Position numbers and translations under genes: made by a program
Virus record (IMG/VR): IMGVR_UViG_3300023236_000013
Location: 1-48,095 of that record
Source: a virus
Reading direction: 5' to 3' (one strand)
Length of the DNA: 48,095 bases
Notes under the pieces: generated by a model
The model's database searches: none
The model's input: the letters and a program-made list of their open reading frames with translations, nothing else
Told to the model about the DNA's origin: nothing
Part shown: piece after piece, positions 1-48,095 of the stretch
Position numbering within the stretch: the first letter of the stretch is position 1
How the letters are laid out: each line of letters begins with the position of its first letter

Positions 1-2
1 GT

Positions 3-953
3 CCAGTAACAGAAGGTCAAGTGTGGTATAACACGACTTCAAATACTGCTAAGGTTCAAGGTTATCAAGCAGCAGTTTGGTCTACAAGTGGGAATTTTAA
101 TACAACTGCTGATGGTAGATCAGGAGCTGGAACACAAACTGCTGGTTTAGTTTTTTTAGGAAGAGTAGCTCCATATCCCTTAGGTGGTCCTGAGACAACA
201 AATAATGAACAATACGATGGAACATCTTGGACTGAAGTTAATAATTTAAGTACTAGAAGAACAGGTGCATTTGGTGGAGGAACTCAAACAGCTGCAGTTG
301 CAGCAGGAGGATATACTGGCTCCCCTTCTGTATCTATAGATACTACAGAAAATTATGATGGAACTAATTGGACAACAGGTGGTTCACTTAATACAGGAAG
401 AGCATATAGTTATGTTATGGTAGGAACTCAGGGTGCTGGAATGATTAGTGGTGGATACAGACAACAAACTGGATCTGGAATAAATTCAACTGAATTATAT
501 GATGGTTCAGCTTGGACTACAGCTAATGCTTTTTCTACTTCAAATGCATATGCTAGAGCAATGTTTGGAGCAGCTCAAACAGCGGCTATTGCTACTACTG
601 GATATACATATCCAGGTCCAGGAGTTCTTGCTACAACTGAAAGTTGGGATGGAACTTGTTGGACTGGTACTACAATCTATCCTCTTAGTAGTAGTTCTGT
701 TTCAGGCTTTGGAACTCAAACATCAGGTCTTGTAGCAGGTGGAGGAGGGGTAGATGTAAATAATTGGGATGGAACTTCTTGGACAGCAGATACTTCTTTA
801 CCAGCTACAAGAGAAAGGTCAGCTGTAGGTACTTTTGGAACAAGTTCAGCTGGATTTATTACAGGGGGTAATGTTGGAGGAACACCATACAGTAAAAATA
901 CTTTAAACTGGAATGGGGCAGGACCAGTAACAAAAACAATAACAACAAGTTAA
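3..953 (+). CDS. Kelch-like tail fibre/adhesin protein (5' end outside window)
   Basis: The reading frame is open from the left edge, and the residues before the first possible start (PVTEGQVWYNTTSN) match the N-terminal region of the next gene, so the true start lies upstream. The protein is built of repeats of about 50 residues carrying YDGTSWT/WDGTSWT followed by a Gly-rich strand such as GTQTAGLVFLG. This is a kelch/beta-propeller-like pattern common in marine phage tail fibres and adhesins. A role in host-surface recognition is inferred. It is a paralogue of the following gene, 6 nt downstream. Confidence 0.7.
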   Translation, partial: PVTEGQVWYNTTSNTAKVQGYQAAVWSTSGNFNTTADGRSGAGTQTAGLVFLGRVAPYPLGGPETTNNEQYDGTSWTEVNNLSTRRTGAFGGGTQTAAVAAGGYTGSPSVSIDTTENYDGTNWTTGGSLNTGRAYSYVMVGTQGAGMISGGYRQQTGSGINSTELYDGSAWTTANAFSTSNAYARAMFGAAQTAAIATTGYTYPGPGVLATTESWDGTCWTGTTIYPLSSSSVSGFGTQTSGLVAGGGGVDVNNWDGTSWTADTSLPATRERSAVGTFGTSSAGFITGGNVGGTPYSKNTLNWNGAGPVTKTITTS

Positions 954-959
954 AAAATT

Positions 960-1943
960 ATGGCAACTTATAAAAATATAAACGGAACAAATATACCAAT
1001 AAGAGCAAGTGATCCTAGTAATCCTATTCTAGGAGAAATTTGGTATAATACAACTTCAAATTCTTTAAAAGGGTTGGGTTATCAAGCAGCAGTGTGGACT
1101 ACATCTGGTGCTTTGAATACGGCTAGATCACGATCAACTTCTTTTGGAACACAAACAGATGCGGTAATAACATCTGGTGGAGGCCCTGTAAGACCTGCTA
1201 CTGAAGAATACAATGGATCTACTTGGACTACTAGTCCAGGCACAAGAGCAACATCGGTTTGGGAATCAGGTTCATTGGGAGCTAATTCTTCTGCAGGATT
1301 GGCGTTTGGTGGAGAACCTGCTACAGCTAATGCTGAATCATATAATGGTACAACTTGGACAAGTGCTCCAGCCATACCTACAGCAATGAAAGCAGGAAGA
1401 AGTCAAGCTGGAACTTATGCAGCAGGTATGCATAATGGAGGAGGTACTCCAACAGGAACGGGTGGAGACGATGGTAATGGTAATTTTCTTATTTCCAATG
1501 ATTGGACTGGATCAGCTTGGACAGCTAATCCTAATATGCCGACTGCAAGTGGTGGTGGATCTTGTGGCCCAGCGACAGCTGCATTACAAGCAGGGGGAGG
1601 TTATTTACTTTCTCCAGGTTTAGCAACTGCAGAATGGGACGGTACTAGTTGGACTACAGGAATTAATAAAAATTATACAGCAGGTAATAATGTTTCAGGA
1701 ACAGGGCCAACAAGTGCAATTATTGCGAACCCAGGAGGTGCACCAACAAGTACACAAGCAGAAATTACTGATGGGACTACTTTTACAGTAACAACTAGTT
1801 CTAGTAATGCTTATTCATCAAGAGCAGGAGCAGGAACTGCAGCAGTAACTTTTTTAGCAGGAGGAGAACCTCCTGCATATCAAAGTGTAACTGAAAATTT
1901 TACAGGAGCAGGACCAGCAATAGTTACTATTTCTAGTAGCTAA
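960..1943 (+). CDS. Kelch-like tail fibre/adhesin protein, paralogue of the preceding gene
   Basis: A 327-aa protein with an N-terminal motif GEIWYNTTSN followed by GYQAAVWTTSG, near-identical to the start region of the gene before it. The rest is repeated YNGSTWT/WDGTSWT units alternating with GTQT/GTYAAG Gly-rich strands, predicting a beta-propeller or beta-rich fibre. Both paralogues end in a similar tail (GAGPAIVTISSS here, GAGPVTKTITTS before). The ATG is preceded only by an A-rich stretch without a clear Shine-Dalgarno, so translation may be coupled to the upstream gene. Receptor binding is inferred from repeat type and position. Confidence 0.7.
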   Translation: MATYKNINGTNIPIRASDPSNPILGEIWYNTTSNSLKGLGYQAAVWTTSGALNTARSRSTSFGTQTDAVITSGGGPVRPATEEYNGSTWTTSPGTRATSVWESGSLGANSSAGLAFGGEPATANAESYNGTTWTSAPAIPTAMKAGRSQAGTYAAGMHNGGGTPTGTGGDDGNGNFLISNDWTGSAWTANPNMPTASGGGSCGPATAALQAGGGYLLSPGLATAEWDGTSWTTGINKNYTAGNNVSGTGPTSAIIANPGGAPTSTQAEITDGTTFTVTTSSSNAYSSRAGAGTAAVTFLAGGEPPAYQSVTENFTGAGPAIVTISSS

Positions 1944-1950
1944 TTTAAAC

Positions 1951-1978
1951 TTGACTTATAACTTTAAATGGTTATATT
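1951..1978 (+). promoter_or_regulatory. sigma-70-type promoter upstream of gene at 2006
   Basis: TTGACT (1951-1956), 16 nt, TATATT (1973-1978). It lies in the 62-nt gap after the second fibre gene and ahead of the gene starting at 2006, which has a good GAAAGGA ribosome site. It would start a transcript through the ParB-like and oxygenase genes. Confidence 0.6.
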
Positions 1979-2005
1979 AAACTTATTCAATGAAAGGAAT
2001 AAACA

Positions 2006-2695
2006 ATGACTGAAAAAAGAAACATACAAGAACTTGTAGAAAAAGAATCCGATAATTTACACAACATCCTAGATCCAAATGATGTTAAAGATTTTAAAGA
2101 ATTAACAGGAGAGTTAAGAGACACTTGGACTAAGAAACAAATTTTTAGAACTGAAACAGAAATGAGATTTTCAGTTTTAAATGATATGAAATACCCAACT
2201 CCAGCTTCTAAATATTGGCAGTGTGTTAGAGAACAGAATGTTTATTTAGAAAACTTAATGACTCTATCTTTTGAATACAGAAGAAATGAAGTTAAAATAA
2301 AAAGATTAGAAAAAAAATTACTTACAGAAGAAGACGCTTTAAAGAAAGAACTTTATCAAATTGATATAGATGAAAAAAATTTCTCAAAAGCAAGTATGCA
2401 ATTAACTGCAAGAGATAGAATGCGAGAGATTAAATTATGGTCTAAACTTAAAAAAGAAGCTGATGATGGAACTTTTGATAAAGAAGATGTAAATACTCAT
2501 CAATTAGAATCATACCATAAAATAATGATTAATAGAAAAGATACTTTAACTCCTGGATCAAGTCAACCAGAAGTGTTTAATGTATTGGGTCAATTACAAA
2601 CTATTGAAAGAGTTAAAAAAGAAAGAGGACAAATTGAACATACCAAAAGAGAAGCTTTATCTCAGGAATCGAAACTTGGAGCAAAACCCGAGTAA
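2006..2695 (+). CDS. Conserved phage protein of unknown function, coiled coil
   Basis: A 229-aa, highly charged protein. Residues about 85-135 are rich in Glu/Lys with heptad-like Leu/Ile (RNEVKIKRLEKKLLTEEDAL) and should form a coiled coil. A conserved-looking segment PTPASKYWQCVREQ precedes it. The start is supported by GAAAGGA upstream and by its own promoter. Its stop overlaps the likely start of the ParB-like gene. I do not recognise a named family. Its place between fibre genes and oxygenases suggests a virion or virion-assembly accessory, but this is a guess. Confidence 0.6.
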   Translation: MTEKRNIQELVEKESDNLHNILDPNDVKDFKELTGELRDTWTKKQIFRTETEMRFSVLNDMKYPTPASKYWQCVREQNVYLENLMTLSFEYRRNEVKIKRLEKKLLTEEDALKKELYQIDIDEKNFSKASMQLTARDRMREIKLWSKLKKEADDGTFDKEDVNTHQLESYHKIMINRKDTLTPGSSQPEVFNVLGQLQTIERVKKERGQIEHTKREALSQESKLGAKPE

Positions 2696-2942
2696 TCAAA
2701 AACAATCTCCACTTTATAAAAAAGTAAGAGACCATATTAAAAAAACAGGATATATTATCAATCCATTATTAGTAGTGGAAGATGGAGATAGATATAAAGT
2801 TCTCTATGGAAACAATAGATATTTATCAGGACTAGAATTAGGTTTTACAGAATTTCCAATTCAAGTGTTGAAAAATGATGAAGTTTCTACTATAAGAGAA
2901 GCAGCAAAAAATTATAAAGAAATAAATCTAGATGAAATTTGA
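2676..2942 (+). CDS. ParB N-terminal-like domain protein
   Basis: The segment from PLYKKVRDHIKKTGYIINPL through YKVLYGNNRYLSGLELG to FPIQVLK has the layout of the ParB/sulfiredoxin-like N-terminal domain: a partner strand, then a G-N-x-R-Y box, then a helix. I place the start at a TTG (2676) that has AGGAA seven nt upstream and gives 88 aa with a 20-nt overlap. An ATG at 2580 in the same frame would overlap the upstream gene by 116 nt and add a segment unlike the fold. There is no helix-turn-helix partner domain, so a chromosome-partition role is unlikely. The domain also occurs in nucleases and phage modification proteins. Confidence 0.55.
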   Translation: MEQNPSNQKQSPLYKKVRDHIKKTGYIINPLLVVEDGDRYKVLYGNNRYLSGLELGFTEFPIQVLKNDEVSTIREAAKNYKEINLDEI

Positions 2943-3579
2943 TATATGTCCCTTAGGACAAACAGTTTTAAAGTATGAAGTACCCCTTGATGTATTTAAT
3001 ATTATTAATCATGTGTATGAAACAAAATATCCAACACTACCTCCAGCTAATAAGCAATTAGTAGGTAAGATTGAAAAAGAACATTCTTTATTTTATCAAG
3101 GTACAGACACTTCAAAGATGCATCATCACAATATGTTACCCAATAATGTATTGCAATGGATTGATGGCGTTATGAGTCATTATCTAGATTTGAATAAAAT
3201 CAAAGACTATAAAAAATCTTTAAATTCTGTTTGGATTAATCAAATGTTTCAACATGAATATAATCCAGTGCACGTGCACCAGGGTTCTTTGTATACAGGT
3301 CTATCAAGTGTTATGATTTTAAAATTACCAGAATCTTTTGGAGTAGAATACTCTTCACCCCAGGATCCTATGAATGGGAAATTACAAATAATGGGTTCAG
3401 TATCGGGTCAGTTTGCTACGTGTGATTATTCTCCTAATATTAAAGAAAGAGATTTTTATATCTTTCCATATGATGTTAGACATTGTGTCTATCCTTTTAA
3501 TGGATCAGGGTATAGAAGAACGTTGTCTGCAAATATGGATGTAGATTATAACCCAATAATGAACAGAGGAAGAGATTAA
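2932..3579 (+). CDS. 2OG-Fe(II) oxygenase-like protein 1
   Basis: A 215-aa protein with a double-stranded beta-helix signature: YNPVHVHQGS around residue 110 gives an H-x-H pair, and RHCVYPF near residue 183 supplies the distal His, followed by GSGYRRTLSANMDV where the 2OG-binding Arg is expected. The H-x-H with following SLYTG resembles the phage/cyanophage 2OG-FeII_Oxy_5 type. It overlaps the ParB-like gene by 11 nt and shares one base with the next oxygenase, so these genes are translated together. The substrate is unknown; protein or nucleotide hydroxylation are both possible. Confidence 0.65.
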   Translation: MKFDICPLGQTVLKYEVPLDVFNIINHVYETKYPTLPPANKQLVGKIEKEHSLFYQGTDTSKMHHHNMLPNNVLQWIDGVMSHYLDLNKIKDYKKSLNSVWINQMFQHEYNPVHVHQGSLYTGLSSVMILKLPESFGVEYSSPQDPMNGKLQIMGSVSGQFATCDYSPNIKERDFYIFPYDVRHCVYPFNGSGYRRTLSANMDVDYNPIMNRGRD

Positions 3580-4172
3580 TGTACGAAAATAAAATAATAA
3601 CAGAACCTAAATGGAAGAGTTGGATTATTCAAACGACAACCCCTTTGTTTACACCCGATCAATGCAATCAAATTATTGCATCGGGTAGAGCACAGAAACC
3701 ACAGACCGCTCAGGTAGGTATGAATAAACCAGGAGGTGGAACTGATACTAAAAAAAGAGTGACTACTATTAGTTGGATTCCATTTAAAGAAATGGGGCAT
3801 ATGTATCAGGATCTAAATACATTTATACAAAAAGCAAATGAAAATCATTTTGGTTTTGGTGATATAAGAGTTACAGAAAATGCACAATTTACAGAGTACC
3901 CTGAAGGAGGGTTCTACGATTGGCATATGGATTGTGATGTGAACATGGAACATGAGCCACCCGTTAGAAAAATATCGATGACACTATTATTAAATGATCC
4001 TAAAGAATTTGAAGGGGGTCATTTAGAATTAATGGCTCCAGGAAAGTTTGCAAATCTTAAACAAGGTCATGCAATTTGTTTTGCATCATTTTTAAATCAT
4101 AGAGTTAATCCAGTTACCAGAGGCATGAGACAATCTCTTGTTGTATGGTTTGGTGGAAAGCCTTTTAGATGA
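3579..4172 (+). CDS. 2OG-Fe(II) oxygenase, prolyl-4-hydroxylase-like
   Basis: A 197-aa protein carrying the classical metal triad: WHMDCD near residue 115 (H-x-D) and NHRVNPV near residue 173 (distal His), followed by RGMRQSLVVWF where the 2OG-binding Arg sits. EFEGGHLEL and GHAICFASF are the usual P4Hc-family connecting strands. The domain fills nearly the whole protein. It is second of four oxygenases in a row, starting one base inside the previous stop. Hydroxylation is the expected chemistry; the target cannot be told from sequence. Confidence 0.85.
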   Translation: MYENKIITEPKWKSWIIQTTTPLFTPDQCNQIIASGRAQKPQTAQVGMNKPGGGTDTKKRVTTISWIPFKEMGHMYQDLNTFIQKANENHFGFGDIRVTENAQFTEYPEGGFYDWHMDCDVNMEHEPPVRKISMTLLLNDPKEFEGGHLELMAPGKFANLKQGHAICFASFLNHRVNPVTRGMRQSLVVWFGGKPFR

Positions 4173-4747
4173 TTAGAGAAGAATTTTTCCCCACAAGTGT
4201 TTTTGGTAAAGATATACAATTAGATAATGATAAACTAGCACAAGACATTATCAGCTGGTCTAATCAAGATCAGGGAGTACAGAAAACAAATTACAAAGGA
4301 TGGCATTCTACAACCGACATGGCATCAAAGCCGGAGTATCAATCCTTAGTCAACGAACTAATGATTATGTGTAAAGATATGTTTAAAGAAGAATGGTTAG
4401 ATAGAGAACCCGTCCTTGGTAATATGTGGGCTAACATAAATCCTAAAGATGGATTAAACCAACCACACATACATCCAAACTCATTGTTTTCTGGAGTGTA
4501 TTATGTTAAGTCTAATCCTCAAGCAGGAAGATTAAAAATATATGATCCAAGACCTGGAGCACAAATAGTAATGCCTAATAGACGAGAAGGTAAACCCCCT
4601 AAACATTTATGGAGGGATGCAAATCTTGATCCTATTCCTGGAAGAATTATAATGTTTCCCGCCTGGTTATGGCATAGTGTTGAACCTAATCAATCTAATG
4701 ATTTAAGAATATCAGTAAGTTTTAATTTTATACAACATGGCTTTTAA
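4169..4747 (+). CDS. 2OG-Fe(II) oxygenase (2OG-FeII_Oxy_5 type)
   Basis: A 192-aa protein with a convincing family signature: NQPHIHPNSLFSGVYYVK around residues 96-113 (H-x-H variant of the metal motif), then RLKIYDPR, then PGRIIMFPAWLWHSVEP near residue 168 (distal His), and RISVSFNF at the C-terminus with the cosubstrate Arg. This matches the conserved phage/bacterial family with a tail such as PG-x-hhhFP-x-x-L-x-H. It overlaps the preceding gene by 4 nt and the next by 11 nt. Confidence 0.85.
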   Translation: MIREEFFPTSVFGKDIQLDNDKLAQDIISWSNQDQGVQKTNYKGWHSTTDMASKPEYQSLVNELMIMCKDMFKEEWLDREPVLGNMWANINPKDGLNQPHIHPNSLFSGVYYVKSNPQAGRLKIYDPRPGAQIVMPNRREGKPPKHLWRDANLDPIPGRIIMFPAWLWHSVEPNQSNDLRISVSFNFIQHGF

Positions 4748-5384
4748 TAAATATCAAGTAATCAAAGGTGCGGTTAGTTATGAGTTAGCTAATTTTATAT
4801 TCAACTACTTCTTACTTAAACGAGATGCGGTTAAGTACATGTATGATAATAATATTACGTATGACACTGGAATGCTTGGAACATGGACCGATGCACAAAT
4901 ACCCAACACCTATTCTCATTATGCTGATCCAGTAATGGAGACTTTGTTAGTTAAAGTACTACCAGTCATGGCCCAGGAAACGGGGCTACAATTAGTCCCC
5001 ACTTATTCCTATGCAAGAATTTATAAGAATGGAGACACACTTCATAGACACAAAGATAGACCCAGCTGTGAGATATCGACAACGATAAACTTGGGTGGTG
5101 AACCGTGGCCCATATTTATAGATGGGACAGGTGCGGATAATGTTATGAATGAAAGACAAAATTTAGTCAAATCTGGTGCTCCAGAAGGCACGAAAGTCCT
5201 GCTTGAAGTTGGTGATATGCTAGTATATAGTGGATGTGAATTAGAGCATTGGAGAGAACCTTTTGAAGGAACTACTTGCGGACAAGTATTTCTTCATTAT
5301 AACCATGTGAATGGTCCTTTTGCAGAAAAGAATAGGTTTGACAAAAGGCCAATGTTAGGTGTTCCACCAATACGGAATACATAA
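4737..5384 (+). CDS. 2OG-Fe(II) oxygenase-like protein 4
   Basis: A 215-aa protein. TLHRHKDRPSCEISTTINL around residues 101-119 holds the H-x-x-D-like metal box, GDMLVYSGCELEHWREPF near residues 160-177 the distal His and Arg, and QVFLHYNHVNGPF ends the fold. The segment EPWPIFIDG is typical of marine phage members. It is the last of four different oxygenases encoded head-to-tail, overlapping the previous gene by 11 nt. A hydroxylase role is known for the family; its target here is unknown. Confidence 0.75.
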   Translation: MAFNKYQVIKGAVSYELANFIFNYFLLKRDAVKYMYDNNITYDTGMLGTWTDAQIPNTYSHYADPVMETLLVKVLPVMAQETGLQLVPTYSYARIYKNGDTLHRHKDRPSCEISTTINLGGEPWPIFIDGTGADNVMNERQNLVKSGAPEGTKVLLEVGDMLVYSGCELEHWREPFEGTTCGQVFLHYNHVNGPFAEKNRFDKRPMLGVPPIRNT

Positions 5385-5394
5385 ATGGAGTTAT

Positions 5395-7614
5395 ATGTTA
5401 CAAAAATTAGGGTTTTTACCGGGATTCAATAAACAAGTTACATCTACAGGAGCCGAGTCTCAATGGACTGGCGGTGAGAATGTGCGTTTTAGATATGGTA
5501 CACCTGAAAAAATTGGTGGTTGGAAGCAATTAGGTGATAGTAAACTAACGGGAGTTACTAGAGGCTTACATCATTTTGTTAGTAAAGCATCTATTAAGTA
5601 CGCAGCTATCGGAACTAATAGAATTTTATATATTTATTCAGGGGGAGTGTACTACGATATACATCCCATTAAAACAGACTTTGGAGTTTTGTCAGGAGCC
5701 TTTACTTGTAATTTTACAAGTGGTAGTGCTGCAGTAACTATTACTTTCCCAGGAGGATCTTATACTACAGCAGGAATGTCACAAGGTGATATTTTATTGA
5801 TGACTGATTTTACTGGTGGAGCAGGAACAGGATTCTCAGCAACAGATTTTGATGATAAAAAATTTATGATTGCTTCAGTTGATAGTACAACTCAAGTTAC
5901 AATCACAATGCCAAGTAATTCTACAGCGAGTACAACAGGAACATTTAAAGTCCAGTGGTATTACCCAGTGGGACCAGCAGAACAATTAGGAGATTTTGGT
6001 TGGGGTATATCTTTATTTGGTGGAAATATTTTAGGAGCATTAACAACTACATTAAATGGTAGTTTAAGTGATAACGCTTTTGGAACAGGAGGAAGTGGAA
6101 CAACTATTACATTAGCGAGTGTTATCGGCCTTCCAAGTACAGGTACAAATTATATTCAAGTGGGTACTGAAGAAATATCTTACACAGGAGTTACAGCAAG
6201 TACTATAACTGGAATTACTAGAGCGGTAAGAGGATCAACAAGAGCAGCACATAGCACCGGCGCTACAGTTACTAATACTTCATCTTACACAGGTTGGGGA
6301 TCACCGGCCGCTAACACCGATTCTGTATCAGACCCCGGTCAATGGTCCTTGGACAATTTAGGCCAAACTTTAATTGCTTTAATTGTTAATGGGGAATGTT
6401 TCGAATGGGATTCAAACGCAGTTAATGCAACAGATAATAGAGCAACAATTATTGCAGGTGCACCAACAGCGTCACGTGATATGTTAGTATCAACACCGGA
6501 TAGACACTTAGTATTTTTTGGAACAGAAACTACGATTGGGGATCCTACAACCCAAGATGGTATGTTTATAAGATTCTCTTCTCAAGAAAATATTAATGAC
6601 TACACCCCAACAGCAATCAATAGTGCTGGTACACAGAGATTGGCCGCCGGATCACGGATCGTGGGTGCTAAACTTGGTAGAAATGCAATCTATGTTTGGT
6701 CGGACACGTCTTTATTTACAATGAGATTTGTTGGAACTCCATTCACATTTGCTTACGAACAAGTTGGAACTAACTGTGGGTTAATGGGTAAAAATGCAGC
6801 GGTTGAAGTAGATGGTACGGCTTACTGGATGTCTGATAATGGTTTCTTTAGATACACCGGTCGATTAGAATCGATGGATTGCCTAGTAGAAGATTACGTT
6901 TATGATGATTTAAATACAACTTCTAATGAATTAGTTTATTGTGGAATCAATAACTTGTTTGGTGAGATTACTTGGTTCTATCCAACGTCTACATCAAATA
7001 AAAATAATAGATCTGTTACTTATAGTTATTTAGATTCAACAAGAGAAAGACCTATTTGGTTTACTAATGCTAGTACTCTTTATCAAAGAAGTACCTGGGC
7101 AGATTCTGCAGTTTTTGGTTTACCTCATGCAAGTAAATATAATGCTAGTGATGATGCGTCTTTCGATGTTGTAGGAAATACAGATGGAATTACAATTTAT
7201 TTTGAACATGAGACTGGAGTTAATCAACAGGAAGCCGGAGTAGTAGCAGCTGCGATTCCAGCAAGTATTACTTCAGGTGATTATGATATTACACAAAAAG
7301 TTGTTCAGGGATCAGCAACTAATATGGCTGACCTTAGAGGTGACGGTGAAAGTATAATGAGAGTGAGTAGAATTATTCCTGACTTTGTTTCTCAAACAGG
7401 AAATGCTATTATTCAATTAGATCTTAGAAATTATCCAAATGATGCAGCAGCGAGTTCACCTTTAGGTCCTTTCACTGTAACAAGCAGTACTAAAAAAGTT
7501 GACACTCGAGCAAGAGCAAGAGCAGTTGCACTTACTATTTCTAATACAGCAGTAGATAGCAGTTGGAAATTAGGAACTTTTAGATTAGATATACAATCAG
7601 GAGGAAGAAGATAA
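5395..7614 (+). CDS. Virion structural protein, tail hub/gp10-like stabilisation type (putative)
   Basis: A 739-aa protein from the ATG at 5395, preferred over one 36 nt upstream because TGGAG precedes it and because the family-like start MLQKLGFLPGFNKQ follows. The sequence is beta- and Gly/Thr-rich throughout, with blocks such as RHLVFFGT, FIRFSSQENINDYTP, AIYVWSDTSLFTMRFVG and GTAYWMSDNGFFRYTG. This pattern resembles the beta-propeller of podovirus tail accessory/packaged-DNA stabilisation proteins (P22 gp10 type). Function is inferred from this pattern and from neighbours. Confidence 0.6.
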   Translation: MLQKLGFLPGFNKQVTSTGAESQWTGGENVRFRYGTPEKIGGWKQLGDSKLTGVTRGLHHFVSKASIKYAAIGTNRILYIYSGGVYYDIHPIKTDFGVLSGAFTCNFTSGSAAVTITFPGGSYTTAGMSQGDILLMTDFTGGAGTGFSATDFDDKKFMIASVDSTTQVTITMPSNSTASTTGTFKVQWYYPVGPAEQLGDFGWGISLFGGNILGALTTTLNGSLSDNAFGTGGSGTTITLASVIGLPSTGTNYIQVGTEEISYTGVTASTITGITRAVRGSTRAAHSTGATVTNTSSYTGWGSPAANTDSVSDPGQWSLDNLGQTLIALIVNGECFEWDSNAVNATDNRATIIAGAPTASRDMLVSTPDRHLVFFGTETTIGDPTTQDGMFIRFSSQENINDYTPTAINSAGTQRLAAGSRIVGAKLGRNAIYVWSDTSLFTMRFVGTPFTFAYEQVGTNCGLMGKNAAVEVDGTAYWMSDNGFFRYTGRLESMDCLVEDYVYDDLNTTSNELVYCGINNLFGEITWFYPTSTSNKNNRSVTYSYLDSTRERPIWFTNASTLYQRSTWADSAVFGLPHASKYNASDDASFDVVGNTDGITIYFEHETGVNQQEAGVVAAAIPASITSGDYDITQKVVQGSATNMADLRGDGESIMRVSRIIPDFVSQTGNAIIQLDLRNYPNDAAASSPLGPFTVTSSTKKVDTRARARAVALTISNTAVDSSWKLGTFRLDIQSGGRR

Positions 7615-8309
7615 TGTCGATTTTAAAATTATTAAGAGATAGACAGATGTATAAACATGGGAAAAGAGTTGGATTCCGTGGCGGCGGAATGGATATGGGT
7701 AATGCATCTAACCAAGCACAAAGTGCCAATATGGGAGGAGGCAGTAGTAATAATAACACAGGCGGAGGTAATGATAATAAAGTAGATCCAGGTTTTCAAA
7801 ATGCATTAAGAACACAATCAATAAGAAATGATATAATTGAAAATCAAAATAATACGGACTATGGTCAATTTTTTGGTAGTGGAGTTCCTACTTTTTCACC
7901 TCCTACTTTTGGTCAACAAGTGGGTAATGTATTTGGAGGGATAGGAAATTATATTAAAGGTGGCGGGTTAATTGGTATGGGTATTAGAGGACTTGACAGT
8001 TTGTTTGATAAAGTAACTGGACCTAAAGCTACTGAATATGGTAATTTAGATGTACCAGGATATAATATGTTAAACATTGCAGGACCAAAAAGTTATGACT
8101 TTGGACCGGAAGGTCAGGGTGGTGGTGATAACCAAGGGATAATGGCTGCATACAATCCTTACACTTTACCTGTAGAAGAAGAAGTTCCGGTATCACAAGA
8201 AGAAGAAGATTTTACACAAAGATTTAGAGTAGCTAATAAATTTAGACAAGATAAGCAAGGTCAGTTAGACCCAGCAATTTTAGAAATGATAAGTAAATTA
8301 TATACATAA
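7614..8309 (+). CDS. Gly/Asn-rich virion-type protein, unknown function
   Basis: A 231-aa protein starting within the previous stop (TAATG). The N-terminus is basic (YKHGKRVGFRGGG), a variant of the GG-R-x-GY motif shared by several virion proteins in this window. Then comes a low-complexity Gly/Asn/Ser stretch and a hydrophobic Gly-rich helix region (GGIGNYIKGGGLIGMGIRGL). The C-terminal third is acidic. The composition suggests a flexible internal or tail-associated protein. No recognised domain. Confidence 0.6.
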   Translation: MSILKLLRDRQMYKHGKRVGFRGGGMDMGNASNQAQSANMGGGSSNNNTGGGNDNKVDPGFQNALRTQSIRNDIIENQNNTDYGQFFGSGVPTFSPPTFGQQVGNVFGGIGNYIKGGGLIGMGIRGLDSLFDKVTGPKATEYGNLDVPGYNMLNIAGPKSYDFGPEGQGGGDNQGIMAAYNPYTLPVEEEVPVSQEEEDFTQRFRVANKFRQDKQGQLDPAILEMISKLYT

Positions 8310-8473
8310 TGGCAAAAATTGTACAAACATTAACAAGAGCTAGTGAAGAATACCAAGCAGATACAGCGCAGTCTTTGGTTAGAGATTTAGATGCCGTTCT
8401 GGAAAAATTAAACACAACGTTTCAAGAAGAATTAAAACAGGAGATAGAAGCTAAGAACTTCTTTTTAAATTAA
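8309..8473 (+). CDS. Small conserved phage protein, 54 aa
   Basis: Starts MAKIVQTLTRASEEYQ on an ATG that overlaps the upstream stop, and its own stop overlaps the next ATG in the same TAATG manner, so it is embedded in a continuous translational chain. The sequence is helical and acidic with Leu/Ile spacing (DLDAVLEKLNTTFQEEL), probably a short coiled coil. The perfect fit between its neighbours supports a real gene. Function unknown; possibly a virion accessory. Confidence 0.65.
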   Translation: MAKIVQTLTRASEEYQADTAQSLVRDLDAVLEKLNTTFQEELKQEIEAKNFFLN

Positions 8474-8808
8474 TGGCAGTAGTCAATCAATATAAATTTT
8501 ATGGAGTAGATAATAGTACGAGTGGGTTAGCATTAACTATGTTTGGTGCCGGTAATCCTTTAGTAAGTGAAACCTATGTTATTAAATCTATTAAAGTTAC
8601 ATCAGCGGCTACACCAGCAGTTACTGTTATGAACAATGCTATCACAACTATTAAAGTTGTAGCACTTACGGCTAATACAACAATGGAATTATTAACTCAA
8701 CCACTAATAGTAGAAGGTGGAAACACTTTAACAGTTCAGTCAAGTACTAGTGATTCATTTGATGTAGCCATCAGTTACTTAAACATTAAAAAGGAAATAA
8801 CTACATAA
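8473..8808 (+). CDS. Small beta-rich virion-type protein
   Basis: A 111-aa protein made of alternating Val/Ile/Thr strands (SETYVIKSIKVTSAATPAVT, MELLTQPLIVEGGNTLTVQ) without Cys and with few charged residues, a typical Ig-like or jelly-roll decoration/tail protein composition. Start and stop both overlap neighbours by one base. A structural role is inferred from composition and from its position between tail genes. Confidence 0.6.
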   Translation: MAVVNQYKFYGVDNSTSGLALTMFGAGNPLVSETYVIKSIKVTSAATPAVTVMNNAITTIKVVALTANTTMELLTQPLIVEGGNTLTVQSSTSDSFDVAISYLNIKKEITT

Positions 8809-8978
8809 TGCAAATACTAACACCCAAAGAAATCATAACGACACTTTCTAATAACAAGACCGGTGAAGTCTATGAGAATGAAGAGGCTTTAAAAGCAGCT
8901 AATATAGCAGAAGAGGACATCAGAAGAGACGTCAAGATTATAATGCCAGCTCTTGATTTGTTGTCGGAAACAAAGTAA
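8808..8978 (+). CDS. Small conserved phage protein, 56 aa
   Basis: ATG overlaps the stop of the beta-rich gene. The protein begins MQILTPKEIITTLSNNK and continues with an acidic helix (NEEALKAANIAEEDIRRD), ending at a TAA 23 nt before the next gene. Continuous coding spacing and balanced composition support it. Function unknown. Confidence 0.6.
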   Translation: MQILTPKEIITTLSNNKTGEVYENEEALKAANIAEEDIRRDVKIIMPALDLLSETK

Positions 8979-9001
8979 AGTAGTAAATTCAGGAAAAATA
9001 T

Positions 9002-10375
9002 ATGTTTGAAAATCAAATAACACAATCCATAGACGCAGGAGCCCCGGATATTACTTATTCAGGTAATGAAGGTCCTAAGTCTCCGCAACAAGAACAGATG
9101 ATACAACAGCAACAAATGATGGAACAGGAACAAAGAATGATGGCCCCTGTAGATTATTCAAGTCCAGCTTTTAAAATAAAATTAATTGAAGGTTTTATGA
9201 GAGACGAGGGATTAGATCTTGGAGCTGCAACTGCAAAAGCAGAGTGGATAATACGTGAAAAATTAAAACCAAGACAAGGTGCTGCCTTTGGTGGAATCAT
9301 GGGTCTTGATGGAAGAAAACAATATGGTTGGGGAAGTAAAATAAAAGATAGAATTAGAAAATTAATACCAAATGAAGTAGCAAAGGTTGCAGAAGTTGCA
9401 GCACCGTTTGTTGCACCGTTTAATCCATTAGCTGCAGGTTTAATGTCGGGTATAGGTGGTTTTGATAGAACAGGTAAAATAGGTTCATCAATTAAATCAG
9501 GGTTAATGAATTATGGTATGGGTCAATTAGCTAGAGGTATTGGTGGTGGTATGGATAATTTACAATCAGGATTTAATCCTGCAGGTGGATTTGGTGACGC
9601 GACAACATTTGGAAAAGGTTTCTTAAGTAACCCAATGCAAGGTAAAGGGGGGTTAAGTGGATTTTTATCTAAAACGCCAGCAGATAGTGGTGTAAGTAGA
9701 AATGTTTATCAGCAATTGGGTGGAGGAGCTGACATGGCTCAAGTAGCTACAAAACCGGGTTTTGTAGAAAGCATTGGAAATAAAATTTCAAGTTTAATTC
9801 CTGAAAGCACACTAGGTAAAATAGCTTTAGGTGGGGGTGCCGTGGCTCTTGGAACAGCATTATTGGGTATGGGTCCACAAGAAGTAGAGTCAGCTATCAT
9901 GAGCCGTGGTGAAGGGTTAGATATCGCAGGTATTAGAGCAGAAGTAACAGAAGCATTTAAAGATCAAACAGGTGAAAAATTATTAGCACTTAGAAGTAAG
10001 TATCCTTACCTTGGAACACAAGCATCTAAAAACACAGCGATCATGGCTTATGGTGGAAGAATAAGAAGAGCCGAAGGTGGATTAATGAACCTTGGAGGTA
10101 TGGAAAAAGATTATAGAGCTGAAGGTGGGTTTGTACCTATTGGAGCTAAAGAAAAAGCTGACGATGTCCCTGCAAGATTAAGTGTAAATGAGTTTGTATT
10201 TACTGCAGATGCTGTTAGAAGTGCAGGTGGGGGAGATATAGATAAAGGAGCAGAAGTTATGGAGAGAGTTATGAAAAATTTAGAAGCGGGTGGACAGATA
10301 TCTGAAGACTCACAAGGCATGCAAGGCGCAAGAGAAATGTTTCAAACATCACAACGATTAGGAGAAGTACTATAA
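9002..10375 (+). CDS. Large virion/ejection-type structural protein with GG motifs
   Basis: A 457-aa protein. The N-terminus is Gln/Met-rich (QQEQMIQQQQMMEQEQRMM). The middle holds hydrophobic Gly/Ala helices (VAPFNPLAAGLMSGIGG, GKIALGGGAVALGTALLGMG) like membrane-active ejection proteins. The C-terminal 110 residues have repeated Gly motifs (YGGRIRRAEGG, YRAEGGFVPIG) and then DDVPARLSVNEFVFTADAV, a phrase I associate with marine podovirus internal or tail proteins. Start: ATG with AGGAAAA upstream. A virion role is inferred. Confidence 0.65.
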   Translation: MFENQITQSIDAGAPDITYSGNEGPKSPQQEQMIQQQQMMEQEQRMMAPVDYSSPAFKIKLIEGFMRDEGLDLGAATAKAEWIIREKLKPRQGAAFGGIMGLDGRKQYGWGSKIKDRIRKLIPNEVAKVAEVAAPFVAPFNPLAAGLMSGIGGFDRTGKIGSSIKSGLMNYGMGQLARGIGGGMDNLQSGFNPAGGFGDATTFGKGFLSNPMQGKGGLSGFLSKTPADSGVSRNVYQQLGGGADMAQVATKPGFVESIGNKISSLIPESTLGKIALGGGAVALGTALLGMGPQEVESAIMSRGEGLDIAGIRAEVTEAFKDQTGEKLLALRSKYPYLGTQASKNTAIMAYGGRIRRAEGGLMNLGGMEKDYRAEGGFVPIGAKEKADDVPARLSVNEFVFTADAVRSAGGGDIDKGAEVMERVMKNLEAGGQISEDSQGMQGAREMFQTSQRLGEVL

Positions 10376-11283
10376 TGGCTGTACAACAAACACAAGCACT
10401 ACCCCCACAATATGTGGAAGATTTACAGAAGGATTATGGAAAACAGTTAACAGCAACAACTGCCGCACCATTAGATACTTCTAAATTTGCACCTCAAGTT
10501 GCAGCACAAGATGCAGCTCAAACGTCTGCTTATAATTTAGCAACAGGCCAAGGGATTGGTGCATTCTCTCCTTATATTACACAAGCGGGAGCTTACGATA
10601 CGGGAGCAGGACAATATGGAACTGCCGCTGGAGGTTATTCGGGACCACAAGCTTATCAACAATTTCAATCACCTTACCAACAAGATATAATCGATGCAAC
10701 ATTAGCAGAATATGACACACAAGCTGCTGCAGGTATGACAGGTATTGGTCAACAAGCAGCGATGTCTGGAAACTTAGGTGGTGGACGTGAAGGTGTAATG
10801 AGATCACAATATCAAAACAAATCTGATTTAAATAGAGCTTTGTTACAATCAGGTTTATTACAACAAGGGTATACTCAATCTAATCAATTAGCAAACCAAG
10901 CCTTTGGACAACAAATGAATTTAGGAGATCAACAATTAGGTCTATCACAAAATCAACAAGGATTAGCTGGACTCGTTCCAAGTTTATATCAACAAGATGT
11001 AAGTACTTTAGGATCAGCGGGCGCAGGTCAACAAGCTCAAGCTCAAGCAGTGTTAGATGCACAAAGAGAAGGCAATAGATTAGAAGCTTACGAACCTTAT
11101 GAAAGACTTGGTTATCAAGGTCAAGGTATTGCTAGTATTGCATCGGGTGCACCAGGACAATATCAATCAACAGTTACACCTAACTCTACACCGTTACAAA
11201 CTGCACTAGGAATAGCATCAGTTGGTGGAGGATTACTTGGAAACTATGGTGATTATTTAAGAGGATCAAAAGGAATAAAATAA
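10375..11283 (+). CDS. Gln/Ala-rich virion protein, DNA-ejection type
   Basis: A 302-aa protein starting inside the previous stop (TAATG). It is rich in Gln, Ala, Gly and Tyr. The phrase SPYQQDIIDATLAEYD followed by MSGNLGGGREGVMRSQYQ matches the S-P-Y-x-x-x-hhD ... GGxR layout seen in ejection proteins of marine podoviruses. The C-terminus has a hydrophobic Gly-rich helix (ALGIASVGGGLLGNYG). No enzyme motif. Likely packaged in the virion and released with DNA, by inference. Confidence 0.6.
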   Translation: MAVQQTQALPPQYVEDLQKDYGKQLTATTAAPLDTSKFAPQVAAQDAAQTSAYNLATGQGIGAFSPYITQAGAYDTGAGQYGTAAGGYSGPQAYQQFQSPYQQDIIDATLAEYDTQAAAGMTGIGQQAAMSGNLGGGREGVMRSQYQNKSDLNRALLQSGLLQQGYTQSNQLANQAFGQQMNLGDQQLGLSQNQQGLAGLVPSLYQQDVSTLGSAGAGQQAQAQAVLDAQREGNRLEAYEPYERLGYQGQGIASIASGAPGQYQSTVTPNSTPLQTALGIASVGGGLLGNYGDYLRGSKGIK

Positions 11284-12260
11284 TGGATAGATTATATAAA
11301 AGACCTATGTTTAGAAAAGGTGGAAGTGCCGATAGTAAGGGTACAGGTATTACATCCGGACTAGCTCCTAGACAAGGTTATGACAATGGTGGTTCAAGTA
11401 GACAAAGAATTATGAATGCAATGGGAGCAAACCCACCCAAAAGAAACTTTAATGATTTTTTAATTAACTTTGGTTTAGATATTGCATCAAGATCACCAGA
11501 GGGAAACATATTTCAAACAGCAGCAGCTTCAGCTAAAGATCCATATGATAAATTTTCTAAAGCAAGAGATGCAGACAGTAATTTAATGAGACAAGTGGGT
11601 ATGGAATCAGAAATCATGGATATCAACAAAGAGAATGCAGCAACTGCAGCAGCAGCTAAAGATGCATCAGCTATGTCAAGATTAAAAACACAAATAGAAT
11701 CTGACCAAAGAATAGCAGCTCAAGCTTTAACAGATAACTTAGATGCATTAATTACAGCAAGAGCCCAAGAGTCTATAGCTGATAATAAATTTAATAATTA
11801 TAACGCAGCTACTAACGAAGCTGAATGGACTTATAGAGGATCTACAGAATACAAAGACAGAAATATGGGTGGAGTTTTAAGTGAAAAACAAGCTACCGAT
11901 GCTAAAATTCGAGAAAAGTTTGCTAAAGCTCAAGTAAAAAATAATAAAGGAACTACTTCATCTAGATTAGGATCAATTTATTATGATCCTTACAATGATC
12001 AAGTTTTAGAAGCTGTTGTTGTTGAAGGAGAATACATTTTAAGAACTGTAGGGGGCGGGGAAAAAGTTGTTAATACTACTGCAGTTGTGAAAGATAAAGA
12101 CAAATCATTTTATGAAAAAATGACAGGAGAAAAGCCTAAATCTTATACTTATGACGATTATTTAAAAGAAACAGGTGAAACAACTAAAAAAATAAAAGAT
12201 GTAATTACAACTCCTGTAGATATGTCCACTATAGATACGACCAATATTCGAAGAAGATAG
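11283..12260 (+). CDS. Internal virion-type protein, unknown function
   Basis: A 325-aa protein, again starting at a TAATG overlap. The N-terminus YKRPMFRKGGSADSKG is a variant of the Gly motif common to virion proteins here. Then comes a helical Ala-rich region (TAAASAKDPYDKFSKARD, NKENAATAAAAKDASAM) and a more globular C-terminus. It sits between two ejection-type genes and directly before the largest one, so it is probably part of the same internal assembly. Confidence 0.55.
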   Translation: MDRLYKRPMFRKGGSADSKGTGITSGLAPRQGYDNGGSSRQRIMNAMGANPPKRNFNDFLINFGLDIASRSPEGNIFQTAAASAKDPYDKFSKARDADSNLMRQVGMESEIMDINKENAATAAAAKDASAMSRLKTQIESDQRIAAQALTDNLDALITARAQESIADNKFNNYNAATNEAEWTYRGSTEYKDRNMGGVLSEKQATDAKIREKFAKAQVKNNKGTTSSRLGSIYYDPYNDQVLEAVVVEGEYILRTVGGGEKVVNTTAVVKDKDKSFYEKMTGEKPKSYTYDDYLKETGETTKKIKDVITTPVDMSTIDTTNIRRR

Positions 12261-12269
12261 AGGTTTTAA

Positions 12270-15200
12270 ATGGCCGAAGACAACAGATCATTAAACGATG
12301 CAGAAGCCAACAACGAGATTAGTTGGTACAAAGCTTTTGGTGCGGGGTTAGCATCCGGAATAATTAAAATACCTGAAGGAGTAATATCTCTTGGAGCAGA
12401 GCTCATTGACCTTGGAGCAAACTCAGATACAGCATCATCCGTTGAAGAATTTTTTGATAAGATAAATATATTTGAAGACACAGCAGAAGAAAGAACTATT
12501 GGAAAATTAACAGAAGCTATTGTACAAATAGCTGTACCCGGTGGTATTGGTTTTAAAGCAGCTAATGCAGCTGCTAGAAAAATGACTAACAAAGCATTAA
12601 GAGCGAAAAGAGAAGGTGCATACCTAGAGTTAGGTAAAGGAAAAAAATATTATAAAACAGGGGATCCAAAAGATATAGTTAAAACTTATAATCCAAGTAA
12701 ATTAAAAGAAGGTTTAGATAAAGTAAATGATTTAAACAAGAGATCTAAATATAAAAGATTTGCTTTAGCTGTAACAGGTGGAGCAGCCGGAGAAGGTTTG
12801 GTTATAGACACAGATGAGATAGGTACGTTCGGTGACATGTTTGAAGGACCAACAAGTCTAAATAGAGATGAAAGTTTAAGTGGTAGAGAAGATGCTACTA
12901 GAAAACTTATGAATAGATTTAAGTTTGGTACAGAGTCTTTATTAGTTACACCATTTGCTTTTGGTGTAGGTAATGCAGCTAAGTCATTAGCCAAACGTGG
13001 TAAAGATTTAGCTTATAGTAGTTCACAGTTTGAAAGATTTTTAGATAAATATATTAGATCACAATTTAGTCCTAGAGGAAATCAACCAGAAGAAATGTGG
13101 AAATCTGCAATGTTAAAACAAGGTCTTAAAACTAGAGATTCTTATAGAGCAAAACAGATTGTAACAAACATAACTAAAGTTGTTGATGGCATCTTCCCAG
13201 TGTCACAAGAAATAGCTGACAAATCTATTAAATCACAGAAATTAAAATTTGTAAAAGAAGTTAATGAAGTTCTTTTAGATGGTGATTTAGCGACGGGTAT
13301 TGATCCTAAAAAATTAAAAAATATTATAGATCAATTAGATGTAAAAAATATTTCTAAAGAACAACAAGAATTATTAGCAGATGCTTTAAATACAGGTCGT
13401 AATGAACTGAATAATCTTATTGATATATTACAAAAGACTTCGGGTGGTGCAGGCAACACCGCACAAACAGAATTAAAGGAATTATTTAAAAAAAGATTAG
13501 AAGGTTATGTGGGTAATACATTTCAAATATTTGAAACTAAAAGTAATTTATTTAATTTGTTTAGAAAATATCAACCAACAGAGGAAAGTTACAAAGCCGC
13601 TGTTAAAGTATTTACTGGCGGGGGTTTAAAAACAGAACAAGAGGCTCGAATGATTGTAGATCAAATTTTAAATCAAGCGCAGAAAATGAAAAAACCTAAA
13701 CCGTTACCTGATTTTAAATACACAGCGAAATCTGCAGAAACCGGTAAGTTAAATAGTGTCGACATAGGTTTAGGGGCTGATGCAGCTGGGACCATGGCTG
13801 AGAAAAAAGCATTAAGAGAGTTGTTTGGTGAAATTAAAGATCCAAGGTTTACATTATTTAATGGAATGACTAACCTGTCATCACTTGCTAGAACTTCCGC
13901 TTACTTTGGAGAAGTGCAAGCCAAGAATGCAGATATACAAGCTAAAGGGGGTAGAGGATTTTTTTGGAATAGTGCAGAAGAAGCAGGAGAAAGATTAGAT
14001 ACTAAAAATACCGGGATAGAAATTGTAAAAATGGATGAGGTATTAGGTGAGATAGATGCAACTAAAAATTTAATTAATCCTTTATCAGGAACTTATACTA
14101 CAAGAGAAATTGCTGAAGGTATTAAATCAGCTAACGATGTTATGGGAGCTTTACAAGGTTTTGTAAGAGGAGATAAAAAAAATATGGGGGGCACAGAAAA
14201 AGCAGTCAGCTGGTTTTATAGAAATTTATTATTGTTTCCAAAAGGGGTATCACAAATGGCTAAAACTATTTTCTCAATACCTACTCACATAAGAAACTTT
14301 TTTAGTGCAGGTGCATTTAGCGCAGCCAATGGTTTATTGTTTGAAGGATTAACTAATCCAGGTTTATTAAAAAGAGCATTTCAACAAGGTATAGATGTAT
14401 CAGGTTTATTAAAAGCTGGACCTGGTTCTAAACTAGCACAAAAAGAATACCAAGATTTATTAGAACTAGGAGTTACTAATTCTCAAGTTCAATTAGGAGA
14501 TCTTATATCTCTATTAAAAGATACTAACGCAGGTGGGAGTATGATGGGAATAGATAATATTCTAGGTCGTATGTTTAAAAAATTTAAAAAAGTCGGGGAG
14601 TTCTTCCAAGGTAAATACATGGCAGAAGATGATACATTTAAAATTACAAACTTTGTAGTAGAGCTAGATAGAATTATAAAAACTGGTGCTAAAAGAGCAG
14701 GGATGTCTCTTGATGATTTTAAAAAAACTCTTAAACAAAACGTTGGACCAGATGGAGCTCCGATAAGAAATGATAAACTATGGGCATTAAAACAAGAAGC
14801 AGCTGATATTGTTAAAAACACTGTACCTAATTATGCATTTGTAGGTGAAGCAGTTAAGACTGCAAGACTATTACCAATTGGTAATTTTATGTCATTTCCC
14901 TCAGAAATTATTAGAACCACAACTGGTATTGCACAACAAGGTTTAAAAGAAATGAGCCATGTAAAAGGCCCGGGTGTAAAAAGAATTATAGGAAGTGATA
15001 TGGGTTTTACGGTTAGAGAACTTTTAGAAGATGGAACTGAAAGAGTAGTTAAAAACAACGCTTTACAAGATGGGAGCTGGGGAACAGGTTTTAAAAGATT
15101 AATGGGCATGAGTACCACTCTAGTAGGTATACCTATTGCAGTAACCGAAGGAGCTAAAGCTTTATATGATGTAGCTGACGAAGAAATAGATGCTATGAGA

Positions 15201-16454
15201 AGATTTGTGCCAGACTGGTCTAAAAATTCTACTCTTGTACCCATAAAAGATGATGATGGGCAACTTAGATATATAGATTTTAGCCACAGTAATGCATATG
15301 ATTTAATGGCTAGACCATTTAGAACTTTAATGAATAACATACAAGAAGGTCAAGAAGACGGTGATACTTTATTAGAAGGTTTTGTTAATGGAACGATGGA
15401 AGCTAGTAGTGAAATAATGAATCCATTTATTTCTGAATCTATTTGGACAGAAGCCATGTTCGATTTATATATAAGAGGAGGAAGAACTGCTGAAGGAAAA
15501 CAACTTTATACTGATCAAACTTCTGCAGGAGATAAAATGGCTATTCAATTTATGCATTTAGGAAATGCGTTAGCCCCTTCTTACAAACAATTTTTAAGAT
15601 TAGGTTCTGCGGCTTTTGGAACTCCAGATAAAACAGGAGAAGTATTAAACATTGGGCCTGAACTAGCTGGTTTTATGGGACTTAGAGCTATTAAAATAGA
15701 TCCATTAAAATCTATGGGATTTAAAATTGCTGAATATCAAACTGGAATAAGAAATGCCAGAAGAGAATTTACAGGGGGTGTATTTGGATTATTAAAAGGT
15801 GGACCCGTAAGTGAAGCAGATGTTATTGAAAGATATATAGCATCTAACAAAGCAAGATTTGAAGTACAAAAAGACATGTTTAAAAATATTGAAGCCGCAC
15901 AAGTTTTAGGAGAAACTCCTTTTGATGTTAGAAAAACATTTGAAGAAAGACAAATTAGTTCTAAAAATTTTAACAATTTAAACCAAGGAAAATTTGAACC
16001 TTACTTTCCATCTAAAGATATTTTACAAAAATTTAGAGAAATAGCTGCAGGTATAGATGAAGAAGATCCGTTTGCAGCAGCATCCGGCGATGTAAGAGAT
16101 TTACAACAAGGATTTAGACAATTAAATTTAAGAGAAAGATTTCAAGGTTTTGCAACAGGTGGAAAAGTTAACAGTCAACCATTGATGACTGGTATTGATG
16201 AAGCAATTCCAGCATTAGTAGATCTAAGAAATCAAATGGCACAGTTAAATTTAGATGAGGAGTTTGGTGTAGATGTTTCAGATTACATTGTAGAAGAACA
16301 AGAGATTATAACGCCACCATTACCACCACAACCACAACCGGTTATACAAAAACCACAAATGACACAACAAACAGTCTCTAATACTAACTTGACACGTACA
16401 GAAGAAGCACTATTATCGCCAATGGAAAAAGTAATTGTAAGTAGAAAAATTTAA
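12270..16454 (+). CDS. Giant internal virion / DNA-ejection protein, 1394 aa
   Basis: The longest gene, with AGAGG six nt before its ATG. The N-terminal 90 residues include hydrophobic Gly-rich helices (GAGLASGIIKIPEGVISLGA), and the rest is mostly alpha-helical and basic. Around residues 650-700 is a conserved-looking block (FPKGVSQMAKTIFSIPTHIR). The C-terminal 80 residues contain FATGGKVNSQPL and a Pro/Gln stretch. Size, position before the lysis genes and composition match T7 gp16-like ejection proteins. I see no transglycosylase Glu motif, so no enzymatic role is claimed. Confidence 0.65.
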   Translation: MAEDNRSLNDAEANNEISWYKAFGAGLASGIIKIPEGVISLGAELIDLGANSDTASSVEEFFDKINIFEDTAEERTIGKLTEAIVQIAVPGGIGFKAANAAARKMTNKALRAKREGAYLELGKGKKYYKTGDPKDIVKTYNPSKLKEGLDKVNDLNKRSKYKRFALAVTGGAAGEGLVIDTDEIGTFGDMFEGPTSLNRDESLSGREDATRKLMNRFKFGTESLLVTPFAFGVGNAAKSLAKRGKDLAYSSSQFERFLDKYIRSQFSPRGNQPEEMWKSAMLKQGLKTRDSYRAKQIVTNITKVVDGIFPVSQEIADKSIKSQKLKFVKEVNEVLLDGDLATGIDPKKLKNIIDQLDVKNISKEQQELLADALNTGRNELNNLIDILQKTSGGAGNTAQTELKELFKKRLEGYVGNTFQIFETKSNLFNLFRKYQPTEESYKAAVKVFTGGGLKTEQEARMIVDQILNQAQKMKKPKPLPDFKYTAKSAETGKLNSVDIGLGADAAGTMAEKKALRELFGEIKDPRFTLFNGMTNLSSLARTSAYFGEVQAKNADIQAKGGRGFFWNSAEEAGERLDTKNTGIEIVKMDEVLGEIDATKNLINPLSGTYTTREIAEGIKSANDVMGALQGFVRGDKKNMGGTEKAVSWFYRNLLLFPKGVSQMAKTIFSIPTHIRNFFSAGAFSAANGLLFEGLTNPGLLKRAFQQGIDVSGLLKAGPGSKLAQKEYQDLLELGVTNSQVQLGDLISLLKDTNAGGSMMGIDNILGRMFKKFKKVGEFFQGKYMAEDDTFKITNFVVELDRIIKTGAKRAGMSLDDFKKTLKQNVGPDGAPIRNDKLWALKQEAADIVKNTVPNYAFVGEAVKTARLLPIGNFMSFPSEIIRTTTGIAQQGLKEMSHVKGPGVKRIIGSDMGFTVRELLEDGTERVVKNNALQDGSWGTGFKRLMGMSTTLVGIPIAVTEGAKALYDVADEEIDAMRRFVPDWSKNSTLVPIKDDDGQLRYIDFSHSNAYDLMARPFRTLMNNIQEGQEDGDTLLEGFVNGTMEASSEIMNPFISESIWTEAMFDLYIRGGRTAEGKQLYTDQTSAGDKMAIQFMHLGNALAPSYKQFLRLGSAAFGTPDKTGEVLNIGPELAGFMGLRAIKIDPLKSMGFKIAEYQTGIRNARREFTGGVFGLLKGGPVSEADVIERYIASNKARFEVQKDMFKNIEAAQVLGETPFDVRKTFEERQISSKNFNNLNQGKFEPYFPSKDILQKFREIAAGIDEEDPFAAASGDVRDLQQGFRQLNLRERFQGFATGGKVNSQPLMTGIDEAIPALVDLRNQMAQLNLDEEFGVDVSDYIVEEQEIITPPLPPQPQPVIQKPQMTQQTVSNTNLTRTEEALLSPMEKVIVSRKI

Positions 16455-16645
16455 TGGCTAAAAATATTGCACTCACAAAAATAGAATCACATGAAAAATT
16501 GTGTAGAATTATGCAGAAACAAACCTATGACAAAATTAATTCTTTAGAGAAACAGATTTGTAGAATAGAAACTATCTTACTAACATCGGTTGGAGCTTTG
16601 ATCACTGGTATGGGCGGTGTAATCTATATGTTAATCATCCAATAG
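16454..16645 (+). CDS. Small membrane protein, holin- or XhlA-like
   Basis: A 63-aa protein with an N-terminal amphipathic, charged helix (SHEKLCRIMQKQTYDKINSL) and a single C-terminal membrane segment (ILLTSVGALITGMGGVIYML). This is the coiled-coil-plus-TM layout of haemolysin XhlA-type and class III-like holin accessory proteins. It starts at the upstream TAATG and lies 7 nt before the endolysin, which supports a lysis role. A second holin candidate lies at 46709. Confidence 0.6.
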   Translation: MAKNIALTKIESHEKLCRIMQKQTYDKINSLEKQICRIETILLTSVGALITGMGGVIYMLIIQ

Positions 16646-16652
16646 GATATCC

Positions 16653-17144
16653 ATGAAACTGAGCAAGAATTTTAGCAAGGCTGAGCTTTGTAAGTCCCAA
16701 ACAGCGACCAGGATGGGCCTTAACAACAACCCTACGGATGATCAGACCGAAAACTTAAGATTGCTCTGTGAGAGGGTCCTACAGCCCGTTAGAGACCATT
16801 ATAACCAGGTAGTACACATTTCCAGTGGTTTTAGAGACCCTATCTTATCCAATGCTATAGGTAGCTCAGTTGACAGCCAACATTGCCGTGGTGAGGCAGC
16901 TGACCTAGAAATATTCGGTGTTCCTAATAATGAACTAGCAGATTGGATCAAAGAGAACCTAATGTTTGACCAATTAATTTTAGAATACTACACTCCAGGT
17001 GAACCTAACTCGGGATGGGTCCACGTCTCATATACAAAAGAAATTAATGCAAATAGAAAAGAATACTTAATGGCCATAAAAAAAGATGGCAAAACTGAGT
17101 ATAAACCTATATTAGGTCTGTCCACGGACAGATATGCAAAATAA
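16653..17144 (+). CDS. Endolysin, M15-type peptidase (D-Ala-D-Ala/L-Ala-D-Glu carboxypeptidase-like)
   Basis: A 163-aa protein whose body is a peptidase M15_3 domain. VVHISSGFRDP introduces the fold, SQHCRGEAADLEIFG supplies the first Zn His and Asp (S-x-H-x-x-G-x-A-x-D), and GWVHVSY the last His. It would cut peptidoglycan peptide bridges in the periplasm at the end of infection. There is no signal peptide, so it needs a holin, consistent with the small membrane protein just upstream. It overlaps the next gene by 11 nt. Confidence 0.85.
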   Translation: MKLSKNFSKAELCKSQTATRMGLNNNPTDDQTENLRLLCERVLQPVRDHYNQVVHISSGFRDPILSNAIGSSVDSQHCRGEAADLEIFGVPNNELADWIKENLMFDQLILEYYTPGEPNSGWVHVSYTKEINANRKEYLMAIKKDGKTEYKPILGLSTDRYAK

Positions 17145-17514
17145 CTTACTAGTACACAAACATTTAATTATCAGAGCAGAAGCTCTTCGACCTCCTATGG
17201 ATGAAGAGCAACTTAAAGAATGGTTTGAAGAATTTGTTCAATCTATAAATATGAAAATATTTATGGGCCCTTATGTTAAGTACTGTAACATGCCAGGCAA
17301 CCGTGGAATAACAGCTGTTGCAATTATAGAAACTTCACACATTGCTATGCATATTTGGGATGAAGTAAGTCCGGCGTTAATGCAGTTTGATGTTTACAGC
17401 TGTGGTGAGTTTAATGTTGAAGACATTTGTAATAAAATTAAAAAAGATTTTGAAATTATTAAAATAGAATATAAGTTTTTAAACCGCGAAACTGGTCTTC
17501 ACGATATTTCTTAA
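17134..17514 (+). CDS. speD: S-adenosylmethionine decarboxylase-like protein (SpeD/SpeH type)
   Basis: A 126-aa protein of the length of bacterial class 1B AdoMet decarboxylases. IIETSHIAMHIWDE (residues 64-77) aligns with the autoprocessing box: Ser68 is the expected pyruvoyl precursor, His73 the processing His, and Cys90 in FDVYSCG the catalytic Cys. The residue before Ser is Thr, where the well-known enzymes have Glu. The loop between His and Cys is two residues longer than in Thermotoga-type enzymes. It would feed aminopropyl groups into polyamine synthesis. It sits directly after lysis genes, and phages of marine bacteria often carry such genes. Confidence 0.8.
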   Translation: MQNNLLVHKHLIIRAEALRPPMDEEQLKEWFEEFVQSINMKIFMGPYVKYCNMPGNRGITAVAIIETSHIAMHIWDEVSPALMQFDVYSCGEFNVEDICNKIKKDFEIIKIEYKFLNRETGLHDIS

Positions 17515-17549
17515 TACAAAATCCCAGCGCGCCTCGCGTGTATATCCTA

Positions 17550-18980
17550 CTAAATCCATGACCTTAATTCTTCACCTAATACTTCAGAAGCGATATTAAT
17601 CTTTTTACGTAAAGCTTCTACGATTTTTTCATCAACCGTGTCTTCAGCATTAATATCAACATAGGTTACAGGTTTTTTCTGACCTATCCGGTGAGCACGG
17701 TCCTCGGACTGTAATCTTTTTTCTAAGTCATAGCCGTTAGAATAGTAAATAACGGTGTTTGCTGCCGTTAAAGTTATCCCATAGCCGCCCGTAGCGGGGG
17801 TTCCAACAAAGAACCGACACTTAGGGTCCTCTTGAAATTTCTTAATATTGTCTTGTCTTTCATCTTTTGGCGTTAATCCATAATAGTCAACCACGGATCC
17901 CGGACCATAAACTGCTTCTATTTCTTTAATTATATTTTTAATATCATATTGATAATGAGCCCATATAATTGCTTTACCATCCATATCTTCTACTATGGAT
18001 AACAATTCTTTTATTCTATTATTTTCAATAGTTTGAATTTGACCATTATCATCAGTAAAATGACCACAAGTAATTTGATGTAATCTCATTAATTGAGTTA
18101 ATGTATTAACAGTAGTACTTTGTTTTCCATTAAGAATAGCTAAAGCTTCCTGCTTCATTTGGTCATATAATTTTCTTTGCTCTTTACTTAAAGTTATCTG
18201 ACGTTTAATAAATATTTTATCAGGTAAATCTAGGCAATCTTCTTTTAATACACGATAAGAAAAATCTTTTAATTTATCAGATAATTCACCTAAGTTTTTA
18301 AAGCCATTAACAATCTGTATTTGTCTACCGTGCATATGTAATGTTTTCATTTGAGCATATCTATTTCTAAAAGAATAGTACGAAGCAAAATCTAACAACC
18401 ACGGACTTAAAAACTCACATTGAGAAAATAAATCTAATGGGTTTTTAGTAACAGGAGATCCTGTCATTATTCTTCGATATTTAGTTTTTTCAGATAATTT
18501 AACAATATTTTTAGTTCTCTTAGCAGAAGGAGTTTTAATAGTAGTCGATTCATCAATAACCATTAAAGTATTATGACAAGACAAAAACTTTTCAGCAAAT
18601 TCAACTCCTTTAGTTGTACTAAAAGCTTCCACATTCATAATTAAAATATGTAAACTTTCACCTTGTTCAAATAGAGTATCTAAATCTTCTTGTTGTTTTT
18701 TAGTAATATTAGCTTGCCACAATACGGTCACATTTTCTATGTGGTTGGGTAAGTGAGTAGGTAATTCATTATTACTCCAAGTACCTACAACTCCTTTAGG
18801 AGCGACAATTAAAGCACCATTAACTTTACCTTTGTCATAAAGCATGGCTAAATTATCAATTAATACCTTTGTTTTACCAGTGCCCATTTCCATAAAATAA
18901 GCATAAGTTTCTTTATTCCATGACTTTTCTAATGCAGTCATTTGATGATCGTACGGTTTTGTTTTAAATTTATAGTTCAT
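17550..18980 (-). CDS. SNF2-family DNA helicase/ATPase
   Basis: A 476-aa superfamily 2 protein: Walker A EMGTGKTKV (residues 31-39), DExx box MVIDESTTIKTPSAKR near residue 143, motif III RRIMTGSPVTKNP, and the C-terminal RecA domain ending in SEDRAHRIGQKKPV (motif VI). The RAHRIGQ and DEST forms are typical of SNF2/RapA-type ATPases. It is transcribed leftward from its own promoter (19004-19032), divergent from the replication operon. A helicase or DNA-remodelling role in replication or recombination is expected. Only 35 nt separate it from the convergent AdoMetDC-like gene. Confidence 0.9.
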   Translation of the reverse strand: MNYKFKTKPYDHQMTALEKSWNKETYAYFMEMGTGKTKVLIDNLAMLYDKGKVNGALIVAPKGVVGTWSNNELPTHLPNHIENVTVLWQANITKKQQEDLDTLFEQGESLHILIMNVEAFSTTKGVEFAEKFLSCHNTLMVIDESTTIKTPSAKRTKNIVKLSEKTKYRRIMTGSPVTKNPLDLFSQCEFLSPWLLDFASYYSFRNRYAQMKTLHMHGRQIQIVNGFKNLGELSDKLKDFSYRVLKEDCLDLPDKIFIKRQITLSKEQRKLYDQMKQEALAILNGKQSTTVNTLTQLMRLHQITCGHFTDDNGQIQTIENNRIKELLSIVEDMDGKAIIWAHYQYDIKNIIKEIEAVYGPGSVVDYYGLTPKDERQDNIKKFQEDPKCRFFVGTPATGGYGITLTAANTVIYYSNGYDLEKRLQSEDRAHRIGQKKPVTYVDINAEDTVDEKIVEALRKKINIASEVLGEELRSWI

Positions 18981-19003
18981 AATTTTTCTTCTTTCTACTT
19001 AAG

Positions 19004-19032
19004 AATATAGGGAGAAAATCTATTTTTGTCAA
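19004..19032 (-). promoter_or_regulatory. sigma-70-type promoter of the SNF2 helicase gene
   Basis: On the minus strand TTGACA (19032-19027), 17 nt, TATATT (19009-19004), close to consensus. The helicase ATG lies 23 nt further on. The divergent plus-strand promoter starts 27 nt to the right, so one region may control both directions. Confidence 0.75.
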
Positions 19033-19058
19033 GGGTAAAAAATAATAATAATAAATGC

Positions 19059-19086
19059 TTGACAATAAAATAATCAACACTATATT
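19059..19086 (+). promoter_or_regulatory. sigma-70-type promoter of the replication operon, near-leaderless
   Basis: TTGACA (19059-19064), 16 nt, TATATT (19081-19086). The first credible start (19094) is only 7 nt beyond the -10, so transcription should start at or next to the ATG. An upstream in-frame ATG at 19055 precedes the -35 and so cannot be on this transcript. Confidence 0.75.
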
Positions 19087-19093
19087 GCTAATT

Positions 19094-19450
19094 ATGAAAG
19101 AAAATAAAGTTTACGTCATTCAAGAAATTGCTGGTACTGCCGAAGGTAGGCCTAAAATAAATATTATGGGCGCATCAAAATATGGTGAGTTTGTTTTTTT
19201 ATTACCGGAACTTTCACAGATAATATTTTCTCCTGGTCCGTTAATTTTTAAACTTAGAAAAGCTTTAAAAGATTTTACGACAGAAGATTATTTATTATTA
19301 ACTGGAGATCCTGCAATTATTGGTGTAGCGTGTTCGATAGTTTCTGACATAACTAATGGTAAATACAATTTACTAAAATGGGATAAACAAGAAAGACAAT
19401 ATTATCCTATTCAAATTAACTTATATGAAAGAGGAAAGATAGATGAATAA
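19094..19450 (+). CDS. Conserved phage protein of unknown function, first gene of replication operon
   Basis: A 118-aa protein beginning MKENKVYVIQEIAGTAEGRP. I prefer this start over the ATG at 19055 because the promoter elements occupy 19059-19086. The sequence is globular with alternating strands (KYGEFVFLLPEL, PLIFKLRKAL). It lacks a motif I can name. Its stop overlaps the next gene by 8 nt. Its position heading the replication genes suggests an early role. Confidence 0.65.
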   Translation: MKENKVYVIQEIAGTAEGRPKINIMGASKYGEFVFLLPELSQIIFSPGPLIFKLRKALKDFTTEDYLLLTGDPAIIGVACSIVSDITNGKYNLLKWDKQERQYYPIQINLYERGKIDE

Positions 19451-19997
19451 TATAGACTTTGAGGAAGACCAAACAAAGATGTTAGGTAAGACTGAAAATA
19501 TTCAGTCGCTAGCGGACCAAGTGGAAAAACTAAATACTTTAGATCAAGAAGTAGAAATACTAGAAAAAAATCTAAAACAAAAAAAGAAAGACTTTGAATA
19601 TTTATCAGGAGAAGTTATTCCAACGATGATGGCTGAGATGGGTTTATCTCAACTTAAATTAATGGATGGTTCTTCGGTAGATGTTAAACCAAATTACAGC
19701 GCAAACATTACTATTGCTAATAGAGATGCTGCGTTTAACTGGCTTCGTACCAATGGACTAGGAGATATAATTAAAAACGAGATATCTGTATCTTTTGGTC
19801 GCAACGAGGATAACAAGGCAGCTGATTATGTTGCTCTTGCAGCAGAGCGTGGGTATCAACCGACACAAAAGTTGAAGGTTGAGCCCATGACTCTCAAAGC
19901 GCTAGTTCGGGAGCGTATAGAATCGGGCAAAGAAATGCCTACCGAGCTTTTCAACGTTTTCGTTGGAAATAAAACAACAATAAAAAGGAAACAATAA
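19443..19997 (+). CDS. Conserved phage protein with N-terminal coiled coil
   Basis: A 184-aa protein. Residues 20-55 form a clear coiled coil (LNTLDQEVEILEKNLKQKKK). The C-terminal part follows a recurring phage pattern: GLGDIIKNEISVSFGR, then ERGYQPTQKLKVEPMTLKAL, then a tail PTELFNVFVGNKTTIKRK. I recall the tail phrase from uncharacterised phage proteins encoded beside replication genes. Function unknown. The next gene starts 2 nt after its stop. Confidence 0.6.
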   Translation: MNNIDFEEDQTKMLGKTENIQSLADQVEKLNTLDQEVEILEKNLKQKKKDFEYLSGEVIPTMMAEMGLSQLKLMDGSSVDVKPNYSANITIANRDAAFNWLRTNGLGDIIKNEISVSFGRNEDNKAADYVALAAERGYQPTQKLKVEPMTLKALVRERIESGKEMPTELFNVFVGNKTTIKRKQ

Positions 19998-19999
19998 AC

Positions 20000-20767
20000 A
20001 TGAACCAAGTAATAAAAAAAGAAGAAGCAGGCGCATTAGCTACAAATATGTTTGAAGCAGATGCAAATCATGGCATAGAAAATATGTCGCAAGAAGACCT
20101 TGCATTACCTTTTCTGAAGGTGTTAGGACAACTATCACCGGAAGTTAATAAGGCACATGCAAAGTATAAAGTAGGTGCTGAACCTGGTATGATATTTAAT
20201 ACAGTTAGCGGTCAATTTTTTGATGGCTCTAAAGGTGTTGATATTATTCCTGTTCATTATCAAAGACAGTTAGTAGAATGGCAAGACAGGGGAGCCAGTA
20301 CTGGTGCTCCAGTTGCGATTCATAACGCTGAAAGTGATATCCTGAGTAAAACAACTCGTGATAAATCTTATAAAGATAGATTACCTAATGGTAATTATAT
20401 TGAAAACACAGCAAATCATTTTGTGCTTATGTTAGGGGATTCACCTACAACAGCATTGATTTCTATGAGAGCTACTCAATTAAAAATTAGTAGAAAATGG
20501 AACTCAATGATGATGGGGATTAAACTGCAAGGTAAAAATGGTATGTTTACTCCGCCAACATATAGCCACATTTATAAACTAAAGACTGTTCAGATGTCAA
20601 ATGACAAAGGAACATGGTTTGGATGGGACGTATCACAAGTTGGTCCGGTATCAGATAAAGTTGTTTATGATATGGCTAAAAATTTTGCAGAGCGTGTAAG
20701 CGCTGGCGAGATTGCAGCTAAACCTGAAAATCAAGAACAACCTAAAATTGAAAAAATAGTTTTATAA
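20000..20767 (+). CDS. Conserved phage protein, possible ssDNA-binding or replication accessory
   Basis: A 255-aa protein with blocks ALPFLKVLGQLSPEV, GMIFNTVSGQFFDG, GVDIIPVHYQRQLVEW and HFVLMLGDSPTTALISMRAT, a beta-rich core seen in uncharacterised phage proteins beside primase/polymerase genes. Some phage annotations call similar proteins ssDNA-binding, but I see no OB-fold signature I can defend and the C-terminus is not acidic. AAAAAGGAAAC precedes the ATG. Followed by a GC-rich hairpin before the primase. Confidence 0.5.
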   Translation: MNQVIKKEEAGALATNMFEADANHGIENMSQEDLALPFLKVLGQLSPEVNKAHAKYKVGAEPGMIFNTVSGQFFDGSKGVDIIPVHYQRQLVEWQDRGASTGAPVAIHNAESDILSKTTRDKSYKDRLPNGNYIENTANHFVLMLGDSPTTALISMRATQLKISRKWNSMMMGIKLQGKNGMFTPPTYSHIYKLKTVQMSNDKGTWFGWDVSQVGPVSDKVVYDMAKNFAERVSAGEIAAKPENQEQPKIEKIVL

Positions 20768-20780
20768 GTTCCTAGGAAAT

Positions 20781-20810
20781 TGGGCGGCGAAGCGAGAGTG
20801 GATCCGCCCA
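20781..20810 (+). other. GC-rich hairpin between operon genes
   Basis: TGGGCGG (20781-20787) pairs perfectly with CCGCCCA (20804-20810) around a 16-nt loop, in the 53-nt gap before the primase gene. No T-run follows, so it is not a standard terminator. It may stabilise or attenuate the message. Its G+C is far above its surroundings. Confidence 0.5.
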
Positions 20811-20820
20811 CAATAAAATT

Positions 20821-22293
20821 ATGAATGAAATTAAAAATATAAATAACGGGCCAATTACTTACGGGGATTGGTATGATCTGGGATACACTTTGGTGCCATG
20901 CGAGGCAGGTAGGCCTAAAGTTTTAAGCTGGAGCAGTCCAGATTTTAAAATAACGAAAGAAGAATGGAAAAACAAACACACAGACAAAGAAATAGGATTA
21001 AGATTAGATAACGTAGTAGATTTAGATATTGATAATAATCGTGCAAAAGTTTTTGCAAATAAATATTTACCAAATTGGCCTACAATATCTGGTAGAGAAC
21101 ATAACCCCACAAGCCATTATTGGTTTAAAGCAAGATTACCGGCACAGAAATTTTCATTACCAAAAGACCTTGAAAGATATGTTGAACATGCGGTACATGG
21201 ACAATGTTTATGTGAAATAAGAAGTACGGAAACATGTTATACCATCGTTCCAGGCTCATTACATAGTAAACATAGAGAACATGTAAGATGGGAAAAGTAT
21301 GAAGGCTTTAAAGAATACCCCGGTGATTTAAATAAAATCCTAAGAAAGATAACTTTAGCTACTGCTTTATCTATTTTGTATGCACCTAAAGGTCAACGTG
21401 ATGAATATTGTACGGCTATTGCTGGAGTTTTAATTAAGCAAACAGATTGGGAGGATACTGAAATTAATGATTTTATTTATGACATTGCAGTAGAATCTAA
21501 TGACGATGAATCTGAAAATAGAAAAAATAAAGGTTCAACAACAAGAAAATCTAAAAAACCATTTGGCATGCCTAAACTTGCAGAAATAATTGAATGCAGG
21601 ACTGAAAGTATTGCAACAGTATTTAGTTGGATAGGTGTCCAAGATAAATCATTAGTACAAGTTAAACAAATAGCTGATGACTCTATGGGTGAAATTGTCG
21701 AGTATGGTGAGGACAGATATAAAATAGAAGTAACAGGAAAATTAGAAGGGAAGTCTTTTACGAAAACAATCACAATTGACGGACCAACACTTATGAACCA
21801 ATTAAAGTTTTATGATGCTGTTGTAACTCAAGCTCAAGTTTGGATTCCAAAAATGAAAGCGGCACAGTTTGAGGAGATTATGAGAATGAAATTTGAATCA
21901 AGAACTAAATCAAAAGACTACGTGGCAGAAGCTGCAGAGTCTAATAAGATTAAGAAACATTTTACTAATTATATTAAACTGAAAAAAGCATATACAAGTA
22001 AATCAGAATTATTTAATTATGGAAACCCTTATTTAAATCAACGGGCTAATGAATTAGAATTTAGTTTAAATGGGTTTGAGGATTATTTAGAAGAACAAAG
22101 AGTGAGTTACAAAAAACGAGTAGATCTTGTACTTTTAGTACAAGACGTATTAAATGCTAAAAGAAAAACAGGGACCTACCTAACAAAATCTTTAGTTTCT
22201 TGGGTAATAAAGGATCCTGAAATTCAAAATGAAGATATTCTGCTAGCAGGGAAAAGTGAAGAAACGGAGGAAATAAATTTTGAACAAGCCTAG
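20821..22293 (+). CDS. Primase-polymerase (PrimPol-type) protein
   Basis: A 490-aa protein. Residues 12-170 fit the bifunctional primase/polymerase domain: YTLVPCEAGRPKVLSW near the N-terminus, the catalytic D-x-D in VVDLDIDNN (residues 65-73), then SGREHNPTSHYWFK (90-103) with the conserved Ser-Gly and His, and a later Arg-containing strand CLCEIRSTE. The remainder is helical and may hold a PriCT-like region. It would make primers for the PolA encoded downstream. It overlaps the helicase gene by 14 nt. Confidence 0.8.
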   Translation: MNEIKNINNGPITYGDWYDLGYTLVPCEAGRPKVLSWSSPDFKITKEEWKNKHTDKEIGLRLDNVVDLDIDNNRAKVFANKYLPNWPTISGREHNPTSHYWFKARLPAQKFSLPKDLERYVEHAVHGQCLCEIRSTETCYTIVPGSLHSKHREHVRWEKYEGFKEYPGDLNKILRKITLATALSILYAPKGQRDEYCTAIAGVLIKQTDWEDTEINDFIYDIAVESNDDESENRKNKGSTTRKSKKPFGMPKLAEIIECRTESIATVFSWIGVQDKSLVQVKQIADDSMGEIVEYGEDRYKIEVTGKLEGKSFTKTITIDGPTLMNQLKFYDAVVTQAQVWIPKMKAAQFEEIMRMKFESRTKSKDYVAEAAESNKIKKHFTNYIKLKKAYTSKSELFNYGNPYLNQRANELEFSLNGFEDYLEEQRVSYKKRVDLVLLVQDVLNAKRKTGTYLTKSLVSWVIKDPEIQNEDILLAGKSEETEEINFEQA

Positions 22294-23968
22294 ATTTATT
22301 GCAGGTCCTCCAGGTACAGGTAAAACTCATAAATTTATTGTAGATATGTATATGAAAGCTTTAGAAAAATATACTCCTGAAAAAATTATAATTTTATCTC
22401 ATACTAACATAGCAGCTAATGAAATTAGAGATGCTATTTTTGATTTAAAAAATTTAAAAAATGAAGAAGGACATTATATATTTCCACAATTACGAGGGAT
22501 TACTAAAAAAGCAATGAAGCATAGAGTATGTACCATCCATACTTATTGCAAAAGTAGATTATTAAAAAAAGAAATGTTTAATTTACACAATCATAAAGAA
22601 TTAATAAACAAAGATAGTCGTTTTAATCTCCACAGGGAAGACGACATACAACGTAAACATAGATTTTATAAATACTTATCAGACGCTGACGGACATGGAG
22701 AAACTTTAGATAAGTATTGGATTAAATGCAATCAAAAATCTTTTGATCCATATGGTTTAACATTAATTAAAGAGTTACTTCCACTTTATGAAAAATATAA
22801 AAAGGGTCACAATCTTTGTGATTTCTCTGATATGATAAATAATTTTACACGTCAAACGTATAATGAAAAAACTAAACAACTGGAAGACGATGTAAAAGAT
22901 CCAGATATAGATATGTTAATTATAGACGAATGTCAGGATTGTAATGTACCTCAAAGAAAAGCTATTGATAAAATGGCAAGAAACGTAAAAGAAGGCCATT
23001 ACTATTTAGTTGGAGATGCAGATCAAACCTTATTTGAGTATTCAGGATCAGATGCAAAATATTTTCACAACTTAGCTGCAAATCCTTATTATGAATTAAA
23101 AGAAGGCAGTAGATGTGGTGAAGCTATTAATACATATTGTAAATCGATCATACACGATGTTTGGGAGGAGTATAAGTCTCATAGAGTGTGGACTCCAGCA
23201 AAATATCAAGAAAAGCATAAAAAGGGCCATATAGGGGAAGTCATTAAAGGAACAGGTTATTATTTACCAGATTTAAAACCATCGGGAAATTTAAATAAGC
23301 TTTTAGATAAAATTAAAAATACTGAGGAAACATTTCTATTTACTTATAGAGGAACTCCAAGCGATGTACGTTGTACAGATTTCCTTATGGCACAAGGTAT
23401 AGAATTTGCTCCAGTAAGTAAGCCTGCATTTGTAATTAAAAAAGAATTAAGAGCTCACAAATTATGGCCAGAGTTTATTAAAGGTATTCCAATGGATCTT
23501 ACTCAGATAAAACATTTTTGTGAATATTTAAGTAAGGATTTGATTATTGGAGATAAATCTAAAGCAACAGAAACTATTAAAAAATGGATTAAAAAAGATT
23601 ACACTGTGGATTATTTAATAGATAATAAATTACTGAAATCTACTTGTAAGGGACATAAGGATTTTGATCTAATAAGAGCACCGGTTAACAAACATAAAGA
23701 ACGAATGGAATATATAAAAAAGGTTTTATATAAAGGTTTTGATTTTGATAAAAAAGTTAGAGTTGAATATGCAAACATTCATACTGTTAAAGGTTTAACA
23801 TATGATAATGTTATTGTTGACGAAACTATCGTTAATAAAGATCCTTACTTCACTTCAAGAAGATTACAATACACTGCATACAGCAGAGGAATTTTTGACT
23901 ATTGGAGATTAGCAAAAATGTCCGGAAAAAAATACTTCACAATAGGAAAGAAAAATGAGTGCTTATAA
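22280..23968 (+). CDS. Superfamily 1 (UvrD/Pif1-like) DNA helicase
   Basis: A 562-aa protein starting at TTG (22280), chosen because GGAGG lies nine nt before it and no ATG fits. Walker A is AGPPGTGKTH (residues 8-17), motif Ia ILSHTNIAANEI, Walker B LIIDECQD near 213, motif III LVGDADQTLFEYSG, and the C-terminal motifs IHTVKGLTYDNVIVDE and RLQYTAYSRG. These define an SF1A-type helicase, probably the replicative or recombination helicase of the phage. The start overlaps the primase by 14 nt, so the two are translationally coupled. Confidence 0.9.
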   Translation: MNKPRFIAGPPGTGKTHKFIVDMYMKALEKYTPEKIIILSHTNIAANEIRDAIFDLKNLKNEEGHYIFPQLRGITKKAMKHRVCTIHTYCKSRLLKKEMFNLHNHKELINKDSRFNLHREDDIQRKHRFYKYLSDADGHGETLDKYWIKCNQKSFDPYGLTLIKELLPLYEKYKKGHNLCDFSDMINNFTRQTYNEKTKQLEDDVKDPDIDMLIIDECQDCNVPQRKAIDKMARNVKEGHYYLVGDADQTLFEYSGSDAKYFHNLAANPYYELKEGSRCGEAINTYCKSIIHDVWEEYKSHRVWTPAKYQEKHKKGHIGEVIKGTGYYLPDLKPSGNLNKLLDKIKNTEETFLFTYRGTPSDVRCTDFLMAQGIEFAPVSKPAFVIKKELRAHKLWPEFIKGIPMDLTQIKHFCEYLSKDLIIGDKSKATETIKKWIKKDYTVDYLIDNKLLKSTCKGHKDFDLIRAPVNKHKERMEYIKKVLYKGFDFDKKVRVEYANIHTVKGLTYDNVIVDETIVNKDPYFTSRRLQYTAYSRGIFDYWRLAKMSGKKYFTIGKKNECL

Positions 23969-24161
23969 AAAACAAGTAGGAGGATCACATTATAAAGATA
24001 TGGCGATTCAACCAGCAGATTTTATTAATAAAAACAAATTACTTTTTGCAGAAGGAAATGCAATTAAATATATTTGTAGACATCAGTCAAAGGGTGGATT
24101 ACAAGACATAGAGAAAGCTATTCACTACTTAGAAATGATAATAGAAAGGGATTATAAATAA
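23955..24161 (+). CDS. DUF3310-type small protein
   Basis: A 68-aa protein with the family signature GGSHYKDMAIQPADFI, then EGNAIKYICRHQSKGG and DIEKAIHYLEMII. This short family is widespread in phages next to replication and nucleotide genes. Its biochemical role is not established. Overlaps the helicase by 14 nt and the polymerase start by one base. Confidence 0.85.
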   Translation: MSAYKKQVGGSHYKDMAIQPADFINKNKLLFAEGNAIKYICRHQSKGGLQDIEKAIHYLEMIIERDYK

Positions 24162-26251
24162 TGTGTGACGTTCCACAACTCAATGAGTTAAATTTAGAAG
24201 GTATTGATATTGTTGCAATTGACTTAGAGACTTACGATCCTAATTTAAAAACAAAAGGATTAGGCGCTGTAAGAAAAGATGGTTTTGTTACCGGTATTGC
24301 AATCGCTACTAAGAACCAGACTTTTTATTTCCCTATCGCTCACCACATGACTGAGAATTTAAATACCAAAGAAACTTGGGCTTATTTAAATGAAAAGATA
24401 TTTCAAAACAAAAATATACGTAAGGTATTTCATAATGCTATGTACGATGTATGTTGGATTAGATCAGCAACTGGAGATATGCTTAAAGGAGAGCTATTAG
24501 ATACCATGATTGCAGCATCAGTTATTGATGAAACTAGAATGAAATATTCTTTAGATTCTATCAGTAAAGATTATTTAAATGAAACTAAATACAAATATGA
24601 TTTAGCTGAAAAAGTTTTAGAGTGGTCTAATGGAATGATAAAAGATCCAATGTCTAATATGCACAAACTGCCTCATCATTTAGTAAAAGATTATGCAGAA
24701 CAAGATGTTAATTTAACATTAAAACTGTGGAGCCTATTTGAAAAAAAATTAGATGAAGTATTATATACAAAAACTAATCCAGATGGAAGTAAAGAATATA
24801 AAACATGTAGAAAGATATTTGAATTAGAAACTAAATTATTTCCTTGTTTGGTTGACATGAAGTTTAAAGGCGTTAGGATAGATGTCGAAAAAGCTAAGAC
24901 ACTTGGAAAACTTCTAGAAAAACGTAGGGATAATTTATTAAAAATTATTAAGAAACATACTAATGTTGATGTAGAAATATGGGCTGCTTCTTCTATTAAA
25001 GCTTTGTTAGAGCATGAGAAAATTACCGATTACGAAAAAACAAAAGATAGGAAGAAAAAATTAAAAGATAAAGATGGTAAAATTCTTCTTGATGAAAAAG
25101 GGGAAGCTAAAATAGAATTAGTTCCATCTACTACTCCTAAACTTCCAAAAGATTATTTAAAGACTCATGAAAATCGTTTCTTAAGAATGATTGTAAAAGC
25201 TAGAGAATGTGACAAAGCTAAAAATACTTTTGTTGAAGGCTTATTAGATTTTGTCCATGAAGGAAGAATACATGCAGATATTAATCAAATTAGATCAGAT
25301 CAAGGGGGAACGGTTACTGGAAGGTTCTCAATGTCTAATCCTAACTTACAACAAATTCCATCTAAAGGAATCATCGGTAAAAAGATGAGAGAACTTTTTA
25401 TACCTGATGAGGGCTGTGTGTGGGGATCATTCGATTACAGTCAACAAGAACCACGGATTGTGGTCCACTATGCTTTAACTTTATATCCTTATAAGAATCC
25501 TGATATTGAGATGCCTAATAATTTAAGAGAGAGTTTAGAACAGATTGAAGAGTCTTATAAAATATCCGATGTAGACTTTCACCAAGTTGTTGCAGACATG
25601 GCTCACATATCACGGACCATGGCCAAGACAATTAACCTAGGACTTTTCTATGGTATGGGTAAAATAAAATTAGCCAGCGAATTAAATTTAACTAAAGCTC
25701 AAGCTAGTGTTTTGTTTAATACTTATCATGAGAAAGCTCCGTTTGTTAAGAAGTTATCTCAGGATTTGATTGAGTTTGCAGAAGATAATAAACTATTATT
25801 TACATTGGGAGATAGATTTTGTAGATTTAATAAGTGGGAAACTAAAGACAGATCATGGAATAATACAATTAATAGATATGAGCCAGTTCCAATATTATCA
25901 GAAGATGACGCAAAGAGAGCTTTTAAAGCTGAATTATTAGATAAGTATAAAGATCACATAGCTGATAATTATATGGGCGACTTTACTAAACATTATAAAC
26001 CTGCATTTACTTACAAAGCTTTGAATAGGTTAATTCAAGGTAGTGCGGCAGATATGACTAAGAAAGCTATGGTAGACTTATACGAGCAGGGAATTTTACC
26101 ACAGATACAAATACACGACGAGTTGTGTTTGTCTATTGATAGCGAAGAAACTGCTAAAATAGTAAAAGAAACTATGGAGAATGCTATTCTTCTTAAAGTG
26201 CCTAACAAAGTAAATTACAAATATGGTAAAAATTGGGGGTCAATAAAATGA
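24161..26251 (+). CDS. polA: DNA polymerase I-like (family A) with 3'-5' exonuclease
   Basis: A 696-aa protein. The exonuclease domain has VAIDLETYD (Exo I, D-x-E), HNAMYDVCWI (Exo II) and YAEQDVNL (Exo III). The polymerase domain has GRFSMSNPNLQQIP, motif A FDYSQQEPRIV, motif B RTMAKTINLGLFYGMG and motif C QIHDELCLS. All catalytic carboxylates are visible. There is no 5'-3' exonuclease domain. In motif A the usual S-Q-I-E-L-R is S-Q-Q-E-P-R, as in several phage enzymes. It is the replicative polymerase, working with the primase and helicase just upstream. Confidence 0.97.
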   Translation: MCDVPQLNELNLEGIDIVAIDLETYDPNLKTKGLGAVRKDGFVTGIAIATKNQTFYFPIAHHMTENLNTKETWAYLNEKIFQNKNIRKVFHNAMYDVCWIRSATGDMLKGELLDTMIAASVIDETRMKYSLDSISKDYLNETKYKYDLAEKVLEWSNGMIKDPMSNMHKLPHHLVKDYAEQDVNLTLKLWSLFEKKLDEVLYTKTNPDGSKEYKTCRKIFELETKLFPCLVDMKFKGVRIDVEKAKTLGKLLEKRRDNLLKIIKKHTNVDVEIWAASSIKALLEHEKITDYEKTKDRKKKLKDKDGKILLDEKGEAKIELVPSTTPKLPKDYLKTHENRFLRMIVKARECDKAKNTFVEGLLDFVHEGRIHADINQIRSDQGGTVTGRFSMSNPNLQQIPSKGIIGKKMRELFIPDEGCVWGSFDYSQQEPRIVVHYALTLYPYKNPDIEMPNNLRESLEQIEESYKISDVDFHQVVADMAHISRTMAKTINLGLFYGMGKIKLASELNLTKAQASVLFNTYHEKAPFVKKLSQDLIEFAEDNKLLFTLGDRFCRFNKWETKDRSWNNTINRYEPVPILSEDDAKRAFKAELLDKYKDHIADNYMGDFTKHYKPAFTYKALNRLIQGSAADMTKKAMVDLYEQGILPQIQIHDELCLSIDSEETAKIVKETMENAILLKVPNKVNYKYGKNWGSIK

Positions 26252-26370
26252 GCCTATTAAAACAAATTGATAAAGCTGCAATAATGTGGAATAAGACTAA
26301 AAATCCTATTTACAAAGATTTATGGTATAATCTTTTAAAAAAAATAAAATATGTCTTACCTAAATGCTAA
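26248..26370 (+). CDS. Small basic protein, 40 aa
   Basis: ATG overlaps the polymerase stop (ATGA). It reads MSLLKQIDKAAIMWNKTKNP and ends VLPKC, with its last 20 nt overlapping the next gene. The ATGA coupling and full use of the gap support translation. Unknown function. Confidence 0.5.
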   Translation: MSLLKQIDKAAIMWNKTKNPIYKDLWYNLLKKIKYVLPKC

Positions 26371-27010
26371 TATCCCTGTACAATACGCACAAATAAAAAA
26401 GGAGTATTTATATGATCTTAAAAAACATCATGGAGAAGTTGAAGACTGTATTATCTTCGGTATTACATCACTTACAGGACGTGCTATATTATGGCATGCC
26501 ATCATGGAAAACGGTGCGATCTTTTATCGCCTACCCTTATCGGCTTTTATTCAACGTGGTTTTCAACCACAAACTGTTCCCATTAAAAGACTTGATGAAC
26601 TGGAATTGTGGAATAGTTTTTCTTATTACCCTGCTATTACTAATTGGGATATTTTAAGCGCTTCATCCGGAAAATATATAGGTAAAGACAAGAAGTGGCA
26701 CCACGGAAAATATTTATTTACCATTGACTGGGCTCACCCAGATGCTAATGTACTTAACTCTGATCATTCAGAAATTCCGCATGAACATAAATGCGCTCAC
26801 ATAATTGCGTTAGACGACGGCAACTATGCGGCTCAGCCAAACAACAGATGTATATGGGATCTGCCTTCATTTACAGTTAAGGATAATATTCCTGACTGGA
26901 AAGTACAAACTTCAACATGGGATGTTGAAGATTCTGGAAAATGGAGAACAGAAAATACTGATAACTATTTTTATAAAATAGAGGAAAAAACAAATGGAAA
27001 AAAAGATTAA
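26351..27010 (+). CDS. Conserved phage protein of unknown function, 219 aa
   Basis: A globular protein with CIIFGITSLTGRAILWHAIM, then FYRLPLSAFIQRG, ITNWDILSASSGKYIG and HEHKCAHIIALDDGNYAAQPN. Tryptophan- and His-rich blocks are distinctive, but I cannot assign a family with certainty. The pattern recalls conserved marine phage proteins encoded after the polymerase. Its stop overlaps the Cys-rich gene by 17 nt. Confidence 0.65.
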   Translation: MSYLNANIPVQYAQIKKEYLYDLKKHHGEVEDCIIFGITSLTGRAILWHAIMENGAIFYRLPLSAFIQRGFQPQTVPIKRLDELELWNSFSYYPAITNWDILSASSGKYIGKDKKWHHGKYLFTIDWAHPDANVLNSDHSEIPHEHKCAHIIALDDGNYAAQPNNRCIWDLPSFTVKDNIPDWKVQTSTWDVEDSGKWRTENTDNYFYKIEEKTNGKKD

Positions 27011-27149
27011 AAATGAATGTAAAAAATGCGGTCATGAGTGCCATTGCCTGGATGTTCTCCACACAGATGTGTACGGTATATGTACTTGTGATACTTGTGA
27101 GTGTGATGACCCTAAAAATTCTGGGGAGGAATGTTTGTCATGTCAATAA
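26994..27149 (+). CDS. Cys-rich mini-protein, 51 aa with 10 Cys
   Basis: Begins MEKKIKNECKKCGHECHC at an ATG inside the end of the previous gene. Cys lie at residues 9, 12, 16, 18, 30, 32, 35, 37, 47 and 50, with His at 14, 17 and 23: CxxC, CxC, CxC, CxC and CxxC clusters. This strongly suggests binding of two or more metal ions, Zn or possibly Cu. A longer reading in another frame over the same bases (27013-27240) is less plausible. Possible metallothionein-like or zinc-finger adaptor; unknown function. Confidence 0.65.
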   Translation: MEKKIKNECKKCGHECHCLDVLHTDVYGICTCDTCECDDPKNSGEECLSCQ

Positions 27150-27163
27150 AGGAGAGCGCCAGG

Positions 27164-27250
27164 ATGGATTACAGATTTACAGCATTATTAATTGTGTTGA
27201 TGGTGGCCCTGGCTTTATTAGGTGGACCGGCAGAGTATAATACACCATGA
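27164..27250 (+). CDS. 28-aa single-span membrane protein
   Basis: ATG at 27164 has AAAGGAGAG nine nt upstream, a strong ribosome site. The peptide is MDYRFTALLIVLMVALALLG plus a short polar tail, essentially one membrane helix. Its stop forms an ATGA overlap with the next gene. Strong translation signals argue for a real mini-gene. Confidence 0.6.
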   Translation: MDYRFTALLIVLMVALALLGGPAEYNTP

Positions 27251-27459
27251 AGTTTATATTAATAATATTTTTATGTTCCTTTATAAATGATCAATGCTTA
27301 GATCCAGTAGAAATAAAGCATGAATTTAATTCATGGAAAGAATGTACTATTGCTGCATTTGAAGTATCTAGAGAATTAATAATTGCACAAGAAGATAGCT
27401 TTATTAATGATAATAGAATAGCAACTAAGTTTATATGTAAAGAAGTAAAGAGAGTTTAA
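27247..27459 (+). CDS. Small exported Cys-containing protein
   Basis: A 70-aa protein. MKFILIIFLCSFINDQC looks like a signal peptide or lipobox-less export signal. The mature part has WKECTIAAFEV and IATKFICKE, giving Cys positions that could form a disulfide in the periplasm. ATGA overlap with the membrane mini-gene. Position and topology are compatible with a superinfection-exclusion or lysis accessory, but there is no direct evidence. Confidence 0.6.
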   Translation: MKFILIIFLCSFINDQCLDPVEIKHEFNSWKECTIAAFEVSRELIIAQEDSFINDNRIATKFICKEVKRV

Positions 27460-27460
27460 A

Positions 27461-27640
27461 ATGAAAATGGATATTAAGAAAATTATAGGATTTTTAACTA
27501 CTGCTTTATTTGGAATTTTAGTATGGGCATTAATAACTTTAATTGAAATTAAGGGTGATCAACAGCACATAAAAGGTGAGTTAAATGGCATTGACAAAGC
27601 TATTAGTAGAATATATGGTTTTATAAATTCTACTAAATAA
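27461..27640 (+). CDS. Small membrane protein, TM plus helix, 59 aa
   Basis: Reads MKMDIKKIIGFLTTALFGIL with one membrane span (residues 8-28) followed by a charged amphipathic helix containing GELNGIDKAISRIYGF. It directly follows the exported protein gene (1 nt gap). The layout is the reverse of XhlA-like proteins. Unknown function, perhaps a membrane-associated host-takeover factor. Confidence 0.55.
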   Translation: MKMDIKKIIGFLTTALFGILVWALITLIEIKGDQQHIKGELNGIDKAISRIYGFINSTK

Positions 27641-27646
27641 AAAATA

Positions 27647-27865
27647 ATGAAAAAGAAACATTTTAAAATCCAAGCAGAAGTTGTACGAGGAGAATGTCCT
27701 ACTTGTAGTGAAGTCACAACATTAGTTGGAGTCTCAACTCAATTTTATAGATGCATGGAATGTGGTGCAGATTTAGAACAACATGTTAATGGTAAAATAA
27801 GTTATCTGCCTATCATGTCTTCAAGAGTAGATGGTGCCAAGCCTTATGTTAAAGAGTGGAAATAA
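27647..27865 (+). CDS. Zinc-ribbon small protein
   Basis: A 72-aa protein with CPTCSEVTTLVG and RCMECGADLEQH, two CxxC knuckles 18 residues apart that define a zinc ribbon. The C-terminal KISYLPIMSSRVDGAKPY is typical of small phage zinc-ribbon proteins. Unknown role, possibly protein or nucleic acid binding. Confidence 0.7.
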   Translation: MKKKHFKIQAEVVRGECPTCSEVTTLVGVSTQFYRCMECGADLEQHVNGKISYLPIMSSRVDGAKPYVKEWK

Positions 27866-28005
27866 TGCCTTTTAAATCTGAAAAACAAAGAAAATATTTA
27901 TTTAAAAACAAACCTAACGTTGCAAAAAAATTTGCAAAAGATTCTAAAAAGAAAACTCATAAGATGCCAGATGGTACTATTATGAAAGGTGCCAAACACC
28001 GATGA
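27865..28005 (+). CDS. Basic mini-protein, 46 aa
   Basis: Starts at a TAATG overlap: MPFKSEKQRKYLFKNKPNVA, continuing Lys-rich to GTIMKGAKHR. The MPFKSxxQRKYLF start is a recurrent form in small phage proteins (I recall it from many tailed phages). Very basic, so probably nucleic-acid binding. Confidence 0.6.
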   Translation: MPFKSEKQRKYLFKNKPNVAKKFAKDSKKKTHKMPDGTIMKGAKHR

Positions 28006-28136
28006 AAAAATCAAAGAACGCGGACCACGCACCACGAGATCAACACAAAAAACGGCCTAGAACACACAAAAAATCATTAAATAAGGCAGAAAAAAGGCAA
28101 AAAAATATAAAATATAAAGGTCAAGGTAGGGGTTGA
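28002..28136 (+). CDS. Basic mini-protein containing a dispersed-repeat insertion
   Basis: A 44-aa protein, ATGA-coupled to the preceding gene. MKKSKNADHAPRDQHKKR includes the translation of a GGACCACGCACCACG repeat (28022-28036), one of the GGACCACGGACC family found elsewhere in this genome. The rest is Lys/Arg-rich. It overlaps the -35 of the next promoter. The gene may be real but partly built from repeat DNA. Confidence 0.45.
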   Translation: MKKSKNADHAPRDQHKKRPRTHKKSLNKAEKRQKNIKYKGQGRG

Positions 28137-28161
28137 CAAACATCATTTAGTATCCTATATA
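28133..28161 (+). promoter_or_regulatory. sigma-70-type near-leaderless promoter for gene at 28170
   Basis: TTGACA (28133-28138), 17 nt, TATATA (28156-28161); the ATG is 8 nt further on (28170). Transcription should start at or just before the ATG. Confidence 0.65.
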
Positions 28162-28169
28162 TAAAGGAT

Positions 28170-28559
28170 ATGAAAGAAACTAAAATAGAAACACCAGAAG
28201 AAAAGTTAAAGAAAGAAAATAAAGAAATACACGATAAGTTAAAAAAAGAAATAAAAACACTAAAGAAAGAAGCTAGACCTTATATTGCATACGGGAGATT
28301 AATTTTAACTGCAGCTAAATCGGAATACGAACCTAAAGAAGTCGTAGAAGGTTTAAAATTTGCAGCTGAACAAATTAATAAAAAGAATTGGCCTCTTGTT
28401 GAAAGGGTAGGAGGAATTTCTGGAGATTTAATGGCTAGGGGGTCCTGTCCAAAATGTGAAATAAATTTAGTGGGAGAAGATCTTAAACCAATGGAGTTCA
28501 CAATGCCTTGTGTAATTAAAGATTGCCCCTTCTATGAGAAGGAACAATTAACAGAATAG
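28170..28559 (+). CDS. Coiled-coil/zinc-knuckle protein, near-leaderless
   Basis: A 129-aa protein. The N-terminal half is a Lys/Glu coiled coil (EEKLKKENKEIHDKLKKEIK). The C-terminal part has CPKCEINLVGE followed by MPCVIKDCPF, a four-Cys zinc site. It is transcribed from its own promoter with the start codon at the expected transcription start. Role unknown; its own promoter suggests independent, possibly early, expression. Confidence 0.65.
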   Translation: MKETKIETPEEKLKKENKEIHDKLKKEIKTLKKEARPYIAYGRLILTAAKSEYEPKEVVEGLKFAAEQINKKNWPLVERVGGISGDLMARGSCPKCEINLVGEDLKPMEFTMPCVIKDCPFYEKEQLTE

Positions 28560-28564
28560 ATAAT

Positions 28565-28747
28565 ATGAAAAAAGTAACAATAACAAGCAAAAACATAAAT
28601 CAAAAGCAGTGGAGCAATCTACTATTGGAGCTTAATTTAATTAAAACTGCATGGAAAAACTATGCAAAATTAGAAATGCAAGCCCTAGGCTTAAAAAAAA
28701 TACTAGCAGCTGGTCAGAAAACCAATGAAGTTAATAAAGAAGAATAA
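28565..28747 (+). CDS. Small helical protein, 60 aa
   Basis: Starts MKKVTITSKNINQKQWSNLL and is mainly helical and basic. It lies 5 nt after the zinc-knuckle gene without a clear ribosome site. Ends 7 nt before the next promoter. Unknown function. Confidence 0.5.
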   Translation: MKKVTITSKNINQKQWSNLLLELNLIKTAWKNYAKLEMQALGLKKILAAGQKTNEVNKEE

Positions 28748-28754
28748 TTAATAC

Positions 28755-28783
28755 TTGACTATGTAGGAGTTTTTCTATATAGA
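28755..28783 (+). promoter_or_regulatory. sigma-70-type promoter ahead of RHH-like gene
   Basis: TTGACT (28755-28760), 17 nt, TATAGA (28778-28783), in the gap before the gene at 28805, which has AAAGGAAAG as ribosome site. Confidence 0.55.
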
Positions 28784-28804
28784 TAATATAACAAAGGAAA
28801 GAAA

Positions 28805-28978
28805 ATGACTGACATAACTAAATACAGAAACGTATCTTTAACACATAGTACGTATAAAAAATTGATAGCAATATCTAAGGTACTTTTACCTGAAGCACCA
28901 TTATCAATTAGTAAAACCATAGAATCAATTACAAATGAAAAAGTAAAAAAATTAAATGGAAAACTTAAAAAATCGTAG
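28805..28978 (+). CDS. Ribbon-helix-helix-like small regulator
   Basis: A 57-aa protein: TKYRNVSLTHSTYKKLIAIS followed by a second helix region (PLSISKTIESITNEKVKKL). A polar strand with alternating residues followed by two helices is the CopG/Arc ribbon-helix-helix layout. It has its own promoter and ribosome site, fitting an autoregulated transcription factor. It could be the protein that binds one of the palindromes in this genome, but that is speculation. Confidence 0.6.
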   Translation: MTDITKYRNVSLTHSTYKKLIAISKVLLPEAPLSISKTIESITNEKVKKLNGKLKKS

Positions 28979-29144
28979 ACATTCGGCAATCTGTAATGAT
29001 TGCAATGGCAATGGATATATTAGTAATAAGTCTAGAGAACTTATAATACAATGTAAGACTTGTGATTCGGAAGGAGAAATTTATATATATGAGCCTGAAG
29101 ATCTTGAGTTTGACTTTGATGATACTACTATCCGGTTGCATTAA
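28956..29144 (+). CDS. DnaJ-type zinc-finger small protein
   Basis: A 62-aa protein with CNDCNGNGYI and CKTCDSEGEI, the CxxCxGxG repeat pair of DnaJ-like zinc domains with the second box degenerate (SEGE). The C-terminus is acidic (EPEDLEFDFDD). It overlaps the RHH-like gene by 23 nt in another frame. Unknown partner. Confidence 0.65.
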   Translation: MENLKNRRHSAICNDCNGNGYISNKSRELIIQCKTCDSEGEIYIYEPEDLEFDFDDTTIRLH

Positions 29145-29165
29145 GGATTTACAACCAAATCCTTA
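29142..29165 (+). other. Perfect 9-bp hairpin over the stop codon, upstream of the homing endonuclease
   Basis: TAAGGATTT (29142-29150) pairs with AAATCCTTA (29157-29165) around ACAACC. The first three bases are the stop of the DnaJ-type gene. No T-run follows, so it may limit read-through to, or translation of, the endonuclease gene. Confidence 0.5.
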
Positions 29166-29201
29166 TACAACGATATTAAAACAACTTATGAAAGTAGAAA
29201 A

Positions 29202-29630
29202 ATGAACGACAACTTTAAATTAGATATAGGCTATATTGCAGGAGTGTTTGATGCAGATGGATCAATATCTTTTAAACAATATCCTAAGAAAAGAAAAGGT
29301 TCTAAAAAAGATTATAAAACTTGGGATATTAGATTAGAATTATCTATGACTTGTAAAGAAGTAGTAGAATTAGTCCATAAAACTTTAATGGTAGGTACAG
29401 TTCGAGAAAAACCTCCCGGAAAAGGTCAATTAGGTAAAAAAATGCAATACCGTTGGCGTTGTAGTTTTAGAGACGCTTTACATGTATGTAAATTATTTTG
29501 GCCTTATGCAATTGTTAAATTACATAAAATAGAACAAATTATTGATCATTATCAACCAGATATACAAGATCTCAATGATAATGTAGTTGAACTTGATAGA
29601 TTTAGAGATAACATATGGTTTAAGAAATGA
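29202..29630 (+). CDS. LAGLIDADG homing endonuclease, free-standing
   Basis: A 142-aa protein with one LAGLIDADG motif, IGYIAGVFDADGSISF (residues 9-24), then RLELSMTCKEVVELVHKTL and YRWRCSFRDALHVCKLFWPY, the usual strand/helix core of the single-motif class that acts as a dimer. No flanking intron is visible, so it is a free-standing mobile endonuclease gene. The catalytic Asp in the motif is intact. Confidence 0.85.
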   Translation: MNDNFKLDIGYIAGVFDADGSISFKQYPKKRKGSKKDYKTWDIRLELSMTCKEVVELVHKTLMVGTVREKPPGKGQLGKKMQYRWRCSFRDALHVCKLFWPYAIVKLHKIEQIIDHYQPDIQDLNDNVVELDRFRDNIWFKK

Positions 29631-29794
29631 AAGAAAAAATAGATACACTTAAATATGGAAATTTAGACTTACCGGTAACAGATTGTAAGGTTTATTTTAC
29701 AAATAGATTTGGTAAAAAATATGAGGTTAAATTAACTAGATTGATACAAGTATTTAATAATAATGTCTGGAACAACAGTAAGAGTGTTAAATGA
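29627..29794 (+). CDS. Small phage protein, 55 aa
   Basis: ATGA-coupled to the endonuclease stop. Reads MKEKIDTLKYGNLDLPVTDC and continues YFTNRFGKKYEVKLTRLIQ, a compact beta-rich mini-protein. Its stop overlaps the SET gene start by 4 nt. Unknown function. Confidence 0.5.
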   Translation: MKEKIDTLKYGNLDLPVTDCKVYFTNRFGKKYEVKLTRLIQVFNNNVWNNSKSVK

Positions 29795-30105
29795 ATTATA
29801 AACCTTTACCTAAAGGATTATTTATTAAAGATTCGAATATCGAAGGCCAGGGATTATTTACAAATAGAGATTTAACCGTAAGCTGTAATTTAGGGACCAC
29901 TCATTATGAAATCGATAAGATGTTCATTAGAACGCCTCTAGGGGGCTTTATTAACCATAGTAATACACCTAATTGCTCTAGGAAGGAAATTCAAGTTGGA
30001 CCGAGTTTTGTTAAGTGGGACGTTATCGTTGTTGAAAACATAGCAGCAGGCGATGAACTAACGTTAAAATATACTATGTACAATCCAAAGGGAAACAAAT
30101 GCTAA
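29791..30105 (+). CDS. SET-domain protein (lysine methyltransferase-like)
   Basis: A 104-aa protein with a compact SET fold: GQGLFTNRDL at residues 19-28, GGFINHSNTPNCSR (51-64) with the NHS-x-x-P-N-C box, VVENIAAGDELTLKYTMY (79-97) with the final AdoMet/substrate segment including a catalytic-position Tyr. It would bind AdoMet and methylate Lys on a protein. At 104 residues it is near minimal; the pre-SET and post-SET Cys regions are absent. Phage SET proteins are known; their targets are mostly unknown. Confidence 0.8.
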   Translation: MNYKPLPKGLFIKDSNIEGQGLFTNRDLTVSCNLGTTHYEIDKMFIRTPLGGFINHSNTPNCSRKEIQVGPSFVKWDVIVVENIAAGDELTLKYTMYNPKGNKC

Positions 30106-30305
30106 ACCAATACTATATTAATTATTTTTCAAAGTCTGATGGTAAGAAAATAAAACGACCTTACGATCCACATTCTGAAAAACAACATGAGTTTATCGCA
30201 GGAAGCGGTAATCTTTGTAAACGATACTGGGATACTAGTAAAAAAGGTCTAAGGACTGCTAATGCACCTTGGAGTATAACAATTAAAAATAGAAAGAAGA
30301 AATAA
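30099..30305 (+). CDS. Small basic phage protein, 68 aa
   Basis: Starts MLNQYYINYFSKSDGKKIKR seven nt inside the SET gene. The remainder is basic and Trp/Tyr-rich (LCKRYWDTSKKGLRT, APWSITIKNRKKK). No motif recognised. Confidence 0.5.
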   Translation: MLNQYYINYFSKSDGKKIKRPYDPHSEKQHEFIAGSGNLCKRYWDTSKKGLRTANAPWSITIKNRKKK

Positions 30306-30306
30306 A

Positions 30307-30525
30307 ATGAATGAATATGATGAAGTAAAAAACATATTAATTAAACACGACGCATTAGATAAAGATGCAGAGGACGCAGTTGAAATGGGAACAGTATTAT
30401 ATGATGAACTTTATGAATATTTCCAATCCGATATGCCTTATGGAGTACAGAAAGCAAGAGAAGGGGAGCCGGATATATGGATTGCAGATAGACTTGAAGA
30501 GTTAGGATTGTTAAAACAAGAATGA
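30307..30525 (+). CDS. Small acidic phage protein, 72 aa
   Basis: MNEYDEVKNILIKHDALDKD followed by an acidic helical body (ALDKDAEDAVEMG, DELYEYFQSDMPYG) and a C-terminal helix (WIADRLEELGLLKQE). Begins 1 nt after the previous stop. The strong acidity resembles DNA-mimic or anti-restriction mini-proteins, but that is only composition. Confidence 0.5.
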   Translation: MNEYDEVKNILIKHDALDKDAEDAVEMGTVLYDELYEYFQSDMPYGVQKAREGEPDIWIADRLEELGLLKQE

Positions 30526-30668
30526 TGGAAGATAAAGACATAAAGGAATATAATAAATTGATTAAGAAATTAGAAGAAGATAAATTCAAAAAAGAACAAC
30601 AAGAACTTGATGAGAGTTATAAACAATCGTTAGCAAACAAAAAGGAACGTGATGATAAAGAAAAGTAA
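30522..30668 (+). CDS. Charged coiled-coil mini-protein, 48 aa
   Basis: ATG overlaps the previous stop (ATGATG). Charged helix with KEYNKLIKKLEEDKFKKEQ and QQELDESYKQSLANKKERD. Overlaps the nuclease gene by 17 nt. Probably a helical accessory; function unknown. Confidence 0.45.
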   Translation: MMEDKDIKEYNKLIKKLEEDKFKKEQQELDESYKQSLANKKERDDKEK

Positions 30669-31344
30669 CAAATACAAGTATATACAAGGTAAACAACTCA
30701 CGGACCCCGGATCAGGGACCAGGATGTATGAGATCGGTAATTATAAACTACCGTCAGTGACGACTGTACTCGGCGCCACAAAGAATCAAGATTTTATAAA
30801 AAAATGGAAAGCTAAAGTTGGCGAAGAAAACGCAGAACGAATAAAAAATCATAGTGCAAGTCGTGGAACTTGTATGCACAAATATCTAGAACATTATGTT
30901 CTTGGAACTAACATCATAGATCTAACTCCCATAGGCCAACAAGCACGGCCCATGGCTGATAAAATTATTGAAGTAGGTCTAACGCCAGTAGACGAATATT
31001 ATGGATCAGAAGTTATGTTGCACTATCCAGGGCTCTATGCCGGCGCTACAGACCTTATCTGCTCCCACAATGGTATGGAGACTGTCGTAGATTTTAAGCA
31101 AAGCAATCGACCAAAAAAAGAAGAATGGATTCAAGATTATTATTTACAAATTTCTGCCTACGCAATGGCCCATGATTATGTTTATGGGTCACAAATTAAA
31201 CAAGGAGTTATAATGATTTGTACACCAGATCTTTATTACCAGGAGTTTAAAATTGAAGGAATACAATTAAGAAAATCTAAACATGAGTTTCTAAAAAGAT
31301 TAGATATGTATAATGAACTACAGGGAAAATTATGTATAGATTAA
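30652..31344 (+). CDS. PD-(D/E)XK nuclease, Cas4/RecB-like
   Basis: A 230-aa protein. SRGTCMHKYLEHYV is the alpha-helical entry motif, GLYAGATDLIC supplies the catalytic Asp, METVVDFKQSNRPKK the D-x-K pair, and YYLQISAYAMAHDY the Q-x-x-x-Y motif of RecB/Cas4-type exonucleases. I use the ATG at 30652 after AAAGGA; a GTG directly before it is also possible. Cys clusters of Cas4 Fe-S proteins are not present. The likely role is end-processing in recombination or host DNA degradation. It carries a GGACC-type repeat in its N-terminus (30699-30720). Confidence 0.8.
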   Translation: MIKKSNKYKYIQGKQLTDPGSGTRMYEIGNYKLPSVTTVLGATKNQDFIKKWKAKVGEENAERIKNHSASRGTCMHKYLEHYVLGTNIIDLTPIGQQARPMADKIIEVGLTPVDEYYGSEVMLHYPGLYAGATDLICSHNGMETVVDFKQSNRPKKEEWIQDYYLQISAYAMAHDYVYGSQIKQGVIMICTPDLYYQEFKIEGIQLRKSKHEFLKRLDMYNELQGKLCID

Positions 31345-31354
31345 AGGATAAATC

Positions 31355-31435
31355 ATGACAGCTGCAATGGAATTAACATCAGTTACTTTATTTACAGCGC
31401 TTTGGATTTATTTACACTTAGGAGCAAATTTATAA
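31355..31435 (+). CDS. 26-aa single-span membrane peptide
   Basis: MTAAMELTSVTLFTALWIYL plus HLGANL, hydrophobic over almost its whole length, with AAAGGA ahead of the ATG. Its stop overlaps the start of the next gene by one base (TAATG). Unknown function. Confidence 0.45.
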   Translation: MTAAMELTSVTLFTALWIYLHLGANL

Positions 31436-32151
31436 TGCCAAGAATTAAAGGAAGTGGGAAATATCCACTAAAATACACAAATCCAATAACAGGAGCCGTT
31501 TCAGACAATGCCCGGTATATAGATGAACAGGGAAACAAACGTAATGCCACTGCATCATTCTGTTTTGTTGAGGGGAAATGGGTTTCAATGCGGGATGCCC
31601 CACACAATAGAGAAACAAATAGAATATATCAAAATAGTAAACGAGGTTATATGTTAACTCTGCACAAGATGGCTAGAGCTCATTTAAAACAAAAATTAGA
31701 AAGAGGTAGACAAGTTTTAGGAGAAAATGAACTTATAGATTTTCCAAAGGAAGGTGTAAATCGTAAGAATCCTTTTATTGCACAAAAATTTATTAAACAT
31801 TTTGATGAACAAGTAGCACATTATGGTTATAGATGTCCTTTGACTCATATTCCTTTTACAATGACTATGGCTAATAAAAAATTTGATATAAATAACCAAG
31901 TTAAAACTTTTTCCAATGTGTCTCCCGACCGTATCTTTAACAATATAGGTTATGATAAACAAAATACATTATTTACTTCCCAATTATGGAATTTAACAAA
32001 AGCTGAACGATCTCTTTTTGAATTACAAATAATTTTTAAACCTGAAATAATAGAACGGTATATAGCAATTATATTAGAACGATTTCCAGATCAAAGATAC
32101 AAGATTAATGAGTTAGAGAACGGGGCGGAGCACCCTCAAGAGAGACGATAG
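31435..32151 (+). CDS. Endonuclease VII/HNH-like protein
   Basis: A 238-aa protein from the ATG at 31435, after an AGGAG. The core resembles recombination endonuclease VII-like/HNH folds: YGYRCPLTHIPFTM, then NVSPDRIFNNIGYDKQN, then LFTSQLWNLTKAE, i.e. Cys, S-P-D-R-I, G-Y-x-x-x-N and N-x-x-K boxes. The zinc-binding Cys pairs are incomplete. The N-terminal region has basic PRIKGSGKYPLKY. It lies next to the iteron region and could act in packaging or recombination; this is inference. Confidence 0.5.
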   Translation: MPRIKGSGKYPLKYTNPITGAVSDNARYIDEQGNKRNATASFCFVEGKWVSMRDAPHNRETNRIYQNSKRGYMLTLHKMARAHLKQKLERGRQVLGENELIDFPKEGVNRKNPFIAQKFIKHFDEQVAHYGYRCPLTHIPFTMTMANKKFDINNQVKTFSNVSPDRIFNNIGYDKQNTLFTSQLWNLTKAERSLFELQIIFKPEIIERYIAIILERFPDQRYKINELENGAEHPQERR

Positions 32152-32465
32152 GCTCTTAAGCTGTTAGGATGGCTTCTTACCCCTTTTCATCACGTCCTAG
32201 CAGCACCTATCATTACCCAATATTACTGGATCAAGAGGCATGGAACACGGACCATGGATCAATTAAGATAAATTGTGTTCTAATTGTGGCAAGATTAAGG
32301 CAGAATAAGGCAGAATCTAGGTGTCGCGGAAGTGTCGCGATTTGCATTTTACGCCATTCTAGGTGTCGCGATAGGTGTCGCGATTTGCTTCGAAGTGTCG
32401 CGATTTTAAAAGGAATGTGACAGATTGTCGCGATTGTGGACAGAATGTCGCACTTTTGGGGCTAG

Positions 32466-32482
32466 ATTAGAATCATTCTAAT
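32466..32482. repeat. Central perfect palindrome ATTAGAAT-C-ATTCTAAT
   Basis: A 17-nt perfect palindrome with 8-bp arms, located between the direct-orientation iterons and the inverted ones, forming the dyad axis of the iteron cluster. Confidence 0.7.
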
Positions 32483-32659
32483 GTATCGCGACACCTGGAG
32501 GCAAAATCGCGACACTTTTTATCGCATAAAACGACATCGCGACACTTTCGCGACACTACAGGTGTCGCGATGTTTTGGTCAATTGAAGCGCTTATACCAA
32601 TGCTTCTAGGAGATAGGTCAAGCTTATTTACCAATCGCGACACCTTCCCAGATTTTTTA

Positions 32660-32690
32660 GCGCAAATAAATAAAAAAAATATAAATTACC
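32660..32690. other. AT-rich stretch next to the iterons
   Basis: Almost pure A/T (AAATAAATAAAAAAAATATA and flanks), immediately right of the last exact iteron (32635) and before the near-copy at 32699. It is a candidate DNA-unwinding element if the iteron cluster is an origin. Confidence 0.45.
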
Positions 32691-32791
32691 CCTTTAGGTA
32701 TCGCGATCCTATCTTGCCTTATTTCAGACACAATTAAATTACTTTTACCTTTACCCTGTCCATGCCTATATTTTTGATATATAAGGTTCTT

Positions 32792-33112
32792 ATGCCTAAT
32801 AGAAAAAACAAATCTAGGAATTTAAACACCTATTCTAAACCTAAGTTGATAAAACAAGAGGCTACATTTCCATATTCAAGGTATAAAATTGATTGGTGTG
32901 ATATTGTTACTGAAGGTGGATGGGGTTCTGATAAAGAATTTAAGAATATGAAGCTAGCGACTCCTGTAAGTGAAGGTTATCTATTTAGTAAAGATAAACA
33001 TACTGTAAAAATCTTTGCCGGCTATGATATTGATGATGATGGTACTATAACTTTTAGTGAACGTTCTGTTTTCCCGACTTCTTGTGTTCTGAAGATGACA
33101 AAGCTTCATTAA
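32792..33112 (+). CDS. Small phage protein with a conserved-looking core, unknown function
   Basis: A 106-aa protein, start at the second in-frame ATG (32792) with AAGG upstream; an ATG 30 nt earlier encodes only MPIFLIYKVL. The sequence holds YSRYKIDWCDIVTEGGWGSD and a strand-rich C-terminus (TVKIFAGYDIDDDG). The block I-D-W-x-D-I resembles short proteins found near phage DNA-processing genes. First gene right of the iterons. Confidence 0.55.
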   Translation: MPNRKNKSRNLNTYSKPKLIKQEATFPYSRYKIDWCDIVTEGGWGSDKEFKNMKLATPVSEGYLFSKDKHTVKIFAGYDIDDDGTITFSERSVFPTSCVLKMTKLH

Positions 33113-33124
33113 GGATGTTGACAA

Positions 33125-33256
33125 ATGCCTTATAAAAATATAGAAGATAGGAATGATTCTACTAGAAGATACTATCAAAGAAATAAAGAAGAGCTTAGGC
33201 GTAAAAGAAGAGAGCGCTATAGTCTTATCCAAAAAAGAAAAACTGAGGCTTTATAA
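33125..33256 (+). CDS. N-terminal part of an HNH endonuclease gene, frameshifted from its body
   Basis: Reads MPYKNIEDRNDSTRRYYQRN, then KEELRRKRRERYSL, then stops after 43 residues. MPYKNxEDR is a typical HNH endonuclease start, and NKEELRRKRRERYSL is a 15-residue unit like those in the next reading frame (NKEKISEQKKQYYLA, NKEKISKERKQYHLD). Shifting +1 at the CTT codon (33224-33226) gives Y-S-L-S-K-K-E-K, preserving the 15-residue period. So this and the following frame were one gene. Confidence 0.6.
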   Translation: MPYKNIEDRNDSTRRYYQRNKEELRRKRRERYSLIQKRKTEAL

Positions 33257-33806
33257 TAAACAGTATATATTAGATAATAAGGAAAAGATTTCTGAACAGA
33301 AAAAACAATATTACTTAGCTAATAAAGAAAAGATTTCTAAAGAAAGAAAACAGTATCATTTAGATAATAGAGAAAGTCGGATACTATATAATAGACAGTA
33401 TAGATTAGATAATAGAGAACAGATTTCTGAATATAAAAAAGAATATGAATTAGCTAATAGGGAAAAAATATATAGTTATAAAAAACAAAAAAGAGATACT
33501 GATCCACTTTTTAGGTTAACCCATTTACTTCGTAATAGGCTCCGAGAAGCTTTAAAAGGTAATAGTAAATCAGCTTCTACTATGAAATTATTAGGGTGTA
33601 GTATTGAATTTCTAAAACAACACTTAGAGAAACAATTTAAACCTGGAATGAGTTGGGAAAATCGAAGTTCATTTCATGTAGATCACATTAGACCTTGTGC
33701 GAGTTTTGATTTAATTAAGCCTGAAGAACAAAGAAAATGTTTTAATTATACTAATCTTCAACCTTTATTTCCTATAGATAATATGAGAAAAGGTGCTAGA
33801 TATTAA
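33153..33806 (+). CDS. HNH homing endonuclease body
   Basis: Residues 25-110 are six consecutive 15-residue units such as NREQISEYKKEYELA, a charged helical DNA-binding arm. Then comes FKPGMSWENRSSFHVDHIRP, the first His pair of the HNH fold, and FNYTNLQPLFPIDNMRKG, the second (N-x-x-L-Q-P-L and D-N). The first 30 residues from the ATG at 33153 look like out-of-frame translation of the N-terminal repeats, so the native start is probably 33125 via a +1 shift or a mutation. Its stop overlaps the convergent TerS gene by 4 nt. Confidence 0.8.
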   Translation: MILLEDTIKEIKKSLGVKEESAIVLSKKEKLRLYNKQYILDNKEKISEQKKQYYLANKEKISKERKQYHLDNRESRILYNRQYRLDNREQISEYKKEYELANREKIYSYKKQKRDTDPLFRLTHLLRNRLREALKGNSKSASTMKLLGCSIEFLKQHLEKQFKPGMSWENRSSFHVDHIRPCASFDLIKPEEQRKCFNYTNLQPLFPIDNMRKGARY

Positions 33807-34330
33807 TTTAATAATTCTTTTGCTTTTTTAGATGGTTTTATCGTCTCAACCTCTTCAACCTCGGCCTCGACAGTCTTCATATTCAGCATCGGAGCGTAGT
33901 CTTCTAAAATCTTTTTCATTTTTAATTCTATTTCTTCTTCTGATAAATCTTCTAATTTCCCATGTTTTATTATTTTTCTGTCTATGTATAATCCTGCTGC
34001 CTTGCCTCGAGATACTTCAGCGTTCACAGCAGAAGAGAAACTGCCTTTCTTTAAAGCGGCCGTCTTAATTCTATCTAGTTCAGCTAAATGTTTATCGTAA
34101 GTAATTTCATGCTTTTTTATTCGCTCTTGCTTAAGTGAATCTACATATTGAACTACTAATGGAGATAGTCTAGGATTTAATAATTCTGATCCTTCTACTT
34201 TACACCTTTTGTGACTGTATCCAGCTAGCTTAGCTGCTTCTGATTGAGATACAGGACCTTCCTCGTCACCGAATACTATAAACTCGGCAAACCTCTTTTG
34301 CATTTCAGTTAATCTTTTAGGAACTCCCAT
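33803..34330 (-). CDS. terS: Terminase small subunit (TerS)-like
   Basis: A 175-aa protein. RLTEMQKRFAEFIVFGDEEG, then SEAAKLAGYSHKRCKVEGSE, then LLNPRLSPLVVQYVDSL match the Nu1/Terminase_2 small-subunit layout: an HTH domain with L-T-x-x-Q-x-x-F, A-A-x-x-A-G-Y and L-L-x-N-P-x-hh. The C-terminal helical part provides oligomerisation, and the last 40 residues are acidic then basic. It lies on the opposite strand from TerL (39526) and over 5 kb away. Transcribed from its own, near-leaderless promoter. Confidence 0.75.
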   Translation of the reverse strand: MGVPKRLTEMQKRFAEFIVFGDEEGPVSQSEAAKLAGYSHKRCKVEGSELLNPRLSPLVVQYVDSLKQERIKKHEITYDKHLAELDRIKTAALKKGSFSSAVNAEVSRGKAAGLYIDRKIIKHGKLEDLSEEEIELKMKKILEDYAPMLNMKTVEAEVEEVETIKPSKKAKELLN

Positions 34331-34331
34331 G

Positions 34332-34360
34332 TTGACATTTTAAGGTAACTGTCATATAAA
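34332..34360 (+). promoter_or_regulatory. Near-leaderless promoter of gene at 34367, overlapping terS promoter
   Basis: TTGACA (34332-34337), 17 nt, TATAAA (34355-34360), six nt before the ATG at 34367. It occupies the same 36 bp as the terS promoter, face to face. Confidence 0.7.
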
Positions 34361-34365
34361 GTCAA
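34337..34365 (-). promoter_or_regulatory. Near-leaderless promoter of terS, overlapping its divergent twin
   Basis: Minus strand TTGACT (34365-34360), 17 nt, TAAAAT (34342-34337), then GTCAAC and the ATG at 34330. Transcription should start at or next to the ATG. Its -35 lies on the -10/start of the plus-strand promoter. Confidence 0.65.
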
Positions 34366-34366
34366 T

Positions 34367-34687
34367 ATGAAAGATAATTTTAGACCAAGCGCTGCACAAC
34401 CTAACCCACCTAAAAAACATATAGAAATTATGAATGAAACTGTAGAAGATAGAGGAACTTTAGATTTAACTTTTCTGATTGAAGAGCATCAAAAACAAAT
34501 CTGGGCATATAAACAAAAAGAAGCTGAATGGATTAAAACTGATAATATACTTTCAGGTTCTAAAAAAATTATAGAAGAGTTAAGCACTAAGATAGTAGGT
34601 TTAGCTAGATATATTCAAGAGCTGGAGTATGATAATAATACTTATAAAAAAGAAATAGAAAAACTTCTTGCAGAAACTAAAAAATGA
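34367..34687 (+). CDS. Small phage protein, near-leaderless, unknown function
   Basis: A 106-aa protein beginning MKDNFRPSAAQPNPPKKHIE, then helical with coiled-coil periodicity (IIEELSTKIVGLARYIQELE). It shares the ATGAAAGA start and promoter spacing with the genes at 19094 and 28170. Overlaps the following gene by 4 nt. Function unknown. Confidence 0.6.
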   Translation: MKDNFRPSAAQPNPPKKHIEIMNETVEDRGTLDLTFLIEEHQKQIWAYKQKEAEWIKTDNILSGSKKIIEELSTKIVGLARYIQELEYDNNTYKKEIEKLLAETKK

Positions 34688-34947
34688 GAGTAAGAGACTT
34701 ACAAGAATTCTTATCTAAATTTACCGAGAATAAAAAAGACGGAACTCGTCAAGGTAATGCTATGAGTGATGCTGTCATCATGGTAGAGATCAATGGATTC
34801 TTAGAAGAAATTAAAAAAATGGAAGTCCACGAAAACAATCAAACAATAATTGGGTTAAGTAAAAACCACCAATCTCATCGTCTAGTTTTGAAAACAAAGA
34901 CCGATAGAAAGATAATTATTCCAGATAAATTACGTGATGCACTCTAG
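34684..34947 (+). CDS. Small phage protein, 87 aa, unknown function
   Basis: MRVRDLQEFLSKFTENKKDG followed by AVIMVEINGFLEEIKKMEV and a basic/strand C-terminus (SHRLVLKTKTDRKIIIP). ATGA-coupled to the preceding gene. The VRDLxEFLxxF start occurs in uncharacterised phage proteins. Unknown function. Confidence 0.55.
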   Translation: MRVRDLQEFLSKFTENKKDGTRQGNAMSDAVIMVEINGFLEEIKKMEVHENNQTIIGLSKNHQSHRLVLKTKTDRKIIIPDKLRDAL

Positions 34948-34979
34948 TATTTGCATGACATGGTTACTTTAAAAAACAT

Positions 34980-35357
34980 ATGGGCCCAGAGGCTAAATTA
35001 TACCAAAAACTTAAAAAGAATTTTAAAGAATTTTCTCTCATTAGACTTGAGAATCTTAGCTTACTTGGTACTCCTGATCTATTGGTCTACAATAATAATA
35101 GCCACTTCTTCACTATCGAATTAAAAGTAACAAAGGGTAAAAAAATACGTTTTTCTCCCCATCAAATTGCCTTCCATTTAAGACATCCTAACAATACATT
35201 TATCCTTATAGAGGCCCGCGGTCCGTGGTCCTCTAATACTTATTACATGTACCGTGGTTCACGGATCAGGGAGCTTGCTGCTTGTGGCTTGAAGCTTGAA
35301 GCTTGCAGCGAAGGGCTTGATGCTTGTCGCTTAATGCTCTCAGAGCTTGGCGCTTGA
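34980..35357 (+). CDS. PD-(D/E)XK (VRR-NUC-like) nuclease with repeat-derived C-terminus
   Basis: A 125-aa protein. LGTPDLLVYNNNSHFFTIEL and KVTKGKKIRFSPHQIAFHL have the G-x-x-D ... E-x-K and S-x-x-Q layout of VRR-NUC/Holliday-resolvase-like nucleases. From about residue 75, bases 35213-35230 and 35251-35274 are GGACC-type repeats (translating to ARGPWSS and RGSRIREL), and 35272-35357 are GCTTG-type repeats (LAACGLKLEACSEGLDACRL). So the C-terminal third is mainly repeat DNA read in frame, beyond the catalytic core. Confidence 0.7.
   Translation: MGPEAKLYQKLKKNFKEFSLIRLENLSLLGTPDLLVYNNNSHFFTIELKVTKGKKIRFSPHQIAFHLRHPNNTFILIEARGPWSSNTYYMYRGSRIRELAACGLKLEACSEGLDACRLMLSELGA
35272..35357. repeat. 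GCTTG-type repeat array inside the VRR-NUC C-terminus
   Basis: At least six GCTTG units (GCTTGCTGCTTGTGGCTTGA, GAAGCTTGCAGC, GGGCTTGATGCTTGTCGC) separated by a few bases. Other copies lie at 35636-35660, 36424-36490, 36830-36852 and 37314-37350. Same short words recur in both coding and noncoding DNA. Confidence 0.6.
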
Positions 35358-35627
35358 GGTTCGGGTCTTTCTTTTCTGTATATACTTTAATAATTTTTGA
35401 GCTTTAGAAAATTGCTCTATTCTAAAAAACATTTGTTCCCAACCTAAGCGCTTGCGGCTTTTGCAAAAGCTATTCCTGGCGCTTGCAGCTTGAGCCCTCC
35501 GCTCGAGACCCTTGTATATCTTTCCCAAAGGATTATACAGATCCCATAAAGGAACTGCCACTGAATTAATATCTAACCAGCGGGTAAATTTTTTCATTGC
35601 ATTTATTTTTAATAATCTAGTGTTCAT
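35340..35627 (-). CDS. Small basic protein containing repeat-derived segment, unknown function
   Basis: A 95-aa, strongly basic protein. The N-terminal half (MKKFTRWLDINSVAVPLWDL, LYNPLGKIYKGLERR) looks like normal coding sequence. The middle (RAQAASARNSFCKSRKRLG) translates GCTTGC-type repeat DNA. No clear ribosome site before the ATG at 35627; an internal ATG (35594) is an alternative. Its 3' end overlaps the VRR-NUC gene by 18 nt on the opposite strand. Confidence 0.45.
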   Translation of the reverse strand: MNTRLLKINAMKKFTRWLDINSVAVPLWDLYNPLGKIYKGLERRAQAASARNSFCKSRKRLGWEQMFFRIEQFSKAQKLLKYIQKRKTRTSSAKL

Positions 35628-35629
35628 TT

Positions 35630-35690
35630 TTTAGGAGCTTGAGGCTTGGAGCTTGAGGCTTTGGTCCCCGGTCCACGGGCCCTGAATATA
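35630..35690. repeat. Mixed GCTTG- and GGTCC-type repeats
   Basis: GAGCTTGAGGCTTGGAGCTT (from 35635) runs into GGTCCCCGGTCCACGGGCCC (ending near 35682), so the two dispersed families abut here. Noncoding, between the basic protein gene and the terminator. Confidence 0.6.
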
Positions 35691-35738
35691 GGAGCTCGAG
35701 ATTTCCTCGGTCTAGGTTCTGTATTCTCTGGATTATGA

Positions 35739-35765
35739 CGCTGGCACCAGCCAGCGCCGTTTTTA
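35739..35765 (+). terminator. Rho-independent terminator of the plus-strand genes
   Basis: CGCTGGC (35739-35745), loop ACCA, GCCAGCG (35750-35756), then CC and GTTTTT. A perfect 7-bp GC-rich stem followed by a T-run, oriented to stop rightward transcription from the 34367-35357 genes before it meets the leftward GP88 gene. Confidence 0.75.
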
Positions 35766-35775
35766 AAAAACCACA

Positions 35776-36375
35776 CTAATGTTTTCCGTATGATACATTT
35801 TGAATATCTTTATTCCAGCAAGCCCGGCACTCTTTACACTTGCCTCCCTGCGTTGGAGCTGGACAAGAAGGTTTTCCATCTGTAACAACCGTCGACGTAT
35901 GACTCCAGGCCGTGGGCGCTGGTCCGTCGACCTTGCTGCCCGATAATCTGATCACCATATTATCTGGTACAACTTCAGGGTCTGGGAGGTAAGGCCGCTC
36001 TTGTGTGGGCATCCAGTGCTTTACGTGAGGCGTTAATCTTGCAACTTCTAAAATATTAGCCATATGCTCGTGGCTCTGTACATCGCCGGCGTCGTGCCAT
36101 CTAAACCATTTTTGATTTTTAACTTTTGCAACCATCGCTTCAACCCATAACGGATTGGTGAGTGAGTTGAGTCTTACATATTGCGCTGCTTTAATAGCCG
36201 GGTATCTTGTATAATTACCCTTTAATGCATAGCAACCGAAACACGGTGAGCTCTCAACCTTCCGAAGTTTAGCGCCCGTTTGGCATTCCCACGCCGGGAG
36301 GCTGTAACTTAAGCCCGGCATTTTTGAAGTTTTTGTAAATGAGCCCGTAATTTTTAAAGCATCTTTTATTAGCAT
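35776..36375 (-). CDS. GP88-family phage protein
   Basis: A 199-aa protein. SLPAWECQTGAKL, then PCFGCYALKGNY, then RWHDAGDVQSHEHM fit the phage gene product 88 family: Cys31, Cys45, Cys48, the CYALKGxY box and W-H-D-x-G-D. The C-terminal tail adds Cys171, 180, 183 and 186 (GGKCKECRACWNKD), so metal or Fe-S binding is likely. The biochemical role of the family is not established. AGGAG precedes its ATG. A repeat-like CCGTCGACC stretch lies within it near 35927. Confidence 0.75.
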   Translation of the reverse strand: MLIKDALKITGSFTKTSKMPGLSYSLPAWECQTGAKLRKVESSPCFGCYALKGNYTRYPAIKAAQYVRLNSLTNPLWVEAMVAKVKNQKWFRWHDAGDVQSHEHMANILEVARLTPHVKHWMPTQERPYLPDPEVVPDNMVIRLSGSKVDGPAPTAWSHTSTVVTDGKPSCPAPTQGGKCKECRACWNKDIQNVSYGKH

Positions 36376-36397
36376 TTATTTCTCCTGTATAATTAAT

Positions 36398-36490
36398 AGT
36401 ACTATTTAATTGTGTCCGAATTAAGGCTTGCCGCTTGATGCTTGACGCTTGAAGCTCGGGCCCTGGTTCCTGGCCCGTGGAGCTTGAAGC
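36398..36490. repeat. Leader repeat cassette (copy 1) with GCTTG repeats
   Basis: The sequence ATTTAATTGTGT...ATTAAGGCTTGCCGCTTGA (36402-36441), followed by GCTTGACGCTTGAAGCTCGG, also occurs at 36801-36850. On the minus strand this unit lies upstream of an ATACAGGAGAAATAA leader. 36451-36475 adds a GGCCCTGGTTCCTGGCCCG copy of the GGTCC family. Confidence 0.6.
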
Positions 36491-36590
36491 TTTTGAAAAA
36501 GCGCTCGCAGCTGGCAAGATAGGATCGCGGCAGGTATCTATGATCTTGTAGAAAGTAGTGAGTTAAATCTCTATGTTTAATTCTTTTCAT
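36402..36590 (-). CDS. Small basic protein with repeat-derived C-terminus
   Basis: A 62-aa protein; ATG overlaps the upstream gene's stop (TAATG on the minus strand). MKRIKHRDLTHYFLQDHRYL looks native, while the C-terminal part (LHGPGTRARASSVKHQAASL) is translated from GGCCC- and GCTTG-type repeats. The gene may have been extended by repeat DNA. Unknown function. Confidence 0.5.
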   Translation of the reverse strand: MKRIKHRDLTHYFLQDHRYLPRSYLASCERFFKSFKLHGPGTRARASSVKHQAASLNSDTIK

Positions 36591-36775
36591 TAGTTTAAAT
36601 CCTCCTTCCTGGATCCAGCGGTTACAACTCTTAGAGAATAAGATCTAAATAGATTCTCGTCCCATTTTTTAACATCTGGAATTTTTTCCTCCATTTTTCC
36701 TCTGATCAGTTTCCAGTCTTCATCGCTCATTGTTTTTACAAATTGCGTATATTGTTCTTTGGTATATTTACCCAT
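36590..36775 (-). CDS. Small phage protein, 61 aa, unknown function
   Basis: MGKYTKEQYTQFVKTMSDED followed by WKLIRGKMEEKIPDVKKW. AGGAG precedes the ATG within the ATACAGGAGAA leader shared with other genes of this region. Coupled by TAATG to the following gene. Acidic-basic helical protein, unknown function. Confidence 0.6.
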   Translation of the reverse strand: MGKYTKEQYTQFVKTMSDEDWKLIRGKMEEKIPDVKKWDENLFRSYSLRVVTAGSRKEDLN

Positions 36776-36796
36776 TTTATTCTCCTGTATGTTTAA

Positions 36797-36853
36797 TAAA
36801 GTGTATTATTTAATTGTGTTCATATTAAGGCTTGCCGCTTGAGGCTTGAAGCT
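36797..36853. repeat. Leader repeat cassette (copy 2) with GCTTG repeats
   Basis: ATTTAATTGTGTTCATATTA (36807-36826) leads into AGGCTTGCCGCTTGAGGCTT (36827-36846), matching the unit at 36402-36441. On the minus strand it precedes the gene at 36775 by about 25 nt, so it may carry its promoter or an operator. Confidence 0.6.
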
Positions 36854-37039
36854 TTATTCAATTACCTCCTCAATATCATCTATACTTAAAGCGTCACCAT
36901 TCTCAGTGCGCTCATTATCCCATTTATTCATATCAGTAGCTAAGGCAATTTTTTCCGCTTCCTCCGAACTGCCGGCTTCTACTTCAATTTCATAAGTTGT
37001 GTATTGTGTTTGTCCTGCTGTTATTTTAAATTTTGTCAT
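36854..37039 (-). CDS. Small acidic protein, 61 aa
   Basis: Starts MTKFKITAGQTQYTTYEIEV at the ATG with GAGGAA upstream; an earlier ATG would add 11 residues lying mostly in the upstream gene. Continues EAGSSEEAEKIALATDMNKW and ends acidic (DDIEEVIE). A beta-strand plus acidic helix layout similar to short phage DUF-type proteins. Overlaps the next gene by 14 nt. Confidence 0.6.
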   Translation of the reverse strand: MTKFKITAGQTQYTTYEIEVEAGSSEEAEKIALATDMNKWDNERTENGDALSIDDIEEVIE

Positions 37040-37220
37040 GGTTCCTCGCTGTGTTAAAATCATACCAACCACTGCTCTCTAAATAATCGATTGCTTTTTT
37101 CAAGGCGATCCTAAAATGTTTGGTTCTGTATTCACCCGGACAATCTTCATCCGCATGACACGCCAACCAGGCCATCATATCGCAAATTTGATTTTCTTTT
37201 TCAGTAAACTTTTTTGTCAT
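37026..37220 (-). CDS. Small phage protein, 64 aa
   Basis: MTKKFTEKENQICDMMAWLA, then CHADEDCPGEYRTKHFRIAL, then KKAIDYLESSGWYDF. AAAGGAGAA precedes the ATG, and a near-consensus promoter lies 29 nt upstream. First gene of the leftward module. Unknown function. Confidence 0.65.
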   Translation of the reverse strand: MTKKFTEKENQICDMMAWLACHADEDCPGEYRTKHFRIALKKAIDYLESSGWYDFNTARNHDKI

Positions 37221-37248
37221 TTATTTCTCCTTTATTGATTAAGTACTT

Positions 37249-37277
37249 ATCCTATATTATCCATGAACCATTGTCAA
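37249..37277 (-). promoter_or_regulatory. Leftward promoter, TTGACA-17-TAGGAT
   Basis: Minus strand TTGACA (37277-37272), 17 nt, TAGGAT (37254-37249). The -10 TAGGAT is the same as in the rightward promoters at 38144 and 38637. It serves the gene at 37220. Confidence 0.7.
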
Positions 37278-37297
37278 ATCTTTTTTTAATTTATATA

Positions 37298-37310
37298 CAA
37301 CTACAGGTTG
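37298..37310. promoter_or_regulatory. CAACTACAGGTTG palindrome-like site (copy 1)
   Basis: One of three CAAC(C/T)(T/A)CAGGTTG-type sites (others 37376-37388 and 38104-38116). This one lies 20 nt upstream of the leftward promoter -35, where an activator or repressor would bind. Confidence 0.45.
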
Positions 37311-37313
37311 CAG

Positions 37314-37340
37314 CGCTTGGCGCTTGGCGCTTGGCGCTTG
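37314..37340. repeat. Tandem 7-bp repeat CGCTTGG, about 4 units
   Basis: CGCTTGG is repeated three times in tandem (37314-37334) and continues CGCTTGTTGCTTGG. It belongs to the GCTTG family and is followed by a T-rich tract (37349-37375). Confidence 0.7.
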
Positions 37341-37375
37341 TTGCTTGGTGCTTTTTTCTTTTTTTTCTTTTTTTT

Positions 37376-37388
37376 CAACCTCAGGTTG
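37376..37388. promoter_or_regulatory. CAACCTCAGGTTG palindrome (copy 2)
   Basis: A perfect 13-nt palindrome (CAACCT-C-AGGTTG), second of the three sites. It abuts a GGGCCC hairpin. Confidence 0.5.
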
Positions 37389-37390
37389 TA

Positions 37391-37408
37391 TGGGCCCTTG
37401 CGGGCCCA
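37391..37408. other. GC-rich hairpin downstream of gene at 37414
   Basis: TGGGCCC (37391-37397), TTGC, GGGCCCA (37402-37408), a perfect 7-bp stem six nt beyond the stop of the leftward gene. There is no T-run in the leftward direction, so termination is uncertain. Confidence 0.5.
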
Positions 37409-37413
37409 ACATT

Positions 37414-37725
37414 CTATATTTTAACAGCTATGTAAGCTGTTTCATTCAAGACATCTTTTTCTTTTTTGTCCCAATATCTTTTTAGTCTTTTTTGTACTAG
37501 TCTTATTTTTGATTTAAATAAGATCTTGTTGTCTGTTGCTTTAGTTGGTAAAGGGTCCAAGTTCCAATCACAGCATGTATTCATGACATGGTCCCTTAAT
37601 TTTTTTATTTTATCTCCGCCTAGTATAACGGACGCGTGGGCAATATTACCTGTGAAATAAGTATACTTATCTCCCAGCTGTGCTGTGCTTAACCATGTAT
37701 CAAATTGTTCTATTTCTTCTGTCAT
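37414..37725 (-). CDS. Phage protein, 103 aa, unknown function
   Basis: MTEEIEQFDTWLSTAQLGDK, then YTYFTGNIAHASVILGG and a basic C-terminal part (IRLVQKRLKRYWDKKEKD). CAAGGA precedes the ATG. Basic tail and Trp/Tyr content could fit a DNA-interacting protein. It borders the structured intergenic region. The block TGNIAxA recalls short phage proteins but I cannot name it. Confidence 0.6.
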   Translation of the reverse strand: MTEEIEQFDTWLSTAQLGDKYTYFTGNIAHASVILGGDKIKKLRDHVMNTCCDWNLDPLPTKATDNKILFKSKIRLVQKRLKRYWDKKEKDVLNETAYIAVKI

Positions 37726-37741
37726 ATTTTCCTTGGGTTAT

Positions 37742-37988
37742 GCTGGGACCATTGCTGGCCCCAGCGGGCTCTACTAATGAATGACCGTTTCCGATCCCAG
37801 ATCCATTAAAGGCCCATGAATAAATTCCTGGTACTTACATAATGGATCAGGGATCAGTAGCAGGAGAGGTATAAAGAAACCTGCTATTGAGTCCTACTTG
37901 CTTTTGCTGGTGCAAGTCCCATTAAGATTTATAGTTTTAAGAGCCGATAAATCTTTAAATGTGGGCTATGTCATTTATAACATAGGAC
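37742..37988. ncRNA. Candidate structured RNA/DNA element in divergent intergenic region
   Basis: Several stable stems follow each other with no coding gene: GCTGGG/CCCAGC (37742/37760), a 16-nt stem with one mismatch (37793-37808 with 37840-37855), TAGCAGG/CCTGCTA (37858/37880), and ACTTGC/GCAAGT (37896/37912). AAGATTTAT/ATAAATCTT is 9 bp (37924/37947). CTATGT/ACATAG (37966/37980) is an alternative to an outer pair GTCCTA/TAGGAC (37891/37983). Strand and transcription are unknown. It could be a ncRNA, a leader or an origin structure. The -35 at 38035 lies beyond it. Confidence 0.5.
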
Positions 37989-38034
37989 AATTAATAAACA
38001 AGATATTTATTTTACTTAAATGCAAATAAACTTC

Positions 38035-38063
38035 TTGACAGTGCTAAAATTATTCATTACCAT
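38035..38063 (+). promoter_or_regulatory. Possible rightward promoter
   Basis: TTGACA (38035-38040), 17 nt, TACCAT (38058-38063). It precedes the next promoter by about 80 nt; no gene lies between. Confidence 0.45.
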
Positions 38064-38103
38064 TGGATGGTGGCTGGGGATGGTGGTATATATATAAACA
38101 ATT

Positions 38104-38116
38104 CAACTTCAGGTTG
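38104..38116. promoter_or_regulatory. CAACTTCAGGTTG site (copy 3)
   Basis: Third of the 13-nt sites, 27 nt upstream of the promoter at 38144. Confidence 0.45.
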
Positions 38117-38143
38117 TATTACACATAAGGCAAATTTTAACCC

Positions 38144-38175
38144 TTGACACCTATCCTATTAATGCTAGGATAGGT
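38144..38175 (+). promoter_or_regulatory. Promoter with embedded 10-bp palindrome
   Basis: TTGACA (38144-38149), 16 nt, TAGGAT (38166-38171). ACCTATCCTA (38149-38158) and TAGGATAGGT (38166-38175) are perfect inverted arms, 7 nt apart, covering the spacer and -10. Serves the gene at 38201. Confidence 0.7.
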
Positions 38176-38200
38176 TATTAATTAATACAGGAGAAATAAC

Positions 38201-38380
38201 ATGGGAACACTAGTAGAAAGACTAAAAAAAGAGTTCATTACAAATGGGTGGGAAAAAAAACAGGCCACTGTTAAATCGCATGAGTATTGTGAGAAGTATA
38301 ATATTTGCCGATCGTGTAGTAAAACTATAAAAATAGGGGAGAAAAGTTGGAAACAAGGTTATTGCGTGGGGTGTTGTTAA
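38201..38380 (+). CDS. Small zinc-binding-type protein, 59 aa
   Basis: MGTLVERLKKEFITNGWEKK followed by EYCEKYNICRSCSKTIKIGE and a GYCVGCC end. The Cys pairs (NICRSC, CVGCC) can form a zinc knuckle. The ATACAGGAGAAATAA leader is shared with other genes here. Its stop overlaps the next ATG. Confidence 0.6.
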   Translation: MGTLVERLKKEFITNGWEKKQATVKSHEYCEKYNICRSCSKTIKIGEKSWKQGYCVGCC

Positions 38381-38466
38381 TGACTGAACAATTAATGTAT
38401 GAACTATTTTTTATAGCAATGTTATTTGGATTAATAGGTTTAAGATTATGGAGTGATAAAAAATGA
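38380..38466 (+). CDS. 28-aa membrane peptide
   Basis: TAATG-coupled to the upstream gene: MTEQLMYELFFIAMLFGLIG plus LRLWSDKK, one membrane helix with a positive tail. ATGA-coupled to the next gene. Unknown function. Confidence 0.5.
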   Translation: MTEQLMYELFFIAMLFGLIGLRLWSDKK

Positions 38467-38630
38467 CACAATTAAATGACGAACACTTTGAGGTGCATAC
38501 AAAGAATAGAATGGAAGCAGATAAAAGAAAGAAAGACAAATATATAGAGGATAGACTAAAAGTGTTAGAGAAAGCAATCGAGAGCCATGCTAAAATCTTG
38601 GCTAGATTACAGACGGCCGAAGGGGATTAA
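38463..38630 (+). CDS. Charged helical mini-protein, 55 aa
   Basis: MTQLNDEHFEVHTKNRMEAD followed by a coiled-coil-like stretch (DRLKVLEKAIESHAKILARL). ATGA-coupled start. Ends 6 nt before the next promoter. Unknown function. Confidence 0.55.
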   Translation: MTQLNDEHFEVHTKNRMEADKRKKDKYIEDRLKVLEKAIESHAKILARLQTAEGD

Positions 38631-38636
38631 TAACAG

Positions 38637-38664
38637 TTGACACCTATAATGGATAGTATAGGAT
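38637..38664 (+). promoter_or_regulatory. Promoter TTGACA-16-TAGGAT with a short inverted repeat
   Basis: TTGACA (38637-38642), TAGGAT (38659-38664). CCTATA and TATAGG (about 38644-38662) are inverted arms across the spacer, related to but different from the palindrome at 38149. Confidence 0.65.
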
Positions 38665-38696
38665 AGGGATATATTAACTTATACAGGAGAAATAAT

Positions 38697-38909
38697 ATGA
38701 CAAGAACAATTAAAGCCGAGTACATGCCAGGAGGCGAGAGACGTCAAGAGATGTTAGACAAAGCAGTTGACTACATCAAGACACCTGGACAAACTCAACA
38801 GATCAAACATGAGTTCTGTTTAACTTATCTTAAAATGACAGAGACCGAGTATCTTGAAGCGCTTAACTCGGCGACCAATGGCGCAATGGTCAAGGATCTT
38901 TGGAATTAA
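38697..38909 (+). CDS. Small phage protein, 70 aa, unknown function
   Basis: MTRTIKAEYMPGGERRQEML, then DYIKTPGQTQQIKHEF and CLTYLKMTETEYLEALN. The ATACAGGAGAAATAA leader gives a strong ribosome site. Independent promoter-palindrome module. Unknown function; may be an early host-takeover protein by position. Confidence 0.6.
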   Translation: MTRTIKAEYMPGGERRQEMLDKAVDYIKTPGQTQQIKHEFCLTYLKMTETEYLEALNSATNGAMVKDLWN

Positions 38910-38912
38910 CAT

Positions 38913-38945
38913 TTGACAAGGCTAGCCTATTAATATAGGCTAGCC
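38913..38945 (+). promoter_or_regulatory. Promoter with perfect 11-bp palindrome
   Basis: TTGACA (38913-38918) and TAGGCT (38936-38941) with 17 nt between. GGCTAGCCTAT (38920-38930) and ATAGGCTAGCC (38935-38945) are perfect arms 4 nt apart spanning the spacer and -10. It serves the gene at 38973. Confidence 0.7.
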
Positions 38946-38972
38946 CTATAACAAACATACAGGAGAATACAA

Positions 38973-39272
38973 ATGACACAGACAAACACAACAGCAGAGT
39001 TCAAGATTATCACAGACAAAAAAGATGAGCCAGATTATAAGGCAGTGTCTAAGTTTGTTGGTGGAATGGTTGAGGTTGTATCAATGCCGAATGGTGACTT
39101 ACTATTATTAAATGAAGAAGGTAAGATGATGGGGTTACCCATTAACCAAGAAGCGACAACGTTATGGCGTACTACATTTACTAAGGATAAATATTTATGG
39201 GGACATGATGACTTTGTTGCGGGACCAACAATACTAATTAAGAAGGACGCCCTTAATACTTGGGCTAACTAA
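38973..39272 (+). CDS. Small phage protein, 99 aa, unknown function
   Basis: MTQTNTTAEFKIITDKKDEP, then KFVGGMVEVVSMPNGDLLLL, NEEGKMMGLPINQEAT and GPTILIKKDALNTW. The phrase VGGxVExVxxxNGxxxhhNEEGxhxGLPxN is a form I associate with uncharacterised DUF3846-type phage proteins. A conserved family is therefore likely. ACAGGAG leader. Followed by a hairpin. Confidence 0.65.
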   Translation: MTQTNTTAEFKIITDKKDEPDYKAVSKFVGGMVEVVSMPNGDLLLLNEEGKMMGLPINQEATTLWRTTFTKDKYLWGHDDFVAGPTILIKKDALNTWAN

Positions 39273-39286
39273 ACCGAACACCAACT

Positions 39287-39308
39287 GTGTGGTCCTGTAG
39301 GACCACAC
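39287..39308. terminator. Hairpin after gene at 38973, possible terminator
   Basis: GTGTGGTCC (39287-39295), TGTA, GGACCACAC (39300-39308), a perfect 9-bp stem. It ends the early gene cluster but lacks a T-run. GGACCAC is shared with the GGACC repeat family. Confidence 0.5.
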
Positions 39309-39450
39309 TCACACGCACAGGTTGCGCCCCCTATCACAGCACATAATACATAAACCATAGAGGTACCAGACGCGATCCGAAAATTCGCGCGCGCTCAGTA
39401 ATCGACTTCCCTTATATAAAAAGGGGTCCCAATATTTCGGACTATATAGC

Positions 39451-39479
39451 TTGATTTAGACAGTTAGAGGGTGTATAAA
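39451..39479 (+). promoter_or_regulatory. Possible promoter upstream of terL
   Basis: TTGATT (39451-39456), 17 nt, TATAAA (39474-39479), leaving a 46-nt leader without a clear Shine-Dalgarno. The rest of the 253-nt gap (39273-39525) holds the hairpin at 39287, a GC-rich CGCGCGCGC stretch (about 39388) and AT-rich sequence. Confidence 0.45.
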
Positions 39480-39525
39480 ACTTCTCCACCTTAAAAAGTG
39501 CAAAAAATATTATAAAAAATTTAAA

Positions 39526-41007
39526 ATGGATTTAAATAACTTAGATATAAGCAAATTACCGACCGACATTAGAAAACAATTCAAGCAATTAAGATTACTT
39601 CACACTGAAAAAAAGATACAAAACAGGGCAAAAGAAGATTTTATGTCCTTTGTTAAGTGCGTTTGGCCCGAGTTCATTGAAGGTGCGCACCATAGAATAA
39701 TTGCTAAAAAATTTAATGATCTTGCAACTGGTAAAATAAACAGATTAATTGTTAATATGCCACCTAGACATACTAAGTCTGAGTTTGCATCTTTTCTTCT
39801 TCCCGCCTGGATGGTGGGCCGTGAGCCTAAGCTCAAGATTATACAGGTCACTCACACCGGGGAGCTTGCAGTAAGATTCGGTCGTAAAGCAAAACACTTA
39901 ATTGACAGTGAAGAATATTCTAAAATTTTCAAAACTACATTACAGGAAGATAGTAAGGCCGCTGGGAGGTGGGAAACAGCACAAGGCGGCGAGTATTTCG
40001 CTGCAGGTGTCGGTGGAGCAATTACTGGACGGGGTGCTGACTTATTAATTATAGATGATCCTCACTCGGAGCAAGATGCGATGTCAAAAGACGCATTTGA
40101 TAATGCTTACGAATGGTACACATCCGGTCCGAGACAAAGATTACAGCCAGGAGCAAAAATCGTGCTCGTTATGACACGGTGGAGTAAAAAAGATTTAACA
40201 GGAACTTTATTAAAGAACCAAGGCAATGTAAAAGGGGATAAATGGGACGTTGTTGAATTTCCGGCAATCTTGGACCACGGACCAAACGAAGGTCAACCGG
40301 TTTGGCCTGAATATTGGAAGTTAGAAGAGCTTGAAAAAGTAAAAACGACTTTGCCCATAGGTAAATGGAACGCGCAGTGGATGCAAAAGCCAACTTCTGA
40401 AGAAGGAGCGATAATAAAACGTGAATGGTGGCGAAAATGGGATCGAGACACGTTACCAGATATAAGTTATGTTATTCAATCGTATGATACTGCCTTTTTA
40501 AAAAAAGAAACTGCCGATTTTAGTGCGATCACGACTTGGGGTGTATTTCATCCTGAAATTGATGGTCCCGCTAATTTAATTTTAATGGATTGTCTAAAAG
40601 ATCGATTTGAATTTCCAGAATTAAGACGTGCAGCTCTTGAACAATATAAATATTGGAATCCTGACATGGTGGTCATTGAACAAAAAGCGTCCGGAACACC
40701 ACTGACCCATGAATTTCGTCAAATGGATATTCCAGTTATGCCCTTTACTCCGAGCCGAGGAAATGATAAGCATGTAAGAATAAATTCATGTGCACCTCTT
40801 TTTGAAGCGGGTTTAATCTGGGCTCCAGATATGCGTTTCGCAGAAGAAGTGGTGGAAGAATGCGCGGCATTCCCACATGGAGATCATGATGACTTGGTTG
40901 ATTCTATGACTATGGCTGTTATGCGATTTAGACAGGGTGGTTTTATAACTCACCCCGAAGATTATGTAATTGAAAAACAACCGCCTAGAAAAAGAGAATA
41001 TTATTAA
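39526..41007 (+). CDS. terL: Terminase large subunit (TerL)
   Basis: A 493-aa protein. ATPase: NMPPRHTKSEF (Walker A, residues about 77-87), ADLLIIDDPHSEQDA (Walker B near 173) and IVLVMTRWSKKD (motif III with the coupling region). Nuclease: VIQSYDTAFLKKETAD near 320 (catalytic Asp) and HGDHDDLVDSMTMAVM near 453. It drives DNA into the prohead with TerS. It contains an in-frame GGACCACGGACC repeat at 40270-40283. No obvious ribosome site (AAATTTAAA before ATG). Confidence 0.95.
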   Translation: MDLNNLDISKLPTDIRKQFKQLRLLHTEKKIQNRAKEDFMSFVKCVWPEFIEGAHHRIIAKKFNDLATGKINRLIVNMPPRHTKSEFASFLLPAWMVGREPKLKIIQVTHTGELAVRFGRKAKHLIDSEEYSKIFKTTLQEDSKAAGRWETAQGGEYFAAGVGGAITGRGADLLIIDDPHSEQDAMSKDAFDNAYEWYTSGPRQRLQPGAKIVLVMTRWSKKDLTGTLLKNQGNVKGDKWDVVEFPAILDHGPNEGQPVWPEYWKLEELEKVKTTLPIGKWNAQWMQKPTSEEGAIIKREWWRKWDRDTLPDISYVIQSYDTAFLKKETADFSAITTWGVFHPEIDGPANLILMDCLKDRFEFPELRRAALEQYKYWNPDMVVIEQKASGTPLTHEFRQMDIPVMPFTPSRGNDKHVRINSCAPLFEAGLIWAPDMRFAEEVVEECAAFPHGDHDDLVDSMTMAVMRFRQGGFITHPEDYVIEKQPPRKREYY

Positions 41008-41009
41008 GT

Positions 41010-43862
41010 ATGCCAAAAACAATAGACACAACAATAGCAGCATTAAAGTATATCCATGCCGTAGCTAGAAAAATTCTTGCTAAAAGAGGAAAAGGTATTG
41101 CATCTATTGCTAGTAAAGGTGAAGCTGAATCTAAAGCTGGTGAGATCGCAGCAATTTTTCAACAATCTGGTTTACCTATGAATAGATTAGATGAATTTAT
41201 TAAAAGTGAAAAGGATGTTACTAAATATTTAAATTTAATTGAAGAGGCTACAAAAAAGCCACTTGTAAAATTTGATAATGATGACTTAAGTACTATGTCA
41301 CCAGATTCAGTTGAAGGAAGAAGAATTTCTGATCTTTTACTTAGGAAGAAAAAATCAGGAGACGTAATAGATTTCCCTCCGGAAAGAATTACAGATTGGA
41401 CTAAAGAAAGACCAGGACGTGCGGATCTTCCAGAAATACCTAAAAAAACAGATCCTGCATTATATGAAGATAGAGGCGGAAATATAATTCCTGCACAATT
41501 TAAAGATGTAGTAAAAGAAACAGATGAGCAAATAATTGCAAGAATTAAAAAACAAAATAAAGAGGCGGCTGAAAGACTTAGAAATAAAAAAGATCCAGAT
41601 GAGCCAGAAGGTTTTTACCAAGGAGGCCAAGCACAAATAAAACCCGATCTTTCAAACATAGGCCACGGTTCGGATGCTCTGATGGCAAGAAATATGTTAA
41701 TAGCCCCCGGATCTCAAGCAACGACTTCAACAGGTTTAAGTTATTTGTTAGGTGAAGATAATGACACGACTAGAGTTCCTTACAACGAAGGTAATACGGT
41801 TTTACCTCAACCTAAGCCCAGTAAAGATTATCAAGTATTACAAATTTTAAATAAACAACCCGAAGCTGCTTTAAAAACTTTAGGAGCTGAAACTATGTTT
41901 AATTTAATACATGAACATGCCCCGAAGGCATTTGAAAATGGAGATATTTCAAAAGAAGAGTATGATAGAATGATGGAACCTTTTTCTAATGGAGGTACAG
42001 AAAAATTACAAAGTATAAAAAATTCAGAAGACTTATATTTAAGTAAGTATGCAGAAGGTGGTGTAGCAGGATTATTGGGAGAAAGAACAGGATACGCTCA
42101 AGGTATGGATGTGGTTAGAAACCAAAAGAAAGAAATACCCGAAGAAATAAAAAAAAAGATTTTTGAAATGATGATGGGTAGCCATAATTTAGGAAAAGTT
42201 ATAGAAAATTCAGAGAGAACTAAAAGTAGAATTGGTCCAGAGGGGGTAAAAGCTTATGGTCTTGCAGATGGAGGTAGAACGGGATACAAAGAGGGAGAAG
42301 ATGTTTTTATTGGTCCTAAAAGAAAAAAGAAAACTAAAAAAGAATTAGAAGAAGAAAAAAAATTAAGAGCACAACTAGAGGCTTATCTTGAATCACAGAC
42401 AATAAATCTTCCAGAAGAAAACCCATTAAAAAAATATCAACCAACAGACTACAGTCTTTATGGAGGGTTTATGGATAATATAAAAACGGAGGGAGACCGT
42501 ACTGGAAATGTTATAAATGATTTTAATAATATTAATATTGATCCTAGAGACGCAAGAGTAGGTTTTAGTAGGGATAACCCTAAAAATGATTCATCATTTG
42601 TAGCAGGCGTTGGACCAAGTGGTTTTAATATTGGTTTTACAAAACCATTTGCAGAAGGCGGTCTAGCAGGATTATTAGGAGAGGGTCCAAGATCCACGGA
42701 CCACGGACCACGAACCAATTACAAAGAAGCAGGTGTCGTAGATAAAATTGGTGGAATGGTAAATTATAAGAACGTACCTCATTATCTTGCTAAGCCTTTA
42801 AAAGGAGTAACTAATATAGCTGAATGGGCGGGTAGACTTCCGTTCGCAACAGCCAAGTTAGCTTCCGATATAATCAGAAAACCTTTATTTAAACCAGGAG
42901 ATAGAGTAGAAGGATTACCTGGCCTTGGAGCAAAATTTGTTGGGAAGGAAATGTTTAACGAGTTTATCAACAATATGACACCCGGTGCATTAGCGGAAAA
43001 CCTTGGGCTAACTGCTTTAGCAGATAAAACTGGAAAAAATTTAACAGATGAAGCAAGATCTGTTGGAGACCTCTTAGAATCATTGGGAGAGTTTGCTAAT
43101 ATGGGTGGAATCCTTTCTGCTGGAAAAAATTTATTTAAAGGGCCTGATTTATTAAAGAAGTTAAGTCAGTCAATTGGTAAAGTAAAAGATAATAAGACTT
43201 TAGAAAAATTAGTTGATGAAACTTTAACTGCTCGAGGAGAAGGTAGAAGAGATTTTAATAAGTTAGTTGCTTCAGGAGGCTTAATGGTTGCTTTACAATC
43301 AATTGGACTTGGAGGAATTAAAGCTGCTAAAACAAAATCAGCTCCGGATGCAGTTTTTACATTAAAAACTATTATTGATGATTCTGACGTGATGACAGAA
43401 AATGGTTTGATGGCAATTGGACGTGGTGACTATCCAATGATTGATGTAAGCGGTTTAACCGATGCAGTTAAAAAATCTTTAGCGGTTATTATGAAAAATA
43501 GTAAAAGTATTAAAAATAAAGTTAAAGTTAAAGGTGGTAAATTTACGGATGATTATGAAGATATTCCTACTGAGGAAGCAGCTTATATAATGGAAGAATT
43601 ACAAAAAAAAGGACATAACGTAAAATTAGAACATTACGATGATATGGGAGGTCAAGGTGTTGACGACCTATTAAATAAATATAAAAACAAAGATAAAACA
43701 TATGGAAAAGATAATTATGATAAATTTTCAAAGAGAGTTGCCAAAATGACAGACAAAGAAAAGTTTGCCTATCATTCATCCATCACAGATGATTCTGGTA
43801 ATTATTATGATGAGTTCGTAGAAGAATTATTAGATATGAATTTTAAGAATAGTACTAAATAA
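41010..43862 (+). CDS. Large virion protein with GG(V/L)AGLLGERTGY linkers, unknown function
   Basis: A 950-aa protein. The N-terminal half holds FYQGGQAQIKPDLSNIGHGS and ALMARNMLIAPGSQATTSTG, phrases typical of marine podovirus virion proteins. YAEGGVAGLLGERTGYAQG, LADGGRTGYKEG and FAEGGLAGLLGE recur as linkers. At 42684-42716 a GGACC repeat encodes PRSTDHGPRTN within the third linker. The C-terminal 250 residues are helical and charged. It may be an internal or scaffold-type protein between TerL and portal. Confidence 0.6.
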   Translation: MPKTIDTTIAALKYIHAVARKILAKRGKGIASIASKGEAESKAGEIAAIFQQSGLPMNRLDEFIKSEKDVTKYLNLIEEATKKPLVKFDNDDLSTMSPDSVEGRRISDLLLRKKKSGDVIDFPPERITDWTKERPGRADLPEIPKKTDPALYEDRGGNIIPAQFKDVVKETDEQIIARIKKQNKEAAERLRNKKDPDEPEGFYQGGQAQIKPDLSNIGHGSDALMARNMLIAPGSQATTSTGLSYLLGEDNDTTRVPYNEGNTVLPQPKPSKDYQVLQILNKQPEAALKTLGAETMFNLIHEHAPKAFENGDISKEEYDRMMEPFSNGGTEKLQSIKNSEDLYLSKYAEGGVAGLLGERTGYAQGMDVVRNQKKEIPEEIKKKIFEMMMGSHNLGKVIENSERTKSRIGPEGVKAYGLADGGRTGYKEGEDVFIGPKRKKKTKKELEEEKKLRAQLEAYLESQTINLPEENPLKKYQPTDYSLYGGFMDNIKTEGDRTGNVINDFNNINIDPRDARVGFSRDNPKNDSSFVAGVGPSGFNIGFTKPFAEGGLAGLLGEGPRSTDHGPRTNYKEAGVVDKIGGMVNYKNVPHYLAKPLKGVTNIAEWAGRLPFATAKLASDIIRKPLFKPGDRVEGLPGLGAKFVGKEMFNEFINNMTPGALAENLGLTALADKTGKNLTDEARSVGDLLESLGEFANMGGILSAGKNLFKGPDLLKKLSQSIGKVKDNKTLEKLVDETLTARGEGRRDFNKLVASGGLMVALQSIGLGGIKAAKTKSAPDAVFTLKTIIDDSDVMTENGLMAIGRGDYPMIDVSGLTDAVKKSLAVIMKNSKSIKNKVKVKGGKFTDDYEDIPTEEAAYIMEELQKKGHNVKLEHYDDMGGQGVDDLLNKYKNKDKTYGKDNYDKFSKRVAKMTDKEKFAYHSSITDDSGNYYDEFVEELLDMNFKNSTK
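42684..42716. repeat. GGACCACGGACC-type repeat inside a virion gene
   Basis: GGTCCAAGATCCACGGACCA followed by CGGACCACGAACC: three successive (G/C)ACC-ACG units. Translated in frame as STDHGPRT. Similar copies are at 28021-28041, 30699-30720, 32242-32260, 35213-35230, 35251-35274, 35662-35682 and 40270-40283. Confidence 0.65.
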
Positions 43863-44014
43863 TGACAAAAGAAAATTTAACACTTGTAAAAAACATGAAA
43901 CATGTTAAATGGAAGGACATTCCACCATTAAGGGGACCTAATTCTCAAGGGTTGATTAAAGAGAGAAAACAAGATAAACCAATACAGGATAAAAAATATG
44001 GCAGATATAGATAA
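43862..44014 (+). CDS. Small basic protein, 50 aa
   Basis: TAATG-coupled start: MTKENLTLVKNMKHVKWKDI, then PPLRGPNSQGLIKERKQDK. Overlaps the portal gene by 17 nt. This compact basic peptide exactly fills the gap. Unknown function. Confidence 0.55.
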   Translation: MTKENLTLVKNMKHVKWKDIPPLRGPNSQGLIKERKQDKPIQDKKYGRYR

Positions 44015-46481
44015 GGCTCTCCCTAATACATTAGTACCTAATGAACTTTCAGAAGAAGTTAACGTTGAGGAAATTGAAGAGACGGGACAAGGGCCAGTAG
44101 AAATTACAGATGAAGAAGATGGTGGAGCAACTATCGACTTTGATCCAAATGCAGTACAAGGGCCAGATGAAAATGATCCATTTGCAAATTTAAATGATCT
44201 TCTTCCAGAAGACGTTACAGATATTATTGGTAATGAATTACAAAGCGATTATGCAGAATATAAAACTTCTCGTGCAGATTGGGAAAGAACTTATATTACT
44301 GGATTAGATTTATTAGGATTTAAATACGATAATAGAACAGAACCTTTCCAAGGAGCGTCAGGTGCAACTCACCCTGTTCTTGCAGAAGCGGTTACACAAT
44401 TTCAAGCATTAGCTTATAAAGAATTATTACCTTCAGATGGACCTGTTAGAACTATGGTTATGGGTGCAGCAACACCTCCAAAAGAAGCACAAGCTCAAAG
44501 AGTTAAAGATTTTATGAACTATCAATTGATGGATCAAATGAAAGAATATGAGCCTGAGTTTGATCAAATGTTATTTTATTTACCTCTATCAGGATCAACA
44601 TTTAAAAAAGTTTATTATGATGAGTTATTAGGCAGAGCTGTATCTAAATTTATTCCAGCTGATGATTTAGTAGTTCCTTATACAGCAACTTCATTAGATG
44701 ATGCAGAAGCAGTTATCCATGTTTTAAAAATATCTGAAAATGATTTAAGAAAACAACAAGTATCGGGTTTCTATTCTGATATAGAATTAGCAAAACCACA
44801 AGATTCAGTTACGGATCAATTAAAACAAAAAGAGAGAGAAATAGAAGGAGTTACAAAATCGCAAAGAGTAGAATCAATGTACACTTTAATTGAGTGTCAT
44901 GTTAATTTAGATTTAGAAGGTTTTGAAGATATGGGTCAAGATGGTGAGCCCACTGGAATTAAATTACCTTACATTGTAACAATCGAAGAAGGTAGTAGAA
45001 AAGTTTTATCAATTAGAAGAAACTTTAAACCTGAAGACCCTAAGAAAAATAAAATCCAATATTTTGTTCATTTTAAATTTTTACCAGGACTAGGTTTTTA
45101 TGGTTTAGGATTAATTCATATGATTGGGGGTTTGAGTCGAACTGCAACTTCAGCTCTTCGTCAGTTATTAGATGCAGGTACATTATCAAATTTACCAGCA
45201 GGATTTAAACAAAGAGGCGTTAGAGTTCAAGATGACGCTACAGCGATTCAACCAGGAGAATTTAAAGATGTAGATACTCCAGGGGGTAATCTAAAAGATG
45301 CTTTCGTATTCTTACCTTATAAAGAACCCTCACAGACTTTATTACAGTTGATGGGGATTGTAGTTCAAGCAGGACAAAGATTCGCATCAATTGCTGACAT
45401 GCAAGTTGGTGATGGGAACCAACAAGCAGCTGTTGGTACAACTGTAGCTCTTTTAGAACGGGGTTCAAGAGTGATGTCAGCAATCCATAAAAGACTGTAC
45501 TCTTCACTGAAGAATGAATTCAAATTACTAGCAAATATTTTTAAAACTTATTTACCACCAGAATATCCTTATGATGTTCCAGGGGCATCGAGAAATGTTA
45601 AAGTTACAGATTTTGATGACAAGGTAGATATTTTACCGGTAGCTGATCCAAACATATTTTCAATGAGTCAAAGAATATCAATGGCACAAACACAATTACA
45701 ATTAGCTCAATCTAATCCACAAATGCATAATATGTATATGGCTTATAGAAATATGTATTCAGCAATTGGTGTAAAAGATATAGATTCAATATTACCTGCG
45801 CCACCACAAAATCAACCGAAAGATCCGGCGTTAGAACATATTGATGCAATGGGTCAGAAACCTTTTCAAGCGTTTCCAGGTCAAGATCACAGAGCGCACG
45901 TTACAGCACACTTAAGTTTTATGGCTTCTAATTTTGTTAGAAATAATCCAAGTATAACTGCAGCGTTATCTAAAAACATTTTAGAGCACATTTCAATCAT
46001 GGCCCAAGAACAAGTACAATTAGAGTTCCCACAAGAAATGCAAATGTTACCACAAATGCAACAAGCGGCTGTTCAGAATCCTCAAGCTCAACAACAGTTT
46101 CAACAAATCTCACAAAAGATTGAAGCAAGAAAAGCTATTCTAATTGCTGAAATGACTGAAGATTTTATGAAGGAAGAAAAATCTATCACTGATCAATTTG
46201 ATCATGATCCATTATTAAAACTTAAAGAAAGAGAAGTTGATCTTAAAGCAATGGATGCTGAACGTAAGGCAAAAGAAGACGAAGCTAGACTAGGTCTTGA
46301 TAAAATGAAAATGATGCAAGCAAAAGCACTCAATAGTGAAAAACTAGAACAAAATGAAGAACTAGCTCATTTAAGAGCTGATACAGCTATGGACAAAGCG
46401 TTAATGTCTGCTGAAGTAAAACTAACATCTGATGCTATGAAAGCTAGAGATGTTAATCGCTTGAAAGGTCCTCGATATTAG
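43998..46481 (+). CDS. Portal protein
   Basis: An 827-aa protein. The N-terminal 70 residues are acidic. Then come YAEYKTSRADWERTYITGLD and TEPFQGASGATHPVLAEAVT, a hallmark of the large marine podovirus portal/head-tail connector family, followed by QLMDQMKEYEPEFDQMLFYL, LSGSTFKKVYYDELLG and a crown/barrel region with GLGFYGLGLIHMIGGLS. The C-terminal 150 residues are Gln-rich and coiled-coil. AGGA precedes the ATG. The dodecameric channel for DNA packaging and ejection. Confidence 0.9.
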   Translation: MADIDKALPNTLVPNELSEEVNVEEIEETGQGPVEITDEEDGGATIDFDPNAVQGPDENDPFANLNDLLPEDVTDIIGNELQSDYAEYKTSRADWERTYITGLDLLGFKYDNRTEPFQGASGATHPVLAEAVTQFQALAYKELLPSDGPVRTMVMGAATPPKEAQAQRVKDFMNYQLMDQMKEYEPEFDQMLFYLPLSGSTFKKVYYDELLGRAVSKFIPADDLVVPYTATSLDDAEAVIHVLKISENDLRKQQVSGFYSDIELAKPQDSVTDQLKQKEREIEGVTKSQRVESMYTLIECHVNLDLEGFEDMGQDGEPTGIKLPYIVTIEEGSRKVLSIRRNFKPEDPKKNKIQYFVHFKFLPGLGFYGLGLIHMIGGLSRTATSALRQLLDAGTLSNLPAGFKQRGVRVQDDATAIQPGEFKDVDTPGGNLKDAFVFLPYKEPSQTLLQLMGIVVQAGQRFASIADMQVGDGNQQAAVGTTVALLERGSRVMSAIHKRLYSSLKNEFKLLANIFKTYLPPEYPYDVPGASRNVKVTDFDDKVDILPVADPNIFSMSQRISMAQTQLQLAQSNPQMHNMYMAYRNMYSAIGVKDIDSILPAPPQNQPKDPALEHIDAMGQKPFQAFPGQDHRAHVTAHLSFMASNFVRNNPSITAALSKNILEHISIMAQEQVQLEFPQEMQMLPQMQQAAVQNPQAQQQFQQISQKIEARKAILIAEMTEDFMKEEKSITDQFDHDPLLKLKEREVDLKAMDAERKAKEDEARLGLDKMKMMQAKALNSEKLEQNEELAHLRADTAMDKALMSAEVKLTSDAMKARDVNRLKGPRY

Positions 46482-46506
46482 TATATTAACTTAACAGGAG
46501 AAAAAT

Positions 46507-46707
46507 ATGAAAATAACAAAAGCAGTTGGAGTAAACAAAGATGGTTACGCTAGTGGCGGAGTTAAAGTAGAAACGTCTTCTCAAAACTTGCATTTAGATC
46601 CTAGATCTCAAACAAGTATCAGAGGAAGAAACTACATTGCTCAAGGTGACACAGTAACTGTTAAAGGTACAAAGACTAGAAAACCTGTAAAAGCTACTTG
46701 GTTTTAA
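46507..46707 (+). CDS. Small beta-rich virion-type protein, 66 aa
   Basis: MKITKAVGVNKDGYASGGVK, then QTSIRGRNYIAQGDTVTVKG. Beta-strand and Gly-rich; ACAGGAGAAAAAT is a strong ribosome site. Similar short strand-rich proteins accompany portal genes in marine podoviruses. Confidence 0.55.
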   Translation: MKITKAVGVNKDGYASGGVKVETSSQNLHLDPRSQTSIRGRNYIAQGDTVTVKGTKTRKPVKATWF

Positions 46708-46708
46708 T

Positions 46709-47086
46709 ATGTGGTTTTCGGCAATTAAATTAGCCGTTTCTGCAGGCTCACACATTTACAAAAATAAGCAACAAACTAAAATGCTTATGTCGGATGCTGC
46801 GATGAAACATGCTCAAAAAATGAGTACTGGAGAATTAGAGTATTCTGGAAAATTACTAGAAGCTAGACAATCAGACTGGAAAGACGAATTTATTTTAGTT
46901 TTATTGTCGATTCCGATTGTAATGTTAGGATGGAGTGTCTGGTCAGATAATCCTGTACATATGGAGAAAATGGAGATATTCTTTGTACACTTTGGAAATT
47001 TACCGTTTTGGTACCAAACAATTTTTGTCGGAGTAATTGCATCTGTCTATGGACTTAAGGCAACAGATCTGATAAAAAGAAAATAA
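46709..47086 (+). CDS. Holin-like two-span membrane protein
   Basis: A 125-aa protein with a charged N-terminal helical half (residues 1-70) and two membrane segments, FILVLLSIPIVMLGWSVW (about 71-88) and WYQTIFVGVIASVYGLKA (about 102-119). The pattern F-x-L-L-L-S-x-P-I ... W-Y-Q-x-x-F-x-G is one I recall from uncharacterised marine phage proteins annotated as holin. It begins 1 nt after the previous stop. It lies far from the endolysin, so the holin call is tentative. Confidence 0.6.
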   Translation: MWFSAIKLAVSAGSHIYKNKQQTKMLMSDAAMKHAQKMSTGELEYSGKLLEARQSDWKDEFILVLLSIPIVMLGWSVWSDNPVHMEKMEIFFVHFGNLPFWYQTIFVGVIASVYGLKATDLIKRK

Positions 47087-47103
47087 CTTAAAGGAAAACA
47101 ATT

Positions 47104-47430
47104 ATGAGTAAATTATTTAATAGACCAAACTATGAATTTGGTAAAAAAATAGCTTCAGGTATAGGTCAAGCTATCAATAAAGTTAAAACAAAAATTAATA
47201 CAAGAAAATTAGAAAAAATAAAAAGCAGCAATAGTATTGCTGAACAAAAAGCTAAAGCTTCAAAAGCAAAATTAGGTCAAACTGTTTTTGAAATGGAAAA
47301 TAAGATGCCTATTACTTTTAAAAGTAAAGCAGGAAAATCAGAATCAAATACAGAATCCTATAAAAGAATACAAGGAGAAAATACTAAAGTAATTAAAGGC
47401 ATGCTTGACAAAGCAACTGGAAAAAAATAA
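47104..47430 (+). CDS. Basic virion-type protein, 108 aa
   Basis: MSKLFNRPNYEFGKKIASGI, then AINKVKTKINTRKLEKIKSS, ending KVIKGMLDKATGKK. Lys-rich and helical. AAGGAAA precedes the ATG. TAATG-coupled to the next gene. Unknown; nucleic acid contact in the virion is possible. Confidence 0.55.
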   Translation: MSKLFNRPNYEFGKKIASGIGQAINKVKTKINTRKLEKIKSSNSIAEQKAKASKAKLGQTVFEMENKMPITFKSKAGKSESNTESYKRIQGENTKVIKGMLDKATGKK

Positions 47431-47792
47431 TGGCTAAAGATTACAAACCAAATAAAAAATCATTAATAGGTGATAAAACAATGAATGATGAAACTATGAG
47501 AGTTAATCATCCTGAAGATCACCCTGATGTTGTAAATATTTCAAATAAAGAATCCGATAAGATGAAGAAAAAAATGTTGGGTGGTGTAGGTATGATAGGT
47601 GACAATTATAAAAAAGATAAAAAAATAGATGCTAAAGCAACTAAAAAAGCTAAACGTTTTGCGGATACAGTTCAAACAATAGTATCTAAAAAAAGGTCTG
47701 CATCAGAAGGTTCGTTTTCTAAAGGTGGCAGAGCCGGTTATAAACACGGTGGATGTGCTATCAAAGGTATAAGTCCAATATTAAAAAAATAA
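47430..47792 (+). CDS. Basic virion-type protein with FSKGGRAGYKHGG tail
   Basis: A 120-aa, Lys-rich protein: HPEDHPDVVNISNKESDKM, MKKKMLGGVGMIGDNYKK and the C-terminal FSKGGRAGYKHGGCAIKG. The last motif is the clearest form of the GGR-x-GYK motif shared by virion proteins of this genome. TAATG-coupled start. Unknown function. Confidence 0.55.
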   Translation: MAKDYKPNKKSLIGDKTMNDETMRVNHPEDHPDVVNISNKESDKMKKKMLGGVGMIGDNYKKDKKIDAKATKKAKRFADTVQTIVSKKRSASEGSFSKGGRAGYKHGGCAIKGISPILKK

Positions 47793-47957
47793 ATGTTTAA
47801 ATCAATTAAAAGTTTTATCTGTAAACTATTTTTTATCAAAGCATGTAAATGCGATGATGTAGTTATAGAAGAACCTTTAATACTTAAACCTACTCATTGT
47901 ATAAGGCACACAAGATTTAGAGATTCATGTTTGGAGTGTAAGGGAGCAATAGCATAA
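47793..47957 (+). CDS. Small Cys-rich protein, 54 aa
   Basis: Starts MFKSIKSFICKLFFIKACKC one nt after the upstream stop and ends FRDSCLECKGAIA. Six Cys (CKC, HC, CLEC and the first) can bind Zn; a hydrophobic N-terminus may add membrane association. Its stop overlaps the next ATG (TAATG). Unknown function. Confidence 0.55.
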   Translation: MFKSIKSFICKLFFIKACKCDDVVIEEPLILKPTHCIRHTRFRDSCLECKGAIA

Positions 47958-48095
47958 TGGCTAAAGCAAAAGGTCTATGGGCCAACATCAACGCTCGTAA
48001 GAAAGCCGGTACTTCAAGAAGTAAAAAAGATTCTACAATAACAAAGAAAGCTTACGCTAATATGAAAAAAGGTTTTCCTAAAAAAACGAGTACAG
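47957..48095 (+). CDS. Small basic phage protein, 3' end outside window
   Basis: Reads MAKAKGLWANINARKKAGTS and continues RSKKDSTITKKAYANMKKGF to the right edge without a stop. The GLWANINARKKAGTSR phrase is a widespread small conserved phage protein often found near head genes. Its continuation, and presumably the capsid genes, lie beyond this window. Confidence 0.7.
   Translation, partial: MAKAKGLWANINARKKAGTSRSKKDSTITKKAYANMKKGFPKKTST

Follow-up and report, generated by a model that had tools for sequence, protein, structure and literature searches.

A phased, two-arm repeat array as the probable replication origin of a SAR11-phage-like virus

The array and its surroundings

The window -- the whole stretch of DNA analysed here, a linear virus contig of 48,095 bases -- is from an uncultured, SAR11-phage-like ocean virus of the HTVC023P/HTVC027P type; by its large terminase, the closest cultured phage is Pelagibacter phage HTVC027P, at 68.5% identity. 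Viruses of the HTVC023P type have been described as widespread pelagiphages (PMC9599517), and none of the papers searched, all from the open-licence literature, describes a pelagiphage replication origin. Between the exonuclease gene and terS lies a non-coding array of short repeats, whose parts and neighbours are as follows:

20821-22293, + strand: primase of the PrimPol type, its C-terminus (about residues 362-478) predicted to be a winged helix; candidate initiator at the array; co-segregates with the array core
22280-23968, + strand: UvrD/PcrA-like helicase; co-segregates with the array core
24161-26251, + strand: family A DNA polymerase (PolA); co-segregates with the array core
30649-31344, + strand: PD-(D/E)XK exonuclease, between PolA and the array; internal control, no co-segregation
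32281-32307: left outer inverted arm, 74% complementary to 32710-32736; flanks of relatives similar
32321-32707: iteron array as a whole, 13 GTRTCG-core sites, non-coding
32321-32433, + strand: left half, six direct sites at 32321 (near-copy), 32332, 32363, 32375, 32395 and 32425 (near-copy)
32466-32482: central palindrome ATTAGAATCATTCTAAT, present in many relatives but missing from L217 and L299
32486-32556, - strand: right half, four inverted sites at 32486, 32507, 32537 and 32548
32562-32570, + strand: direct site, hairpin partner of 32548-32556
32578-32619: conserved non-iteron block GTCAATTGAAGCGCTTATACCAATGCTTCTAGGAGATAGGTC, from an alignment of 9 loci
32635-32643, - strand: inverted site, left bracket of the AT-rich element
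32644-32697: bracketed element CTTCCCAGATTTTTTAGCGCAAATAAATAAAAAAAATATAAATTACCCCTTTAG, candidate DNA unwinding element, with a 25-bp pure A/T run
32698-32706, + strand: direct site GTATCGCGA, right bracket
32710-32736: right outer inverted arm; flanks of relatives similar
32762-33112, + strand: small downstream gene, phrog_25889; does not track the iteron letters
33803-34330, - strand: terminase small subunit (TerS); packaging-site control, no co-segregation

A sequence-only reading had drawn attention to this region through ten exact copies of a 9-mer, and that count holds: GTGTCGCGA occurs five times on the + strand (32332, 32363, 32375, 32395, 32562) and five times on the - strand (32486, 32507, 32537, 32548, 32635), and nowhere else in the 48,095-base record. 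The four near-copies reported with them are likewise present, at 32321 (GTGTCGCGG), 32425 (TTGTCGCGA), 32698 (GTATCGCGA) and 32483, the last overlapping the inverted copy at 32486. All 12 occurrences of TCGCGA in the record fall inside 32321-32707, as do 14 of the 16 genome-wide matches to the 9-mer with one mismatch or none, where 1.5 would be expected for the whole genome. When 30 order-2 Markov genomes were generated, the densest 9-mer cluster per 400 bp held 3-5 copies in 28 runs, and 7 and 9 copies in the remaining two; the observed number is 10. No repeat cluster in the genome is denser than the array, and G001, a relative of 63.6 kb, likewise has no TCGCGA beyond the 12 of its own array; an equally dense site elsewhere, proposed as a refuting observation, was found in neither the window nor G001.

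The six sites to the left of the palindrome are all direct (spacings 11, 31, 12, 20 and 30), and to its right come four inverted sites (spacings 21, 30 and 11), one direct, one inverted and one direct, in agreement with the earlier description of a direct left half and a mainly inverted right half. The hairpin said to be formed perfectly by two copies spans 32548-32570 and has 10 pairs; an equivalent of its direct site lies 76 bp ahead of the next inverted site in most arrays. The central 17-nt palindrome at 32466-32482, described as perfect, pairs perfectly in its arms and leaves its centre base unpaired. This element (TTAGAATCATTCTAA) resembles the boxes of Irr/ICE-like iron regulators.

Clusters of inverted and direct repeats are also a feature of parS-like centromeres, and the array could in principle be a partition site bound by ParB. 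A small ParB_N-like gene does lie at 2580-2942, in the structural region (Pfam E 5e-4, below the cut-off); it is however 30 kb from the array and was present in none of the array-bearing relative contigs searched, many of them partial, and no ParA was recognised among the proteins scanned. Partitioning is the least likely of the functions considered.

Two other features of the interval may be mentioned. To the left of the array, at 32110-32215, is a conserved structured element with a stem formed by GATAGG..GCTGTTAGGA and TCCTAGCAGC..CCTATC; two compensatory pair changes are seen among 7 sequences, the single-sequence fold z is just -1.2, and no Rfam family matched it at the gathering threshold. 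An Endonuclease VII-like gene (33153-33806), located between the small downstream gene and terS, is missing in G001 and G010, which are similar contigs in other respects, and from this pattern it is likely to be a mobile endonuclease insertion.

Conservation, helical phasing and the AT-rich element

Loci of relatives were gathered by scans for the exonuclease plus TerS, which gave 160 locus rows in which the same contig is sometimes repeated. A two-copy pattern scan of IMG/VR was discarded; it returned mostly unrelated GC-rich phages with chance pairs, L121 being the only orthologous match. The array DNA had no match among cultured phages, and Rfam and tRNA scans found nothing. In the relatives the array occupies the same place, between exonuclease and terS, and the search for the 9-mer cluster at this locus, which the sequence-only reading had suggested, yielded 27 distinct arrays, all with the core GTRTCG. 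Many of them follow a common plan of direct copies, often a palindromic centre, and inverted copies, closed by three single sites that are direct, inverted and direct in turn; since L217 and L299 lack the palindrome, the architecture does not depend on it. Palindrome-like sequences also persist in loci without the GTRTCG core (G007, L243).

Neighbouring sites of the same direction lie 9-12, 20-22, 30-32 or 41-43 bp apart in the 27 distinct arrays, and rarely at distances between these. The phasing resultant at 10.5 bp is 0.85; the relatives are not independent of one another, though counting each different spacing above 14 bp just once (12 values) leaves it at 0.70. Same-direction sites are thus separated by approximately whole helical turns and would lie on one face of the helix, the spacing that is expected of an iteron origin.

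The second expectation, an adjacent AT-rich element, concerns the right end of the array. The almost pure A/T stretch earlier placed at 32660-32690 is a pure A/T run from 32664 to 32688 (25 bp), while the range as first given also takes in GCGC and CC. Scored over 30 bp, the element belongs to the least stable segments in the genome (99.2 percentile of instability), but over 60 bp it reaches only the 82 percentile. The last inverted and last direct sites lie 57-61 bp apart, with AT-rich DNA and an AGCGC motif (TTTTTTAGCGC-like) between them, in 23 of 24 distinct intervals; in the 24th (L215) the search chose the wrong pair of sites. Anatomy and conservation together thus provide what appears to be the expected AT-rich neighbour.

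These two observations bear on the proposal that the inverted repeats matter as a large single-stranded DNA or RNA hairpin or cruciform, homogenised by quasi-palindrome template switching, which would account for the concerted letter changes described below. The region folds far better than shuffled sequences (DNA z -9.2), and spacer pairing supplements that of the repeats in 8 of 14 arrays, with at most 1 of 100 repeat-preserving shuffles folding as low. Several arrays nonetheless show little extra pairing (z -0.7 in L299, -1.3 in L232, -1.5 in L236), the z may be inflated by an extended repeat consensus beyond the fixed 9 letters, and neither helical-turn spacing in the duplex nor a bracketed AT tract is predicted by a hairpin or cruciform, which is therefore regarded as very unlikely to be the main function.

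Symmetric, phased sites could also serve as a dense operator or transcription switch, at which a repressor or activator would control genes on one or both sides, with the central palindrome as a possible separate operator. Promoter-like matches do exist at the array, but they are no commoner than in shuffles (11 vs 8.2); the genes flanking the array are co-directional, no nearby regulator gene was found that follows the array type, and L229 and L218 have almost the same downstream gene in spite of their different repeats. A regulatory function is correspondingly given little credence. The conserved CTAGAAG..TTGGTATA block was considered as a promoter and rejected, as it does not rise above chance.

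Co-segregation with the replication genes

The contigs compared here are those containing PolA, the exonuclease and the whole interval between exonuclease and terS, and counts refer to distinct contigs. Those with a window-type PolA (62.7-100% identity to that of the window) carry 6-13 GTRTCG sites in each case, approximately 11 of 11, together with a primase and helicase recognisable as window-type wherever the contig covers these genes; four further window-type rows with 0-1 sites are shortened copies of array-bearing contigs. Contigs of the HTVC027P type, which a second scan seeded with an HTVC027P-type PolA raised to seven distinct members, have 0-1 such sites, the array being absent in all seven, and most of them have other repeats at the locus. 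Their replication set is also different, with PolA 40-48% and helicase 24-29% identical to the window proteins and a primase without detectable similarity. HTVC023P also has this set but has been left out of the comparison, as its exonuclease lies elsewhere and its interval is not comparable. The contrast of 11/11 with 0/7 corresponds to a Fisher-type p of about 3e-5 (1 in 31,824 if the contigs were independent, which they are not), a value that is too small because the co-segregation partly reflects common descent.

Among the genes compared, only primase, helicase and PolA cleanly separate the two groups. The gene at 20000 does so just marginally (72 vs 70%) and that at 30099 on few members, while the exonuclease, TerS, the gene at 26351 and a DUF3310-like gene do not. 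Exonuclease identity to the window is 81-86% in several HTVC027P-type contigs and 64-69% in several window-type ones, and the TerS ranges overlap, with 60-73% in uncultured HTVC027P-type contigs and 68-92% in window-type contigs. Since these identities cut across the groups, the array has stayed with the replication genes through recombination of its neighbours. Common descent could also account for part of the co-segregation; it is probably not the whole cause, because the flanks have recombined on both sides of the array.

The same comparison bears on packaging, in which TerS would bind the repeats and the terminase would cut nearby at a pac or cos site. Repeated TerS sites are known in other phages, which counts in favour, and terS, about 1.1 kb from the array in the window, is near it in the relatives too. 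The core does not track TerS, however, TerS identity being 60-73% in uncultured contigs without the core and 64-92% in those with it; a bracketed AT-rich element is unexpected at a packaging site; and TerS proteins 99% identical to each other accompany different array types (L229 vs L218, L216 vs L220). As the core is kept with the replication genes while its neighbours recombine, a packaging site is an improbable reading.

Phasing, the AT-rich bracket and co-segregation with replication genes rather than with the exonuclease or TerS are the reasons why an origin is favoured over an operator or packaging site. The role first suggested, that of an iteron origin, thus gains support from helical phasing, from the bracketed AT tract and from the joint inheritance of the core with primase, helicase and PolA, and the array probably serves the phage as its sole or main replication origin. 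GC skew does not turn here, but with nearly all genes pointing one way this neither supports nor refutes an origin.

Variation of the repeat word

Although the core GTRTCG is invariant, the letters that follow it vary with the locus (CG, CA, A or G), and the copies inside one array usually, though not without exception, agree in them; variants across arrays are GTGTCGCGAT, GTGTCGCAG, GTGTCGAAA and GTGTCGG. Alignments of loci with conserved spacers show orthologous sites switching from GTGTCGCGAT to GTGTCGCAG while the intervening DNA is kept.

A 10.16 kb stretch that includes the replication genes is 99.83% identical between contig G013, of the GTRTCGCG type, and contig G004, of the GTGTCGCA type; their primases differ at 2 of 445 residues, and their helicases and PolAs not at all. 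A replication-module initiator therefore cannot be the reader of the post-core letters. These blocks correspond to L432 (G013) 1-10162 and L381 (G004) 730-10891, beyond which the two diverge sharply toward exonuclease and array, and their alignment places the end of a recent recombination near an HNH gene. In the pairs with 99% identical TerS mentioned above (L229, of the GTGTCGCGA type, with L218, of the GTGTCGCA type, and L216 with L220), the N-terminal part of TerS is identical or has one change. TerS, the downstream gene, primase, helicase and PolA have consequently been rejected as readers of the post-core letters, each being near-identical across array types; the exonuclease, which near-identity does not exclude, shows no tracking. 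The protein at 32762 (or 32792), which had been put forward as a candidate binder, is thereby eliminated as a reader of the letters after the core. Repeats of an iteron origin are expected to track the initiator genes; here the core does so and the post-core letters do not. These letters may be made uniform in the absence of selection, for instance if inverted repeats switch templates, or an unseen factor may read them.

Other repeat words, among them AAGTGTCA, GTACACTT, TGGAACT, GGTACCAA and GGTTCGCA, are found at the same locus in L243, L270, L281, L320, L341, L360 and L362, and most of these repeats adjoin a GCGCGCGA-like motif and a T-rich stretch.

A candidate initiator

Within the replication module, the primase is the preferred candidate for binding the core. 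Prim-Pol domain matches were obtained in 7 of 23 relatives (best E 1.6e-7). The model of the whole primase is poor in its N-terminal half (mean pLDDT 61.9), so that the C-terminal domain alone was used; this 117-residue segment is modelled well (pLDDT 89.6) and matches winged helices, namely SCCmec Cch (Z 6.7), the MCM8 winged helix (5.8) and TcpK on oriT DNA (5.7), all modest matches with Z below 7, where Z below 8 is no proof of kinship. The segment also resembles ORC subunits and, in BFVD, phage primases (E 6.8e-5 and 4.6e-4). A PDB sequence search with the primase profile returned nothing, and Foldseek against PDB gave no match below E 0.001 for either primase model. The array binder would be a replication-module protein, possibly the PrimPol primase acting through its predicted C-terminal winged helix.

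One scheme would accommodate these features. A DNA-binding protein of the replication module, most likely the primase winged helix, would bind the GTRTCG cores; with cores about whole turns apart, direct on the left and inverted on the right, the bound copies would all occupy the same side of the DNA, where cooperative assembly could give a complex with two-fold symmetry. The AT-rich element between the last two sites could then be opened, allowing helicase, primase and PolA to start. Binding, the identity of the binder, unwinding and initiation are all steps that we infer.

Comparison with known origins

The ori of phage lambda and Stx phages has 4 or 6 iterons for the O protein beside an AT-rich tract (PMC7466680), and the array is similar in placing repeated candidate initiator sites beside such a tract in a phage. 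Lambda iterons, however, are few and lie inside the O gene, while here there are 12-13 short non-coding sites in two opposed arms, and no O/P-like genes were recognised among the proteins scanned. In iteron plasmid origins, helical phasing matters for cooperative binding (PMC4980987). Like the origins of RK2, R6K, P1, F and pSC101, the array combines several short sites with a candidate unwinding element; plasmid iterons, though, are mostly direct repeats of 17-22 bp rather than 6-9 bp sites in opposed arms, and plasmids use a DnaB-loading Rep, where the window has no recognised Rep-family protein and PrimPol, UvrD and PolA genes instead.

PLE satellites have type-specific iterons that are recognised by a matching initiator RepA_N (PMC7145576). 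The array resembles the PLE, SaPI and SCCmec replicons in its type-specific iterons, and the end of SCCmec Cch is the nearest match to the primase C-terminus. These satellites and islands, with PLE RepA_N, SaPI Rep and SCCmec Cch, use initiators of the RepA_N or AAA+ helicase kind, whereas the candidate here is a phage PrimPol primase. Array-like repeats between the replication genes and terS are also seen in HTVC027P, HTVC023P and 023Pt_psg01 (7 copies of TGGCACA in 023Pt_psg01, 5 of CTAGGAAA in HTVC023P, a weak array in HTVC027P), but with different repeat words and a different set of primase, helicase and PolA.

Implications

With a 390-bp origin candidate and a named candidate initiator, pelagiphage replication becomes directly testable, and depth gradients in existing sequence data could also test the origin candidate. 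Natural swaps, in which a similar exonuclease and terminase accompany a different replication set and different repeats, provide ready-made tests of protein-sequence pairing, while the concerted change of a dozen sites amid otherwise conserved DNA is an open evolutionary question. A broader conjecture, which is offered tentatively and is considered unlikely, is that in this group of pelagiphages a PrimPol primase, through its winged-helix tail, would read phased two-arm arrays at which replication begins, and that the iteron word would be under diversifying pressure, its core switching with the replication module and its later letters sweeping through all copies while the spacers stay fixed, as if to deny the origin to relatives or satellites infecting the same cell.

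Follow-up and report, generated by a model that had tools for sequence, protein, structure and literature searches.

A 34-bp element lying between terS, the gene for the terminase small subunit, and a divergently oriented gene is, with fair confidence, a compact bidirectional promoter of the sigma70 type, predicted from its sequence to be leaderless in both directions. One tiny site would then probably decide which of two neighboring virus genes is read. The element was studied in IMG/VR record IMGVR_UViG_3300023236_000013, whose 48,095 nt were analyzed as a whole ("the window"), and hundreds of marine virus sequences with kinship to SAR11 phages carry it with hardly a letter changed.

The intergenic letters of the window read ...CCCAT-G-TTGACATTTTAAGGTAACTGTCATATAAAGTCAA-T-ATG..., and the features recognized in and around them are listed in Table 1. 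When the letters were read again, the hexamers, spacers, gaps, start codons and coordinates of the original prediction all proved exact. The spacer is 17 nt long in the plus promoter and 17 nt in the minus promoter, and 6 nt separate the -10 from the ATG on each strand. Each -35 shares one base with the opposing -10, and the remainder of the -35 makes up the opposing discriminator; two polymerases could not, therefore, occupy the site together. The two -10s do not overlap, and the predicted transcription starts lie about 36–40 bp apart. Hexamers of the -10 type frequently lack the final T (TAAAAA, TATAAA).

Table 1. Coordinates of the 34-bp element, its predicted parts and the flanking genes in the window.
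Feature	Position	Strand	Remarks
terS, terminase small subunit, predicted leaderless, ATG 34330	33803..34330	-	Terminase_2 7e-8; PHROG 51 9e-15
Conserved 34-bp element, putative superimposed divergent promoters	34332..34365	-	terS strand TTGACTTTATATGACAGTTACCTTAAAATGTCAA; single copy in window
Predicted plus-promoter -35, TTGACA	34332..34337	+	doubles as discriminator and final -10 base in terS promoter
Predicted terS-promoter -10, TAAAAT	34337..34342	-	TAAAww in relatives
Core GTTACCTTAAA, presumed regulator site	34339..34349	-	TTACC invariant, inside spacer of both promoters
Predicted plus-promoter -10, TATAAA	34355..34360	+	TATAww in relatives
Predicted terS-promoter -35, TTGACT	34360..34365	-	
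P0002, 106-aa predicted coiled-coil, predicted leaderless, ATG 34367	34367..34687	+	replaceable partner
P0003	34684..34947	+	relatives dock directly on element where P0002 is absent

Hexamers alone prove little in this AT-rich DNA because sigma70-like matches occur at chance level in the window (44 found, 41 expected from shuffles). The nested pair at terS has a score of 21/24, the top value in the window; when the whole 48-kb window was simulated 200 times with a first-order Markov model, a pair scoring at least 21 appeared somewhere in 4 runs (~2%), a count that makes no demand that the pair span the interval from one start codon to the other. Its position exactly between two start codons makes the pair rarer still. 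A chance resemblance thus has both figures in its favor, and judged from a single window the pair exceeds chance only modestly. It is conservation that takes it beyond: near-perfect maintenance over hundreds of contigs refutes a fortuitous origin, which we consider extremely improbable.

Conservation was measured in an unbiased set of 80 IMG/VR loci, fetched with the TerS protein alone and without use of the element. The element lies upstream of terS in 79 of them, and the remaining locus (L025) ends at the contig edge where the element begins. No indels were found in the element, and both spacers are 17 bp long in these relatives. Among 57 distinct loci of the set, TTGAC (positions 1–5), TA (10–11), TTACC (18–22), TAAA (24–27) and GTCAA (30–34) are invariant, and mean pairwise identity reaches 0.86 in the element compared with 0.60 at the third codon positions of terS. 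The best nested pair scores 18–23 in 75/80 loci, with 17/17 spacers and one fixed register, while the maximum in simulated controls is 19–20. Exactly the geometry initially proposed, superimposed divergent promoters with leaderless starts, has been kept in evolution, which supports that part of the proposal.

A larger set was obtained by adding contigs retrieved with a DNA pattern that fixed TTGAC, ATA, TTACC, TAAA and GTCAA; conservation of those letters in the larger set is by construction, since the search imposed them. At every locus of this set long enough to show it, terS is present. All counts come from related sequences and are not independent trials. In six long contigs that were scanned from end to end, the longest of 63.6 kb, a single element each was counted. 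In bacterial genomes, the element was detected only in a pair of short MAG scaffolds from the Red Sea; terS is present on both, which are therefore probably phage contigs.

The 34-bp length and the inverted repeat formed by the ends, which in many relatives reads TTGACAAT...ATTGTCAA, also recall a recombinase site (13-8-13, loxP-like) or an RNA hairpin. Variable bases in the arms do not covary, however: AA or TT on the left is combined with TT, AA or AT on the right in similar proportions, and this independence of the arm letters largely refutes a hairpin. A recombinase site was rejected on account of the single copy and of a length that differs between clades, one of which has 33 bp, and no integrase was found among the proteins scanned. 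We regard an inverted repeat of either kind as a very improbable explanation.

The genes that flank the element provide a second line of evidence for the promoter reading. One side was predicted to encode a TerS-like protein, and this holds: the product matches Pfam Terminase_2 above the cut-off (33.7 bits; gathering score, 26.1) as well as PHROG 51. The description of the element as a switch for packaging genes goes too far because only terS is one, as far as can be told. Its partner is a small gene for a predicted coiled-coil protein, modeled as one long helix, and dissimilar genes replace it in relatives. If P0002 is missing, the ATG of the following gene abuts the element; P0003, whose relatives are found in this position, is weakly similar to gp31 of phage HTVC027P (E 0.056). 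BLASTP groups the divergent ORFs in clusters of 133, 17, 15 and 1 members, with P0003 relatives in the 17-member cluster (judged by eye from translations), and docking is kept throughout. In other words, the ATG remains docked although the divergent gene can come from any of three or more protein clusters that do not resemble one another. Counted in the larger set, the terS-side ATG lies 1–2 nt outside the element in 153 of 160 distinct contexts, and the divergent ATG lies 1–5 nt outside in 156 of 160. Extra small genes sometimes separate the element from terS, which is then 87, 448 or 583 nt away, and mostly another ATG docks. Such a combination of swapped genes and fixed docking would be expected if transcription is launched from a constant position by a promoter; a site that served terS alone fails to account for it.

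Individual variants were also seen on the terS side. In L042, L045 and L046, about 41 nt with inverted ends (TAGCCA...TGGCTA) are inserted between the element and terS, without an added Shine-Dalgarno sequence. In L029, L070, L162 and L233, a short ORF is docked on the element just ahead of terS; that of L029 begins with MNFIIWHLTAILAVMAISLIIGYSIG... and likely encodes a membrane peptide.

With a -10 that ends 6 nt before the ATG, the predicted +1 falls on the A of the start codon. Shine-Dalgarno-like 4-mers are absent from docked starts, both on the terS side (0/144) and on the divergent side (0/144); such sequences precede 41 of the 86 genes of HTVC027P (48%) and 36% of the plus-strand ORFs of the window. 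AAGGAG-type Shine-Dalgarno sequences occur in L153 and L180, where the first terS-side gene is 27 and 15 nt away, respectively. The placement of the -10 and the absent Shine-Dalgarno, found on both sides, lead us to predict that both genes at the element are leaderless, and we deem promoter activity with leaderless starts quite likely. Promoters at leaderless distance are in excess in the window (6, compared with 0–4 at shifted distances), which is suggestive only, and no excess was found in HTVC027P (3, compared with 0–5). Another good leaderless-looking start is present at 19059–19096 of the window (TTGACA-16-TATATT-7-ATG, with the ATG at 19094), so the Pam3 gp32-like gene would begin at 19094 and not at 19055.

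A feature not remarked in the original prediction is the core of the spacer: in the 57 distinct unbiased loci, TTACC shows no more variation than the ends of the element. Because it sits in both spacers, where sigma70 needs no particular sequence, a regulator is likely; mere competition between polymerases would explain the invariance less well than a dedicated regulator, and we lean towards a DNA-binding protein devoted to the core. The core varies with the TerS clade (TTACC or TTGTA), is local to terS and has a precedent in SPP1, reasons that make TerS the leading candidate for this role, on a tentative basis. The modeled N-terminal domain of TerS resembles the helix-turn-helix DNA-binding domain of SF6/SPP1 TerS (4zc3: TMt 0.88, Foldseek E 0.26), and the best Foldseek match is to the complete TerS from an SPP1-like phage (E 0.054); with such E values, the SF6/SPP1 likeness of the protein encoded beside the site is fold-level evidence only. 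Against TerS counts the observation that the isolated DNA-binding domain of SF6 TerS binds DNA without sequence preference (PMC4737164). A global phage regulator that reads the core at many promoters was considered and rejected: no second exact copy of the core was found in the window, and the six contigs mentioned above carry one element each. A copy with one mismatch, GTTACTTTAAA, lies at 34963–34980, 17 nt before the ATG of P0004, and may be due to chance. Likewise, TATAGGATA was rejected as a genome-wide box since it is not enriched over shuffles, though several copies lie in promoters.

The same properties of the core admit the explanation that the element is primarily a protein-binding site, a pac site or an operator for TerS or another phage protein, with transcription coming from elsewhere and a secondary resemblance to promoters. 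A core as invariant as the ends, its variation between TerS clades and the presence of one copy per contig, always beside terS, agree with this explanation. So does phage SPP1, whose pac site overlaps the terS promoters (PMC6316719). However, different genes dock on both sides without a Shine-Dalgarno, room for another promoter exists only inside the opposing gene, and the sigma70 geometry is matched by spacing in both directions, so that we judge a primarily protein-binding role quite unlikely. The parallel with SPP1 extends to the location of the site upstream of a terS with the SF6/SPP1 fold, and a work cited in that source indicates, by its title, that the SPP1 terminase represses its own synthesis. 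In contrast with the element, the SPP1 pac is described there as containing direct repeats and as spanning promoters, ribosome binding site and the beginning of gene 1; SPP1 terS has a ribosome binding site, and the description of the pac region there mentions no divergent partner.

The promoter reading was also examined in other TerS clades. HTVC027P, a cultured phage of Pelagibacter HTCC1062, has a TerS 50% identical to that of the window, and its gp31-gp30 gap, CAT-GGG-TTGATTTATAGATTAAGTTGTATTAAATATCAA-GT-ATG, is homologous to the element. This diverged 33-bp version is present in 72 of 80 relatives of HTVC027P TerS, where the flanking ATGs mostly lie 2 and 3 nt beyond its ends. When aligned with the 34-bp form, it shows 17-bp spacers in both directions despite having one base fewer because its hexamers overlap by two bases, not one; its core is TAAGTTGTA where the 34-bp form has AGTTACC. 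The promoter of this clade in the terS direction is weak (mostly 5–9 of 12), and blind, unsupervised scoring of the loci did not rise above controls, so the case for the site relies on alignment, that is, on homology and conservation. HTVC027P encodes no RNA polymerase and uses that of the host; the gene docked toward terS, gp30, which the authors describe as ArfA-like, stands in a temporal cluster by itself, with high expression at 3 h and again at 12–15 h (PMC12753301). This pattern fits the use of the site by host polymerase both early and late.

HTVC023P-type TerS proteins are 36% identical to that of the window, and their genes have no docked divergent partner. The upstream sequence, TGnTATAAC-aGGTCAAG-ATG, looks like a one-way, leaderless promoter with an extended -10 and the same GTCAA ahead of the ATG. 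The GTCAA may perhaps have been a discriminator first, later taken as a -35 on the opposite strand. Its retention where no partner requires a -35 is in line with the possibility that a single promoter works in the cell and that the likeness on the opposite strand stems from the near-symmetry of the shared ends. Since TATA and TTGAC of the partner strand are also invariant, and partner ATGs dock without a Shine-Dalgarno, we consider a single active promoter unlikely. Several direct repeats of the CTAGGAAAA type are found upstream of terS in HTVC023P (L239, 2740–2935), possibly a binding array for TerS or a regulator.

In the mechanism that we favor, a host RNA polymerase of the sigma70 type would read the element in both orientations. 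In one of them, the terS mRNA would begin at its AUG or within 1–2 bases of it; in the opposite one, the divergent mRNA would begin at its own AUG, and both messages, being leaderless, would be translated without a Shine-Dalgarno. A phage protein would probably bind the core in the shared spacer, biasing or shutting the site. If that protein is TerS, it could shut off its own gene and possibly mark DNA for packaging, as reported for SPP1. An either/or switch is plausible, and the chances that mutual exclusion has a regulatory effect seem to us about even.

Among known systems, the tetR/tetA region of Tn10 (Bertrand et al. 1983) reportedly has overlapping divergent promoters controlled by the product of one of the genes, as may be the case here; unlike the element as read here, it has operators between the genes and messages with leaders. 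The bidirectional promoters of Warman and Grainger are pseudo-symmetric DNA that polymerase binds in either orientation, producing divergent mRNAs (PMC12825309, PMC10268837); like the predicted promoters of the element, they are superimposed on both strands, and opposing polymerases exclude each other. They share or overlap their -10s, and their starts are typically 10, 18 or 23 bp apart. The element departs from this design in its separate -10s, in the location of each -35 on the edge of the other -10, in the larger distance between predicted starts and in the two leaderless messages predicted. In measurements on E. coli bidirectional promoters, interference arose only with strong activity in one direction (PMC12825309); by analogy, whether mutual exclusion matters at the element depends on promoter strength. 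Leaderless transcripts of Zymomonas mobilis and other alphaproteobacteria start at the AUG, as predicted here, and this bacterial class accepts such mRNAs; the published ones are described as having single starts, whereas the element is predicted to be leaderless in both directions (PMC7566282).

Other features of the window deserve mention. Three TTGACA boxes (38144–38175, 38637–38666 and 38913–38946) have long inverted repeats behind them in the spacer/-10 region, for example ACCTATCCTA-TTAATGC-TAGGATAGGT; they precede small genes led by Shine-Dalgarno sequences and look like operator-controlled promoters. At 32323–32570, repeated GTGTCGCGA inverted repeats are terminator-like on both strands. 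Degenerate tandem repeats of the GCTTGAAGCTTG type occur in the minus-strand gene block, partly inside ORFs (35270–35360, 36430–36500, 36830–36850 and 37310–37350).

Two full promoters with 17-bp spacers in 34 bp, without leaders, would come close to the minimum size conceivable for a two-way promoter, and the element has been held fixed in a widespread marine phage group while the surrounding genes were swapped. With the public time-course RNA-seq of HTVC027P on Pelagibacter HTCC1062 (PRJNA1253180), both the positions of the starts and the either/or claim can be put to a direct test. A regulator not yet described is suggested by the invariant core; it may be TerS, in which case packaging would be tied to gene control. 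A further speculation, which we hold to be unlikely, is that the same 34 bp serve as terS promoter, as promoter of the exchangeable divergent gene and as the site where TerS binds to initiate packaging, so that TerS, as it accumulates, would silence both genes and mark the genome for packaging. If true, the element would be a built-in timer kept in a widespread group of ocean phages.
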